Source: Candidatus Saccharimonadota bacterium
Lineage (GTDB): Bacteria > Patescibacteriota > Saccharimonadia > Saccharimonadales > AWTP1-31
Direction: 5' to 3'
NCBI GenBank assembly: GCA_003962975.1
Contig: RXKC01000030.1
Coordinates: 1,002-37,454, forward strand
Length of the DNA: 36,453 nt
Shown here: positions 1 through 36,453 of the stretch, piece by piece
Layout: each line of letters begins with the position of its first letter
Position numbering within the stretch: position 1 is the stretch's first letter
Notes under the pieces: model-generated
The model's database searches: none
Told to the model about the DNA's origin: nothing
The model's input: the letters and a program-made list of their open reading frames with translations, nothing else
Position numbers and translations under genes: made by a program

Positions 1-173
1 ACTGATACGGTATAATCAGAGCCATAAGTTAATTCTGTTTCTGCTCCTGTAGAAATCAGCTTTACTAAGGTTTTTATGTATTCTGGATTACTAACTAACG
101 TCCTGAAAGAGAACGTCAGCGATCCTTGCCCTCCTGAAAAAGTCTGTTTTCTATTCGTTGTTTCGACTGTCAT
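1..173 (-). CDS. Tail fibre / tailspike N-terminal part (partial, runs off the left edge)
   Basis: The reading frame opens with ATG at 173 and stays open to the window edge, giving about 57 residues that begin MTVETTNRKQTFSGGQG. The segment SLTFSFRTL, followed about 30 residues later by LTYGSDYTVS, resembles the virion-binding N-terminal domain of podovirus tail fibres and tailspikes, where a short beta-rich domain docks on the tail. An AGGAGCC ribosome binding site lies just upstream, and the gene follows the ejection proteins at the end of the late operon, where T7-like phages carry the fibre. The receptor-binding part is outside the window, so fibre versus spike cannot be decided. Confidence 0.6.
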   Translation of the reverse strand, partial: MTVETTNRKQTFSGGQGSLTFSFRTLVSNPEYIKTLVKLISTGAETELTYGSDYTVS

Positions 174-181
174 ATTGGCTC

Positions 182-2095
182 CTATTTAATGTTAGGAAGT
201 TCTTTCTTTGTTGGTTTATAGTGGAAATTGTACTCGGCAAATATCTTTGTTTTGATTTCTCTGCGCTTCTTGACTAATAATAAACCTTTTTCCTCATCCG
301 ATAATCTTTTATATCGTTCCTCGTTCTTTGCTCTCTCGAACCATTCTTTATACCTTTCATTGAACTTTTTATTAGCTTCCTTGAACTTTTCAGCTCCTAC
401 CTTGTCATGGAATTGTTTTAACTCCATCCCTGTATTTGATGACCAGTCTATTTTTGAGTTATAAGTATTTGTTCCGACGCCAAGAGCATCAGCTATCAGA
501 GCAAGCATAGGATTAGCGGCATCTGGATTAGAAAACAATTCGATCGCATTTGTGATTGGTAAAGGAGCAAGAAGATTCACCATTTCCCCAACTATAGTAG
601 GCTTCTTTCCTTGAAAATCTTTCCCTTTAAGTAAATCCCTTGCTACGCCTGCTGCTGGGGATAGTTTCCCTTCTAGAAAGCTAATAAACACATCAAAACC
701 AGTCTTTGCCCCAAACTTATCTGAATTAAGAGGAGTGACTAATCCTGTTGTGCTGCTCTTTGAAGAAAATGTTGCTAATCTGGAGGCCAATGTGATAAGA
801 CTTGAGAATCCACCAGTTACGTTAAACCTTGTATCACCAATTTTTACCTTACCAAAATCCGAACTTCTTGGGTCTTTTTCTATTGCTTCAGGATCAAGAG
901 CATTAACTATTGACAAGAAAGCAGCGCTTCCTGCAACGGCTTTAATTAAATTAGTTGCCGCCTGTTTCTTGGCAAAAGCGCCTACACTTTTATCAGTTGC
1001 GTGGGCTGTCAAAACATCAATGTTAGCTTTCAAATATCGAGGCGAGAAGAACAAATTATTTAATACTTTTGAAACAGGTTCTAATTTCCCTAGATGTCCT
1101 CTGCCAGTAAGCGAGTTCACTACCTTCCCCAATCCTGTAATATCTGCCCCTGTTTTATCAGCAACCTCGACAAGTTTGTCAAATACGTCAGCTCTTGTTC
1201 GATACTGCCAAGCGGTAAAAGCATCTTGCGATCCTTTAAATACTTTCCCTAAATATGGAACTTTCTCTGGTAAAGATGTTGGAAACGCTTCTTCTGTCAC
1301 GCCTACCGCAAGCCCTTCTTTCTTATAAAGACCATTGAGTGCATTTGGACGAGAAAGGATTTCAGCTCTGACCTCTTTCATAGCATCTTTTCCAGTCATA
1401 GAATTATAATAATCCCCAAAAGTCCTCGCAGAGTTTCTTGCCCATATCTCTGGGTGGCTCCACATAGTCATAAAACCTTGACGACCAATAACGCTATTAT
1501 CAAAGGAAGCCTTTAATGCTTTTGCAAAACCTGCGGTATTCAATACCCCTTCTTTCCAGTTTGTTGGCTTCACATATTCTTTTAGTCTTATTTTCTCTGA
1601 CTCATTCTTTAACCCATTATAATAATCTTGGAACTCGACCAATGCTCTGCCGTATTCAAGTCTACTTGATTCATCCTTGATTGCCTCTTTTTTTGCCTGA
1701 ACATCTTTTGCCAAAGAAGCTATATTGCTTGCCTCTTGCATTGTTACAGACATACCTAACTTATGGGCAACAAGATCCTCTAAAAATGCTTTTTCATTCT
1801 CTGGAGTAAGCAACTTATCCATTTTATTAACTCTTGATGTTATATCTCGTAGAACTTCTGGCTTCATTCCAGCAACTTGTTTAGCCCAATTAAGTATGCC
1901 TTCTTGTTGTGCTTTTAAAAGCATCTTCCTTTCAAATAATACGTTTACTGCTTCTGCATTATTTACCCCAAGTATCTCGGCAAAATAATCATGTCTTTGC
2001 TTAGAGGTCATATCAAGAAGCTTCTCTGGAGTTATTTCTCCTGATTTCAGCCTTTTTAAAAAATCATTAACGACGTGTTTTGGTATACAAAGCAT
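182..2095 (-). CDS. Internal virion (ejection) protein with large-polyvalent-protein-type C-terminal domain
   Basis: 637 residues. The N-terminal 170 residues are charged and helical. From about residue 190 the protein matches, by recognition, the domain that ends many giant phage polyvalent/ejection proteins: a SFDNSVIGRQGFM segment, then N-x-LTGRG, FFSPRYLKANID, EKDPRSSDFGKVKIGDTR and a hydrophobic stretch near LLAPLPITNAIELF. In podoviruses such proteins are stored in the capsid and ejected with the DNA. The start ATG follows directly on the TAG stop of the gene before, in the same frame, with GGAG six bases upstream of the ATG. It ends with TAG. The family assignment is good; the exact role is inferred from position between the other internal proteins and the tail fibre. 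Confidence 0.7.
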   Translation of the reverse strand: MLCIPKHVVNDFLKRLKSGEITPEKLLDMTSKQRHDYFAEILGVNNAEAVNVLFERKMLLKAQQEGILNWAKQVAGMKPEVLRDITSRVNKMDKLLTPENEKAFLEDLVAHKLGMSVTMQEASNIASLAKDVQAKKEAIKDESSRLEYGRALVEFQDYYNGLKNESEKIRLKEYVKPTNWKEGVLNTAGFAKALKASFDNSVIGRQGFMTMWSHPEIWARNSARTFGDYYNSMTGKDAMKEVRAEILSRPNALNGLYKKEGLAVGVTEEAFPTSLPEKVPYLGKVFKGSQDAFTAWQYRTRADVFDKLVEVADKTGADITGLGKVVNSLTGRGHLGKLEPVSKVLNNLFFSPRYLKANIDVLTAHATDKSVGAFAKKQAATNLIKAVAGSAAFLSIVNALDPEAIEKDPRSSDFGKVKIGDTRFNVTGGFSSLITLASRLATFSSKSSTTGLVTPLNSDKFGAKTGFDVFISFLEGKLSPAAGVARDLLKGKDFQGKKPTIVGEMVNLLAPLPITNAIELFSNPDAANPMLALIADALGVGTNTYNSKIDWSSNTGMELKQFHDKVGAEKFKEANKKFNERYKEWFERAKNEERYKRLSDEEKGLLLVKKRREIKTKIFAEYNFHYKPTKKELPNIK

Positions 2096-3784
2096 CTAAC
2101 ACTCCAAGCTCTTTATAAAGCCTTCCCAATCTTGTTTTTTCACTGATTCCTTGATTGATTTCTTAATACTTGTCACCGAGTCCTTCTTCTCCTTAGAAAC
2201 CTTTGTTTTTCCAAGTTTCTTTTCGGTAACTTCTTTACGGACTTTATTAAGTTTGTTTATTACCGCAACAGGATCGCCTTCTCCAATACCATTATCAAAC
2301 CCACTTGCGCTTAATTCCTGCGCAGCTAAACTTCTTTCTGTTGCAATAGGAGAAGATGCTAATCCTCTCAAAGTTTCAACATCCATCTCTGCTAGAGCTT
2401 TATTTTTCACCGCATTGAAAACAACCTGTGGATTTACATCTCCTGTAACTGGCTCCTTACCTAATGCCATATTCTTCGCTTTTTCATAGTCTGTTTTTAT
2501 TAACTCGCTTACCTTTGTTAATTGCTGTTCTTTTGTAATGGGGGTAAATTGTGCTTGTTGTTCTGGTAATAATTCCTCAAACCCTTTGGACACAAGTTTA
2601 TCAGTAATATCTTTTGATGCTTTTGCAATCTTCCCTTCAACAACAGGTTCTTTTGGCTTTTCGATTGGCTTAACCCCAAGCATATCTTCAACACTTCTTT
2701 GAATGATCTCTGCTTTGCTTGCCACCACAGGAACAGGCTTTTCAATAACAGCCCCTTCAGTGGGCTTTGCTACATTTTCAGCTATTTTTGCGTTATATGC
2801 TTCCTTTTCTGCCTTTATCTGATCCTCTACCATCATTGTATGCTCTTGGGCTGTTCTTCGGGCTATTTCAGGATGAATAGCTGGATTCTTGGCTACAATA
2901 TAGTCATATTTTATTCTATTCAGCCGTATAACAACATCATCAGGCAAAGATTTAGGATTACTTGATGCTAAATGGAAGATGCCCATGACTGCTCCATTTA
3001 AAAGAGCATCAGTTTCGCTTGCTCCCTCAACTTTTGCTAATGTGTAGGCTAATCCTGAAATAGTAGCCGTTCCTACCGCCTTAGATGGAACTAAAGCCCC
3101 TACATAGCCATATAACGCAAATAAACCTGCATCTTTTAAGGCTTTCTTACCAACTTTAACAAGATCAGGATATGTGTTCTCTTCGACTGCCTTATTTACT
3201 TCTTTTACTCCTTGAGTGATTGCTCCATATAATGCCCCTACTCCTCCTGCTTGAGTAGCAGACTGAAACGCCTTTGCTACAGGAACATTACCAGCTTCTA
3301 AAGCGGAAACTCCTACTTTTGAGGCAAACTTACCTAGTCCAAGAGCCTGTCCTATACCTAATGTCTGAAATATGGCTTGAGTCTGCCCAACTAAAGCACC
3401 TGTCCAAGATGCAATAGGATGTGCTTGTTGAGATTCTGCTGTGATAGCCTGTACTTCTGGATTTTTGTTTTCAAGTAATCCAAAAGAAGCTTCTTTTGCG
3501 TATGATGTAATGAAAGCTCTAGTTGCGTCTGCTTCTACTTTAGCCCCTAAAAACTTTGGCTGAAACATATCCATTCCAGTCGATTCAAGAACTGGACGCA
3601 CTTTATCATTATACCAGTTAGGCTTTGCTTGTGTTATTGTTCCATTTTTATCATCAGAAATAGCTTGAGATATGTCATCGGCAGACATGGTTTTAGGGAA
3701 AGCTAAGACCTCATTTGTTTCTGGGTCTAATACATTGATATATCCCGAAGTAGGCTCTCGCCCCTCATTGACTATAAATCCCAT
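2096..3784 (-). CDS. Putative internal virion protein
   Basis: 562 residues. The N-terminus (about 1-45) is a small domain with YINVLDPETNEV and FPKTMSADDISQAI, a pattern often seen at the start of phage internal/polyvalent proteins. Residues about 120-290 are Ala/Gly-rich with several hydrophobic helices (for example around LGIGQALGLGKFASKVG and LFALYGYVGALVP), which would suit a protein that crosses or lines the ejection channel. The C-terminal half is charged, Lys/Glu-rich and probably coiled. Its ATG overlaps the TAA of the upstream gene (TAATG). It ends in a single TAG that is in frame with the next ORF, so the two could be one polyprotein if the amber codon were read through. Confidence 0.55.
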   Translation of the reverse strand: MGFIVNEGREPTSGYINVLDPETNEVLAFPKTMSADDISQAISDDKNGTITQAKPNWYNDKVRPVLESTGMDMFQPKFLGAKVEADATRAFITSYAKEASFGLLENKNPEVQAITAESQQAHPIASWTGALVGQTQAIFQTLGIGQALGLGKFASKVGVSALEAGNVPVAKAFQSATQAGGVGALYGAITQGVKEVNKAVEENTYPDLVKVGKKALKDAGLFALYGYVGALVPSKAVGTATISGLAYTLAKVEGASETDALLNGAVMGIFHLASSNPKSLPDDVVIRLNRIKYDYIVAKNPAIHPEIARRTAQEHTMMVEDQIKAEKEAYNAKIAENVAKPTEGAVIEKPVPVVASKAEIIQRSVEDMLGVKPIEKPKEPVVEGKIAKASKDITDKLVSKGFEELLPEQQAQFTPITKEQQLTKVSELIKTDYEKAKNMALGKEPVTGDVNPQVVFNAVKNKALAEMDVETLRGLASSPIATERSLAAQELSASGFDNGIGEGDPVAVINKLNKVRKEVTEKKLGKTKVSKEKKDSVTSIKKSIKESVKKQDWEGFIKSLEC

Positions 3785-5163
3785 TATTTAGCCTTATCTT
3801 GTTGGTATATCCTATGAGCAGAAACATTTGTATTTTTATTAAAAATATATCTTGTCTTGCTATCTTTACCAATAATTACATTTGGAACATCGTCTAAAGC
3901 GGACGCTCCAATCAAGTTGTCAACAATTACCTTCTTTTTTGCTTCATCTGATGCTGTTGCAACGTCTTTCCCTTCTGATATATTCTTCTGATACTCTCTG
4001 AATACTTGATCTCTGGGCAATCCTGCCTCATCTGACCATTCACCTAGAGAAATAACAGCTTTAGTAATGTCATCTCGCTTTTGTTTTCCTTGAGCTATTG
4101 CAGACTGCACAAGTATTTGCATATCAGCTTTACTTATTTTCCCATCTCCACCACCTTTTAAGATATTGTTGATGGTCTTTTTCAAAGCTTCTTTGTCTGG
4201 GGATTTCATAATCTCCATGGTGAGTTTAGAAAACTCCTCTCCATCAGTCCTTGCATCTACTGCTTCAGGTGAAGTAACTGCTTTCAGAGCTGATTCAGCA
4301 AAATCTGCTGTCATTGTTCCTGCTTTAACCATGTTTGCCATCTCTGTCGCTGATGGAATCCTTCCAGTTGTTGCTATATTTAAAATTATCTCCGTTTCGT
4401 TATTGAAGGAAACTTCTTTCAATAATTCCGTTTGTTCTTTTTCCAATCTTTTCTTATAATCCTGTGCTTTCTCGATTAAAGACATTCTTTTCTCAATAGG
4501 AATATCCTTATATACTCCGTTCTTGTCTTTAAGTTCTTGCAGAGTCTTATCTGGATTGACAAATATCCCTTCCATAGCTCCTGTTGCTTGTGCTTTCACA
4601 ACAGCCTCATTTATCTCCTCATCTGTCATTAAGCCTGCTTGTCTTTGATAATTCAAGGTAGTATTAATACTATCATCAATAGCCAACTTTTCTGTGTCTG
4701 ATACATTAACCCTACTTTGATATAATCCATCTAGAGTAGTTTGAACGTAAGAACTATTTGCCACTAACTGCTTCTTACGGAAATTAGCACCAATCTTAAT
4801 CTTGGCAATTTGAGCATCATGGTTGAACTCAAGACCAGCCTTACTAGCCACTTCTTTATTATCAATTCCCTTTAAAACTTCCTGATTGACTGAAGAAAGC
4901 TCTTTATAGTATTTTTCACTGTCTTTATAGTTAGGATCAGCTTCTGCTCTAGCTTGTATCTGTGCGATTGCGGTGCTGTGCTTTGCTTTTGCTTCGGTGT
5001 ACTGCATGACATCATTGGCATCTGACCACTTTTGGGTTATTTCTTGTAAAGTACCGAGCATTTTCTGTTGGTCTTTGAAAGGCTGTGACGCTTCCTCTCT
5101 TATTACTTGAGCAGGATTTGCGTTAATGTTTTGCTGTGAGTTATACGTTGGAAAAGTAGCCAT
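3784..5163 (-). CDS. Putative internal virion protein, coiled-coil rich
   Basis: 459 residues, almost entirely predicted helical and charged, with no signal peptide or membrane segment. The N-terminal 30 residues are Gln/Asn-rich (NSQQNINANPAQVIREEA). Its place between the gp14-like small internal protein and two larger internal proteins is that of T7 gp15-type ejection proteins, but I see no diagnostic motif, so the function is inferred from gene order. An AAGGACAAAG ribosome binding site precedes the ATG, and its TAA overlaps the next ATG. Confidence 0.5.
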   Translation of the reverse strand: MATFPTYNSQQNINANPAQVIREEASQPFKDQQKMLGTLQEITQKWSDANDVMQYTEAKAKHSTAIAQIQARAEADPNYKDSEKYYKELSSVNQEVLKGIDNKEVASKAGLEFNHDAQIAKIKIGANFRKKQLVANSSYVQTTLDGLYQSRVNVSDTEKLAIDDSINTTLNYQRQAGLMTDEEINEAVVKAQATGAMEGIFVNPDKTLQELKDKNGVYKDIPIEKRMSLIEKAQDYKKRLEKEQTELLKEVSFNNETEIILNIATTGRIPSATEMANMVKAGTMTADFAESALKAVTSPEAVDARTDGEEFSKLTMEIMKSPDKEALKKTINNILKGGGDGKISKADMQILVQSAIAQGKQKRDDITKAVISLGEWSDEAGLPRDQVFREYQKNISEGKDVATASDEAKKKVIVDNLIGASALDDVPNVIIGKDSKTRYIFNKNTNVSAHRIYQQDKAK

Positions 5164-5171
5164 CTTTGTCC

Positions 5172-5711
5172 TTATCTAAATATGCTCATATTTGGTTTAT
5201 TGTAGATAGAAGTATTGCTAAACTTTGCACCAGCCGAAGTATCAAAACTGGTCTTTGGTTTAGTTGTCGATCCTTTATACATAGCATAGTTTGAAGCACC
5301 TGACAACATCGTACTGAAAGCATTTGAATATCCAGAATATACCGATTGCTTGCCTTGTCTGCGATATGCGTCTGCTTGCGATCTGGTATAAGACTGCTCT
5401 TGTTCTCTATTAAACTTAGCAATAGCTTGGTCAATGTTAATTTGTGTCTGCGCATCAAGCATGACTGCGGCCGCTGAACCAGAAGGCATAATCCCTGCGC
5501 CTGCTGCGGCTGCGGTTGACTTACTCAAATACTGACCTTTTAGCCTTTGATACTGCCCTTGTTCAATCTCACTTTGTGCGCCTATTAAGTTAGCTTTTCC
5601 TTCAGCTAAAGTAGCGTTAAAGTTAGATTCTGCCTTTTGAGCATATCCTTGACCGATTTGAGATATTCCTTGGACTGCTGATAAAGCTAGAAGTGCGCCC
5701 CCAAAACCCAT
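5172..5711 (-). CDS. Small internal virion protein (T7 gp14-like by position and composition)
   Basis: 179 residues. A hydrophobic Gly/Ala N-terminus (GFGGALLALSAVQGISQIGQG) is followed by a helical Gln/Ala-rich middle with the pattern EIEQGQYQRLKGQ and AAAAGAGIMPSGSAAAVMLD, typical of the small podovirus internal protein that forms the outer-membrane part of the ejection channel. The C-terminus is Ser/Asn-rich and looks disordered. It lies immediately after the tail nozzle gene, the same order as in T7-like and many environmental podophages. Assignment rests on composition and synteny. Confidence 0.6.
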   Translation of the reverse strand: MGFGGALLALSAVQGISQIGQGYAQKAESNFNATLAEGKANLIGAQSEIEQGQYQRLKGQYLSKSTAAAAGAGIMPSGSAAAVMLDAQTQINIDQAIAKFNREQEQSYTRSQADAYRRQGKQSVYSGYSNAFSTMLSGASNYAMYKGSTTKPKTSFDTSAGAKFSNTSIYNKPNMSIFR

Positions 5712-5718
5712 TTAGACC

Positions 5719-8100
5719 TCACTTGTCATTTGTGTCGATAGATGTAATTATATTAAGTAACTCTATTGGCAACGGGTCATAATTCTCTAATAAGACCTGT
5801 GCGCCATACCTGTAATCATCCCTGAAATAAATGTTAGGGATTGTTCCTGTATAAAGAAGTTCTGGAGTACCGAGAAGCGTTGTTGGATCACGAAATGCCA
5901 CCTTAGTCAAAACAAAATTGGGGTTTGGTATTGTTCCGATAAATATAGTCGATGCGCTCGTAGATTCTGAATAAGTCCTGCTATCAAGAGAATCTGCGGC
6001 TCCTCCAACCGAAAATCCCTTATGGGAACGATTGACCTTAAATCCTACCTGATTGATGCGCTGAATCTTTCCTTGAGATGTTCCTCTTTGTGAACCTGCT
6101 TCCTGCGGTAAGGTCTTAATCTTCTGGGTATACGGAACCCCTGCTGTTACAACAAAATAATTATATGCAAGGGTTATACTTCCATTAGAAACAACTTTAT
6201 TAGGCTTATCTGTTCCACCATCTCCTAAGACAGATACCGTTTCTCCTTCAAGATGATTAAGCCCTGAAATGCTACTTACAGATACACCCCAATAATTAGG
6301 CGCATAAGTTAAAGCATTAAAAGCGTACTTAATATCTCCTATAACAATCGTGCTTGACGTATAACCAACAATCTCCATCTCGCCTAAGATAGTTCCTTCT
6401 GAATCAATCGCTCGGATGCGTTGACCAACATCATCGGAAGAGAAATAGGCGGCAGATGAGGTAACTACGCAAGAAGTTCCTGAAGTCTTATTCAAGCTGA
6501 TAGTTGTAGCTGTAAGCGCAGAAGTCTGTTCAAAAGCGTCATAAGATAATCCTGAATGAACAAAAAAGCATTTATCTTGTCTATCAGGAACCTCTTGACT
6601 AACAAACCTTTCAATATACCTTTTATCTGTTCCGTTAATGTTTCTTCGGACAACTACCCACACCTCATCGTGAGGACTTGAAGCAGAAGGAATAGAAGCA
6701 ATCGCTTCATAATAGCCATCTGTTATCTGTCTTGCCCATCCTTGTACCTCCTGATCAACTTCTCTGGTCATTGTAGCAATCGTACCATTAGAACAAACAC
6801 ACCATAGAATCGTATCAGGGTTCTGTTGATAGGTCATGTCAATAAACCCATCCCCAGATATATGAGGAGATAGAATAGTCTTATCCACAGACTTGTAGTT
6901 ATCTAAATCCCATGTGTAGAATAACTCTCTTAATTTACGTCCAAATCTTTGGATATAATAGACAAAGTTTCCTATCTTCTTAGGGATAACCGCTTCCGAA
7001 CCCCAAGAGGTCTGTTTAGCCACGTTTACATTTGAAGGAGTTAATGGAGAACCATCACCTGTTCCGATTTTAAACTCCCCTCCGTAAGTACCTGCAATCA
7101 AGTCACGCCCCGGTGAAAGCCATTTGATATCGTTTGACTCGCTTGATGCTAACTGGACGTTGATAGCATCGTCATCTTGACCTCCATCTACAGCGAAATT
7201 ATCAAATATAAACGACTTAGAAGCCCATACGTTCTGTGGTTCGCTTGCTGTCCTTGCAAATGCTAATCTTTGCTGATGGAAGGTACATCTAGCAGGATAT
7301 CCCCGATAAGCTGACCAAGACCCCTCTGCCCACATCGTTGTTGCCCCTGCGGTGGATATAAGGCTCATAACGGTTGCTGTAGCTGTATAAGAGTTGACCA
7401 CGTTGGTAATCTTTACATAGCCCTGAACCGCTAAACCTGTCGTTGCGTTAGTGGTAGTTGAACCTATCTTAAAATAAGCCCCTACGTGTCCAGCCGTTGA
7501 TCCGCTTGAAGGGATAAATATACTTGCGTTCGTTGGCGATACTGTCACATTTATAGTAGCCCCTGATGTAACTGAACTTACCTGTAATGTTGTTGCGCTG
7601 GTGTTATCTGGCATAAAAGGCCCACCAATGAAATCAAAATCTGCAAGAGTCCAACTTGTTGCCCCTAGTCTTGTCAATTTAGCAGGCTTATGATTTGCGT
7701 GTGTCAAAAATATGACATCATTTAATTGGCAGTATTGTACTTCTGGAATCTCGCTTGCAGTATATGTATGGGCTATTTCATAGGGTGTCGTTCCGGGAGA
7801 AACAACAATAGCGCCATTGTTATAGAACCTAAAATAACCAACTCCCATTTCTATCACATAGGAGTCAGTTCTTGAGAAGATAAAAGGGATTAGCCTTGAG
7901 ATGCTTGTAGAACCACCTGTTTTACATTCATTGATAAACTCTGTACCGGGAGTTGATATTAAAGAACCAAAAGGACGGATAAGAAAGTTCTCAACAATAG
8001 CACACGCATTTGCATATTGCGCAACGTCTGTTCTTCCAAATAATGCAGGAGCAAGTTCTCCACCAACAAAGGAAGTCTGAATTGTATCTATTTTAGCCAT
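5719..8100 (-). CDS. Tail nozzle protein (tail tubular protein B-like)
   Basis: 793 residues. The start, with TSFVGGELAPALFGRTDVAQY followed by a GSLISTPGTEFI segment, is the hallmark of the podovirus tail nozzle family (T7 gp12-like / phage stabilisation protein). Later recognisable blocks include ARCTFHQQRLAFART, a SSESNDIKWLSPG region and a long beta-rich C-terminal half. The protein forms the distal tube of the short tail below the adaptor. The gene follows the 148-aa membrane protein gene with a one-base TAATG overlap and precedes the internal proteins. Length is in the usual range for the family. Confidence 0.85.
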   Translation of the reverse strand: MAKIDTIQTSFVGGELAPALFGRTDVAQYANACAIVENFLIRPFGSLISTPGTEFINECKTGGSTSISRLIPFIFSRTDSYVIEMGVGYFRFYNNGAIVVSPGTTPYEIAHTYTASEIPEVQYCQLNDVIFLTHANHKPAKLTRLGATSWTLADFDFIGGPFMPDNTSATTLQVSSVTSGATINVTVSPTNASIFIPSSGSTAGHVGAYFKIGSTTTNATTGLAVQGYVKITNVVNSYTATATVMSLISTAGATTMWAEGSWSAYRGYPARCTFHQQRLAFARTASEPQNVWASKSFIFDNFAVDGGQDDDAINVQLASSESNDIKWLSPGRDLIAGTYGGEFKIGTGDGSPLTPSNVNVAKQTSWGSEAVIPKKIGNFVYYIQRFGRKLRELFYTWDLDNYKSVDKTILSPHISGDGFIDMTYQQNPDTILWCVCSNGTIATMTREVDQEVQGWARQITDGYYEAIASIPSASSPHDEVWVVVRRNINGTDKRYIERFVSQEVPDRQDKCFFVHSGLSYDAFEQTSALTATTISLNKTSGTSCVVTSSAAYFSSDDVGQRIRAIDSEGTILGEMEIVGYTSSTIVIGDIKYAFNALTYAPNYWGVSVSSISGLNHLEGETVSVLGDGGTDKPNKVVSNGSITLAYNYFVVTAGVPYTQKIKTLPQEAGSQRGTSQGKIQRINQVGFKVNRSHKGFSVGGAADSLDSRTYSESTSASTIFIGTIPNPNFVLTKVAFRDPTTLLGTPELLYTGTIPNIYFRDDYRYGAQVLLENYDPLPIELLNIITSIDTNDK

Positions 8101-8546
8101 TATGCTCCCATCAAAAGAAGTGTTGCTATAATCAGAAATCCTCTTCCTAATTCTTCTTTAACCGCATTTCCTTGAAACTGGCTCCAAAGAGTAATTCCTG
8201 ATGTTAGCACTAACGATCTCATCAAAAATCCTGTCCAATTCTGCGTAGCAAATGCCATTGGAAGCAAGGCAATACTTAATGCAAGACCAACAAACAGCCA
8301 ATTGAACCACATAGCATCTGTATTCTTTTTCTTAAAGTATGTAGTACTCAACCCAGCAGAAGCACCAGAAGATGCTAATAATGCCCAAAATGATATCCAG
8401 TTGCTATCAAATAAGATAAAGCCAGCTAGTAATACGCCAATTCCTACGCCCATCGGTCTGAAGAATCTGGGATAATTCCCAGACCCTCCACACCTATACA
8501 TAACAGCCGTTGCGCACGCAAGAACAAAGACCACTATTTCGTTCAT
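8100..8546 (-). CDS. Small polytopic membrane protein, phage-type, function unknown
   Basis: 148 residues with four or five hydrophobic segments (about 2-16, 30-46, 50-64, 80-100, 134-147). The segment YRCGGSGNYPRFFRPMGVG resembles short membrane proteins carried by many tailed phages whose role is not established. It sits in a run of small membrane proteins (8100-9499), so a part in lysis is possible, but there is no motif that shows it. Start and stop overlap both neighbours (ATGA upstream, TAATG downstream). Confidence 0.55.
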   Translation of the reverse strand: MNEIVVFVLACATAVMYRCGGSGNYPRFFRPMGVGIGVLLAGFILFDSNWISFWALLASSGASAGLSTTYFKKKNTDAMWFNWLFVGLALSIALLPMAFATQNWTGFLMRSLVLTSGITLWSQFQGNAVKEELGRGFLIIATLLLMGA

Positions 8547-8791
8547 TTTTTTTCCTTTAGTTCTTTCATGTATCTCATTGCCCCAAGAGATTGACAGCCA
8601 AACGTACTCTTTATTTGAGCGTTCTCATAGTAATGATTATTGACACTTCCTGCTTCATTCGTAATCCTGTTGCTGATATTCCTTTGAATGAATATCTTAT
8701 AGAAGCTAAAAGCAAGAATCGCAATCACAAAGACAGATGCTAATACGTATACCAAGCCGTTCTTAGCTCTATCTATCCACCAAGAGGACAT
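8543..8791 (-). CDS. Single-span membrane protein, function unknown
   Basis: 82 residues with one strong membrane segment near the N-terminus (about 12-32, LVYVLASVFVIAILAFSFY) and a soluble, charged tail containing one Cys (residue about 65). The topology (short N-terminal side, one span, about 50-residue tail) is compatible with a spanin-like or holin-accessory protein, but there is no signature. It belongs to the 8100-9499 cluster of small membrane proteins and its ATG overlaps the TAA of the 42-aa gene upstream. Confidence 0.45.
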   Translation of the reverse strand: MSSWWIDRAKNGLVYVLASVFVIAILAFSFYKIFIQRNISNRITNEAGSVNNHYYENAQIKSTFGCQSLGAMRYMKELKEKK

Positions 8792-8919
8792 TATTTATCC
8801 TTTTTCAACTTCAATGTGCTTCCAGTATAAAGGAAATACAATACTGTCGCTGTTGCCCCAAAGAAAACCAGTAACGTTGCTAATAAAGGCTGTGTTAATA
8901 ATAGTTTAATTAGATCCAT
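8791..8919 (-). CDS. 42-aa single-span membrane peptide
   Basis: A 42-codon ORF starting MDLIKLLLTQPLLATLLVF with one hydrophobic segment (about 4-33) and a Lys-rich cytosolic-type end (KLKKDK). A very strong ribosome binding site (AAGGAGGCAACAC before the ATG) makes translation likely. Its 5' end overlaps the 54-aa ORF by 14 bases, and its TAA overlaps the next ATG. A small hydrophobic peptide in this cluster could be a holin or antiholin, but that is inference. Confidence 0.55.
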   Translation of the reverse strand: MDLIKLLLTQPLLATLLVFFGATATVLYFLYTGSTLKLKKDK

Positions 8920-9070
8920 GTGTTGCCTCCTTGTTGATGTGTTCGTACACCTGTTTTAGTTGTTCTTTAAGTTTGTTATTCTCTCGTTCCAACCTTGCTA
9001 TCTTGGCATCTTTTAATATAGCCAAAATATGTTCTTTTGCATCTCGTCTTTCAATTCCATCCCATGTCAT
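8906..9070 (-). CDS. 54-aa coiled-coil peptide
   Basis: A 54-codon ORF starting MTWDGIERRDAKEHILAIL. Residues about 12-45 form an amphipathic helix with Leu/Ile at heptad spacing (AKIARLERENNKLKEQLKQV), so a short leucine-zipper coiled coil is likely. No membrane segment. Its ATG overlaps the TGA of the upstream XhlA-like gene (ATGA), which supports translation by coupling. Function unknown. Confidence 0.5.
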   Translation of the reverse strand: MTWDGIERRDAKEHILAILKDAKIARLERENNKLKEQLKQVYEHINKEATHGSN

Positions 9071-9324
9071 TTAAGTATCTTTATAATAGTTGCTATTCCA
9101 AGAAAATTGACAACAGCAAGAATACCCATTCCTATATAAACGCTCTTGTTCAGAAAGGCAAAACTTTTCTTATCATCTAAAAGATGATTGTCAAAAGAGG
9201 TCTTATGCGATTCAAAATTATTGAGATGGTTCTCTAGCCTTTCAGCTATAACCAATAGTATCTCTCTATCTGTTTTGTCGCTCACCATCCACCTCCTTCT
9301 CTCCTTGCCGTTATATTTAGTCAT
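9067..9324 (-). CDS. XhlA-like small membrane protein, candidate holin or holin partner
   Basis: 85 residues. An N-terminal coiled-coil segment (about 18-60, with ILLVIAERLENHLNNFESH) is followed by a single C-terminal membrane span (about 62-82, VYIGMGILAVVNFLGIATI). This layout is that of haemolysin XhlA-type phage proteins associated with lysis, though the sequence match is only in general pattern. An internal ATG at residue 13 (MVSDKTDRE) is an alternative start. Overlaps the upstream gene by eight bases and the downstream one by four. Confidence 0.45.
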   Translation of the reverse strand: MTKYNGKERRRWMVSDKTDREILLVIAERLENHLNNFESHKTSFDNHLLDDKKSFAFLNKSVYIGMGILAVVNFLGIATIIKILK

Positions 9325-9499
9325 TTTGACATCTCTCGTCTTGTTTGATCACGCAATGACTTACACCATTATCATCTTCTTTACATATTCTAGCAGAAGG
9401 ATATGGACAGTCTTTAACTTCTTCATATTTTACAAATATAAGGTCTTCAGCATAAGCTAAAGAACTATACAATACAAAAACCACGAATAGTAGCTTCAT
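9317..9499 (-). CDS. Small exported Cys-rich protein
   Basis: 60 residues. A clear signal peptide (MKLLFVVFVLYSSLAYA, with a signal-peptidase-I-type AYA site) leaves a mature peptide of about 43 residues with four cysteines, spaced so that two disulphides could form (CPYPSARIC, then two more). It should therefore act in the periplasm or outside the cell. A purine-rich GAGAAGAAGAG precedes the ATG. No family recognised; a role in lysis or in superinfection exclusion at the envelope is possible but unproven. Confidence 0.5.
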   Translation of the reverse strand: MKLLFVVFVLYSSLAYAEDLIFVKYEEVKDCPYPSARICKEDDNGVSHCVIKQDERCQND

Positions 9500-9542
9500 A
9501 TGACTCTTCTTCTCTCGTTAATGGTTTACGTTTCTTAGACAT
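9465..9542 (-). CDS. Possible 25-aa peptide coupled to the LamG-like gene
   Basis: The ATG at 9542 overlaps the TAA of the LamG-like gene (TAATG), the same junction used elsewhere in this genome, and the ORF starts MSKKRKPLTREEESYEAT and ends with TAG inside the next gene. The ribosome binding site is weak. It may be a real micropeptide or only a device to carry ribosomes to the exported Cys-rich protein. Confidence 0.3.
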   Translation of the reverse strand: MSKKRKPLTREEESYEATIRGFCIV

Positions 9543-10237
9543 TAGACACCCATCATTGATAATGTATTGCTTGTTGCTGTATCAATGCTATATGCGCTTG
9601 TTGGCGGTGTAAAGTTTGATGTCCAACGAGCTTCTCCTTTAGATATTCTTACTTCATCTATATACCCATTAAAGAAGTTACCAAGGTTTGCGCTACCACC
9701 AATGCCGAACGTCGTTGCCATATTCCCTAAGTCGTTAGTGCTTATGGCTGTTGATACTGTAAGAGATTGAGAAACCCCATCGACAAAAATATAGAAATTT
9801 GAGCCATTTCTAACATAGGCTATATGTTTCCACGCTCCCGAAGATACTGCTCCTGCTGCTGTAAAGTAATAGGCTTTGACAGAATTGCTGACCATTGCAT
9901 AGAAGTTCAGTGATCCTGTTGATAGTAGTTGGCAGAACATTCTATTCAATGCTGACTCGTATTGCGCAAAAAGCCCTGTGTTTTGTGAGCCGTTCCAATA
10001 AAACCATCCTTCAAGGGTAAAGTCGCCCGTTCCAAAGTTCCAATCCTCTGAATCAGCAAGAGAAAGCCAGTCCGTTGTTCCATTTAATACTGCTGAATAT
10101 CCTCCAAACTTGCTTTGAGTTGAAGACCTAGAGATGCTTCCGTTTAGGGTGACTGTTTTAGGCGATAGACTGCTATCTGTAAGCCCTACGTCATCCATGT
10201 GAAGAACTACTTTTGCTTTTGTGTCAATGCCAGCCAT
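9542..10237 (-). CDS. LamG / concanavalin A-like (Laminin_G_3-type) virion-associated lectin domain protein
   Basis: 231 residues that are nearly one domain. The order HMDDVGLTDSS, then FGGYSAVLNGTTDWLSL, GTGDFTLEGWFYW, then GAWKHIAYVRNGSNFYIFVDG and GYIDEVRISKGEARW is the classic signature of the LamG-like jellyroll fold, found in phage virion and adhesion proteins that bind glycans. It lies among virion genes, preceded by AAGGAAGG, so it probably decorates the capsid or tail and helps the particle stick to host or mucus polysaccharide. Binding specificity cannot be read from the sequence. Confidence 0.8.
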   Translation of the reverse strand: MAGIDTKAKVVLHMDDVGLTDSSLSPKTVTLNGSISRSSTQSKFGGYSAVLNGTTDWLSLADSEDWNFGTGDFTLEGWFYWNGSQNTGLFAQYESALNRMFCQLLSTGSLNFYAMVSNSVKAYYFTAAGAVSSGAWKHIAYVRNGSNFYIFVDGVSQSLTVSTAISTNDLGNMATTFGIGGSANLGNFFNGYIDEVRISKGEARWTSNFTPPTSAYSIDTATSNTLSMMGV

Positions 10238-10245
10238 AGCCTTCC

Positions 10246-10716
10246 TTAGTTAGTATTCTTTGTATATAACATAGTCATCTCTACGTTCGATACGGCAGGT
10301 GTCAAGTAAGCAACCCAATTCTGCGTTGCTGCAGCCTGCAACATTGCAGCATCTGTTGGAAGCATAAATCCTCTTGTATCGCCTGCAGGAACAGCAATGA
10401 CATATCTAACGCCACCTGCGGCAGAATCCTTGACCGTAACCACCGTTGCAGTAGCAGATGTGTTGGTTATGATGCACCCATAAACATCTAAGTAAATTGA
10501 CGAAGCGGAAGATATAACGGTAGTCGAAGCAGTAGTTGTAAGCGTTGTCTGCTGAACGCCCTTGTTTGCCCTTGCCAGTGGCACAGGTGTTACAAACAAT
10601 GATCCTGTAGTAGACATAAGAACAGGATATGCCTGCGGTGAATCACCGTCCTGTTTGGCATACAAAACTGAAGGATTTGCGTCAACCGTGCTAAACTCTC
10701 TCTTTGTTGTGGACAT
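10246..10716 (-). CDS. Putative virion structural protein, beta-rich
   Basis: 156 residues, rich in Thr, Ala, Val and Ser and predicted beta. Segments such as YPVLMSTTGSLFVTPVPLA and a Thr-rich TTLTTTASTTVISS stretch are typical of phage head-surface or tail-associated proteins. No signal peptide. It is placed between the tail adaptor and the LamG-like protein, suggesting a structural or decoration role. No family can be named. Confidence 0.45.
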   Translation of the reverse strand: MSTTKREFSTVDANPSVLYAKQDGDSPQAYPVLMSTTGSLFVTPVPLARANKGVQQTTLTTTASTTVISSASSIYLDVYGCIITNTSATATVVTVKDSAAGGVRYVIAVPAGDTRGFMLPTDAAMLQAAATQNWVAYLTPAVSNVEMTMLYTKNTN

Positions 10717-10725
10717 TTTGACCCC

Positions 10726-11319
10726 TTACGAATTAGGCTGATTATTAAAATACTTAGCAAGCTCCCAAGCGTCGTCCTGCATGACCTGTTGGATTCCTGT
10801 CTGTGAATTGGATGCTACTGCTTTAGGTAAAGATAATCTTTCATACTTTTCAATGAAAGACTGCGCTAATGTAGCTGAATTGACTATTGAATACGAAATC
10901 TCTGATGCTAGTTTATCGACAAACGCATCTAAAAAATACGAAGGATATCTGCTTGGAACGTCTAAATAATAAACGTACCTGACTCCCAATCCTGATGAAT
11001 CTGATATAATATATTCGCCCTCTTCCCGCCATTGCGCCTGTGGGGGATTAGTGCTGAATATCCTTATCATGTCAGTCGGCTTTGCATATACTAGAGTTTC
11101 CCCTATATCATTGAAATCTAGTGTATTTGTAACTGACGATAAATTAGCTCTTTTAGTGGCAAAGTTCCATTTACACTCTGCAAGAATTGACCTCAATGCT
11201 ATCTCATAGACTCGGCTTAACACTCTAGCGTTATTGCTATCGTCATCAATCGAGATTACAGGTGATGCCCCTACAAGCGTTAAAGCCTTATTGATTATGT
11301 CTGTCTTTGTGATTGCCAT
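10726..11319 (-). CDS. Tail adaptor protein (tail tubular protein A / gp11-like)
   Basis: 197 residues. The start (KTDIINKALTLVGASPV, then RVYEIALRSILAECKWNFAT) is characteristic of the podovirus adaptor that joins the portal to the tail nozzle. Later parts (VYAKPTDMIRIF, FLDAFVDKLASEISYSI) also fit the family, which is mostly helical. Gene order (capsid, terminator-like hairpin, adaptor, later nozzle) resembles T7 genes 10-11-12, although here two virion proteins and the small membrane-protein block separate adaptor and nozzle. Confidence 0.8.
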   Translation of the reverse strand: MAITKTDIINKALTLVGASPVISIDDDSNNARVLSRVYEIALRSILAECKWNFATKRANLSSVTNTLDFNDIGETLVYAKPTDMIRIFSTNPPQAQWREEGEYIISDSSGLGVRYVYYLDVPSRYPSYFLDAFVDKLASEISYSIVNSATLAQSFIEKYERLSLPKAVASNSQTGIQQVMQDDAWELAKYFNNQPNS

Positions 11320-11336
11320 GTAAGCCCTTTAAAGAG

Positions 11337-11362
11337 GGGAGGGAAGCCAAAGCTCCCCTCCC
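11337..11362 (-). terminator. GC-rich hairpin, probable transcription terminator after the capsid genes
   Basis: On the minus strand GGGAGGGGAG (11362-11353) pairs with CTTCCCTCCC (11346-11337) over ten pairs, one of them G-U, with a six-base loop. It is followed by CTCTTT on the minus strand and by GTTGTTTTT on the plus strand, so the T-run is better for plus-strand transcripts. It lies between the decoration-like and the adaptor gene, the position of T7 T-phi, so a leaky terminator limiting expression after the capsid is plausible. Confidence 0.55.
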
Positions 11363-11369
11363 GTTGTTT

Positions 11370-11834
11370 TTAGGTATAACGAACCACAGTCGTGATCGTA
11401 CCTGCCGTAACCGTTGTTGCCAAGCGGTTAAAGGTAAGCATGATATCTGTGACATCGGTCGTTACAGTTGGAATACCCTGATTTGCTTCTAAGCTCTGTG
11501 TAGCTGTCAAGCATTCGCCAGCGTTTAAGAACGTAGTAGCTGCAGTTGTAGTTCCAACCTTAGTACCGATACTGATGGTAGTACCTGTTCCAGTTGCAGC
11601 AGCTCCAGAAAGAGCTGCAGGGAAGTATACCTTAACACCAGTGATCTTCTTGTTAGCAGGAATAGTAGCCACAAGAAGCATCGTTCCAACAGTGATAACA
11701 GTCGCAGACAAAGCATAGGTATCAACCCATACCTTCTCTACGGTCTTGATATAACCGTCAGCGATGATATTATCGCCAGTACCGCCTGCGTCATACTTCG
11801 TTTTGTTTGCTGATTTGATTGTTCCGTTTGCCAT
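11370..11834 (-). CDS. Putative capsid decoration / head protein
   Basis: 154 residues, Thr/Ala/Gly-rich, predicted beta, starting MANGTIKSANKTKYDAGGTG. The middle (WVDTYALSATVITVGTMLLVATIPANKKITGVKVYFPA) and the Thr-rich end look like a small head-decoration protein or one of the capsid-fibre bases found directly after the major capsid gene in many podophages. It follows the capsid gene by about 60 bases, which hold a possible hairpin, with its own ribosome binding site (AAAGGAG). A named family cannot be assigned. Confidence 0.5.
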   Translation of the reverse strand: MANGTIKSANKTKYDAGGTGDNIIADGYIKTVEKVWVDTYALSATVITVGTMLLVATIPANKKITGVKVYFPAALSGAAATGTGTTISIGTKVGTTTAATTFLNAGECLTATQSLEANQGIPTVTTDVTDIMLTFNRLATTVTAGTITTVVRYT

Positions 11835-11868
11835 GTTCTTTTCTCCTTTGAGCCTATAGCTCGGTTAA

Positions 11869-11889
11869 GACTATCCCTTTAGGTTAGTC
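11869..11889 (-). other. Small hairpin between capsid and decoration-like gene
   Basis: GACTA and TAGTC pair, with two further G-C pairs around a five-base loop, just after the capsid stop codon. It may stabilise the capsid mRNA end or be an RNA-processing site; it lacks a T-run, so it is not a classic terminator. Confidence 0.3.
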
Positions 11890-11894
11890 CGTTA

Positions 11895-12755
11895 TTAAGC
11901 ACCATAAATTGAAACGACACGATCTTCTTCAAGACGAACCGCACCGATATTCAATTCATAGTAAACTTGCCAAGAATACGATAAGTCAGCACGTTCATCA
12001 GTGCGAACCATAGGCTCTGCAGCCATAGCAGCACAGATACCGTATTTCTGATAAGCGATACCTTGACAAGTAGAACCATTAACAGCGGTTGCTGCGGCAA
12101 TACGAGTAGACATAATCCACTTGAAGCCCATCCAGCTATCAATCTCACCACGAACCAATGCCTTGACAGCGGCATAGTCAGTAGATGTAGCCTGTGACAC
12201 GTTCAGCAGAGAATCTAAGGAAGCAGGAGAAGTTACGAAATAACGATCATCCATTTCCACATCCTGTTCGTCTAACGCCTGCTTGATTGCGATAACTTCG
12301 GCTAATGTCAAGACAGAAGCAGTTACCAGTTTCAAGTTGCCATTAGTCACAGAAGTGGAACCAGTTTCCCCAGAATATGCCGTTCCAATAGCGGCTGCAA
12401 TGATAACATCGTCCATCTTACGACCTAACGATTGCGCAGCAGCGATTGTATAGGCACTGCGAGGGTCAGAAATTGCCTTCAATTCGTCGCCTCGGTCAAG
12501 TAAACGAGCGTCATGGTAATCAACCATGATACCCATACGACGACCAAGAACAGGGTCATTATTAGGGGTCTGGGTATTACGAGAACCCTTTACTTCCATG
12601 TTCCATTGACCAATTTGGTCTTGGAAGAACGTCTTTCCTCTTACATTCGGTTTCATGTATACAGTTGAAGCCAACTTTGAATACTTCTGTTGTGCTAACT
12701 GCATGATGTTTTGACCATACGCTTGTGCGTAGATCGCATTTTGTGTATCTGCCAT
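11895..12755 (-). CDS. Major capsid protein (HK97-like fold, podovirus type)
   Basis: 286 residues. Hallmarks seen: an N-terminal MADTQNAIYAQAYGQNIMQLAQQ, a segment with SRNTQTPNNDPVLGRRMG, the helical ALDEQDVEMDDRYFVTSPASL stretch, then FKWIMSTRIA and a C-terminal RADLSYSWQVYYELNIGAVRLEE followed by RVVSIYGA, all typical of the phage capsid proteins found beside Head-tail_con portals. Preceded by a strong AAGGGGTGAG site, as expected for the most abundant phage protein, and by the scaffold gene 150 bases upstream. Confidence 0.85.
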   Translation of the reverse strand: MADTQNAIYAQAYGQNIMQLAQQKYSKLASTVYMKPNVRGKTFFQDQIGQWNMEVKGSRNTQTPNNDPVLGRRMGIMVDYHDARLLDRGDELKAISDPRSAYTIAAAQSLGRKMDDVIIAAAIGTAYSGETGSTSVTNGNLKLVTASVLTLAEVIAIKQALDEQDVEMDDRYFVTSPASLDSLLNVSQATSTDYAAVKALVRGEIDSWMGFKWIMSTRIAAATAVNGSTCQGIAYQKYGICAAMAAEPMVRTDERADLSYSWQVYYELNIGAVRLEEDRVVSIYGA

Positions 12756-12906
12756 TTTCTCACCCCTTGTTGATAATACGTTAATTTAAGTTTGTCAGGC
12801 TCAAAGTTCGGCTTATCCATAAAGGGGCTTCTCTTCTTGCTTCCTACATCTGCAGGGCATTTCAGCTTGTCTGCCAATCAAATAAGAACATTCGGGGTCT
12901 TTCGAC

Positions 12907-13824
12907 TTAGCCTCTTGCTCTCTGCGCTGAAGCGATTAAAGCGTTCACACGTTCAACCGCTAACTGATGCTCTTTCTCGCTATACTTGCCCTTTTGATTC
13001 ATATAAGGGCCATCCATATCAGACTTCATTCTCCTGACCTCTTCCATTGCTTCATCAGGAGCAAGGCTGAACTTCTTCATTTGGAACTCACCAACTTTAT
13101 TCTCAGCAAACTGATCACCAATTTTTGCCAAGAATTTGATGCCTCTTGGGTTCTGTGATAGCACCGTCGTAATATAATCATTCGTCTCTTGGTCAGGGGA
13201 GAACTTATTTATGACCATCTGCCCTAATTCAATGTTGCTTTCGTAGGCATCACCCCATTCACCTTTTAGAGCATTGACTGTTTCTGTAAGGGTTTTCTGG
13301 TGCTTTTCCATTGCTCCCTTATAAGACTCAATCGCTAACTGCTGATAAGCGTTCCATATTCCTTTTACCGCTGACGGATGAACCTTGTGAGCATGCATAA
13401 TCTCTGCGAACTTATTCTTATCAAATGCCAAACCTGCCTTGACCATATCAGCAGGTATATTTGCATCAGGTAGCCCATACCCTTCTGCTTTATCAGGAAT
13501 ACCCATTGCCTTACTAAAGCGATTCCATCCTTCAACATCATTTACATCCTTTGGGATAGGAACCTTCTCATGCCCTAGTAATTTCTCAAGATTTGCGTGG
13601 CTCTCTAAAGCCTTGTTTAATCCTTCGGGGGTATCTTCAAATTTCTGTAATAACGGGCTATTTCTTAAATCTGCTCGGATGGTCGTTTTCCATGCACCTG
13701 TAGGCTGTGCTGGTAAAGGAACGCCATTCTCTAAGCCTGTTTCTCCTCCATTTAAAAGACCTGCATCTGTTGCGCCTGCGTCTTGGGTCGTGCCATTATC
13801 CGTTTGGGTGGTTTGATTTTCCAT
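12907..13824 (-). CDS. Capsid scaffolding / assembly protein
   Basis: 305 residues. The disordered Gln/Thr/Gly-rich start (about 1-45) and acidic, helical remainder with the segment EGWNRFSKAMGIPDKAEGYGLP, followed by a LKGEWGDAYESNIELGQ region, match the podovirus scaffold family encoded directly before the capsid gene. Such proteins guide procapsid assembly and leave before DNA packaging. The ribosome binding site is AAGGAGCAATAA. The 151 bases between its stop and the capsid ATG contain only weakly supported short ORFs. Confidence 0.8.
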   Translation of the reverse strand: MENQTTQTDNGTTQDAGATDAGLLNGGETGLENGVPLPAQPTGAWKTTIRADLRNSPLLQKFEDTPEGLNKALESHANLEKLLGHEKVPIPKDVNDVEGWNRFSKAMGIPDKAEGYGLPDANIPADMVKAGLAFDKNKFAEIMHAHKVHPSAVKGIWNAYQQLAIESYKGAMEKHQKTLTETVNALKGEWGDAYESNIELGQMVINKFSPDQETNDYITTVLSQNPRGIKFLAKIGDQFAENKVGEFQMKKFSLAPDEAMEEVRRMKSDMDGPYMNQKGKYSEKEHQLAVERVNALIASAQRARG

Positions 13825-13838
13825 TTATTGCTCCTTAA

Positions 13839-13901
13839 TTAGTATGATTTCTTGCTTCCTTTGCCTGATTTACCTTTGTACTGCTTACCCGACCTACTCA
13901 T
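13839..13901 (-). CDS. 20-aa Lys/Ser/Gly-rich basic peptide
   Basis: A 20-codon ORF, MSRSGKQYKG followed by KSGKGSKKSY, with an excellent ribosome binding site (AAGGAGGAATAAG) ending right before the ATG. Net charge is strongly positive with no hydrophobic segment, so nucleic-acid binding or capsid-interior binding is possible. It fills the gap between the Bbp19-like gene and the scaffold gene. The strong translation signal is the evidence that it is real; function unknown. Confidence 0.55.
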   Translation of the reverse strand: MSRSGKQYKGKSGKGSKKSY

Positions 13902-13902
13902 C

Positions 13903-14154
13903 TTATTCCTCCTTCCCGGCTAGTTCGACAATCTGATCAACACTTAAATCAAGGATTGTCTTTATTGTTCCTATTAACTTCCTATTTGCATCTCTTGCAA
14001 TAATGTCATTCGTTTCGTTTGAGTCTAAGATACTTGGCGTCCATCCTGAAATCTTTTCTAAGAACTTCATCACCTCTTTTCCTTGCGGACTATCAAAGGT
14101 GGCGTGTATATTGCTTTTCAACCCTGCTACATAGGCTTTATCAGATAAGCTCAT
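13903..14154 (-). CDS. Bbp19-like small phage protein
   Basis: 83 residues. The core HATFDSPQGKEVMKFLEKI, then a polar stretch ending in ARDANRKLIGTIKTIL, fits the Bbp19-like phage domain (named after Bordetella phage BPP-1), which is regularly encoded between portal and scaffold. Its biochemical role is not known; location suggests head assembly. The ATG overlaps the portal stop (ATGA), so the two are translationally coupled. Confidence 0.65.
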   Translation of the reverse strand: MSLSDKAYVAGLKSNIHATFDSPQGKEVMKFLEKISGWTPSILDSNETNDIIARDANRKLIGTIKTILDLSVDQIVELAGKEE

Positions 14155-15830
14155 TTATTACCTTCTTTTGCTTTCGCTAGGTTTACATCGATCTTGCTTC
14201 CCTTCTCAACTAAATCAGCCCCTTGTGTTGCCATTTGCATAGCCATTTGCTGTTGAGCCATTTGACCTTTAGCGGTACGAATCTCCTCAATCTCTGTATC
14301 ATCACGAAGAACTCGCATTGGCGCACCTGTAATAGCCCACACCTCATCAACCGTCTTATCACCAGAAACCTTATCCAATACATCAGGAATAAGCGGAGCC
14401 ATTTGACCGACAACGCTCAAGCCAGTCATTAAAGCATTTAATTCGGAACGTCTTTGAGCTTGTGCAAGCTGACCGATACAATCAATCTCGAATTGAGGGT
14501 CATCTCTCAACTCATCAGGCATTTCAGGAAGTTTGTTCTTTCGGTACAAAATACCAATGGTGCGGATGACGGCAGGATTCAGCATTTCGCTGATATATCT
14601 GCCAACAGCAGGCCCTAACATCGTCATCTTCTCATTGATACGCTCCATGACCTCTGGATTGTTCATTTGCTTAGTTACCCCATCAAAGGCTAAAAAGACA
14701 TCGTTATACATTAACGCCTTGACCTTGTTAGAGTAATACTCAATAGACACCATTCCAGCATTGACATCACCAAAGTTACCAAAAGCGAATATATCTTTAG
14801 AACCATCCATCTTAGCCTTGTTATAATAATTGACGGCTCTTGGATTAGCGTTAAAAGGCATAAGGAAGGCATTGTCTGGTATAGCAATCGGAGGATCTGT
14901 ATGCTTCATCATTGCCCGTAAGTTAGTCTTGGCGGCTGCATTTAAGATGCGAGCAAATGGCAAAGACTTCATTGCAGGAGAGAATCCCCAAGGAATAAAT
15001 GGACGCTTATCAAACCTATGACAGAAGGCAGGGAACTCATTATATCCGCCTTCTTCAACAATCATCTTGCCTTCAATATCAATCCAAGACGCTTCGATAG
15101 GCAAGTTCTTCTTGTCAGTCTTTTGTATCTCTCTGCGGTATCTTGTGGCGATATGAAGCAAGAAGTTATGCTTTTTATCTTGTCTGGTTTCAGCTTTAAG
15201 CTCATCTTGCATCTCTCTTGACAGCTTATCAGCACCAAACTTGTCAGCCGCTTGCCTTGCGGTATACTCAAACTCGATATAATACTCAACAACCCTGCCC
15301 TTGCTGTCCTCAACTAAGCAGATATTCTTGATAGGCAATGAGAAAAAACGAGCGTCATCCTCAACATCCTCTTCCTCAAGCATGGCACTTGTACCATATA
15401 CACCAGAGGATTTATAAGATGCGATAATCTGATTGTAGAAATTAGACTTATTTAGGGTGTAATTGACCTGTTCGCCTACTTCTTCAAGGAACGTAGCAAC
15501 ACGCTTATTGTTCTTCAGGGCAGGATTCTTAGCCCGTAAGCTAAACCATTTGCTTGTAGGGGGCGTTAGATAGTTCATAAATCCACTTGCCAACACATCA
15601 GCGGCTTCAAGCGTAGTTGAATCGAATAAATAAGTAGCGTTTAATTCTGAACCTGCGCTATAGGTCGTATTGACATTCTCCGCTTCGATATAGAAATAAT
15701 CATGCAGAACTTGCCAATAGGACTCAAAGTTAGAACGCCCACCCTTTAAGCTCTGGTAGTGAGCTATCTTCTGTTGCGCTCTTGGGCTGTCTTGTACGCC
15801 TTTAATCTTCTTTTGATCGCCTGTTTCCAT
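14151..15830 (-). CDS. Portal protein (head-to-tail connector, Head-tail_con family)
   Basis: 559 residues, normal for the family. Recognisable blocks: RSNFESYWQVLHDYF (about 32-46), LFDSTTLEAADVLASGFMNYLTPP (about 68-91, with the conserved A-x-x-x-L-A-x-G-x-x-x-x-L-T-P-P), KWFSLR, GTSAMLEEED, and a GFSPAMKSLPFARILN segment around 290. The C-terminal 60 residues are Gln/Met-rich and coiled. Twelve copies form the vertex channel for packaging and tail attachment. It overlaps the Ala-rich gene upstream by one base (TAATG). Confidence 0.92.
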   Translation of the reverse strand: METGDQKKIKGVQDSPRAQQKIAHYQSLKGGRSNFESYWQVLHDYFYIEAENVNTTYSAGSELNATYLFDSTTLEAADVLASGFMNYLTPPTSKWFSLRAKNPALKNNKRVATFLEEVGEQVNYTLNKSNFYNQIIASYKSSGVYGTSAMLEEEDVEDDARFFSLPIKNICLVEDSKGRVVEYYIEFEYTARQAADKFGADKLSREMQDELKAETRQDKKHNFLLHIATRYRREIQKTDKKNLPIEASWIDIEGKMIVEEGGYNEFPAFCHRFDKRPFIPWGFSPAMKSLPFARILNAAAKTNLRAMMKHTDPPIAIPDNAFLMPFNANPRAVNYYNKAKMDGSKDIFAFGNFGDVNAGMVSIEYYSNKVKALMYNDVFLAFDGVTKQMNNPEVMERINEKMTMLGPAVGRYISEMLNPAVIRTIGILYRKNKLPEMPDELRDDPQFEIDCIGQLAQAQRRSELNALMTGLSVVGQMAPLIPDVLDKVSGDKTVDEVWAITGAPMRVLRDDTEIEEIRTAKGQMAQQQMAMQMATQGADLVEKGSKIDVNLAKAKEGNK

Positions 15831-16180
15831 TATTGTCCTAACAAGGTTTTTTTACTCGTTGTAGCTTGAGTAGTCAACCCTAATGGTGATGTGTATATGC
15901 TTTGAGATGCCGTCATTGCCTTACGCTTTGCGTCTATTGCCGCTTGTGCCTGTCCTGATGCTGATGCTTGTGCGTCTTTTACGTTCTGTATAGCCGCAGC
16001 ATTTGCTACCGCTGCGTCATTGGCCGCATTCTTTGCGGCTTTAGCTTGCTTACTTGCTTGGACTTGAGATGTAACTGCCCCTGCCGCTGTTGCGGCTCCT
16101 GCGGCAATGGCGACTCCACCTAAAGTTGCTGATCCTCCTAAAGCTGCTCCTGCTGCGGCTGCAAACGGAATAAACGGCAT
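15830..16180 (-). CDS. Ala/Gly-rich small protein between portal and terminase
   Basis: 116 residues. The first 40 are an Ala/Gly-rich hydrophobic stretch with small-residue packing (FIPFAAAAGAALGGSATLGG), followed by a helical Ala/Lys/Gln-rich region (about 42-88). Proteins of this composition are common at this site in podophages and are often virion-associated, but no function is established. Preceded by AGGAGCAAAT before ATG. Confidence 0.45.
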   Translation of the reverse strand: MPFIPFAAAAGAALGGSATLGGVAIAAGAATAAGAVTSQVQASKQAKAAKNAANDAAVANAAAIQNVKDAQASASGQAQAAIDAKRKAMTASQSIYTSPLGLTTQATTSKKTLLGQ

Positions 16181-16188
16181 ATTTGCTC

Positions 16189-16590
16189 CTAGTTTAAATT
16201 AAACCGATGTAACTTACTGAAATCAGGACTCCACCAAGATACTGTCTTTGGTCTTACTTTGTTTATTGTGGTTCTTAATCCCCTTAATATCGTTTTGACG
16301 CTATCTGCGGCCAGCAAGATAAAGTGCATATTCTTTCCGTTCTCTGGTATTAGCCTTAGAAGAACGTCAACTTGTGTAATGTCTACTTTATCAAGGTTCT
16401 TATAGCTCTCATCGGTCAATAACAAAAATATCGCAACCCCCTTAATATGCCCTTCTTTGACCACTACAACCTTATCAGGACAAGCTCTAATACCTGCTTC
16501 TAACTGGTCAGGTGTAGGTATAACGTCGTTTCTTGACCCCTTATAACGTGAATAATAGCTATCCATAAGGTATTGAGCGACCTCTGTCAT
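16189..16590 (-). CDS. GNAT-fold-like phage protein (T7 gp13-position)
   Basis: 133 residues. The pattern of a start helix (VAQYLMDSYYSRY), a central strand pair (DKVVVVKEGHIKGVAIFLLL), a strand with NGKNMHFILLAADS and the end GLRTTINKVRPKTVSWWSP fits the GNAT-like acetyltransferase fold of small phage proteins encoded beside the terminase. The acetyl-CoA-binding Q/R-x-x-G-x-G/A loop is not evident, so the enzyme may be inactive and the protein structural. The ATG overlaps the terminase TGA. Confidence 0.45.
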   Translation of the reverse strand: MTEVAQYLMDSYYSRYKGSRNDVIPTPDQLEAGIRACPDKVVVVKEGHIKGVAIFLLLTDESYKNLDKVDITQVDVLLRLIPENGKNMHFILLAADSVKTILRGLRTTINKVRPKTVSWWSPDFSKLHRFNLN

Positions 16591-17939
16591 CTTATCCCCG
16601 CTATCCCAAAGAGAGATTCTTCTTTAAACTGTGTAGTCTGTCTTGGTATATACTGCCTTTCCTGCTCTTGCTTTACATCTCCAATTAGGCTAACAGCCAT
16701 AATTAGAGCATCTGCCATGTTGGGAGACTTAACTTTATCCTTACGCATCTGTTCCTTTGAGATTAAGATTTTTCTCTGTTGATGGTCGAACGTATATCGT
16801 AAGGTGATAAGCTCCCTAATCAATCCTTCATCTGTGATCGCAATATGTCCTCTTGATACTAATTCCTTTAATCTGTACGTATTTACTGTCCGCATATTTG
16901 CATAATCTTTATTGTCTTTGTATGCAAGCGTTGGATTCCTAAAACCAGTAAATGCGTTTATTCCTCTTCCTTTGTTAAGAGTATCTAATACAGGCCCACC
17001 AATTCCATCCTCATCAATTATGCCCCTATCGACTTTATGATCACTGAATATAGATAAGAAGCGTCCTGTTGAGTAATTAGTATCTTTCTGACCCCACTCT
17101 TCAACATGGATAACTTCCCAATGCAATGCTCCCATTTGTTGAATAATAACAACCGCACACTTATCATCACCATATCTAGCAACATCAAAACCTGCTAACC
17201 TCATCCCGTAATTAGGTCTTAATTGATACCTGTCATTTCCTGTAGCAATAAGCTCTTCTAACGAAAATACAGCATCTTCTGACTTGCTTAACGGCTTTCC
17301 TAGCCATATATGCTCATAGTCATCTATGCTTCGCTCCTTACATTCTTGAGCTTCATTCTTCAAAGCCTGTGTGCAGTATTTGTTATCGGTGTAGTTTATG
17401 TGGACATGAAGGCAGTCTTTACGTCTTGCAAACATCTCAAAGGCAGGATCATTCTCAACGTGCCTATTCATTGTAAAGAATATCTTTGCGTTATCTTTAC
17501 GAATTGTAGGGATTAGAACGTCAATAGTCTGCTTGGTTAAGGCTTGCGATTCATCAATCCAGACGATATCAATACCTTCCATACCCTGAATGTTAAATGC
17601 TCCCTGCTGTCTAAAGCCTCTGAATGTAATCTCTGTGCCACTTTGTCTATGAATTAACTTAGAAGCCTGAATCTCAAAATCTAGATTGTGTTGCCTTACT
17701 AAGTCAGCCATTAAAGAATACACCGATTCATTTATTGTATTCTGTGTTTCACGTCCACAGACAATCCTAAGAGGAAGTTTCTCGGCTATATATAATATCA
17801 ATCTTCCTACAGACTGGCTTTTTGAACCACCTCTTCCACCTTCAGCAAGGAAATAACGATAGTCGTTGATATTGACTAAGAAAGGAATTAGCTTTTCTGG
17901 TATGTCTAACATCGCTGGGAGTTTAATTGTTGTTCCCAA
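16587..17939 (-). CDS. terL: Terminase large subunit
   Basis: 450 residues. ATPase domain: Walker A GGRGGSKS at 34-41 and Walker B VWIDE at 126-130. Nuclease domain: FDVARYGDD at 251-259 (first metal-binding Asp), IIDEDGIGG at 307-315 and a C-terminal NMADALIMA with Asp410. This is the motor that pumps DNA into the procapsid and cuts the concatemer. The Walker A with GGRGGSKS is typical of the PBSX/Terminase_3-like group. It overlaps the small subunit gene by 17 bases and is followed by the GNAT-like gene and portal. All catalytic positions seem intact. Confidence 0.93.
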   Translation of the reverse strand: MGTTIKLPAMLDIPEKLIPFLVNINDYRYFLAEGGRGGSKSQSVGRLILYIAEKLPLRIVCGRETQNTINESVYSLMADLVRQHNLDFEIQASKLIHRQSGTEITFRGFRQQGAFNIQGMEGIDIVWIDESQALTKQTIDVLIPTIRKDNAKIFFTMNRHVENDPAFEMFARRKDCLHVHINYTDNKYCTQALKNEAQECKERSIDDYEHIWLGKPLSKSEDAVFSLEELIATGNDRYQLRPNYGMRLAGFDVARYGDDKCAVVIIQQMGALHWEVIHVEEWGQKDTNYSTGRFLSIFSDHKVDRGIIDEDGIGGPVLDTLNKGRGINAFTGFRNPTLAYKDNKDYANMRTVNTYRLKELVSRGHIAITDEGLIRELITLRYTFDHQQRKILISKEQMRKDKVKSPNMADALIMAVSLIGDVKQEQERQYIPRQTTQFKEESLFGIAGIR

Positions 17940-18216
17940 TTCTTAGCTCCAATGGTGTTCCGTCTATTTGAACTGTTGGCATCTCTGATACAACAACTTC
18001 ACCTGAATGTTCTGTTGATGACATATCAGATATAAACTTCTTCGCAACCGCAACCATAACGCTCTTATCATTAAACGCTTCTTCTGCAACCTTTTTCCAA
18101 AAATCTATTCCACGCTTCTTTCCTTCTTCCTCTAAGGCTTGACGCAACATATCTTTCTCTGCGTTCTTTGGCCTTCCATTTCTATTTATGCGAGGATCAC
18201 CTTTAACAAATGGCAT
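17923..18216 (-). CDS. Terminase small subunit-like protein (DUF5681-type N-terminus)
   Basis: 97 residues from the ATG at 18216, chosen over a start ten codons upstream because AGGA lies correctly before it. The N-terminus FVKGDPRINRNGRPKN is the DUF5681-type motif of small terminase-like DNA-binding proteins; the following part is helical (EKDMLRQALEEEGKKRG, then FWKKVAEEAF). It is directly upstream of, and overlaps, the large terminase gene. Expected to recognise the packaging site and load the motor. Confidence 0.75.
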   Translation of the reverse strand: MPFVKGDPRINRNGRPKNAEKDMLRQALEEEGKKRGIDFWKKVAEEAFNDKSVMVAVAKKFISDMSSTEHSGEVVVSEMPTVQIDGTPLELRIGNNN

Positions 18217-18349
18217 AGTTATTCCTGTTGTTTTACAATTCAGCACAATATTTACATAATTTTACTTTTTTCAAGAACCTCATACTATAAGTATGAAGCA
18301 TTTGGTGGGAGTTTCAAGATTTACAACAAAAAGAAGCAATATATTATAA
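18217..18349 (-). promoter_or_regulatory. Promoter/operator region in front of the late (packaging) operon
   Basis: One of the few true intergenic gaps. On the minus strand a -35-like TTGAAA (18317-18312) is followed after 16 bases by CATACT (18295-18290), a -10-like box lying inside a perfect 15-base palindrome, CATACT-TAT-AGTATG (18295-18281). A second TTGAAA lies closer to the gene in an A/T-rich stretch. The overlap of a symmetrical site with the -10 box suggests a repressor-controlled sigma-70-type promoter for the late genes. No transcript data are available here, so this is a prediction. Confidence 0.45.
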
Positions 18350-18496
18350 TTATACTTTTATTCGTGCGGTAGGTCTTACTTGGTCGGTCTTTCTCTTGGT
18401 ACGCATATGGAGGATGTGCCTCTTAAATTGACAAGATGGATGTCCACAAGTTTTTCTTAGCAATTCTCTTTTATTGCAATAAGGGCAAAGTTTCAT
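18350..18496 (-). CDS. 48-aa zinc-ribbon peptide at the end of the glycan cassette
   Basis: Starts MKLCPYCNKRELL and contains CxxC and a second Cys pair (CGHPSC), followed by a His/Arg/Lys-rich tail. A single zinc-binding knuckle binding nucleic acid is likely. I chose the ATG at 18496 because it overlaps the glycosyltransferase stop (ATGA) and has GGAG at the right distance; longer in-frame starts exist 11-15 codons upstream. Last gene before the late promoter region. Confidence 0.6.
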   Translation of the reverse strand: MKLCPYCNKRELLRKTCGHPSCQFKRHILHMRTKRKTDQVRPTARIKV

Positions 18497-19077
18497 CTTA
18501 GCTCCAGCCATAGTGTGATTGATTCTTTGAATGTTCTCCATATTGAGCTTAACTTCATACGTCTACGGACATTAGCTTCAATTGGAACTTCTATCATTTT
18601 ATATCCGTTCTGTTTGGCTACTGCTAGTATCTCAAGGTCAAAGAGAAACCCGTTATTATAAAATTCTGGGATTGTGTGGCGTTTAAATAATTTAATTCCT
18701 GTCTGGGAATCAACCTTAATGTTAAAGCATAGAGCAATATAGTATCTTGATAAGAATGTAAGTATGCGCCTTGAAAGTAGTCCACTAATAGGCTTGACAC
18801 CTACTGCAATATCATAATCTTCCATGAACGGAAATAATCTCTTAATCATTCTTGGGTCAATCTCTCCATCCCCATCTAAAAAACATATAAACTCTCCATC
18901 TGCTTCGGGAAGTCCTTGTCTTATCGCCCATCCCTTCCCCATTCCATGCGGATCATTTGCTACTATGATTTGTGCATAAGGGTACATTTCTGCGATTTCA
19001 TCAACGAATTGCTTGATGTTTTCTTCGTTTCTGCAAGGCAAGATTATTGATAGCTTCCGCTTCACATCACTACGCAT
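18493..19077 (-). CDS. GT2 glycosyltransferase, dolichol/polyprenyl-phosphate sugar synthase-like
   Basis: 194 residues. LPCRNEE at 13-19 is the nucleotide-sugar-binding start, NDPHGMGKGWAIRQG at about 41-55 is the conserved G-K-G-x-A-I/V-R-x-G of the DPM1/polyprenyl-phosphate glycosyltransferase group, and DGDGEID at 68-74 holds the DxD metal motif. Such enzymes load a sugar on polyprenyl phosphate at the inner face of the membrane. Its neighbour is a membrane GT-C enzyme of the kind that uses such lipid-linked sugars. The C-terminus lacks the long membrane domain some homologues have. Strong ribosome binding site (AAGGAGGGGAAG). Confidence 0.85.
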   Translation of the reverse strand: MRSDVKRKLSIILPCRNEENIKQFVDEIAEMYPYAQIIVANDPHGMGKGWAIRQGLPEADGEFICFLDGDGEIDPRMIKRLFPFMEDYDIAVGVKPISGLLSRRILTFLSRYYIALCFNIKVDSQTGIKLFKRHTIPEFYNNGFLFDLEILAVAKQNGYKMIEVPIEANVRRRMKLSSIWRTFKESITLWLELR

Positions 19078-20378
19078 ATCTTCCCCTCCTTAAAGTCCTT
19101 TATTAACTTTCCTGCTTCTTGTTCCTGACCTTCTGGTATGTTATCCTGCGCTTCCTTCAAAAACTTCATAGCTTCTTGCTTCTGACCAGCTATCATCAAC
19201 ACTGCTGATATATTAAATAATAACTTAAACTCCTTTGGGTTTATATTCTTTGCCATTACCCATAAGATCAAAGCCTCTTGATAGCTTTTATTGTTCCATC
19301 TGCTCATTGCCCTTACGTGCCAAGCAAACCACGAATCAGGGCTATTCATACAGGAATGCTCCATTAAAAAATACTCATCCTGATAGCAATCAATGAAGAA
19401 CCACATCTTAACCGCATACATGGTGACAAATACCGCCACAAGGACAGGATTGGTGTAAATTAAGGACGCAAGCACAAACATTAGACCGCAATTAGGTAAA
19501 TAAGCGTATCTTTCCGCTAATTCTTGACTCATACGAACTAAATTACAATAGGGAGCAATACAGACACACCACCAAAGCATCCCAAAACAGATCATATCCC
19601 ATTTATGAGTATAAATATATAATAGCATCCCTAAAATAGAAACTAAACCAACCCAAAAGAACCTGCATAAATTATACGCCTTATGCTTACGGCATCCTGC
19701 AATACTTTCAAGCGTTGAATGATAAAAAGTAGTCTTAAAAGGTATAATCGCATGACTTAGGTAAAATCCAAACGTCTTTACGGCTAAAATCAGCTTCTTT
19801 GGATGAAATCTCTTATCCTCCGCAAACATCTCGGTACTCATCCTCTGATAGACATTCTTGTTAAAGTTTCTCCATTGATACATCCATATTAGAGGCATGA
19901 ATATGAGCAAAATAGGATATGGTGATCCTATAAACGCTATTGGGGCTAGGAAGCCTGCATTGTAATAAGTTGCTCCAAGCAGTAGTAGGGGAGCCATGAA
20001 TGGAATTGAGAGCGCCCATACCATTCCTAGCGCAGATAAAGCATATCCACGGCCGCTTATCCAAACACTCGCCTGATTGTTTATAGGATTGAAGCTGAAA
20101 AGCAACGCCGCAACAAAAGAAACGTCATTTTGTCCAAAGCCTAAATAAATGCCAACACAAACTAAAGCATGGATTATCATTGTTAAGGCATGGTCATTGA
20201 CAGGAGAACTCTTAGAACGCCCTTCTAATACCCAGAATGCCTGAACTAGCTTATTCGTGTACCTTGGTCTATTATATGAGGCAAGGTCATCTGAAACGTA
20301 CTTATACCCAAGCGTCTTAAAGTAGAACGCAAGGTTTGCCAATAGAATTACGCAGATTTTCTCCAAAACTTCCTCCAT
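19062..20378 (-). CDS. Membrane GT-C glycosyltransferase of TMTC type with C-terminal TPR
   Basis: 438 residues with about nine or ten hydrophobic helices. SDDLASYNRP at 29-38 contains the acidic residues expected in the first extracytoplasmic loop of GT-C enzymes. NPINNQASVWISGR at 97-110 and ELAERYAYLP at 286-295 match the HPxxTEAV-x-x-x-x-GR and E-R-x-x-Y-x-P motifs known from TMTC-type O-mannosyltransferases. Residues about 350-412 form one or two TPR units (AWHVRAMSRWNNKSYQEAL, then LLFNISAVLMIAGQKQEA). GT-C enzymes transfer sugar from a polyprenyl-phosphate donor on the outer face of the membrane. The polyprenyl-phosphate sugar synthase-like GT2 next to it would supply the donor. Start confirmed by GAGGAGAA before the ATG inside the preceding gene. 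Confidence 0.7.
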   Translation of the reverse strand: MEEVLEKICVILLANLAFYFKTLGYKYVSDDLASYNRPRYTNKLVQAFWVLEGRSKSSPVNDHALTMIIHALVCVGIYLGFGQNDVSFVAALLFSFNPINNQASVWISGRGYALSALGMVWALSIPFMAPLLLLGATYYNAGFLAPIAFIGSPYPILLIFMPLIWMYQWRNFNKNVYQRMSTEMFAEDKRFHPKKLILAVKTFGFYLSHAIIPFKTTFYHSTLESIAGCRKHKAYNLCRFFWVGLVSILGMLLYIYTHKWDMICFGMLWWCVCIAPYCNLVRMSQELAERYAYLPNCGLMFVLASLIYTNPVLVAVFVTMYAVKMWFFIDCYQDEYFLMEHSCMNSPDSWFAWHVRAMSRWNNKSYQEALILWVMAKNINPKEFKLLFNISAVLMIAGQKQEAMKFLKEAQDNIPEGQEQEAGKLIKDFKEGKICVVM

Positions 20379-21433
20379 TTCTCCTCAATAACTAACCGCC
20401 CACCCCTTATTAAATAGGCAAAATCTTCCCAACATCTTATATCCTTTATTTTGTTATACCAAAAATCGGGATAATGCAATACGTTATACACCATTGGCAC
20501 ATACTTATGCCCAATAGAATTAGGATTAGGCTTTGTACGAGGCGGCGAATAAACCGATGCCTGAGCAGTTTTAACATATCCTTTCCTCAAAAGATAATGG
20601 ATCATTTTTAGAGTTCTCTTTGCATCTTCTTCGGTTTCCCATTCATATCCGAACATTGATGTTAAGTGGGGATAAAGACCTGCTTCACTCATTTTCTTTA
20701 ATATCTCGATAGTCTTGTCTGCCTTCTGTCCTTTTTGTATCTTATCTAGCGTGTGCTGATTGGCTGATTCAACCCCTACAAGGATAAACCTAAACCCTGC
20801 ATCTGCCATCATCTTGTAGTCTATATTTACAGGCTTCATATTACAGCCAATCTTAATCTTCTTGTTTCGTCCGTTTATCTTCATCTTCATACAAAACTCT
20901 TCAAGCCATTCTCCTACAGGGAAGGTTCCAGAATCATCAAACACTTCCTTATAGCCATTAGCAATTAAGTCGTCTATCTCTTCAATAACGTGGTCAACCG
21001 ATCGTATTCCTCTTTTCTCTCCTGCTTGTAGCTTTGCGGTATCTACACAGAAAGTACATTTCCCATACCAACAAAGATTTGATGCCATCATGTGTGTAGC
21101 TGGATGGAAGCGGTAGTTTCCGTATGACTGCCAACGTGGATTCTTTGCATCTGTAAACTCTCTGTCAGGATAAGGTAATTTCTCAAAAGGAACGTCTATT
21201 TGTTCGTCAGATTCTATAGAAAACTCCCCCTTTATGGTCAGATAATCTTTGCCTTTATGCCTATATAATTCACAATCTATCTCTGATGCAGATGACTCTG
21301 CACCCCATAAAACCTCATGCCCTTGATTCCTTAAATACGTGGCATACATAGCCAAATGGACAGGGTATACCCAGACCATTTTTTCATACTGTCGCTGTTG
21401 ATTCGTAGGACTAAGAGGAAACAGGTAACGCAT
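20348..21433 (-). CDS. Radical SAM enzyme (B12-type radical SAM relative)
   Basis: 361 residues. The cluster motif is C121-x4-C126-x2-C129 (NLCWYGKCTFCVD), a one-residue-longer spacing than the canonical Cx3Cx2C but of the C-x-W-x-x-C-x-F-C kind known in some subfamilies. Downstream features fit the radical SAM barrel: EVFDDSGTFPV, IKIGCNMKPVNI, FILVGVESANQHTLDKI (the GxESA strand) and a GYEWETEEDAKRTL region. The first 90 residues may be a shortened cobalamin-binding-like domain (HLAMYATYLRNQGHEV). Substrate unknown; in this operon a sugar, lipid carrier or methyl transfer is likely. It begins within the end of the HNH gene. Confidence 0.75.
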   Translation of the reverse strand: MRYLFPLSPTNQQRQYEKMVWVYPVHLAMYATYLRNQGHEVLWGAESSASEIDCELYRHKGKDYLTIKGEFSIESDEQIDVPFEKLPYPDREFTDAKNPRWQSYGNYRFHPATHMMASNLCWYGKCTFCVDTAKLQAGEKRGIRSVDHVIEEIDDLIANGYKEVFDDSGTFPVGEWLEEFCMKMKINGRNKKIKIGCNMKPVNIDYKMMADAGFRFILVGVESANQHTLDKIQKGQKADKTIEILKKMSEAGLYPHLTSMFGYEWETEEDAKRTLKMIHYLLRKGYVKTAQASVYSPPRTKPNPNSIGHKYVPMVYNVLHYPDFWYNKIKDIRCWEDFAYLIRGGRLVIEEKWRKFWRKSA

Positions 21434-21857
21434 TTAGATACTCCTCAATTTTTTTTACTTTCTCAGGATTATCCTTAAAAAGTTCATATAGCCTTATTTC
21501 TATATTACATTCATGGCAAGTCAGCCCTCTAACCTTACTCGTCTTGTGATCGTGTTCTATGCACAACCTAATCGTTAATTCCGATTGATGTTTATTACAA
21601 AGCTTACATCGTCCTTGTTGTGATTCATATATTTTATCGTATTGATCTGGTGTGAGACCATACTTTATCTTCATCCTTCTACGATAATTCCGTTCTCTTG
21701 TTTCTGGATGTACCGCATACTTTCTCTCTCTTTCTATTTGTTTTGGCTGTTTACGCCAATGGTAACGACATAATCCTTTCCCATAATGTATTTCTTTACA
21801 ATCAACAACCGAACAAAAATTTTGTGACTTATTTTTTGATCCTTTTGGTCTGCCCAT
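21411..21857 (-). CDS. HNH endonuclease of endonuclease VII type, free-standing homing-like insertion
   Basis: 148 residues. An N-terminal MGRPKGSKNK and zinc-binding Cys/His (C15, C20, C30, H33) precede the Endonuclease_7 pattern: YGLTPDQYDKIYESQQGRC, CKLC at 84-87, IEHDHKT at 100-106 and KVRGLTCHECN. These zinc-finger HNH nucleases act as Holliday-junction or homing nucleases. It splits the glycan operon between the SDR and radical SAM genes. A truncated copy of the first codons of the radical SAM gene lies just before it, and its last 23 bases overlap the start of the intact radical SAM gene, as expected of a mobile nuclease gene that restores its host reading frame. Confidence 0.85.
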   Translation of the reverse strand: MGRPKGSKNKSQNFCSVVDCKEIHYGKGLCRYHWRKQPKQIERERKYAVHPETRERNYRRRMKIKYGLTPDQYDKIYESQQGRCKLCNKHQSELTIRLCIEHDHKTSKVRGLTCHECNIEIRLYELFKDNPEKVKKIEEYLNALPVSS

Positions 21858-21860
21858 AAT

Positions 21861-21911
21861 TTATTCTTGCCTCTGTTGATTATATGGGCTAAGAGGAAAT
21901 AAGTATCTCAT
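21861..21911 (-). pseudogene. Truncated duplicate of the radical SAM gene start
   Basis: ATG at 21911 overlaps the TGA of the SDR gene (ATGA), the usual junction here. The 16 codons read MRYLFPLSPYNQQRQE then TAA. The intact radical SAM gene at 21433 starts MRYLFPLSPTNQQRQYEK: 14 of the first 15 residues agree, but many codons differ synonymously (AGA/CGT, TTA/CTG, CCA/CCT, AGG/CGA, CAA/CAG). The HNH gene follows after three bases. This is the remnant of the original gene start left at the nuclease insertion site. Confidence 0.75.
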
Positions 21912-22918
21912 TTTAACCACCTCGGATTCTTTAAAGTCCACTCAACCATCTTACGCATAGATTCAAGCAGGTTTACAGGAAACTTATATCCATAACTTTC
22001 TAGCTTCTTTCCACATAGTCCATAATGAGGGTCATGACCGGGGCGAGATGAATGAGCATCTACCAATTCATAATCAAGAGGCTTTCCCATAACATCAGCA
22101 ATAAGTTTTGCAATGTCCAAGTTAGATATTCTCTTCTCTCCAACGATATTAAATCTCTCTGGTCTATCCACATCAGGGAATTGAGGGGCTTTGACATTCT
22201 TTAACAGAAATAGAATTGCATCAGATGTGTTTCTTGCGTGAAGCCAAAATCTTGATCCCGGCTCTCCACTCTTTGGGTCATAATGAACTTGCACCTTCTC
22301 TCCATTCAAAATCTTCTTTATAACCATAGGAACATACTTCTCTGACGACTGATACTCACCTGCGGTATTCATAATGTTTGTAATAATCAACGGCACTCCG
22401 TATGTCCTCCAATAGCTGATAGCAATAGCCTCTTGACACGCCTTGCTTGCTGAATAAGGGTTTGAGGGAAGGATTGCCGCCCACTCAGGATGAGTTGCCT
22501 TCCCATCTGTTGCCCCATATACTTCATCTGTGCTTATCTGAATGAACTTCTCGGGCTTGACTGTCCTTGCGTATTCAAGCATATTTAAAGCTACATTCAC
22601 GTTATTAAGGACAAAAGGAACAGGATTTGCTATTGATCTATCTACATGAGAATCTGAAGCGAAATTAACCACATAATCAATATGCCCTATCTTGTCTATA
22701 AGAATATCAGATAAAGGGGCAGATAGATCATGGGTATATATGGTTACTCTATCCTTATGCTTCTGATAATGTTCACTATCCGTAAGACGTTCTGATATGC
22801 CTTTATGCCTCCAACTATCAATACCAATAATCTCCCAATCAGTATTTACTAAGAAATGGCTCAAACAATGTGACCCAATAAATCCTCCAATACCTGTCAA
22901 TAATACTCTTTTACTCAT
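21908..22918 (-). CDS. NDP-glucose 4,6-dehydratase-like SDR (RmlB-type fold)
   Basis: 336 residues, usual length. NAD-binding GIGGFIG at 9-15, the STDEVYG motif at 128-134 (Thr, Asp, Glu of the dehydratase triad) and YSASK at 154-158 (catalytic Tyr and Lys) are all intact. The late segment SSRPGHDPHYGL resembles the D-R-P-G-H-D-x-R-Y of dTDP-glucose 4,6-dehydratases. It would turn an NDP-hexose into the 4-keto-6-deoxy form, a precursor of deoxy sugars for the nearby transferases. A substrate other than dTDP-glucose is possible. Preceded by AAGGGGAAAAG. Confidence 0.8.
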   Translation of the reverse strand: MSKRVLLTGIGGFIGSHCLSHFLVNTDWEIIGIDSWRHKGISERLTDSEHYQKHKDRVTIYTHDLSAPLSDILIDKIGHIDYVVNFASDSHVDRSIANPVPFVLNNVNVALNMLEYARTVKPEKFIQISTDEVYGATDGKATHPEWAAILPSNPYSASKACQEAIAISYWRTYGVPLIITNIMNTAGEYQSSEKYVPMVIKKILNGEKVQVHYDPKSGEPGSRFWLHARNTSDAILFLLKNVKAPQFPDVDRPERFNIVGEKRISNLDIAKLIADVMGKPLDYELVDAHSSRPGHDPHYGLCGKKLESYGYKFPVNLLESMRKMVEWTLKNPRWLK

Positions 22919-22928
22919 CTTTTCCCCT

Positions 22929-23816
22929 TTAGTTTGGTCTTTCGATTACACTTGCAAATATTCTTGCTATCCTGTGCCTGTAAAAACATGATAGATGCCG
23001 TAGCACTGCTCCCGGTAGTAAAAGTGCCGTTAGAGAATAGAACCAGAAAGCTAGGCTTAGAAGAACATTTCTGTCGTTTTTTACAACTAGACATATTTCC
23101 TCCCATAGTAATTTAGGCGCACGATTCTTCAACTGAATGAACATAGGAAAATCTCTAAAGTCACGACCTACTAAGTCATACCAGTTCTTTGTTGGGCTTT
23201 GGGTATAGTAAGAAGTCTTTGTACCCGTATTGCCTCCGGGATGAAATCTTGCGGCGATAGTGTCATACTCAAGCATTGTCCATTTCCAATCTTGCAGATA
23301 TTGAGCCACTATATAGGGCATCTCGATAAATATGTCATTTGTATAATCTAATTGGTCATCTTTCATCTTCCTAAAAGCCATGCCTGAAGGACAACAGGAA
23401 GATGTTAGGATGTTCCTATCTCTGCACACTCCAATAGCTCCTTCTTGTCCATTCATAAAGAAGTAATAATATCTTCCAATCACACCAATCATTGGATCAC
23501 CCATGTTAAATTGATGGACTACATCTGTTGCTACTAAAGGAGATGTAAACAAATCGTCTGCACATAAGAAGAGAATATACTTTCCCTTTGCCTCTCTTAT
23601 CAAAGCTGTTAAGGTATATCCAATACCCATATTTTCAGGATTATCAATTACTCTTATGTCTTCAATGGAATTAAGAACCTCTCTTGTCTTATCCGTAGAT
23701 CCGTCATTGATAACTAAAACTTCCTTATCTGGATATGCTTGGGATAAAGCAGACTCGACACTTTCTCGAATCGTTTTTTCACAATTATACGCAGGGATAG
23801 CAATAGTCAGCTTCAA
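22929..23816 (-). CDS. GT2 family glycosyltransferase
   Basis: 295 residues from a TTG at 23816, which overlaps the previous TGA (TTGA) and would begin directly at the GT-A domain (LKLTIAIPAYN); in-frame ATG starts at 23852 and farther upstream are alternatives. Motifs: NDGSTD at 37-42 and CADDLF at 85-90 (the D-x-D-like metal site). A predicted C-terminal hydrophobic segment (VLLSLAFWFYSLTALLLPG) may bind the membrane. It is about one-third identical in layout to the next transferase (shared RYY, PSGMAFR and W-D/Y-TIA-x-R blocks), so these two are probably paralogues. Confidence 0.8.
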   Translation of the reverse strand: MKLTIAIPAYNCEKTIRESVESALSQAYPDKEVLVINDGSTDKTREVLNSIEDIRVIDNPENMGIGYTLTALIREAKGKYILFLCADDLFTSPLVATDVVHQFNMGDPMIGVIGRYYYFFMNGQEGAIGVCRDRNILTSSCCPSGMAFRKMKDDQLDYTNDIFIEMPYIVAQYLQDWKWTMLEYDTIAARFHPGGNTGTKTSYYTQSPTKNWYDLVGRDFRDFPMFIQLKNRAPKLLWEEICLVVKNDRNVLLSLAFWFYSLTALLLPGAVLRHLSCFYRHRIARIFASVIERPN

Positions 23817-24724
23817 GGTCTTTTTACCTCTCTTGTTGTCCACTTGCCCCATGAGGCTCGATATATCTCTGGGATAATCTTCAAAATTGGTCTTGGCGTA
23901 ATAACCGAAATGAAAGCAAAAAATAGAAAACAAGGATTGATCAGATTGACAGGCTTTAGTTTAATGAAGTTCCAAATCTCTTTTAGCACCGCATCTGTAG
24001 TAAAATAGTTCTTGATCTGAATTAAAGACGTAAAATCATTTTGTAACGCAGAACCACCGACCTTTGTCCATTCTTCAATAGGAGATGTTTTCCAACGTTT
24101 TAAGTAATAATCTTTGCTCCTTGAAATGCTCTTATGAATACGGACTGCGATTGTGTCCCATCTCATAATCTCATAACTCCAACCCTTACTCAAAACGCAT
24201 GAAACCATTGAGGAAACTTCGACAAACATCTTATTGGATAGTTCGCACCAACACTTACCACCAAATATAGCTTCTCTTCTGAAAGCCATACCTGAAGGAT
24301 TGTTAGCCAACTCGATTACATCATCACATCTCCATGCCCTTACAGGACTTCTGTCGCCATGTACAAATTGATGATAATACCTGCTGACGTGTCCTATATT
24401 CTTGTTAGATTTGAATATCTCCACAACATCTGATATCACCCTATTGTCAGTAATAATATCATCAGAGCAAAGCAGATAGATAATATCTCCTGTAGCATAA
24501 CTAATGGCTAAGTTAAATGCCCCACCTGTTCCGCTTGGCTTATCGCTTTTAAAATACTTTACTTGTGGAAATGAGAATATAGCTAGGCTTCTTGGATTGT
24601 CTGTTGATGCGTCGTCGAGGACTATAACTTCTATGTTTTTGTGATCTTGTTTTAGCGCAGAAATTACTGCATCTGAAAGTAGATGCGCTTGGTTGTGAAC
24701 CGCTATGCAGATTGAAACCTTCAT
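23813..24724 (-). CDS. GT2 family glycosyltransferase, paralogue of the following one
   Basis: 303 residues from ATG at 24724, where the fold begins (MKVSICIAVHNQ); a TTG 12 codons upstream is possible, and neither has a good ribosome binding site. Motifs: LDDASTD at 36-42, LCSDD at 85-89, then NNPSGMAFRREA and a RWDTIAVRIH segment shared with the gene at 22929. The C-terminus (NPCFLFFAFISVITP) is hydrophobic. Adds a sugar to a glycan acceptor in the cytoplasm; donor and linkage unknown. Confidence 0.8.
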   Translation of the reverse strand: MKVSICIAVHNQAHLLSDAVISALKQDHKNIEVIVLDDASTDNPRSLAIFSFPQVKYFKSDKPSGTGGAFNLAISYATGDIIYLLCSDDIITDNRVISDVVEIFKSNKNIGHVSRYYHQFVHGDRSPVRAWRCDDVIELANNPSGMAFRREAIFGGKCWCELSNKMFVEVSSMVSCVLSKGWSYEIMRWDTIAVRIHKSISRSKDYYLKRWKTSPIEEWTKVGGSALQNDFTSLIQIKNYFTTDAVLKEIWNFIKLKPVNLINPCFLFFAFISVITPRPILKIIPEIYRASWGKWTTREVKRP

Positions 24725-24768
24725 ATTCAAAATAGTACAATCTGATAGATTATATTTCAAGCATTATT

Positions 24769-25455
24769 TCATTTATTTTTGTAATATATAAACGCCCGAA
24801 CTGCTAATAAAAACACAATCCCTAACGTCAATATCGGATGCTTGACTAATTTTTTCCATTTGCCATCTTGAACAAATACATCAAAACATCGGTACTTCAA
24901 ATTAAGGCATGGATCATTCTGGTATTTCTCTGCGTATCGTTTCATACTTTTTGTGTAGTACGCCTTCTTTTTGCAGTATTCAAGAAACGGGATGTCATCG
25001 TGATGAAACAACGGAAGTTTAGAAACTGCCCTTTTACCTATAATCCTCTGACCAAAACAGGCATCTTCGGGGCCATTTAGCGTTTCGTCAAAAAGAGGGC
25101 AAGAAGCCTTTAAAACCGCTCTTGGAACATCAATAGCCGTTCCTGTATAGAAAGTACGCTCAAAAGCCCTTATACGCCCAAAGAACGACCTTGCAACAAT
25201 GATTTCAGGGATGTAAACCGCTACTGCCCCGTTTTTAATCAATTCCTCACACTCTTCAACGAGTCCTATAGATAGGCTCTGGTCACTATCCAGCCATATG
25301 ATGATTTCACCGCTTGCCTCTTGAATTCCCATATTTCGCTGTTTGGAACGCTCAAATCCCCTGTTTATCTCAATAAACTCAACGCTTGTTGGCAAAGATT
25401 CGATCAGTTTGGTCAAATCCCTTCCATGATTTGCTACTATAATAGATGTTCTCAT
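24769..25455 (-). CDS. GT2 family glycosyltransferase, membrane-anchored
   Basis: 228 residues. The GT-A start SIIVANHGRDLTKLIESL, NRGFERSKQRNMGIQEASGE (nucleotide-sugar site) and LDSDQS at 55-60 (DxD) are clear, as is NGPEDACFGQRI at 127-138 (the catalytic E-D of the second half). A single membrane segment closes the protein (about 206-224). The ATG overlaps the stop of the FAD enzyme (ATGA) with GAGGTGGA before it. Its position downstream of a mutase-like enzyme suggests it could use that product. Confidence 0.8.
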   Translation of the reverse strand: MRTSIIVANHGRDLTKLIESLPTSVEFIEINRGFERSKQRNMGIQEASGEIIIWLDSDQSLSIGLVEECEELIKNGAVAVYIPEIIVARSFFGRIRAFERTFYTGTAIDVPRAVLKASCPLFDETLNGPEDACFGQRIIGKRAVSKLPLFHHDDIPFLEYCKKKAYYTKSMKRYAEKYQNDPCLNLKYRCFDVFVQDGKWKKLVKHPILTLGIVFLLAVRAFIYYKNK

Positions 25456-26564
25456 AGTTCCACCTCAAATCCGTCCTTAATAGAGTCTACCATTCCTTGG
25501 AACTTATGTTTCCCGTACCGCCCTGTACTGATTATGTCTCTTTCTCTAAGCCAATCAATCTCCTTCTTAGCATCTCCTTTGTTATACTCCCATGTGTAAG
25601 CTACCTTAACGATAGTGGGGTCTATGGTTATAACCTTTCCGATCATTCCCCAATCTTGTAATTCCTTAATGACTTCAAAGGAAACCCGTTCAATATCTGG
25701 TTGATCACCATAATAAGCTATTTCGACCGCCATTCCAACCTTTCCTTCTGGAGCTTTTGACTTATCTACATTTGAATAGAAACAAAGCCTATGGAAACCT
25801 GACTTGCAGAAAGGTACATACAGCCAATGTTCATCTGGTGTATTAACCGCCTTATCTGCCCCTATGTTAATTACTAAGACAGATGTGCAAGGCAATTTGA
25901 AATCACCTTCTCTACCGCATAATCTAAGCAACCTTCCTAGCGGAATGGTAGAAATCAACTTCTCGTACTTGACGTGCTTGTTCTTGAAGAAAACTATCTT
26001 TTCCTTTGTGTCTATGCCTATCGCTTCATGGTTATAGTTTATCGTACACTTCTCTGCCATCTTACTGACTAAATCAGTTAATCCGTTTACAGGGTCACAG
26101 AACGTGCTTACGAAACCAACTCCACCAGCCGGGGGGCTTTTGAACTCCTCTACTTGAACTACCTGATCGTATAGCCCTGCCGTATACTTTTCATTGAAAG
26201 GATTGAAAAATAGATTACACTCTGCTTGACTAAAAGTATTTCCAAGCCATTCTTTTAAACTTCCTTTATTTACTGCATTAACTTTTTGAGCTGTTGTCTG
26301 TAAAGGATATGGGAAAATATGGTTATAATACACCCCTGCTTTTCGTTCGTATTCGTTTACTGGAACCAATGACTTAATGTAGTCTAAGCCTACTCCCTTT
26401 CCAAATAGGAAGTGAGGGCCACCATTTGAAAACTGAAAACCATCCTTGGCATAAGTAGTACAAATACCTCCTGCGTGATTAGAGGCTTCGTATATTGGAA
26501 ATCCCGTTTTTATGCCTGCTGCCAGACCTGTGAATCCTGATCCTAGTATGATTGTACTCATCAT
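25452..26564 (-). CDS. FAD-dependent oxidoreductase/mutase-like (UDP-galactopyranose mutase / protoporphyrinogen oxidase superfamily)
   Basis: 370 residues. ADP-binding LGSGFTGLAAG at 7-17, an acidic strand end (YEASNHAGGICTTY, with Glu26 for ribose binding) and the GGPHFLFG segment are typical of the FAD/NAD-binding amine-oxidase-like enzymes in polysaccharide clusters. The C-terminal ISTGRYGKHKFQGMVDSI is the conserved flavin-contacting end. In this context a sugar-nucleotide or glycan-precursor reaction such as ring contraction is likely, but the active-site residues that define true Glf cannot be checked by eye. The ATG overlaps the previous TGA. Confidence 0.7.
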   Translation of the reverse strand: MMSTIILGSGFTGLAAGIKTGFPIYEASNHAGGICTTYAKDGFQFSNGGPHFLFGKGVGLDYIKSLVPVNEYERKAGVYYNHIFPYPLQTTAQKVNAVNKGSLKEWLGNTFSQAECNLFFNPFNEKYTAGLYDQVVQVEEFKSPPAGGVGFVSTFCDPVNGLTDLVSKMAEKCTINYNHEAIGIDTKEKIVFFKNKHVKYEKLISTIPLGRLLRLCGREGDFKLPCTSVLVINIGADKAVNTPDEHWLYVPFCKSGFHRLCFYSNVDKSKAPEGKVGMAVEIAYYGDQPDIERVSFEVIKELQDWGMIGKVITIDPTIVKVAYTWEYNKGDAKKEIDWLRERDIISTGRYGKHKFQGMVDSIKDGFEVEL

Positions 26565-27445
26565 TCCCCCTGTTCAATCTCTCGTTTAATTTGTTTAGTG
26601 ATATAACTATATCTTTGCTCGGGAGTTTTACTCATCCACTCTGTTGTTACTGGAGCAGAACAAATAATAGCATTGTATCTTTTTACTATAAACCTTATAT
26701 CTTCCTCACTAATCTCCCTCTTCTGTGCAGTACAGCAATATAACGGATTTTCTCTAAGCTCAATGTACTTTTTAAATGTTAGTTCTTGGAAGTCTTGGTA
26801 TAGTTGAAGCCTGTCTAACTCTATACGTTCACAACTGGCAGGTTTGCTTCGATAGTTCTCTAAAACTTTCTTAGCTTCCAACATAACAACTGGAACGGCC
26901 GCCCGACCAGCGTATTCCATTTCCATATGAGATATACAGAGTTCTAACGCTTTAACAAGCTCAACTACCTCACTATCCTTGATGTCTAGCTTATTAGGAC
27001 ACGCATCAGTAGTCACTTGAGCGTTAGAATGATTACCTAACATAGATGTTGCTGGACACTTAGAACAGAGATACACTTGCCCATTGTTATGCCATACCCA
27101 CTCATGTTCACACTTGCTGTCTAACTGCTCAGTAGCATAGGCAGGATTTCTCATTTCTTTATTGCATTTACCACAGATAGTATATGGGGTTGTGGCTGGC
27201 AATGGTTTATGATTACACTTATTAACCACTGTGCTTGCGTCTTTAACAGGTTTACACCTACATATTTCATCACCCAATAAAACTCCACCACATAACCTAC
27301 AAGCTGACTCCTTAACCGCTGTGCTTCGTTCATGCTGTTCGTCGAGGTATTCTAAGACTGCTGAATTAAATGCAGCTTGTGGCGACATTCCAGCTTTTAC
27401 GATTCTATCCATTCTCTCATTTATCTCGGTACTCGGCTTTTGCAT
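26561..27445 (-). CDS. Multi-zinc-ribbon protein of unknown function
   Basis: 294 residues from the ATG at 27445 (GAAGG before it; an upstream start ten codons earlier is weaker). At least four Cys pairs: CRLCGG, CRC, CGKCNKEM and CSKCPATS, with extra Cys and His between, in the first 150 residues, then a helical C-terminal half with YCC and a final charged helix. It looks like a chain of zinc knuckles for nucleic-acid or protein contact. First gene of the block ahead of the glycan cassette and coupled to the FAD enzyme by ATGA, so possibly co-regulated with it. Confidence 0.5.
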   Translation of the reverse strand: MQKPSTEINERMDRIVKAGMSPQAAFNSAVLEYLDEQHERSTAVKESACRLCGGVLLGDEICRCKPVKDASTVVNKCNHKPLPATTPYTICGKCNKEMRNPAYATEQLDSKCEHEWVWHNNGQVYLCSKCPATSMLGNHSNAQVTTDACPNKLDIKDSEVVELVKALELCISHMEMEYAGRAAVPVVMLEAKKVLENYRSKPASCERIELDRLQLYQDFQELTFKKYIELRENPLYCCTAQKREISEEDIRFIVKRYNAIICSAPVTTEWMSKTPEQRYSYITKQIKREIEQGE

Positions 27446-27446
27446 A

Positions 27447-27599
27447 TTAACCTTCTTTCGGTTTGTCAATTCCACACCTACGACAGAAATTATTTTGACA
27501 GATCGTTGTTTTAATTACTAATCCACCTTCTTCACATCTCTGGTTGTAAACAATAAACTTATGCCCAAACAACCAACACCAAAAAGTTCCTGTTCTCAT
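27447..27599 (-). CDS. 50-aa small Cys-rich protein
   Basis: Starts MRTGTFWCWLFGHKFIVYN and has a C-terminal zinc-binding pattern (C-x5-C-x2-C around TICQNNFCRRCG). The hydrophobic, aromatic start is followed by a Cys knuckle, a pattern seen in small phage zinc proteins. An AGAGGTGAACGG site precedes the ATG, and its TAA lies one base before the next start codon. Function unknown. Confidence 0.6.
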   Translation of the reverse strand: MRTGTFWCWLFGHKFIVYNQRCEEGGLVIKTTICQNNFCRRCGIDKPKEG

Positions 27600-27619
27600 C
27601 CGTTCACCTCTCTGTTATG

Positions 27620-27991
27620 TTAGGATAGCTGCGTTCTTAGAGCTAACCCACAAGATATAATTTCAACTGGTTTGCCTAATTTCCTAGCGTATTCAATAAC
27701 GCCTTCTGTTCCTTTTGACTTACCATCCCAAAATGCCACTACTGAATCAGCCATTTTAACCATTGCTTTATTTCTCATTGGACCACCACGCTTACCAAAG
27801 CAAGATGGATAATCAACTCTACCAATTATAAGGGGAAGTTTTCTAGCTTCTACGTCAGCCCAAACATCTGGTGAGTTGGGGCAATTCCCATGAAGCAATA
27901 CTTCAAAGTGAATATAGTTATCACGCATATACTCACGTACCTGTTCAGGATTAGCGTAACCACGACTGCCACATAACATTAATATCTTCAT
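27620..27991 (-). CDS. SLOG-superfamily (YspA-like) protein
   Basis: 123 residues. LCGSRGYANPEQV at 6-18, HGNCPNSPDVWADVEA at about 34-49, then RGGPMRNKAMVKMADSVVAFWDG and SKGTEGVIEYARKLGKPVE form the complete Rossmann-like SLOG/YspA fold, with the nucleotide-binding GSR and the conserved RN-x-x-M. SLOG proteins bind nucleotides or nucleotide-derived signals; phage versions may act in nucleotide salvage or in sensing. Its ATG overlaps the previous TAA (TAATG). Confidence 0.75.
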   Translation of the reverse strand: MKILMLCGSRGYANPEQVREYMRDNYIHFEVLLHGNCPNSPDVWADVEARKLPLIIGRVDYPSCFGKRGGPMRNKAMVKMADSVVAFWDGKSKGTEGVIEYARKLGKPVEIISCGLALRTQLS

Positions 27992-28137
27992 TATTCAGCT
28001 CCTAAGTTTTTCAGCGATTTCTTAATATCTTTACCACATTTTTCGCAATACATTTCTGTCATAGTTACATCAACTTCTAGTTCTGGTTCTTCGCAAGTAC
28101 AATATTTCTCTCTAACCAACTCGCTCGTTTTATTCAT
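27991..28137 (-). CDS. 48-aa zinc-knuckle peptide with duplicated N-terminus
   Basis: Begins MNKTSELVREK, identical to the start of the next gene upstream, then YCTCEEPELEVD and a YCEKCGK knuckle (CxC and CxxC, four Cys). The end SLKNLGAE resembles the end TLKNLGVDNE of the neighbour. Its ribosome binding site (TTAGGAGTAGACA) lies in a 58-base direct repeat that also covers the neighbour's start. Probably a cassette that swapped its middle while keeping shared flanks. Confidence 0.6.
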   Translation of the reverse strand: MNKTSELVREKYCTCEEPELEVDVTMTEMYCEKCGKDIKKSLKNLGAE

Positions 28138-28163
28138 TGTCTACTCCTAAGTTTTTCAGTGTT
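28106..28163. repeat. 58-bp direct repeat, copy 1
   Basis: Near-identical (one mismatch) to 28362-28419. It carries the end of one small gene, its intergenic AGGAGTAGACA ribosome binding site and the first 11 codons of the next. A shorter, degenerate third copy with CTGAAAAACTTAGGAG lies at about 27992-28016. Confidence 0.85.
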
Positions 28164-28393
28164 GCGTTGATTGCTTTAGTATTGTGTTCTATAGAATCCA
28201 TTATCCCTTTATCTGAACAGCCATATTTTTTACTTCTGTATTCAACCAACGGCTCGGCATTTTTCTTATCTCTTGCGAGGATGAAGTCTGCTAACATTTC
28301 ATCATGGTGAGTACAAGTTAAGAATATATGTCCAAACTTTTGGTCTAACTCCTCAATCAACTTCTCTCTAACCAATTCGCTCGTTTTATTCAT
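28130..28393 (-). CDS. 87-aa helical protein of unknown function
   Basis: Starts MNKTSELVREKLIEELDQKF; helical and charged, with HIFLTCTHHDEMLADFILARD in the middle and a C-terminal DSIEHNTKAINATLKNLG. No recognised domain. The first 11 residues and the last eight resemble those of the adjacent 48-aa protein because both genes share direct repeats. It overlaps that gene by eight bases. Confidence 0.55.
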   Translation of the reverse strand: MNKTSELVREKLIEELDQKFGHIFLTCTHHDEMLADFILARDKKNAEPLVEYRSKKYGCSDKGIMDSIEHNTKAINATLKNLGVDNE

Positions 28394-28419
28394 TGTCTAC
28401 TCCTAAGTTTTTCAGTGTT
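28362..28419. repeat. 58-bp direct repeat, copy 2
   Basis: Partner of 28106-28163, 256 bp away, with one mismatch (accaat here, accaac there). Here it follows the stop codon of the 63-aa gene and supplies ribosome binding site and start of the 87-aa gene. Confidence 0.85.
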
Positions 28420-28609
28420 ATTTAATAAGTAATACTCTCTTGCAATAGTAATTTGGCTTTTCTAAATGAACGCAAATCTTAGGTCTTAAAGATTCTTTAC
28501 CAATTCCGTTTATATCCCATTGTTCTTTGTTGTGGATATTTAACCTGTACCATATTAAAGGGATACTGATGTGCCATTCTCTAACCAACTCGATGTGATT
28601 ATCTTTCAT
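28418..28609 (-). CDS. 63-aa protein of unknown function
   Basis: Starts MKDNHIELVREWHISIPLIWY, with a basic C-terminus. The segment IELVRE echoes the SELVRE of the two repeat-linked neighbours, so it may be a further, diverged member of the same cassette family. Overlaps the next gene upstream by 11 bases. No domain recognised. Confidence 0.45.
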   Translation of the reverse strand: MKDNHIELVREWHISIPLIWYRLNIHNKEQWDINGIGKESLRPKICVHLEKPNYYCKRVLLIK

Positions 28610-28814
28610 TCTCTATCTCCATTTCGACATCTAATTTTTTATGGAACTCTTCCAAAGCAATGCTATATTCGATTACAAGTCTACCTTTAAAATCCTCTAG
28701 TCTTGGGCATTCTCCAATTCTTCCATGTTTTCTTAGGTAATCATGCCTAACGATATTTCTTTTTAGCTCATCATTGACCGATTTTACACATAGCAACTCG
28801 CTGTGATTATTCAT
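28599..28814 (-). CDS. 71-aa protein of unknown function
   Basis: Starts MNNHSELLCVKSVNDELKR; helical, charged, no membrane segment. The SELL near the start again echoes its neighbours. ATG overlaps the previous TGA, with AAGGAGCAACA before it. Function unknown. Confidence 0.5.
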   Translation of the reverse strand: MNNHSELLCVKSVNDELKRNIVRHDYLRKHGRIGECPRLEDFKGRLVIEYSIALEEFHKKLDVEMEIENER

Positions 28815-29005
28815 TGTTGCTCCTTAGTTAATTGCTTCCTATCAAATGTAACTTCTATATCACAGGCTTCAGGGTGTTTTCTAAGTATTATTTTGGAAGC
28901 CCCTATAGGCGTTGTGGATTTTACTTTCTTCGTTAGCGCTAGTCCTGTGCCTGTATCAAACCTACAAACGAACTCATACTTAACTTTCTTTCTATCGTTG
29001 CTCAT
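28811..29005 (-). CDS. 64-aa protein of unknown function
   Basis: A small alpha/beta-looking protein: KVKYEFVCRFDTGTGLALT, then ASKIILRKHPEACDIEVTFD. Alternating strands suggest a compact fold. It is coupled to the next gene by ATGA. No family recognised. Confidence 0.5.
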   Translation of the reverse strand: MSNDRKKVKYEFVCRFDTGTGLALTKKVKSTTPIGASKIILRKHPEACDIEVTFDRKQLTKEQQ

Positions 29006-29023
29006 CGCTAGTCCTTTCTTTTG

Positions 29024-29221
29024 TCATAAACAACTTGAATAATAATCTTCCCACATTTGGGCATAATCTGAATACGCTTGGTCGTAACATTTCTTGCATG
29101 AGATTAAATAGTTTCTAGTATCATCAACGTATGCGGTATTTAAACGCCTATTTTCAACTGTTCTCCTATATTGTTCACAGCAAGGACAACGAGTAACCTT
29201 CTTCTCTGCGTTATCGCTCAT
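29024..29221 (-). CDS. 65-aa zinc-ribbon phage protein
   Basis: Starts MSDNAEKKVTRCPCCEQYRRT, with CPCC and a second pair CKKC, so one four-Cys zinc ribbon; between them lies NRRLNTAYVDDTRNYLISC, then an acidic aromatic tail (AQMWEDYYSSC). I recognise this as a recurrent small protein of phage accessory regions, without known function. Overlaps the membrane peptide gene by 11 bases. Confidence 0.6.
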   Translation of the reverse strand: MSDNAEKKVTRCPCCEQYRRTVENRRLNTAYVDDTRNYLISCKKCYDQAYSDYAQMWEDYYSSCL

Positions 29222-29396
29222 AATCTCTACACCCTTTCGCCCATTTAATCTTTCCTTCAGGACATTTAAACTGATAAGTTGGTGTTGTCGTTTTTGACCA
29301 ATCGTATTGTAATAATAAGAACAATGAGATTATAACTGCCAAAGCCCCCAAAAGTATGGCCATTGGCGTTCTAACGTCTGTTCCTGTATCGCTCAT
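29211..29396 (-). CDS. 61-aa single-span membrane protein
   Basis: One membrane segment (about 11-30, MAILLGALAVIISLFLLLQY) and a small tail with two cysteines (FKCPEGKIKWAKGC). Function unknown; inner-membrane location expected. Its ATG overlaps the previous TGA (ATGA). Confidence 0.5.
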   Translation of the reverse strand: MSDTGTDVRTPMAILLGALAVIISLFLLLQYDWSKTTTPTYQFKCPEGKIKWAKGCRDYER

Positions 29397-29602
29397 ACCG
29401 ATCGCTCCTTTAGCTGTTCTAGCTGTGCTTCGAGTTCTTTAATTCTTTTATCAATAGCATCAATTAAATGTTCCATATCACAATTTCCACCTTTCTCAGA
29501 TAAAATTTTCAATAAATTAGAAACAGCTTCTTTAATTGCAGAAGAATTTTTATCATCTTCAAAAAATTCAAATTTAATGTTTATCTTTATCTTGTTCTTC
29601 AT
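29393..29602 (-). CDS. 69-aa coiled-coil protein
   Basis: Starts MKNKIKINIKFEFFEDDKN, with a first beta-like strand, then a helix and a C-terminal coiled coil (LIDAIDKRIKELEAQLEQL). Directly upstream of the ATG sits a perfect inverted repeat (29610-29631) that may control its translation. Function unknown. Confidence 0.5.
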   Translation of the reverse strand: MKNKIKINIKFEFFEDDKNSSAIKEAVSNLLKILSEKGGNCDMEHLIDAIDKRIKELEAQLEQLKERSV

Positions 29603-29645
29603 TTTTGCAAATCACGGAGGGCTCCGTGATTATCTCTTTCTTCAT
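29574..29645 (-). CDS. Possible 23-aa peptide spanning the hairpin
   Basis: ATG at 29645; MKKEIITEPSVICKNEEQ then DKDKH. Translating it would unfold the hairpin at 29610-29631 and overlap the start of the 69-aa gene, so it could serve as a leader peptide. No strong ribosome binding site. Confidence 0.25.
   Translation of the reverse strand: MKKEIITEPSVICKNEEQDKDKH
29610..29631 (-). promoter_or_regulatory. Perfect inverted repeat in front of the 69-aa gene
   Basis: AATCACGGAG, two central bases, CTCCGTGATT: ten-base perfect arms. On the minus strand it ends eight bases before the ATG at 29602 and hides a GGAG that could be its ribosome binding site. No T-run follows on the minus strand, so regulation of translation or an operator is more likely than termination. 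Confidence 0.45.
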
Positions 29646-29659
29646 TTTCTGAATCTCAT

Positions 29660-29713
29660 TCAGTAAAAACATTTAACTTTACGGCTTACCTTCTCGTTTG
29701 TCTTTTTGGTCAT
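29660..29713 (-). CDS. Possible 17-aa basic peptide
   Basis: MTKKTNEKVSRKVKCFY with AAGGACTAAC before the ATG; Lys-rich. It follows the 72-aa gene by one base. The ribosome binding site supports it; the short length does not. Confidence 0.3.
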   Translation of the reverse strand: MTKKTNEKVSRKVKCFY

Positions 29714-29714
29714 G

Positions 29715-29933
29715 TTAGTCCTTTATAATCACAACGGTTTGTCTCTCAACGCTAACCAGTTTTGCTGTCAATAGTTCTTTTGTGTAAGGACTATCTTTGT
29801 ATGTTACATCTGTTGGCTTAGTGCAAAATTCAGGGTTGTGTATCGGGGCGACCTCTGCATCCACCCATCCATAACAAGTAGCATTTCCATCCTCCCACAT
29901 CTTACCCCACGCCTTACCATCTTTCATTACCAT
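29715..29933 (-). CDS. 72-aa conserved-looking phage protein
   Basis: Start at the ATG at 29933 (MVMKDGKAWGKMWEDG) because GAGGAGTA lies directly upstream; a start seven codons earlier is also open. The segments GKAWG, YGWVDAEVAPIHNPEFC and VSVERQTVVI alternate strands and look like a small beta domain I have seen in phage accessory regions. Function unknown. Confidence 0.5.
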   Translation of the reverse strand: MVMKDGKAWGKMWEDGNATCYGWVDAEVAPIHNPEFCTKPTDVTYKDSPYTKELLTAKLVSVERQTVVIIKD

Positions 29934-29978
29934 TACTCCTCGTTCTACTCTCATATTCTCTTTCTCTCTTTGCGAAGG

Positions 29979-30200
29979 TTAGGGGTTTGCTTTTTCCCAT
30001 TGCTTACGAGTGACTTCTTCTTGTGTTATCCCTCTTTCAATTCCACCATCTTCGGTATGTCCACAACCACAATACCAATGCCAAGGATATTGAGGCGGAT
30101 AAGAAGTAAGAACATAATTCGCATACTCTTTAATCATTTTCTTGTGGCATATAGGGCATTGCTTTGTAGTCTCTTTATCTATTTCTATCATCTCGCTCAT
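29979..30200 (-). CDS. 73-aa zinc-ribbon protein
   Basis: Starts MSEMIEIDKETTKQCPICHKK; a CPIC pair and a second WYCGCGH pair form one zinc ribbon, and the acidic end (GITQEEVTRKQWEKANP) is helical. GAGGATGCT precedes the ATG. Function unknown; small treble-clef proteins of this kind often bind nucleic acid. Confidence 0.55.
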   Translation of the reverse strand: MSEMIEIDKETTKQCPICHKKMIKEYANYVLTSYPPQYPWHWYCGCGHTEDGGIERGITQEEVTRKQWEKANP

Positions 30201-30225
30201 AGCATCCTCATTTCCTTATCGTTGG

Positions 30226-30867
30226 TTAAGCGGTTTGCTCACACAAAAACCTAATAGCCTTCTCAATCTTCTCGAACTCTTTTGTTCCACGTTTCGTTTC
30301 AAATTCTTCTTTACCATCTAGCCATTTTAACCATTCCGCAAACGTCTTTTGAGCGCATCCAACCTGTAAGTGTTTATCTGTCTTTGTTAATATCCATTTG
30401 CAGTAATTAGTTAATACAATAGGACTTGCTTTAGCCCAAGCATTGCCATACACCCGAGCATCGCCATACACCCAAGCATCGCCATACACCCGAGCATTGC
30501 CATACACCTGAGCATCGCCATACACCCAAGCATCGCCATACACCCGAGCATCGCCATACACCCAAGCATCGCCATACACCTGAGCATCGCCATACACCCG
30601 AGCATTGCCATACACCCGAGCATCGCCATACACCCGAGCATTGCCATGCACCTGAGCATCGCCATACACCCGAGCATTGCCATACACCTGAGCATCGCCA
30701 GACACCCAAGCATTGCCAGACATATCTAAACAGCTTTCTTTCTCAATATAACCGCCCAAATCGCCTTTAGTTATGTATGAGAAGCTAGTTAGAGCTTTTA
30801 TGCGAAAAACTTTTACACCAAAAATCGTTACTTTAAAATCTGTTTCAATTAGCTCATATTTTTTCAT
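30226..30867 (-). CDS. Left-handed-beta-helix hexapeptide-repeat protein with phage C-terminal domain
   Basis: 213 residues from ATG at 30867 (AGGAAAGTGAAT before it; a GTG two codons upstream is possible). Layout: N-terminal cap (1-45, MKKYELIETDFKVTIFGVKV), 16 near-perfect hexapeptides of the form G-D/N-A-x-V-Y (about 48-144) and a C-terminal domain (about 150-213) with DKHLQVGC, seven residues, then W. The hexapeptides fold as a left-handed beta-helix. The same C-terminal domain ends the pentapeptide-repeat protein at 31243. No transferase active-site His is evident in the repeats, so a scaffold or DNA-mimic-like role is more likely than acyltransfer. Confidence 0.75.
   Translation of the reverse strand: MKKYELIETDFKVTIFGVKVFRIKALTSFSYITKGDLGGYIEKESCLDMSGNAWVSGDAQVYGNARVYGDAQVHGNARVYGDARVYGNARVYGDAQVYGDAWVYGDARVYGDAWVYGDAQVYGNARVYGDAWVYGDARVYGNAWAKASPIVLTNYCKWILTKTDKHLQVGCAQKTFAEWLKWLDGKEEFETKRGTKEFEKIEKAIRFLCEQTA
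30435..30722. repeat. 18-bp tandem repeat array (16 units) coding the hexapeptides
   Basis: Units such as catcgccatacacccgag follow each other with changes mainly at the codon for the variable residue (Arg, Gln or Trp). Such an array can gain or lose units by slippage, changing the length of the beta-helix. Confidence 0.85.
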
Positions 30868-30921
30868 ATTCACTTTCCTATTTTTTTTATAACCAGTTAA
30901 TCACACGCTAATTTAAATTCG

Positions 30922-30998
30922 TTAGATAGGCAGGAATAGCTTTGTTTGATCGCATACCTGAACCCTATATAAGGTTACTCTTACGAGCCACTATCTAA
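30922..30998 (-). ncRNA. Cloverleaf-like RNA element (degenerate or unusual tRNA-like)
   Basis: Perfect eight-base arms TTAGATAG (30929-30922 complement) and CTATCTAA enclose 61 bases, giving the span of a tRNA. On the minus strand, after the first arm comes TGGCTCGTAAGAGT, which pairs as a short D-like arm (GCTC with GAGT), then AACC-loop-GGTT as an anticodon-like arm and CAGG...CCTG as a long third arm. The T-loop motif is not canonical, so it may be a decayed tRNA or another phage RNA. The rest of 30868-31242 apart from the two RNA-like elements shows no gene. Confidence 0.35.
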
Positions 30999-31045
30999 AT
31001 TAAATGTTTTTGGTGCGTATTCATTACGCCACCACCTAAATTTAT

Positions 31046-31179
31046 TGATGGGAGCAGGGATTTGACCGTTTAATCTTGAGCGTACCCAAAATTCCATTAC
31101 GGTAAAGTCACCCTGCATTGATGGAGTTATGGTCTAGAATCCATCGTCCAAATGCGTCTACCTATTCCGCCATCCCATC
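31046..31179 (-). tRNA. tRNA-Leu-like gene, unusually long (about 134 nt)
   Basis: Minus strand: acceptor GATGGGA pairs with TCCCATC at the other end (nine pairs counting flanks), followed by TGGCGGAATAGGTAGACGC, which is the D arm of class II tRNA-Leu. The 3' half ends TCAAATCCCTGC before the acceptor, as in a T arm, and its partner GCAGGG is present. About 40 extra bases lie between the T-stem halves and pair with themselves (ACCGT/ACGGT and AATTTTG/CAAGATT). The anticodon arm is irregular; the best loop, between ATGG and CCAT, holds TTCTAGA, which would put CTA as anticodon, but this is not secure. It may carry an insertion or be a pseudo-tRNA. Confidence 0.5.
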
Positions 31180-31242
31180 AAGTTGTTAAAGAGCTATTTC
31201 ACTTACTTTCCAACTACTAACAACTACTAATCTGCTACTAAT

Positions 31243-31737
31243 CTATTTAATATGATGCAACCAAGCTGATTTAATAAACTTCTTATTCTCTTCCCACCAA
31301 GGCAATGCTTCGCTGTGCATGTTAGCAATTTCTGAATCTTTAAACTTAAACCATTTTTCAGCTTCGTGTACTTGGCAACCTATTTGAATATGCTTCTCAG
31401 TTATATTTATCCACCACTTAAGACCGCTGATTTGGATAGGTATTTTTGTTATTTTCTCCCCATACAGGTTAGCCCCAGACAGGTTAGCCCCAGACAGGTC
31501 AGCCCCAGACAGGTTAGCCCCATACAGGTCAGCCCCAGACAGGTTAGCCCAAGACAGGTTAGCCCAAGACAGGTTAGCCCAAGACAGGTTAGCCCCAGAC
31601 AGGTTAGCCCCAGACAGGTTAGCCCCAGACAGGTTAGCCCCAGACTTAATAGCTAATTCAACTGCTAATTTCGTTGAATCCGCTTCACACTCAAAAATTA
31701 CTGAGAAATCAACCCTATTTTTAATTTGTATTTTCAT
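31243..31737 (-). CDS. Pentapeptide-repeat protein with phage C-terminal domain
   Basis: 164 residues. A short N-terminal strand domain ([20 protein letters not shown]) is followed by 12 pentapeptides A-N/D-L-x-x (about 35-92), which form a right-handed quadrilateral beta-helix, and by a C-terminal domain (about 104-164) with EKHIQIGC, seven residues, then W, and a [11 protein letters not shown] end. Pentapeptide proteins can mimic DNA or act as scaffolds; the C-terminal domain is known to me from many phage pentapeptide proteins. Same C-terminal module as in the hexapeptide protein at 30226. Confidence 0.8.
31461..31645. repeat. 15-bp tandem repeat array coding the pentapeptides
   Basis: About 12 units of caggttagccccaga with a few substitutions (for example ccaaga giving Trp codons and tcagcc giving Asp). 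Likely to expand and contract by slippage. Confidence 0.85.
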
Positions 31738-31799
31738 CTTTTCCTTTCCGTTAATCTTTGGTGAGTATGTTCATACAATAAATTTCTGAACCTTGTACT

Positions 31800-31970
31800 T
31801 CAATAATTTGACATCTTCCTTATTGAAGAAATAAAAGTACCTATGCTTTCTGCTTCTAGGAACATTTGGTAAATCTGATTTCTTACCATGTCTTGTTTCT
31901 TTGCAATAGCATACTCGCGCTTCTGCTCTTTGCCCATCTTCTTACCGGCTATTCTTTCTAAAGCATCCAT
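31800..31970 (-). CDS. 56-aa charged helical protein
   Basis: Starts MDALERIAGKKMGKEQKRE; Lys/Glu/Gln-rich and helical to the end (EAESIGTFISSIRKMSNY). The ATG is two bases after the stop of the HNH-like gene, with GAGGATAGGT before it. No domain recognised. A palindrome GTATG-TT-CATAC lies downstream in the gap to the pentapeptide gene. Confidence 0.6.
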   Translation of the reverse strand: MDALERIAGKKMGKEQKREYAIAKKQDMVRNQIYQMFLEAESIGTFISSIRKMSNY

Positions 31971-31972
31971 AC

Positions 31973-32251
31973 CTATCCTCTGTATTTTATTGTCTGTAAA
32001 TACATTTCATAAAACTTAGCTTCTCTTTCACTTATCCTAGGCAAAGGCTTACTTGCATGACAATCTCTGTTGATAGGACAGCAATTAAATATGCTTTGAA
32101 GAAATATCGGGAAAAGCCTTTGATTCACTTTCGTGTTGGACAGCTTATGATGAAACTCGGTCGCCTGTTTAGCGCATCCATCAGAACATTGACAATATCC
32201 ATTGCTCTTTAACAGAGCCAGTTCCCTTACGTAATCAGGAAAAGTCTTCAT
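31973..32251 (-). CDS. HNH-like zinc protein beside RusA
   Basis: 92 residues. NGYCQCSDGCAKQATEFHHK (about 17-36) and FNCCPINRDCHASK (about 55-68) give Cys pairs and a His-His like the beta-beta-alpha-metal core of HNH nucleases, with the NxxPxxxxCH of the third motif. It overlaps the rusA gene by 17 bases, so it probably works in recombination or DNA processing. The first His of HNH would be in FHHK. Activity is not proven. Confidence 0.55.
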   Translation of the reverse strand: MKTFPDYVRELALLKSNGYCQCSDGCAKQATEFHHKLSNTKVNQRLFPIFLQSIFNCCPINRDCHASKPLPRISEREAKFYEMYLQTIKYRG

Positions 32252-32621
32252 AACTATGAACCTTTATGAATACCCCTTGTTTAACTGAGTATTGCTTATA
32301 TGCGTATAGCTCAACGACCTGACAATCATCTTTAAACAAAAACCCATTCATTGCATCAAGCACAGCCTTAACGTAATTATCAATGTCCGGCTTGACCACA
32401 GGAAACTTGTTCTTTGATGTCTTTGGCTTCAACAAAAATATACCGATCTCTACTCGCAAAGGACCTGTCATAAACTTGTTCTTAATGTATAGCCTTAAAA
32501 GATTCTCATACGCCGCCGTTTGCCTTGGCGTATACACATTGCCGAACTTACCCACTCTTGGCCTTGCCTTTGGCTCTGGCTTGCATTCTATGAATAGATC
32601 AAATGTTTCTATACTTTTCAT
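32235..32621 (-). CDS. rusA: RusA-type Holliday junction resolvase
   Basis: 128 residues. KPEPKARPRV at 14-23, GNVYTPRQTAAYE at 27-39 and KPDIDNYVKAVLDAMNGFLFKDD at about 77-99 contain the three conserved acidic residues (Asp in KPDIDN, Asp90 in LDAMNG and the final DD) of RusA. Such small dimeric nucleases resolve four-way junctions made by phage recombination or before packaging. Overlaps both neighbours. The full set of motifs and the normal length make this secure. Confidence 0.9.
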   Translation of the reverse strand: MKSIETFDLFIECKPEPKARPRVGKFGNVYTPRQTAAYENLLRLYIKNKFMTGPLRVEIGIFLLKPKTSKNKFPVVKPDIDNYVKAVLDAMNGFLFKDDCQVVELYAYKQYSVKQGVFIKVHSYEDFS

Positions 32622-32982
32622 TTAATGACTCCGCTTCATTCTGTGAGATAAGTCCTAGATAGGCACGTATCTGATTCACTTCTCTCTCGACCTTTATTGC
32701 GTTCTTAAGCCAATAGACCTCTCCCTCACATGTTGGAGGAGTCTGTAAGTATCTTTCAATTATCATCTGCCTTGATTTATCACATTCCTTAGCGCAATGA
32801 TCGTCTGTTGTAAACCACTTCCATCTAAGCACAAGACGGATCTTGTCTTCAGGCTTCATCTTCTCAATTTCTTTAATGTCATATCCTTTACGCTGACACC
32901 ATGTATAAAATGTCGGCTGTGCATTCCTACCAAAAACATGATCCCCAACAATAAAAGGCTTTTCTGTCATAACGTATGTCAT
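32599..32982 (-). CDS. 127-aa protein of unknown function in the replication module
   Basis: Starts MTYVMTEKPFIVGDHVFG. The first 70 residues look alpha/beta (AQPTFYTWCQRKGYDIKEI, RLVLRWKWFTTDDH), the rest helical (WLKNAIKVEREVNQI). Two Cys/His clusters are loose, so no zinc site is certain. It sits between the replication protein and RusA and overlaps both, so a role in replication or recombination is likely by position only. ATG overlaps the preceding TGA. Confidence 0.5.
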   Translation of the reverse strand: MTYVMTEKPFIVGDHVFGRNAQPTFYTWCQRKGYDIKEIEKMKPEDKIRLVLRWKWFTTDDHCAKECDKSRQMIIERYLQTPPTCEGEVYWLKNAIKVEREVNQIRAYLGLISQNEAESLNEKYRNI

Positions 32983-33698
32983 AATTTATACTTCTCCTTT
33001 AGCCTCGCGGCGTCAGCCTCTGTTTCTTGATTTGCATACTTCTTTTCTAAAATCTTAATATAATTAGTATCATTCTCAATAAGCCAATCAAAAGAGACTC
33101 TCCAATTACGTTCATTCTTACCAAGTAAAAATTGTTGCTGGCTTATACAATCAAGGATCTTAGAAAAATCCTTAAATGAAACAACCTCAAACCTTTTCTT
33201 TAACTTATCCCGGCGCTTTCCTGTGATCTCCTTGACTTTAGACAAAACAGGATATTTATCACAGAACTCATTCCATAAAACCAAAACGGACTCTTCAAAA
33301 ACAGCATAAACATTCTTTTTAGTAGTTCCTGATTCAATTTCATTTACATCTCTATCTCTATTTACCATTCGGGATTCCGTATGGGCGTCCATATGGGAAG
33401 CCTTATGGAGATTATTTAACCTGCTTTGAGTAAACTTTTTTCTCTTCTCTATTTCTTCTAACAATCTCTTATTAAAATACTTACCGATTGTTTCATCAAA
33501 TTTAAACTTACTTTCAAGCAGATTTGAATAGTCAAAACCTACACAAACAACCTTTATCTCTTTGTCCGATAGGTAACCCTCTTGGGCCGCCATATGGGAA
33601 AGTATTGTGATATAAGCTCCCCTTTCTTCTAGCGACATGAAAGCTGTGCCTATTAGAAAATCGTGATGATAAAATAAAAATGCTGGATCTTTTCCCAT
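32979..33698 (-). CDS. Replication initiation / replisome organiser-like protein (DUF1376 type)
   Basis: 239 residues from the ATG at 33698 (an upstream TTG is weaker). The N-terminal DUF1376-type domain reads PAFLFYHHDFLIGTAFMSL then ERGAYITILSHMA, continuing with YLSDKEI (about 4-45). A variable, charged linker with HTESRMVNRDRDVNE follows, and the C-terminal region has WRVSFDWLIENDTNYIKILE (about 200-219), typical of DnaD-like/replication protein O-type loaders. It probably brings the host helicase to the phage origin. The linker region is Asn/Arg-rich; an origin may lie inside it but no iterons are obvious. Confidence 0.7.
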   Translation of the reverse strand: MGKDPAFLFYHHDFLIGTAFMSLEERGAYITILSHMAAQEGYLSDKEIKVVCVGFDYSNLLESKFKFDETIGKYFNKRLLEEIEKRKKFTQSRLNNLHKASHMDAHTESRMVNRDRDVNEIESGTTKKNVYAVFEESVLVLWNEFCDKYPVLSKVKEITGKRRDKLKKRFEVVSFKDFSKILDCISQQQFLLGKNERNWRVSFDWLIENDTNYIKILEKKYANQETEADAARLKEKYKL

Positions 33699-33700
33699 AA

Positions 33701-33814
33701 TCAATTAAATAAAGATTCTCCCTGACAGGCCACAGAGAAACATGGAAGGTGCGAGCCTTTACCTGCCAAGGAGAATAACAAATCAATCCTAGTTATTTTG
33801 TTATGATTATTCAT
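33701..33814 (-). CDS. 37-aa possible leader peptide
   Basis: MNNHNKITRIDLLFSLAGKG with two Cys near the end (HLPCFSVACQG). The ATG has a good GAGG site, and its TGA is three bases before the replication gene start. It may be a real small protein or a translational leader. The gap upstream to 33857 holds no gene. Confidence 0.4.
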   Translation of the reverse strand: MNNHNKITRIDLLFSLAGKGSHLPCFSVACQGESLFN

Positions 33815-33857
33815 TTGTCCTCTGTTGTTCGACGGCTCGCTTGTCGTCCTAAACTTT

Positions 33858-34109
33858 TTATATCTTACCATGTAATTTACTATTGTCAACTCTTTTCTTC
33901 TGTCCTGATGCAAAATGGTAAGACGTATTTTTTCGACAATACTTATTCTCAAAATCATACTCCATTGCAATAGACAAGGACGGATTTACCTTACGCAAAG
34001 AAGGGATGATCTCATTAAGATTCTTATACGGATGCTTCTTAGAAACAGGCTTCCTCTTCCTGTTGCCCTTAGCGTGTTTCTTTAAAAACTCCTTGATGAA
34101 CTTTGTCAT
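33858..34109 (-). CDS. 83-aa basic protein of unknown function
   Basis: Start chosen at the ATG at 34109 (MTKFIKEFLKKHAKG), which overlaps the previous TGA. Very basic N-terminus (NRKRKPVSKKHPYKNLNEI), so DNA binding is likely; the rest is mixed. Function unknown. Last gene of the short block ahead of the replication protein. Confidence 0.5.
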   Translation of the reverse strand: MTKFIKEFLKKHAKGNRKRKPVSKKHPYKNLNEIIPSLRKVNPSLSIAMEYDFENKYCRKNTSYHFASGQKKRVDNSKLHGKI

Positions 34110-34429
34110 ATTTTCACCCACAGATTAGCAATGGCGTTATGTGCCAATGGATTCATGGTTTCTTTGGTTCCAACCTTGCGGATCAAGCCATCTTTGGCCG
34201 CCTTCAGCACAACTCCACCCCAAGACCGCAATGAGGGAGGCTCAGGTAAGCGCTTTCTTGTGGCATAGGCTCTCGCTTCTTCGATTAGGAATGGTTTGCC
34301 ACGCCTTTCTGCTAAAAATCGATTTAAGAGGCATCTGGCGCTAAAAGACCAGTATTCGTTCTTTTTGTCTGCGTTCTCCAAAGACCTCTTTATTCCTAAC
34401 CTCTTTAATTCCTTAGCGTTACGTTTCAT
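34106..34429 (-). CDS. Winged-helix-like phage protein
   Basis: 107 residues from the ATG at 34429 (GGCGGAAAG before it, overlap ATGA). KPFLIEEARAYATRKRLPEPPSLRSWGGVVLKAAKDGLIRKVGT has the helix-helix-wing layout and the S-x-x-x-WG-x-x-x-x-x-A-x-x-x-G-x-I pattern that I know from many small phage replication-associated proteins, ending in a short AHNAIANLWVKI. DNA binding is likely. Confidence 0.55.
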   Translation of the reverse strand: MKRNAKELKRLGIKRSLENADKKNEYWSFSARCLLNRFLAERRGKPFLIEEARAYATRKRLPEPPSLRSWGGVVLKAAKDGLIRKVGTKETMNPLAHNAIANLWVKI

Positions 34430-34578
34430 CTTTCCGCCTTTCTGCGATTGTATTCCCTCGCCCTTGCGTTTCTGCGCTTGCGATCGCAGTATTCGCACCT
34501 TAGTTTTGTAGTCTTTTGCTGATGAACTACATAATTCTCAAACTTCTTCTTGCAGTCGATACATTTCATTATTATCAT
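34426..34578 (-). CDS. 50-aa zinc-ribbon peptide
   Basis: Starts MIIMKCIDCKKKFENYVVH; CxxC at 6-9 and a second CEYC pair, then an Arg/Lys-rich tail (RKRRNARAREYNRRK). ATG overlaps the previous TGA with GGAGCC before it, and its TGA overlaps the next ATG, so the reading frame is well supported. A compact nucleic-acid-binding zinc knuckle is likely. Confidence 0.65.
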   Translation of the reverse strand: MIIMKCIDCKKKFENYVVHQQKTTKLRCEYCDRKRRNARAREYNRRKAER

Positions 34579-34916
34579 TTTGGCTCCTGAACCGATTCGT
34601 TTGGCTCTGGGATGAATATGGAGTAAAACTTACTCGCCCACATTCTTACTGATGACATAAAGACTTCCCACTCGGCTGTCGAAAGCTCTGTTGTTGAGCG
34701 GATTCTGTACGCCTTGTCATCTTTGTTACTGCAATAATGGCGCATAACGCCCGATACTTCAGGAATCTTCTTTATCTCATCGGCAACGTAATCATGGTTA
34801 CTTTCTCCCATTGCCTCCGCAACCATTGGAACTACGACACCTCTCCAATAGCGGTTTTGCTGATTCGATCGCTGTTTTGTTACCCACTCATACTGGCATT
34901 TTGGACATTTAGGCAT
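34575..34916 (-). CDS. NinB-like recombination-associated protein with zinc-ribbon start
   Basis: 113 residues. A CPKCQYEW knuckle starts the protein, then RSNQQNRYWRGVVVPMVAEAMG and, later, RSTTELSTAEWEVFM followed by SVRMWASKFYSIFIPEP. These blocks match a phage family related in pattern to NinB, which modulates annealing and strand exchange, though NinB usually lacks the zinc start. Next to the exonuclease gene, so a recombination role is likely. Confidence 0.6.
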   Translation of the reverse strand: MPKCPKCQYEWVTKQRSNQQNRYWRGVVVPMVAEAMGESNHDYVADEIKKIPEVSGVMRHYCSNKDDKAYRIRSTTELSTAEWEVFMSSVRMWASKFYSIFIPEPNESVQEPK

Positions 34917-35512
34917 TACGATATCCTTTTTACAACTTCTTCTAATTCAGCGCAGAACTTTTCTAATTCTTTCTTTAACAGCTTTTGAAACTCCTTGTCT
35001 GGTTCCGCACGGACAATAAGAGGCTTGATTCCCGGGTAGAAGCTCATAAAATCTACATACTCTCTGCCAGTTACAAATAACTCCCCTTGAGTCTGACAGA
35101 AATAATCTGTCGGGATCTCATTAGGCTTCAGCAAATAACCAACATGAGTCTGGATTTCAGGACATTTAAGCTCGAACACGCCCTTATCATTTATAAGCCC
35201 ATCTGTGCTGGATCCATACCTTCCGCAATCAGATAAACAGAATCCAACCCTCTGGACAGGCTCATATATAAGCTCATAAAAGCATCTTGCCTCCTCTTCA
35301 CGCTCTTTGCCTTTAAGCATTGCTTGGCTCTGGTAGCCTTCCTCTACCAAGCCACCGACTCTCTGCCCTGCTAGCTTATACATATACTTTGTACGCTGTG
35401 CAGAAGCCTTGCCTGTTGATGTTATGATCTTATCAAACTCCGAACTTGTCGGTATTCCCTTCCTCGCTTCAAACCATTCAGGAGACCCCTGTTCCATTTC
35501 AAGAACTCTCAT
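34916..35512 (-). CDS. YqaJ-family phage exonuclease/recombinase
   Basis: 198 residues, typical length. QGSPEWFEARKGIPTSSEF at 8-26, SSTDGLI at 101-107 (first metal Asp), FELKCP at 113-118 (Glu and Lys of the PD-(D/E)XK site) and QTQGELFVTGREYVDF at about 140-155 form the complete YqaJ/lambda-exonuclease core. Such 5'-3' exonucleases make single strands for an annealing partner, here the ERF protein immediately upstream. The start codon overlaps the ERF stop. Confidence 0.9.
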   Translation of the reverse strand: MRVLEMEQGSPEWFEARKGIPTSSEFDKIITSTGKASAQRTKYMYKLAGQRVGGLVEEGYQSQAMLKGKEREEEARCFYELIYEPVQRVGFCLSDCGRYGSSTDGLINDKGVFELKCPEIQTHVGYLLKPNEIPTDYFCQTQGELFVTGREYVDFMSFYPGIKPLIVRAEPDKEFQKLLKKELEKFCAELEEVVKRIS

Positions 35513-36210
35513 CGCTTTGCCTCCTTAGCTTTTGGTACATTTATTGCCGCCAACGCACTAATGAACTTTGAATCAGGCAAGTCTTCTAACTTCTCGATCT
35601 TAAACATTTCACACAGCTTGGCCTCGCTTCTTTCCTTTGCAATCAGTAAATCTCTTATCTGATGAAGCTGTTTCTCGTTAATACAGACAACACCGCTAGC
35701 ATGACCATCATCGTCATAGTTCGCATCTGTTGAAGCAAGTCCGGTGACAGACTCGAAAGTGACAGCCTTTAGATAGGTAATCGTTGATTTAATCTGCTGG
35801 ATCGGATTCTTAGCTCCTGATGTATCAATAGGCGCAGATGCAGAAGCGCTCTCGCTATGCCCAAGCCTATGGGTTATCTTGCACGTTACAGACACAACGC
35901 CATTCTGCTTGATATCCCAAGAGGAAGAAAGACCATGCTTACTAAGCTCAGGATTAACTGTATTGACAAGATTCCCAAGCGTCGTATACATGGAATTATA
36001 CTGCTTGTTCTGCTTATCCTTTGTAATAACCGGAGGATTAAGCTTAAACTCTGCCATTGCTTTATGATAGGCTTTCCTTGCTTCGTTCGCTTCGTACTGG
36101 ATTTGTAGATCCAATAATGCCTGAAGCTTTGTTAGATCCGCTCCACCTGCTACGGCCGCACGAATTAACTCGGCCGGGGTTGTTTCCTGATTCTGAATAA
36201 TCTCACCCAT
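35509..36210 (-). CDS. ERF-family single-strand annealing recombinase
   Basis: 233 residues. KAYHKAMAEFKLNPPVITKD, then YNSMYTTLGNLVNTVNPELS with the KHGLSSSW follow-up and a later QQIKSTITYLKAVTFESVTG block are the ERF signature (annealing of complementary single strands, as P22 Erf). The C-terminal part is helical (EKQLHQIRDLLIAKERSEAK), a form known to help oligomerise. It pairs with the YqaJ-type exonuclease next to it. First identified enzyme of the early operon in the window. Confidence 0.85.
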   Translation of the reverse strand: MGEIIQNQETTPAELIRAAVAGGADLTKLQALLDLQIQYEANEARKAYHKAMAEFKLNPPVITKDKQNKQYNSMYTTLGNLVNTVNPELSKHGLSSSWDIKQNGVVSVTCKITHRLGHSESASASAPIDTSGAKNPIQQIKSTITYLKAVTFESVTGLASTDANYDDDGHASGVVCINEKQLHQIRDLLIAKERSEAKLCEMFKIEKLEDLPDSKFISALAAINVPKAKEAKR

Positions 36211-36453
36211 TTTTACGCTCCTTTTTTAAATAATACCTAACATTACGCTCCCAATTCTTATTCAACCCCTTCGGGTCATTTCCTGCTCCAATAGGACAAT
36301 ACCTGCTCGCAAGGAAAGCAATGTAGTCCTGATTTTTTCTGTTCTTTCTTTTCGCAAATCGTTTTTTGTTATTACGCACTGTATTAAAACAGACCTTACG
36401 TGCTTCGGCAATACTGGAAACCCTGACGCTCCTAATTCCATACGGGTATTGAG
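36203..36453 (-). CDS. Partial basic protein at the right edge
   Basis: An open frame of 82 codons without a start in the window; it ends with TGA overlapping the ERF start by eight bases. Reads as a very basic protein with NNKKRFAKRKNRKNQDYIA and a Trp/Arg-rich end (NKNWERNVRYYLKKERKNG). No family recognised. Upstream part lies outside the window. Confidence 0.4.
   Translation of the reverse strand, partial: QYPYGIRSVRVSSIAEARKVCFNTVRNNKKRFAKRKNRKNQDYIAFLASRYCPIGAGNDPKGLNKNWERNVRYYLKKERKNG

Follow-up and report, generated by a model that had tools for sequence, protein, structure and literature searches.

A terminase-adjacent glycan cassette with a TMTC-like membrane transferase in an uncultured podovirus

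Phage glycosyltransferases are usually viewed as optional single genes. The classic phage seroconversion pair is GtrB with a GT-C transferase, and phage GtrABC cassettes share with the ArnC-ArnT system this pairing of an Und-P-sugar synthase and a GT-C enzyme, by which the host surface is changed. The hypervariable regions of pelagimyophages and cyanomyophages, large myophages, hold glycosyltransferase, nucleotide-sugar and radical SAM genes near the tail fibres (PMC7029224). In cells, the TMTC1-4 O-mannosyltransferases and their prokaryotic GT-C+TPR relatives bear a DD motif in the first extracytoplasmic loop, an ERxxY-type arginine before TM10 and C-terminal TPRs on the catalytic side, the DD and ERxxY motifs being conserved in TMTC (PMC7801869). 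In haloarchaeal Agl N-glycosylation, AglJ primes DolP, AglG, AglI and AglE extend the glycan, and AglB transfers it (PMC3871713).

We analysed a 36,453-nucleotide stretch of DNA (the window) carrying a phage cassette that recalls each of these systems. Its logic would be that of Agl, a DPMS-like GT2 priming a lipid monophosphate, further GT2s extending and one polytopic enzyme transferring; unlike Agl, it is phage-borne and without known sequon, and its transferase is TMTC-like rather than STT3/AglB. Compared with GtrABC and ArnC-ArnT, it lacks GtrA, has many more genes, and encodes a TPR-bearing transferase together with UGM-like and radical SAM enzymes. In contrast to the myophage regions, it belongs to a 40-kb podovirus lineage and is built on a fixed core (GTC, rSAM and GT2d) beside the terminase.

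Gene content and phage setting

The cassette (18350-26564, minus strand) sits within a podovirus genome. It consists of ten ORFs and not of nine adjoining genes as first annotated, an Endonuclease VII gene flanked by those for the RmlB-type enzyme and rSAM having been overlooked. The nine genes originally named are all present on this strand, and profile and structure searches returned the families assigned to them. The features are as follows.

26561..27475, minus strand: ORF304, with several CxxC pairs, the cassette's upstream neighbour (4-nt overlap with FADmut)
25452..26564, minus strand: FADmut, UDP-galactopyranose-mutase-like FAD enzyme, first in the cassette, variable (profile A3 against 4dsg)
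24769..25455, minus strand: GT2a, family 2 glycosyltransferase with a hydrophobic C-terminal segment at 207-225 (PF00535, E 1.2e-8; hydropathy)
23813..24760, minus strand: GT2b, family 2 glycosyltransferase with a C-terminal hydrophobic segment (PF00535, E 1.5e-22; hydropathy)
22929..23933, minus strand: GT2c, family 2 glycosyltransferase with a C-terminal hydrophobic segment (PF00535, E 9e-27; hydropathy)
21908..22918, minus strand: RmlB-type nucleotide-sugar 4,6-dehydratase (6bi4, E 1.2e-43; motifs)
21411..21857, minus strand: Endonuclease VII/HNH, a non-glycan gene within the cassette (PF02945, E 1.6e-19; PHROG endonuclease VII)
20348..21433, minus strand: rSAM, radical SAM enzyme with CX3CX2C, core gene (PF04055, E 3.8e-16)
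19062..20378, minus strand: GTC, core gene for a polytopic protein bearing C-terminal TPRs, a putative TMTC-like transferase of GT-C type (motifs, hhalign, model)
18493..19077, minus strand: GT2d, polyprenyl-phosphate sugar synthase-like GT2 of the dolichol-phosphate mannose synthase/GtrB/ArnC type, core gene (profile A9)
18350..18541, minus strand: zinc-knuckle peptide of 63 aa, overlapping the end of GT2d (CPYC...CGHPSC motif)
17923-18246, minus strand: TerS, with TerL the fixed downstream boundary of the island (16587..18246 together)
16587-17939, minus strand: TerL (PHROG, E 4.5e-43)

Overlaps of 4 nt occur only at the ORF304/FADmut and FADmut/GT2a junctions, so that ATGA-type coupling is not the rule it had been taken for; the remaining cassette junctions show overlaps of 16-49 nt or gaps of 8-50 nt. 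For GT2b and GT2c, the annotated TTG starts probably lie upstream of the true ones, because relatives start near 24724 and 23819, which are the likelier positions; the alignment of GT2c with its homolog in the related contig L001 begins at residue 41. The L001 cassette has no Endonuclease VII homolog, the same spot being occupied by an unrelated 97-aa ORF only. Pfam and PHROG searches gave no match for ORF304 and no family above cut-off for the zinc-knuckle peptide. Homologs of the latter adjoin TerS/TerL in L001, L008, L022, L025 and L026, and it may belong with packaging (the terminase genes) or regulation rather than with the glycan genes.

The window also encodes portal, head and tail proteins, Erf, an exonuclease, RusA and a DnaD-like loader besides TerL, which bears out the phage-borne location. 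Promoter and terminator scans gave a signal equal to the shuffle background, Rfam and tRNA searches gave zero matches, and terminal repeats were not found in the 37,454-bp contig. Among those window proteins that were searched, none was recognised as an integrase or a repressor. This counts against an auxiliary metabolic module that would help the host adhere or resist grazing while a long infection or lysogeny lasts, instead of acting in competition between phages. We hold such a module to be improbable, even though the island is big relative to a 40-kb phage and a like host-serving role has been proposed for the O-antigen sugar genes of Patescibacteria phages (PMC12911398).

The membrane transferase and the enzymes around it

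The DD motif of GTC (D30-D31) lies in the first extracytoplasmic loop and is present in 35 of 35 ungapped sequences. Ahead of TM10, the ERxxY-type motif keeps its arginine throughout (R290, 36/36) and its glutamate nearly so (E289, 34/36), while the distal tyrosine is kept in only half of the members (Y293 in 18/36, alanine in 16/36). TPR_2 was matched in 19 of the 36 members, and the predicted model (pLDDT 90) places TPR helices at 335-430, after the last TM. Since the arginine ahead of TM10 has to point outward, the TPRs are predicted to lie on the catalytic, extracytoplasmic side. With the TPRs removed, the membrane domain aligned with cellular GT-C+TPR proteins over 314 columns (hhalign 98.3%, E 1.5e-14; reversed control 0.1%). 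On this profile comparison, GTC counts as a homolog of the cellular TMTC-like GT-C+TPR proteins, from which it differs in being viral, in its shorter length (about 440 aa) and in having few TPRs. No GT-C Pfam model, including TMTC (PF08409), was matched by the 36 members. PDB searches matched the TPRs only and no solved GT-C structure, the best Foldseek matches in the PDB were all TPR-type proteins, and hhalign against cellular PMT-family proteins was negative. On the relatives' genomes the Pfam TMTC model stayed sub-threshold, with two weak matches inside the correct ORFs. The GT-C label therefore rests on the motifs and the TMTC-like relatives, and we file GTC as TMTC-like rather than as a TMTC member. 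We propose that it is a putative sugar transferase using a polyprenyl-linked donor.

The nearest solved structures to GT2d (profile A9) are dolichol-phosphate mannose synthase (1.7e-8), GtrB sll0501 (3.9e-6) and ArnC (9.7e-6), every one a polyprenyl-phosphate sugar synthase. Its acidic DxD motif, DGD, and a TQTGxK motif are conserved in 22 sequences, and its best NCBIfam match is AglJ, at a score far below the curated cut-off. By these profiles GT2d is polyprenyl-phosphate sugar synthase-like, of the DPMS/GtrB/ArnC class. GT2b weakly matches the PglI and AglG models and GT2c the AglG model, again far below curated cut-offs; GT2a has a homolog in L001 (67%). Hydropathy marks C-terminal hydrophobic segments in all three. 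A role in DNA modification was rejected because of these membrane segments and because no base-modification enzyme was seen.

The initial annotation had offered both glycosylation of virion proteins and remodelling of the host surface against superinfection. The catalytic domains of the GT2s are cytoplasmic and the structural module adjoins the cassette, as would suit cytoplasmic GT2s and sugar enzymes that modify capsid or tail proteins and so evade recognition. However, the core protein GTC is integral to the membrane, with a catalytic motif predicted to face the periplasm or exterior, GT2a, GT2b and GT2c bear their hydrophobic segments, and GT2d is of the lipid-carrier type. Podovirus virions are assembled in the cytoplasm, and a virion role for GTC is thus disfavoured. 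Virion glycosylation appears quite unlikely to us; altering the host surface is the better fit, and the cassette may act against superinfection.

Three further enzymes would act on sugars. The FADmut profile (A3) matches UGM 4dsg at full length (residues 2-368, E 1e-23). It keeps the equivalents of Y317, R327 (= R259), Y419 and R447 of Aspergillus UGM, in what we take to be the residue numbering of that enzyme, and in the same alignment the R182 equivalent is absent and N207 is replaced. We therefore call it UGM-like only, and its substrate may not be UDP-Gal. The RmlB-type protein keeps the catalytic motifs TDEVYG and YxxxK and finds its best matches in RmlB structures, led by the dTDP-glucose 4,6-dehydratase 6bi4. 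Its TIGR01181 match (E 6e-60) reaches 203 bits, under the 365-bit equivalog cut-off, which leaves the substrate nucleotide uncertain. The radical SAM enzyme (alignment A5, 33 sequences; model pLDDT 89) combines the CX3CX2C motif with a shortened cobalamin-type N-domain, reduced to strand, helix and strand ahead of the core; a cobalamin-dependent methylase is disfavoured since the complete cobalamin-binding domain is missing. Its best PDB fold is AprD4 (E 8e-10, TMq 0.59), a radical SAM 1,2-diol dehydratase that likewise acts on a sugar, but the two sequences are far apart and MiaB and others score nearly as high; a DxHxxG motif was not seen on reading the sequence. In the unrelated phage contigs L009, L018 and L021, rSAM accompanies glycosyltransferase and other polytopic genes. 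It probably makes a further sugar change such as deoxygenation.

Conserved core, exchangeable remainder and origin

Related loci were selected by their portal gene, and in the 28 that reached far enough upstream, GTC was found beside the terminase in 24 and rSAM in 23; GT2d was present in 23 of 29 islands. These prevalences are biased upward, since cassette-bearing phages supplied the sequences for the portal query (A6). Wherever a related contig shows both genes, GTC is upstream of TerL; in some islands GT2d is several kb away from GTC. These three are the core genes. The rest vary between islands: GT2s, GT1/GT4s, epimerases/dehydratases, DegT aminotransferases, methyltransferases, transketolases and extra rSAMs. 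Correlations between distance matrices show that GTC and GT2d are inherited together with the portal (GTC-GT2d 0.86, portal-GTC 0.84, portal-GT2d 0.80), whereas rSAM distances correlate more weakly with those of the portal (0.57) and show no agreement with TerL. Four portal relatives are without the island, which is therefore not essential to the lineage.

In the collections searched, the core genes are restricted to phages of this kind. Dozens of viral contigs contain them, but only two contigs of the genome collection do, both from MAGs, of which one is a 40.8-kb phage genome; GTC and rSAM are absent from the 50,697 named phages searched. HTVC010P-type pelagiphages share the portal (32%), the major head protein (41%) and the module order, but HTVC010P has no annotated cassette in the inspected part, and the phage gave no match to GTC or rSAM. 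The cassette is best explained as the local form of an island normally carried by an uncultured podovirus lineage related to HTVC010P.

The contig lies in a bacterial MAG of different GC (about 39.5% for the phage, 45-49% for the bin), as a misjoined assembly or a recently captured host O-antigen locus might. We consider this scarcely credible and reject it: the same genes, 49-78% identical, recur in the same order in L001, L008, L025, L026 and L033, independent viral contigs; GTC and GT2d track the portal; the cassette's composition agrees with that of the remaining phage (r 0.71); and the occurrence of the core genes in viral contigs contradicts a host-only O-antigen origin. Nor do we accept the Saccharibacteria-like MAG as the host, for which the binning is weak evidence. 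Besides the GC difference, the tetranucleotide correlation between phage and bin is low, window positions 1-18300 showed no long shared DNA and no convincing spacer-like match with the bin or 40 relatives, and the same phage type has also been binned with Methanoperedens and Nanoarchaeota.

The 435 island ORFs include as polytopic proteins only GTC, one extra GT-C-like protein (L056) and one small membrane protein. A flippase, a polymerase and an initiating phosphoglycosyl transferase were not found in the window or about 30 related islands, and no Wzx/Wzy polysaccharide locus set of these was seen in the related islands. As these are missing and the dTDP-sugar route is represented by the RmlB-type step only, the cassette is not a whole pathway in the strict sense. 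What holds of the initial interpretation is a phage-borne glycan cassette whose parts range from sugar-nucleotide enzymes up to a transferase in the membrane; a pathway in the strict sense is not supported, and a virion role of that transferase is disfavoured.

The same inventory bears on O-antigen/LPS conversion of the Gtr kind, in which GT2d (as GtrB) would make an Und-P-sugar, GTC (as a Gtr/ArnT-type enzyme) would add single sugars and the other glycosyltransferases would alter host lipid-linked precursors. The profile matches of GT2d to GtrB and ArnC agree with this, as does its pairing with a GT-C-type enzyme, and pelagimyophage glycosyltransferases have been interpreted likewise, as host O-antigen/LPS conversion (PMC7029224). 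Against it, a GtrA-like small polytopic flippase occurs in none of the about 30 islands (among ORFs of at least 90 aa), GTC shows TPRs and TMTC motifs rather than Gtr features, and several extension glycosyltransferases per island exceed what a one-sugar change would need. We regard conversion of this kind as possible but doubtful.

A lipid-linked route to the cell surface

We lean, by a modest step, towards an island that builds a glycan on a polyprenyl-phosphate lipid and displays it on the exterior of the infected cell. On the inner leaflet, undecaprenyl phosphate would receive a sugar from GT2d; GT2a, GT2b and GT2c, anchored in the membrane through their C-terminal hydrophobic segments, would then lengthen the lipid-linked glycan. 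The RmlB-type dehydratase and the UGM-like enzyme would supply sugars from host nucleotide sugars, and rSAM might add its deoxygenation or similar change. A host flippase would turn the lipid over, and GTC, with its DD/ERxxY site and TPRs both predicted outside the membrane, would move the glycan to an extracytoplasmic acceptor, likelier a TPR-bound protein than LPS. With its surface changed in this way, the cell may no longer expose receptors to rival phages or to the progeny of the infecting phage itself. As to acceptor class, no cassette gene proves protein over glycolipid.

A more specific and tentative version is that the virus lineage owns an en-bloc, lipid-linked protein glycosylation resembling AglJ-AglB, with a TMTC-like transferase, the primer (GT2d) and the transferase being inherited with the capsid genes and the extension genes that lie between them being exchanged. 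If so, each phage would mark the same host envelope protein with a different sugar chain.

Most members sampled from this widespread, uncultured podovirus lineage, with the upward bias of the A6 query, carry a glycan island. The island takes up about one fifth of a 40-kb genome and joins a fixed core to exchangeable sugar-building genes. It yields a family of virus-borne TMTC-like transferases unmatched in the named phages searched, and a radical SAM enzyme family unmatched in the named phages and reference genomes searched. It also makes testable a phage-owned lipid-linked route that would decorate host envelope proteins.

Phage contig and its host

The window lies within the following contig:

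1002-37454, the window, in a contig 37,454 bp long, assigned to a MAG of 1.21 Mb

Fifty consecutive N at contig bases 952-1001, ending exactly at the window start, mark a scaffold gap; the contig exhibits no terminal repeat, and some kb of its sequence may be absent. This is a podovirus contig with its coding genes on the minus strand: its left side holds TerL, the head-tail adaptor, the major head, the tail proteins and an internal virion protein, its right side Erf, exonuclease, RusA and a DnaD-like loader. The nearest relatives of the portal (~32% identity) and major head (~41%) are those of HTVC010P-type pelagiphages. The structural module includes a concanavalin/LamG-fold lectin protein (window 9542-10237; PF13385, E 1.4e-19), by sequence a candidate surface-glycan binder. 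YdcK-type beta-solenoid and pentapeptide-repeat proteins are found among the early genes (30226-30873 and 31243-31737).

The 16S of the MAG is, on our own reading, Saccharibacteria-like. The phage GC content is about 39.5% versus 45-49% for the bin, and tetranucleotide correlations are 0.50-0.71 among phage segments versus 0.06-0.48 between phage and bin contigs. For the structural half (window 1-18300), the search for spacer-like matches gave none that was convincing. Methanoperedens and Nanoarchaeota MAGs also hold phages of this lineage (L060 and L061), probably through contamination.

Genes of the cassette

All nine genes named in the initial annotation are present. The ATGA-type coupling ascribed to most of them occurs as an overlap at only two junctions, and a tenth gene interrupts the nine:

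21411-21857, minus strand, Endonuclease VII

The mutase-like protein matches UDP-galactopyranose mutases over its full length (1e-23). In this alignment it lacks equivalents of two known substrate residues, so that it may act on another sugar. The dehydratase resembles RmlB in its motifs and structure matches, and scores under the RmlB equivalog cut-off. Three GT2 enzymes carry a hydrophobic segment at the C-terminus. A profile of the fourth (GT2d; 22 phage homologs) matches dolichol-phosphate mannose synthase, GtrB and ArnC, all polyprenyl-phosphate sugar synthases. The radical SAM enzyme (rSAM) exhibits a CX3CX2C motif, a shortened cobalamin-type N-domain and sequence likeness to the HpnJ/BchE class. 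By fold it resembles the sugar diol dehydratase AprD4; since MiaB scores almost equally, an AprD4-like reaction is a guess.

For the polytopic transferase (GTC; predicted structure, pLDDT 90), Pfam and PDB searches returned its TPRs only and nothing for the remaining domain. Within the same phylum, a search of 287 genomes gave cellular relatives, for the most part transferase+TPR proteins of 480-660 aa, which with TPRs removed matched GTC in profile comparison (98.3%, E 1.5e-14, 314 columns; reversed-profile control, 0.1%). Direct comparison with cellular PMT-family proteins was negative. TMTC enzymes are marked at the active site by a first-loop DD and by the ERxxY arginine preceding TM10 (PMC7801869); the DD pair and this arginine are invariant across the phage GTC family. 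Because the arginine must face outward and two further TM helices follow, the TPRs are predicted to lie outside the membrane, as in TMTC. On these grounds GTC is classed as TMTC-like, not as a TMTC member.

Distribution and conserved core

The nearest relative, L001, carries the whole cassette in identical order without the endonuclease, and the cassette also occurs in L008, L025, L026 and L033. Scans with short peptide patterns, which miss distant relatives, found 15 loci (rSAM sequence) and 42 loci (GTC profile) in 2.9 million viral contigs. The same type of scan in 84,980 species genomes returned no rSAM and just two GTC loci; both belong to MAGs, and one is a 40.8-kb phage contig. In 50,697 named phages, tblastn gave no rSAM, GTC or GT2d. 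Among loci chosen by portal, 28 extend 3.5 kb or more upstream of TerL: 24 have GTC, 23 have rSAM and 4 lack both. The phage glycan cassette of the initial annotation is a real and lineage-wide island, with its interpretation holding only in part.

Of 29 GTC-selected islands, 25 have rSAM and 23 GT2d, versus at most 14 for any other glycan-type cluster. GTC and GT2d agree in their pairwise distances (correlation 0.86), and each also follows the portal (0.84 and 0.80), above TerL-portal (0.65). The rSAM distances are looser (0.57 versus portal; not significant versus TerL). The rSAM gene usually overlaps or just precedes GTC; GT2d directly follows GTC in the window's group and lies 3-7 kb before it in other groups. 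Islands L054 and L098 have GTC with no detected rSAM, indicating that GTC does not strictly need it. Unrelated phage contigs (L018, L020, L009, L011, L021) carry the window's rSAM subfamily; its companions there are glycosyltransferases, second radical SAM enzymes, methyltransferases or other polytopic proteins, so this enzyme moves between phage groups.

The variable proteins comprise GT2, GT1/GT4, epimerases, dehydratases, DegT aminotransferases, methyltransferases, transketolases and further radical SAM enzymes. Split transketolase genes adjoin glycosyltransferases in related phage islands (L042 2356-3769, L047 1720-2842). Partial-domain transketolases are reported in a Fonsibacter genome (PMC6811365), a likeness that is a possible hint at phage hosts.

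Proposed glycan transfer

GTC is the sole recurrent polytopic protein among 435 island ORFs (at least 90 aa), in which no flippase, polymerase or polytopic initiating transferase was found where detection was expected. The co-inherited pair of lipid-monophosphate priming synthase and outward-facing transferase, the membrane-tethered extension glycosyltransferases, the exchangeable sugar enzymes and the missing polymerase point to a short glycan that would be built on polyprenyl phosphate and then transferred outside. This logic has its precedent in the haloarchaeal AglJ-AglG/I/E-AglB pathway (PMC3871713). We favour a protein as acceptor, since the TPRs are modelled beside the GTC active site; the main rival is a glycolipid as target, like that of ArnT or Gtr enzymes. 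Glycosylation of virion proteins by GTC would need these proteins outside the cytoplasm.

No description of the core pair was found in the literature searched. The island is read here as a variant of phage-borne surface modification. Its benefit would probably lie in an altered receptor surface, the role suggested for glycosyltransferases of pelagimyophages (PMC7029224).

What the first reader, a model, noticed from the sequence alone, without database searches (positions are those of the whole stretch)
30226..31737. One C-terminal domain on two unrelated solenoids
The hexapeptide-repeat and the pentapeptide-repeat protein both end in a module with D/E-KH-hydrophobic-Q-hydrophobic-GC, seven residues and Trp, followed by an acidic helix. 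The solenoids before it are different folds coded by 18-bp and 15-bp tandem arrays. This suggests a common docking or targeting module to which repeat scaffolds of variable length are attached, perhaps as adjustable DNA-mimic or decoy proteins.
Basis: partly seen in the sequence, partly recalled or inferred. Interest (0 to 1): 0.7.

Follow-up and report, generated by a model that had tools for sequence, protein, structure and literature searches.

The report
Shared end-domain on phage repeat rods
Two neighbouring phage genes make rod-shaped proteins of different folds that end in the same small domain, and related phages join that domain to rods of at least three kinds and many lengths, so the end piece appears to be the constant part and the rod the adjustable part.

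Summary
Both genes exist (30226-30873 and 31243-31737, minus strand) and their C-terminal ~70 residues are homologous. A profile built without the hexapeptide protein finds its tail as the best match outside the training family (E 6e-6; 0 of 2000 shuffles reach its score). Profile-profile comparison gives 96.5% (P 1e-9; 0 of 200 column permutations reach it).

The detectable homology covers ~28 columns. AlphaFold2 gives both tails the same element order at identical spacing. No Pfam or NCBIfam model covers the domain; PHROGs has unnamed families. It forms two sister types, T1 (here on the pentapeptide protein) and T2 (here on the hexapeptide protein). Each occurs on both solenoids elsewhere; T1 also on leucine-rich-like repeats. 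A third tail, T3, not demonstrably related, also occurs on both.

The distance from last repeat to domain is nearly fixed and steps by about one repeat, while repeat runs vary from 4 to 31. I found no copy without a solenoid. I therefore read it as a rigidly seated end-cap that probably also assembles or docks the rod (about 0.45). DNA mimicry is not supported as a general role: solenoid charge is near neutral. Partner and function remain unknown.

The parts
31243..31737 (-). Pentapeptide-repeat protein gene (P0002, 164 aa)
   Evidence: ORF; Pfam Pentapeptide 1.6e-24
31642..31737 (-). N-terminal segment of P0002 before the repeats (about residues 1-32)
   Evidence: read from translation; phrog_31265 covers residues 1-92
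31458..31645 (-). 15-bp tandem array, 12.5 copies, coding the pentapeptide solenoid
   Evidence: Tandem Repeats Finder
31246..31461 (-). C-terminal end-domain, type T1
   Evidence: T1 profile, E 2.1e-27 in whole genome; AlphaFold2 pLDDT 95.9, pTM 0.83
30226..30873 (-). Hexapeptide-repeat (YdcK-type beta-solenoid) protein gene (P0001); likely start ATG at 30867
   Evidence: ORF; Pfam B_solenoid_ydck 2.1e-27; ribosome-binding-site spacing read
30703..30867 (-). N-terminal cap of P0001, shared with phage hexapeptide proteins
   Evidence: tblastn: 60 phage records; phrog_20149
30435..30722 (-). 18-bp tandem array, 16 copies, coding the hexapeptide solenoid
   Evidence: Tandem Repeats Finder
30229..30441 (-). 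C-terminal end-domain, type T2
   Evidence: T2 relatives; held-out T1 profile E 6.1e-6; AlphaFold2 same element order as T1

Best explanation
The two genes encode phage accessory proteins built as N-cap, tandem-repeat beta-solenoid and a homologous ~65-residue C-terminal domain (three to four short strands around the Gly-Cys motif, then two or three helices). SHOWN: homology of the two tails; each tail type on both solenoid folds; solenoid length varying by whole repeat units; near-fixed spacing between last repeat and domain. INFERRED: the domain sits rigidly on the last coil as an end-cap, closing the open edge of the solenoid, and its long C-terminal helix is an assembly interface (a head-to-head dimer, as in Qnr/MfpA-type pentapeptide proteins) or a docking face. 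The rod is the part that replication slippage can lengthen or shorten without touching the end piece. INFERRED: the proteins act early in infection and are dispensable. Their cellular target is unknown.
For: Homology. Both folds per type: T1 on hexapeptide in L002 (Aeromonas phage Aer_P220), L023 (Vibrio phage 1.209.O) and L171; T2 on hexapeptide in the window and L055; T1 on leucine-rich-like repeats in L054. Seating: distance from last-repeat core residue to GC is 25-35 (median 30) in 33 T1 pentapeptide proteins; in 32 T2 pentapeptide proteins it is 23-25 in 19, 29 in 12 and 39 in 1, steps of about one pentapeptide; repeat runs span 4-31. All 70 distinct tails with at least 30 upstream residues follow repeats (plus my reading of three rows the classifier left open). 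Cap-plus-dimer precedent: EfsQnr, AlbG and PENT have a C-terminal helix that caps the solenoid and makes the head-to-head dimer (PMC8145042, passages). Early and accessory: orf232 of phage L is in the early left operon with ral, kil and erf (PMC8022706, passages; ST104 map); two Rheinheimera phages keep the flanks but not the gene (H267, H268); neighbours include ERF, NinB, YqaJ and DNA methylases.
Against: The P0001 model has a low-confidence linker (residues 60-64 and 66-68 of the modelled stretch below pLDDT 50; pTM 0.48), so rigid seating on the hexapeptide rod is not shown. With only four hexapeptide cases (24, 28, 29, 31) spacing cannot be called locked there. Two different solenoid cross-sections need not accept one cap. 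Beyond the ~28-column core T1 and T2 differ in sequence. No structure of such a protein and no dimer has been tested. The PDB fold search found no match at E <= 0.001.
Confidence: 0.45

Rival explanations
1. A docking module: the domain binds one conserved host or phage partner, and the solenoid is a spacer or a second binding face of tunable length.
For: The domain is the conserved part across solenoid folds and many phages (168 and 186 phage records), while the rods vary; residues such as I27 G28 C29 H32 W37 are invariant in 27 T1 tails.
Against: In this survey it never occurs without a solenoid or on any other architecture, which a general docking module often would. Spacing to the last repeat is nearly fixed.
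Confidence: 0.3
2. Pure end-cap: the domain only prevents fraying or aggregation of the solenoid and has no partner.
For: Strict dependence on solenoids and near-fixed spacing. C-terminal caps are frequent in solved pentapeptide solenoids (PMC8145042 passages) and described in ice-nucleation proteins (PMC10727499 passages).
Against: A mere cap need not be a conserved 65-residue domain shared by unrelated folds; one helix is enough in Qnr proteins.
Confidence: 0.15
3. Length-tunable DNA mimics or decoys.
For: Pentapeptide proteins of the MfpA/Qnr kind are described as gyrase-interacting DNA mimics (my recall; related titles). The ST104 gene lies next to ral.
Against: Solenoid charge is near neutral: medians -1.7 and -3.3 per 100 residues, 29 of 70 at -5 or below, 8 of 70 at +5 or above. 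Qnr models score far below their cut-offs. Hexapeptide rods share the same end.
Confidence: 0.07
4. The likeness of the two tails is convergence or chance around a GC-x7-W motif.
For: Homology is detectable over only ~28 columns; a third tail family (T3) has a similar-looking GC motif without significant profile similarity.
Against: Held-out profiles in both directions, shuffles and permutations, 15 of 18 T2 records found by a T1 profile, same predicted element order at constant offset.
Confidence: 0.03

Closest known systems
Qnr/MfpA-type pentapeptide repeat proteins (EfsQnr, AlbG, QnrB1, PENT)
   Same: Pentapeptide solenoid with a C-terminal element that caps the coil and, in several, makes the head-to-head dimer (PMC8145042 passages).
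   Different: There it is a single 10-12-residue helix; here a ~65-residue strand-and-helix domain that also occurs on hexapeptide and leucine-rich-like rods. No sequence membership.
YdcK / phage hexapeptide ('polymer-forming cytoskeletal', 'trimeric LpxA-like') proteins
   Same: P0001 has the same N-cap and 18-bp-coded beta-solenoid.
   Different: Of the nine phage relatives of the N-cap that I read, seven end in another tail (T3, GCFxGTxEEF or a variant of it) without significant similarity to T1/T2; the other two (L096, L097) show no such tail in the frame read.
PHROGs 31567, 37032, 29257, 32789
   Same: 31567 matches 27 of 27 T1 tails and 9 of 38 T2 members; 37032 matches 26 of 27 T1.
   Different: No function or domain is described there; P0001's tail itself is not matched by 31567 at E <= 0.01.
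Salmonella phage L/ST64T orf232 and ST104 orf19
   Same: Pentapeptide protein with a T1 tail; repeat number differs by one unit between L and ST64T.
   Different: Annotated as of unknown function; the paper passages that I saw do not mention the tail.

Membership tests
[quoted passage not shown] Pfam score above cut-off | tested here: met
   P0002 85.5 bits against cut-off 20.2; 12.5 units
YdcK beta-solenoid repeat (PF18836) | hexapeptide-type repeats above Pfam cut-off | tested here: met
   P0001 93.1 bits against 30
YdcK family protein (NF040481, equivalog) | whole-protein score above 350 bits | tested here: not met
   61.1 bits
Qnr/MfpA quinolone-resistance proteins (NF033086, NF000349) | whole-protein score above 240 / 360 bits | tested here: not met
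   26.1 and 27.0 bits for P0002
Bactofilin (PF04519) | polymer-forming cytoskeletal beta-helix | tested here: inconclusive
   P0001 29.6 bits against cut-off 27.9, weaker than the YdcK repeat on overlapping residues; polymerisation not testable
T1/T2 end-domain (defined here) | hydrophobic-x-hydrophobic-GC, seven residues, Trp; profile match; C-terminal to a solenoid | tested here: met
T3 tail of phage hexapeptide proteins (GCFxGTxEEF) | significant profile similarity to T1 or T2 | tested here: not met
   hhalign 0.3% and 1.4%, 0.1% and 0.6%; 0 of 18 T3 records hit by the T1 profile
Any fold in the PDB (polo-box, RNA polymerase beta, RiPP recognition element) | clear structural match | tested here: inconclusive
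   no Foldseek match at E <= 0.001; best VIA-align Z 4.2

The most novel reading that the evidence does not exclude
Phages have evolved an interchangeable-rod system: a single end-domain that recognises one conserved partner (host or self) is fused, again and again, to whatever slippage-prone beta-solenoid is at hand, giving length-tunable early effectors. Neighbouring hexapeptide and pentapeptide genes with matching tails (window; T3 pairs in L105 and L121) would then work together as mixed assemblies through the shared end.
Probability: 0.2. Interest if true: 0.78.

Novelty: new variant of a known kind. Interest (0 to 1): 0.52.

Why it matters
Pentapeptide and hexapeptide solenoids are common in phages and mostly annotated as unknown or wrongly (MFS transporter, serine/threonine kinase, glycerol kinase, CRISPR spacers). 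A shared, unnamed C-terminal domain gives them a common handle. It provides a profile for annotation, a fold predicted with high confidence, and a clear experiment (what does the constant end bind, and does rod length matter?). It is also an unusual case of one small domain fitted to solenoids of opposite handedness (handedness recalled from general knowledge), which bears on how beta-solenoids are terminated.

Tried and rejected
DNA-mimic reading: tested by charge, not supported generally.

T3 as the same domain: tested twice, the second time with 47 T3 hits, not significant, so kept apart. More T3 depth did not help.

Dsr2 (NCBIfam E 0.043), NinX (E 0.036) and DUF7389 (6 of 38 T2 members, best E 0.0068): taken as chance; no catalytic family was supported. 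PDB sequence search with the mixed profile: one chance hit (ebulin, E 1.4). No PDB fold match at E <= 0.001 and VIA-align Z 4.2 at most; absence of a listed family excludes none.

The structures of the two tails could not be superposed, because models give no coordinates here; only element order was compared. A viral-library search with the P0001 model was not run because the solenoid would dominate.

A tRNA-like look of the 369-bp gap between the genes: ARAGORN and Rfam found nothing.

Which of the 98 neighbours matched DUF7666 was looked for and not found.

Rows dropped: nine repeat loci (L013, L020, L049, L050, L051, L057, L077, L080, L091) before counts of 77; seven of 77 with under 30 upstream residues before the 70; four of 77 without a measurable last repeat; L092 (GFF instead of GCF) before the second T3 profile's seed; L024 (cut by the record start) before the tree.

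Tree: quick method, 72 columns, 40 of 71 inner branches weak; at least four solenoid changes over 78 tails, T1 and T2 split at 100. Long branches make the hexapeptide placements unsure.

Papers: searches (open-licence PMC only) listed no description of this shared domain. I read passages of PMC8022706, PMC8145042, PMC9305737 (plus one section), PMC10727499 and PMC6715854 (no hit for the terms), nothing in full.

Full report
CHECK OF THE OBSERVATION. The window holds two minus-strand genes, 31243-31737 (pentapeptide repeats, P0002) and 30226-30873 (hexapeptide repeats, P0001). Their coding arrays are 15 bp x 12.5 and 18 bp x 16.0. Pfam names the solenoids but nothing covers either tail in Pfam or NCBIfam. 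The tails align with each other at BLASTP E 1e-6, and a single-sequence search with P0001's tail over the whole 1.21-Mb genome finds P0002's tail at E 0.0012, the only other match in that genome.

HELD-OUT TESTS. I built a profile of P0002-like tails (T1, 34 rows) without P0001 or its kin. Among 2114 ORFs it scores P0001's tail at E 6.1e-6, best of all non-training sequences apart from second copies of P0002; of 2000 shuffles of the tail none reaches its 25.6 bits (best 8.1; 1962 entries were scored). The reverse profile (T2, 5 rows) finds P0002's tail at E 1.9e-4. Profile-profile comparison gives 95.5% (P 1.4e-8, 28 columns) and, with 39 and 38 rows, 96.5% (P 1e-9, 27 columns); 200 column permutations reach at most score 23.0 against 48.8. 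A T1 profile of 27 rows finds 15 of 18 T2 records (E 6e-7 to 1.4e-3) and 0 of 18 T3 records; its 14 of 14 T1 records are its own training rows or their kin. In the own genome it hits two places only, these two tails. So the shared domain is real, but the detectable homology is its first half (strand, strand, Gly-Cys, start of helix).

STRUCTURE. AlphaFold2 models P0002's tail at pLDDT 95.9, pTM 0.83: strands 9-11, 18-20, 24-27, 30-33, helices 34-37, 42-46, 52-71. P0001's last 130 residues give pLDDT 82, pTM 0.48: in the tail, strands 77-79, 83-86, 89-92, helices 93-101, 113-129. The last three strands and the first helix start at a constant offset of 59. Relative orientation to the hexapeptide rod is uncertain (linker below pLDDT 50). 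PDB: no Foldseek match at E <= 0.001, best VIA-align Z 4.2. Predicted viral proteins: six matches at E <= 0.001; two of them carry a name and both are pentapeptide proteins.

MODULARITY. The L054 repeats are in frame with the tail, but the likely N-terminal part lies in another frame. Aeromonas phage PS has a hexapeptide N-cap hit near one end of its circular record and a T1 tail at the other; I infer a hexapeptide protein split by the record start. T2 tails sit on pentapeptide rods, on GGEFL-, GGAFL- and WKxGT-type repeats (L010, L069, L081) and on hexapeptide rods in the window and L055. Of 70 distinct tails with at least 30 upstream residues the classifier pentapeptide, 4 hexapeptide and 3 open; I read the three as two short pentapeptide arrays (L040, L046) and L054. 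On a quick tree of 78 tails T1 and T2 are separate at 100 and at least four changes of solenoid are needed; many forks are weak. The two window tails are thus not a local duplication.

THIRD TAIL. Of nine hexapeptide relatives of P0001's N-cap that I read, seven end in GCFxGTxEEF-like tails (T3). T3 also crosses folds: contigs L105 and L121 each carry a hexapeptide and a pentapeptide gene side by side, both with T3. T3 is not significantly similar to T1 or T2.

LENGTH AND SEATING. The longest unbroken repeat run ranges from 5 to 31 in T1 pentapeptide proteins and 6 to 29 in T2 ones; the two T1 rows with short arrays (L040, L046) have 4. Two T2 rows with truncated upstream sequence are left out of these ranges. 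Yet the distance from the last repeat's core residue to GC is 25-35 (median 30) in 33 T1 pentapeptide proteins and 23-25 (19), 29 (12) or 39 (1) in 32 T2 ones, i.e. steps of about one pentapeptide. Distances could be measured in 73 of 77 rows; the four hexapeptide cases give 24, 28, 29, 31. This argues for a domain mounted in register on the last coil. In Rheinheimera phages, of 47 listed rows that span the gene and flanks with at least 97% cover, nine are shorter by about 1, 3, 4 (three rows), 7 (two rows), 8 or 12 units of 15 bp, each within one base, and one by 55 bases; two further records keep flanks but not the gene (60 of 116 records listed). Phages L and ST64T differ by one 15-bp unit in orf232 (PMC8022706, passages). 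One Roseovarius MAG has five copies, ORFs of 250 (four) and 163 aa.

CONTEXT. In the window the genes lie downstream of Erf, YqaJ, a weak DUF1376 match and RusA in a phage with tail and head-tail adaptor proteins. In ST104 the gene lies between ral and the gene 17 region. Among 98 neighbours of T1/T2 genes, ERF, NinB, Terminase_2 and DNA methylase appear twice each, the others listed once (98 of the 243 neighbours found, mostly immediate plus-strand ones). This fits an early accessory region without naming a function.

FUNCTION. The best-supported reading is an end-cap that is also an interface. Known pentapeptide proteins have C-terminal caps, and in EfsQnr, AlbG and PENT the cap helix makes the head-to-head dimer (PMC8145042, passages; that review's main text holds the word 'phage' 0 times). 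Ice-nucleation proteins show the importance of a solenoid's C-terminal end and cap for assembly (PMC10727499, passages). Solenoid charge is close to neutral, which speaks against a general DNA-mimic role. The target remains unknown.

NOVELTY. The open-licence searches listed no description of this shared domain; subscription literature was not searched. Capping domains on solenoids are a known kind; one homologous cap on several unrelated solenoid folds, with slippage-variable rods, is a new variant as far as I could see.

Noticed in passing
L105:1-738 and 932-1546; L121:391-1152 and 1286-1894: Two viral contigs carry neighbouring pentapeptide and hexapeptide genes that share the T3 tail, an arrangement parallel to the window's.
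   Followed up: partly
L023:2628-2941 (Vibrio phage 1.209.O): The hexapeptide-coding tandem array is annotated as CRISPR spacers on the opposite strand; probably a false call caused by the 18-bp repeats.
   Followed up: no
L002:2539-3210 (Aeromonas phage Aer_P220): The real hexapeptide gene with T1 tail is unannotated; an out-of-frame ORF over its array is labelled MFS transporter.
   Followed up: yes
L048-L052 (Roseovarius MAG OX638333): Five copies of a T1 pentapeptide gene in one chromosome, four of 250 aa and one of 163 aa, probably related prophages.
   Followed up: partly
window 30411-30713 and 30431-30709 (minus); 31366-31656 (plus): The 18-bp and 15-bp arrays keep further frames open over about 280-300 bp, giving repetitive overlapping ORFs; no evidence that they are genes.
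   Followed up: no
window 30874-31242: Gap of 369 bp between the two genes with short direct repeats at 31211-31244 and a tRNA-like look by eye; ARAGORN and Rfam find nothing.
   Followed up: partly
whole window (G000 contig C29): Of 379 genomes of the phylum searched, only the window's own has clear T1/T2 matches (two others weak, E 0.0066 and 0.0083), and the listed relatives are 0.4-1.6 Mb; the phage contig may be misbinned, so the host is unsure.
   Followed up: partly
L132:1901-2749: A T3 tail followed by about 20 more residues ending in DVSGSME, in a 184-kb contig: possibly a tail followed by another domain.
   Followed up: no
L081:2021-2698: T2 tail on an unusual Trp-rich WKxGT/WKxGI five-residue repeat with no Pfam match.
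   Followed up: no
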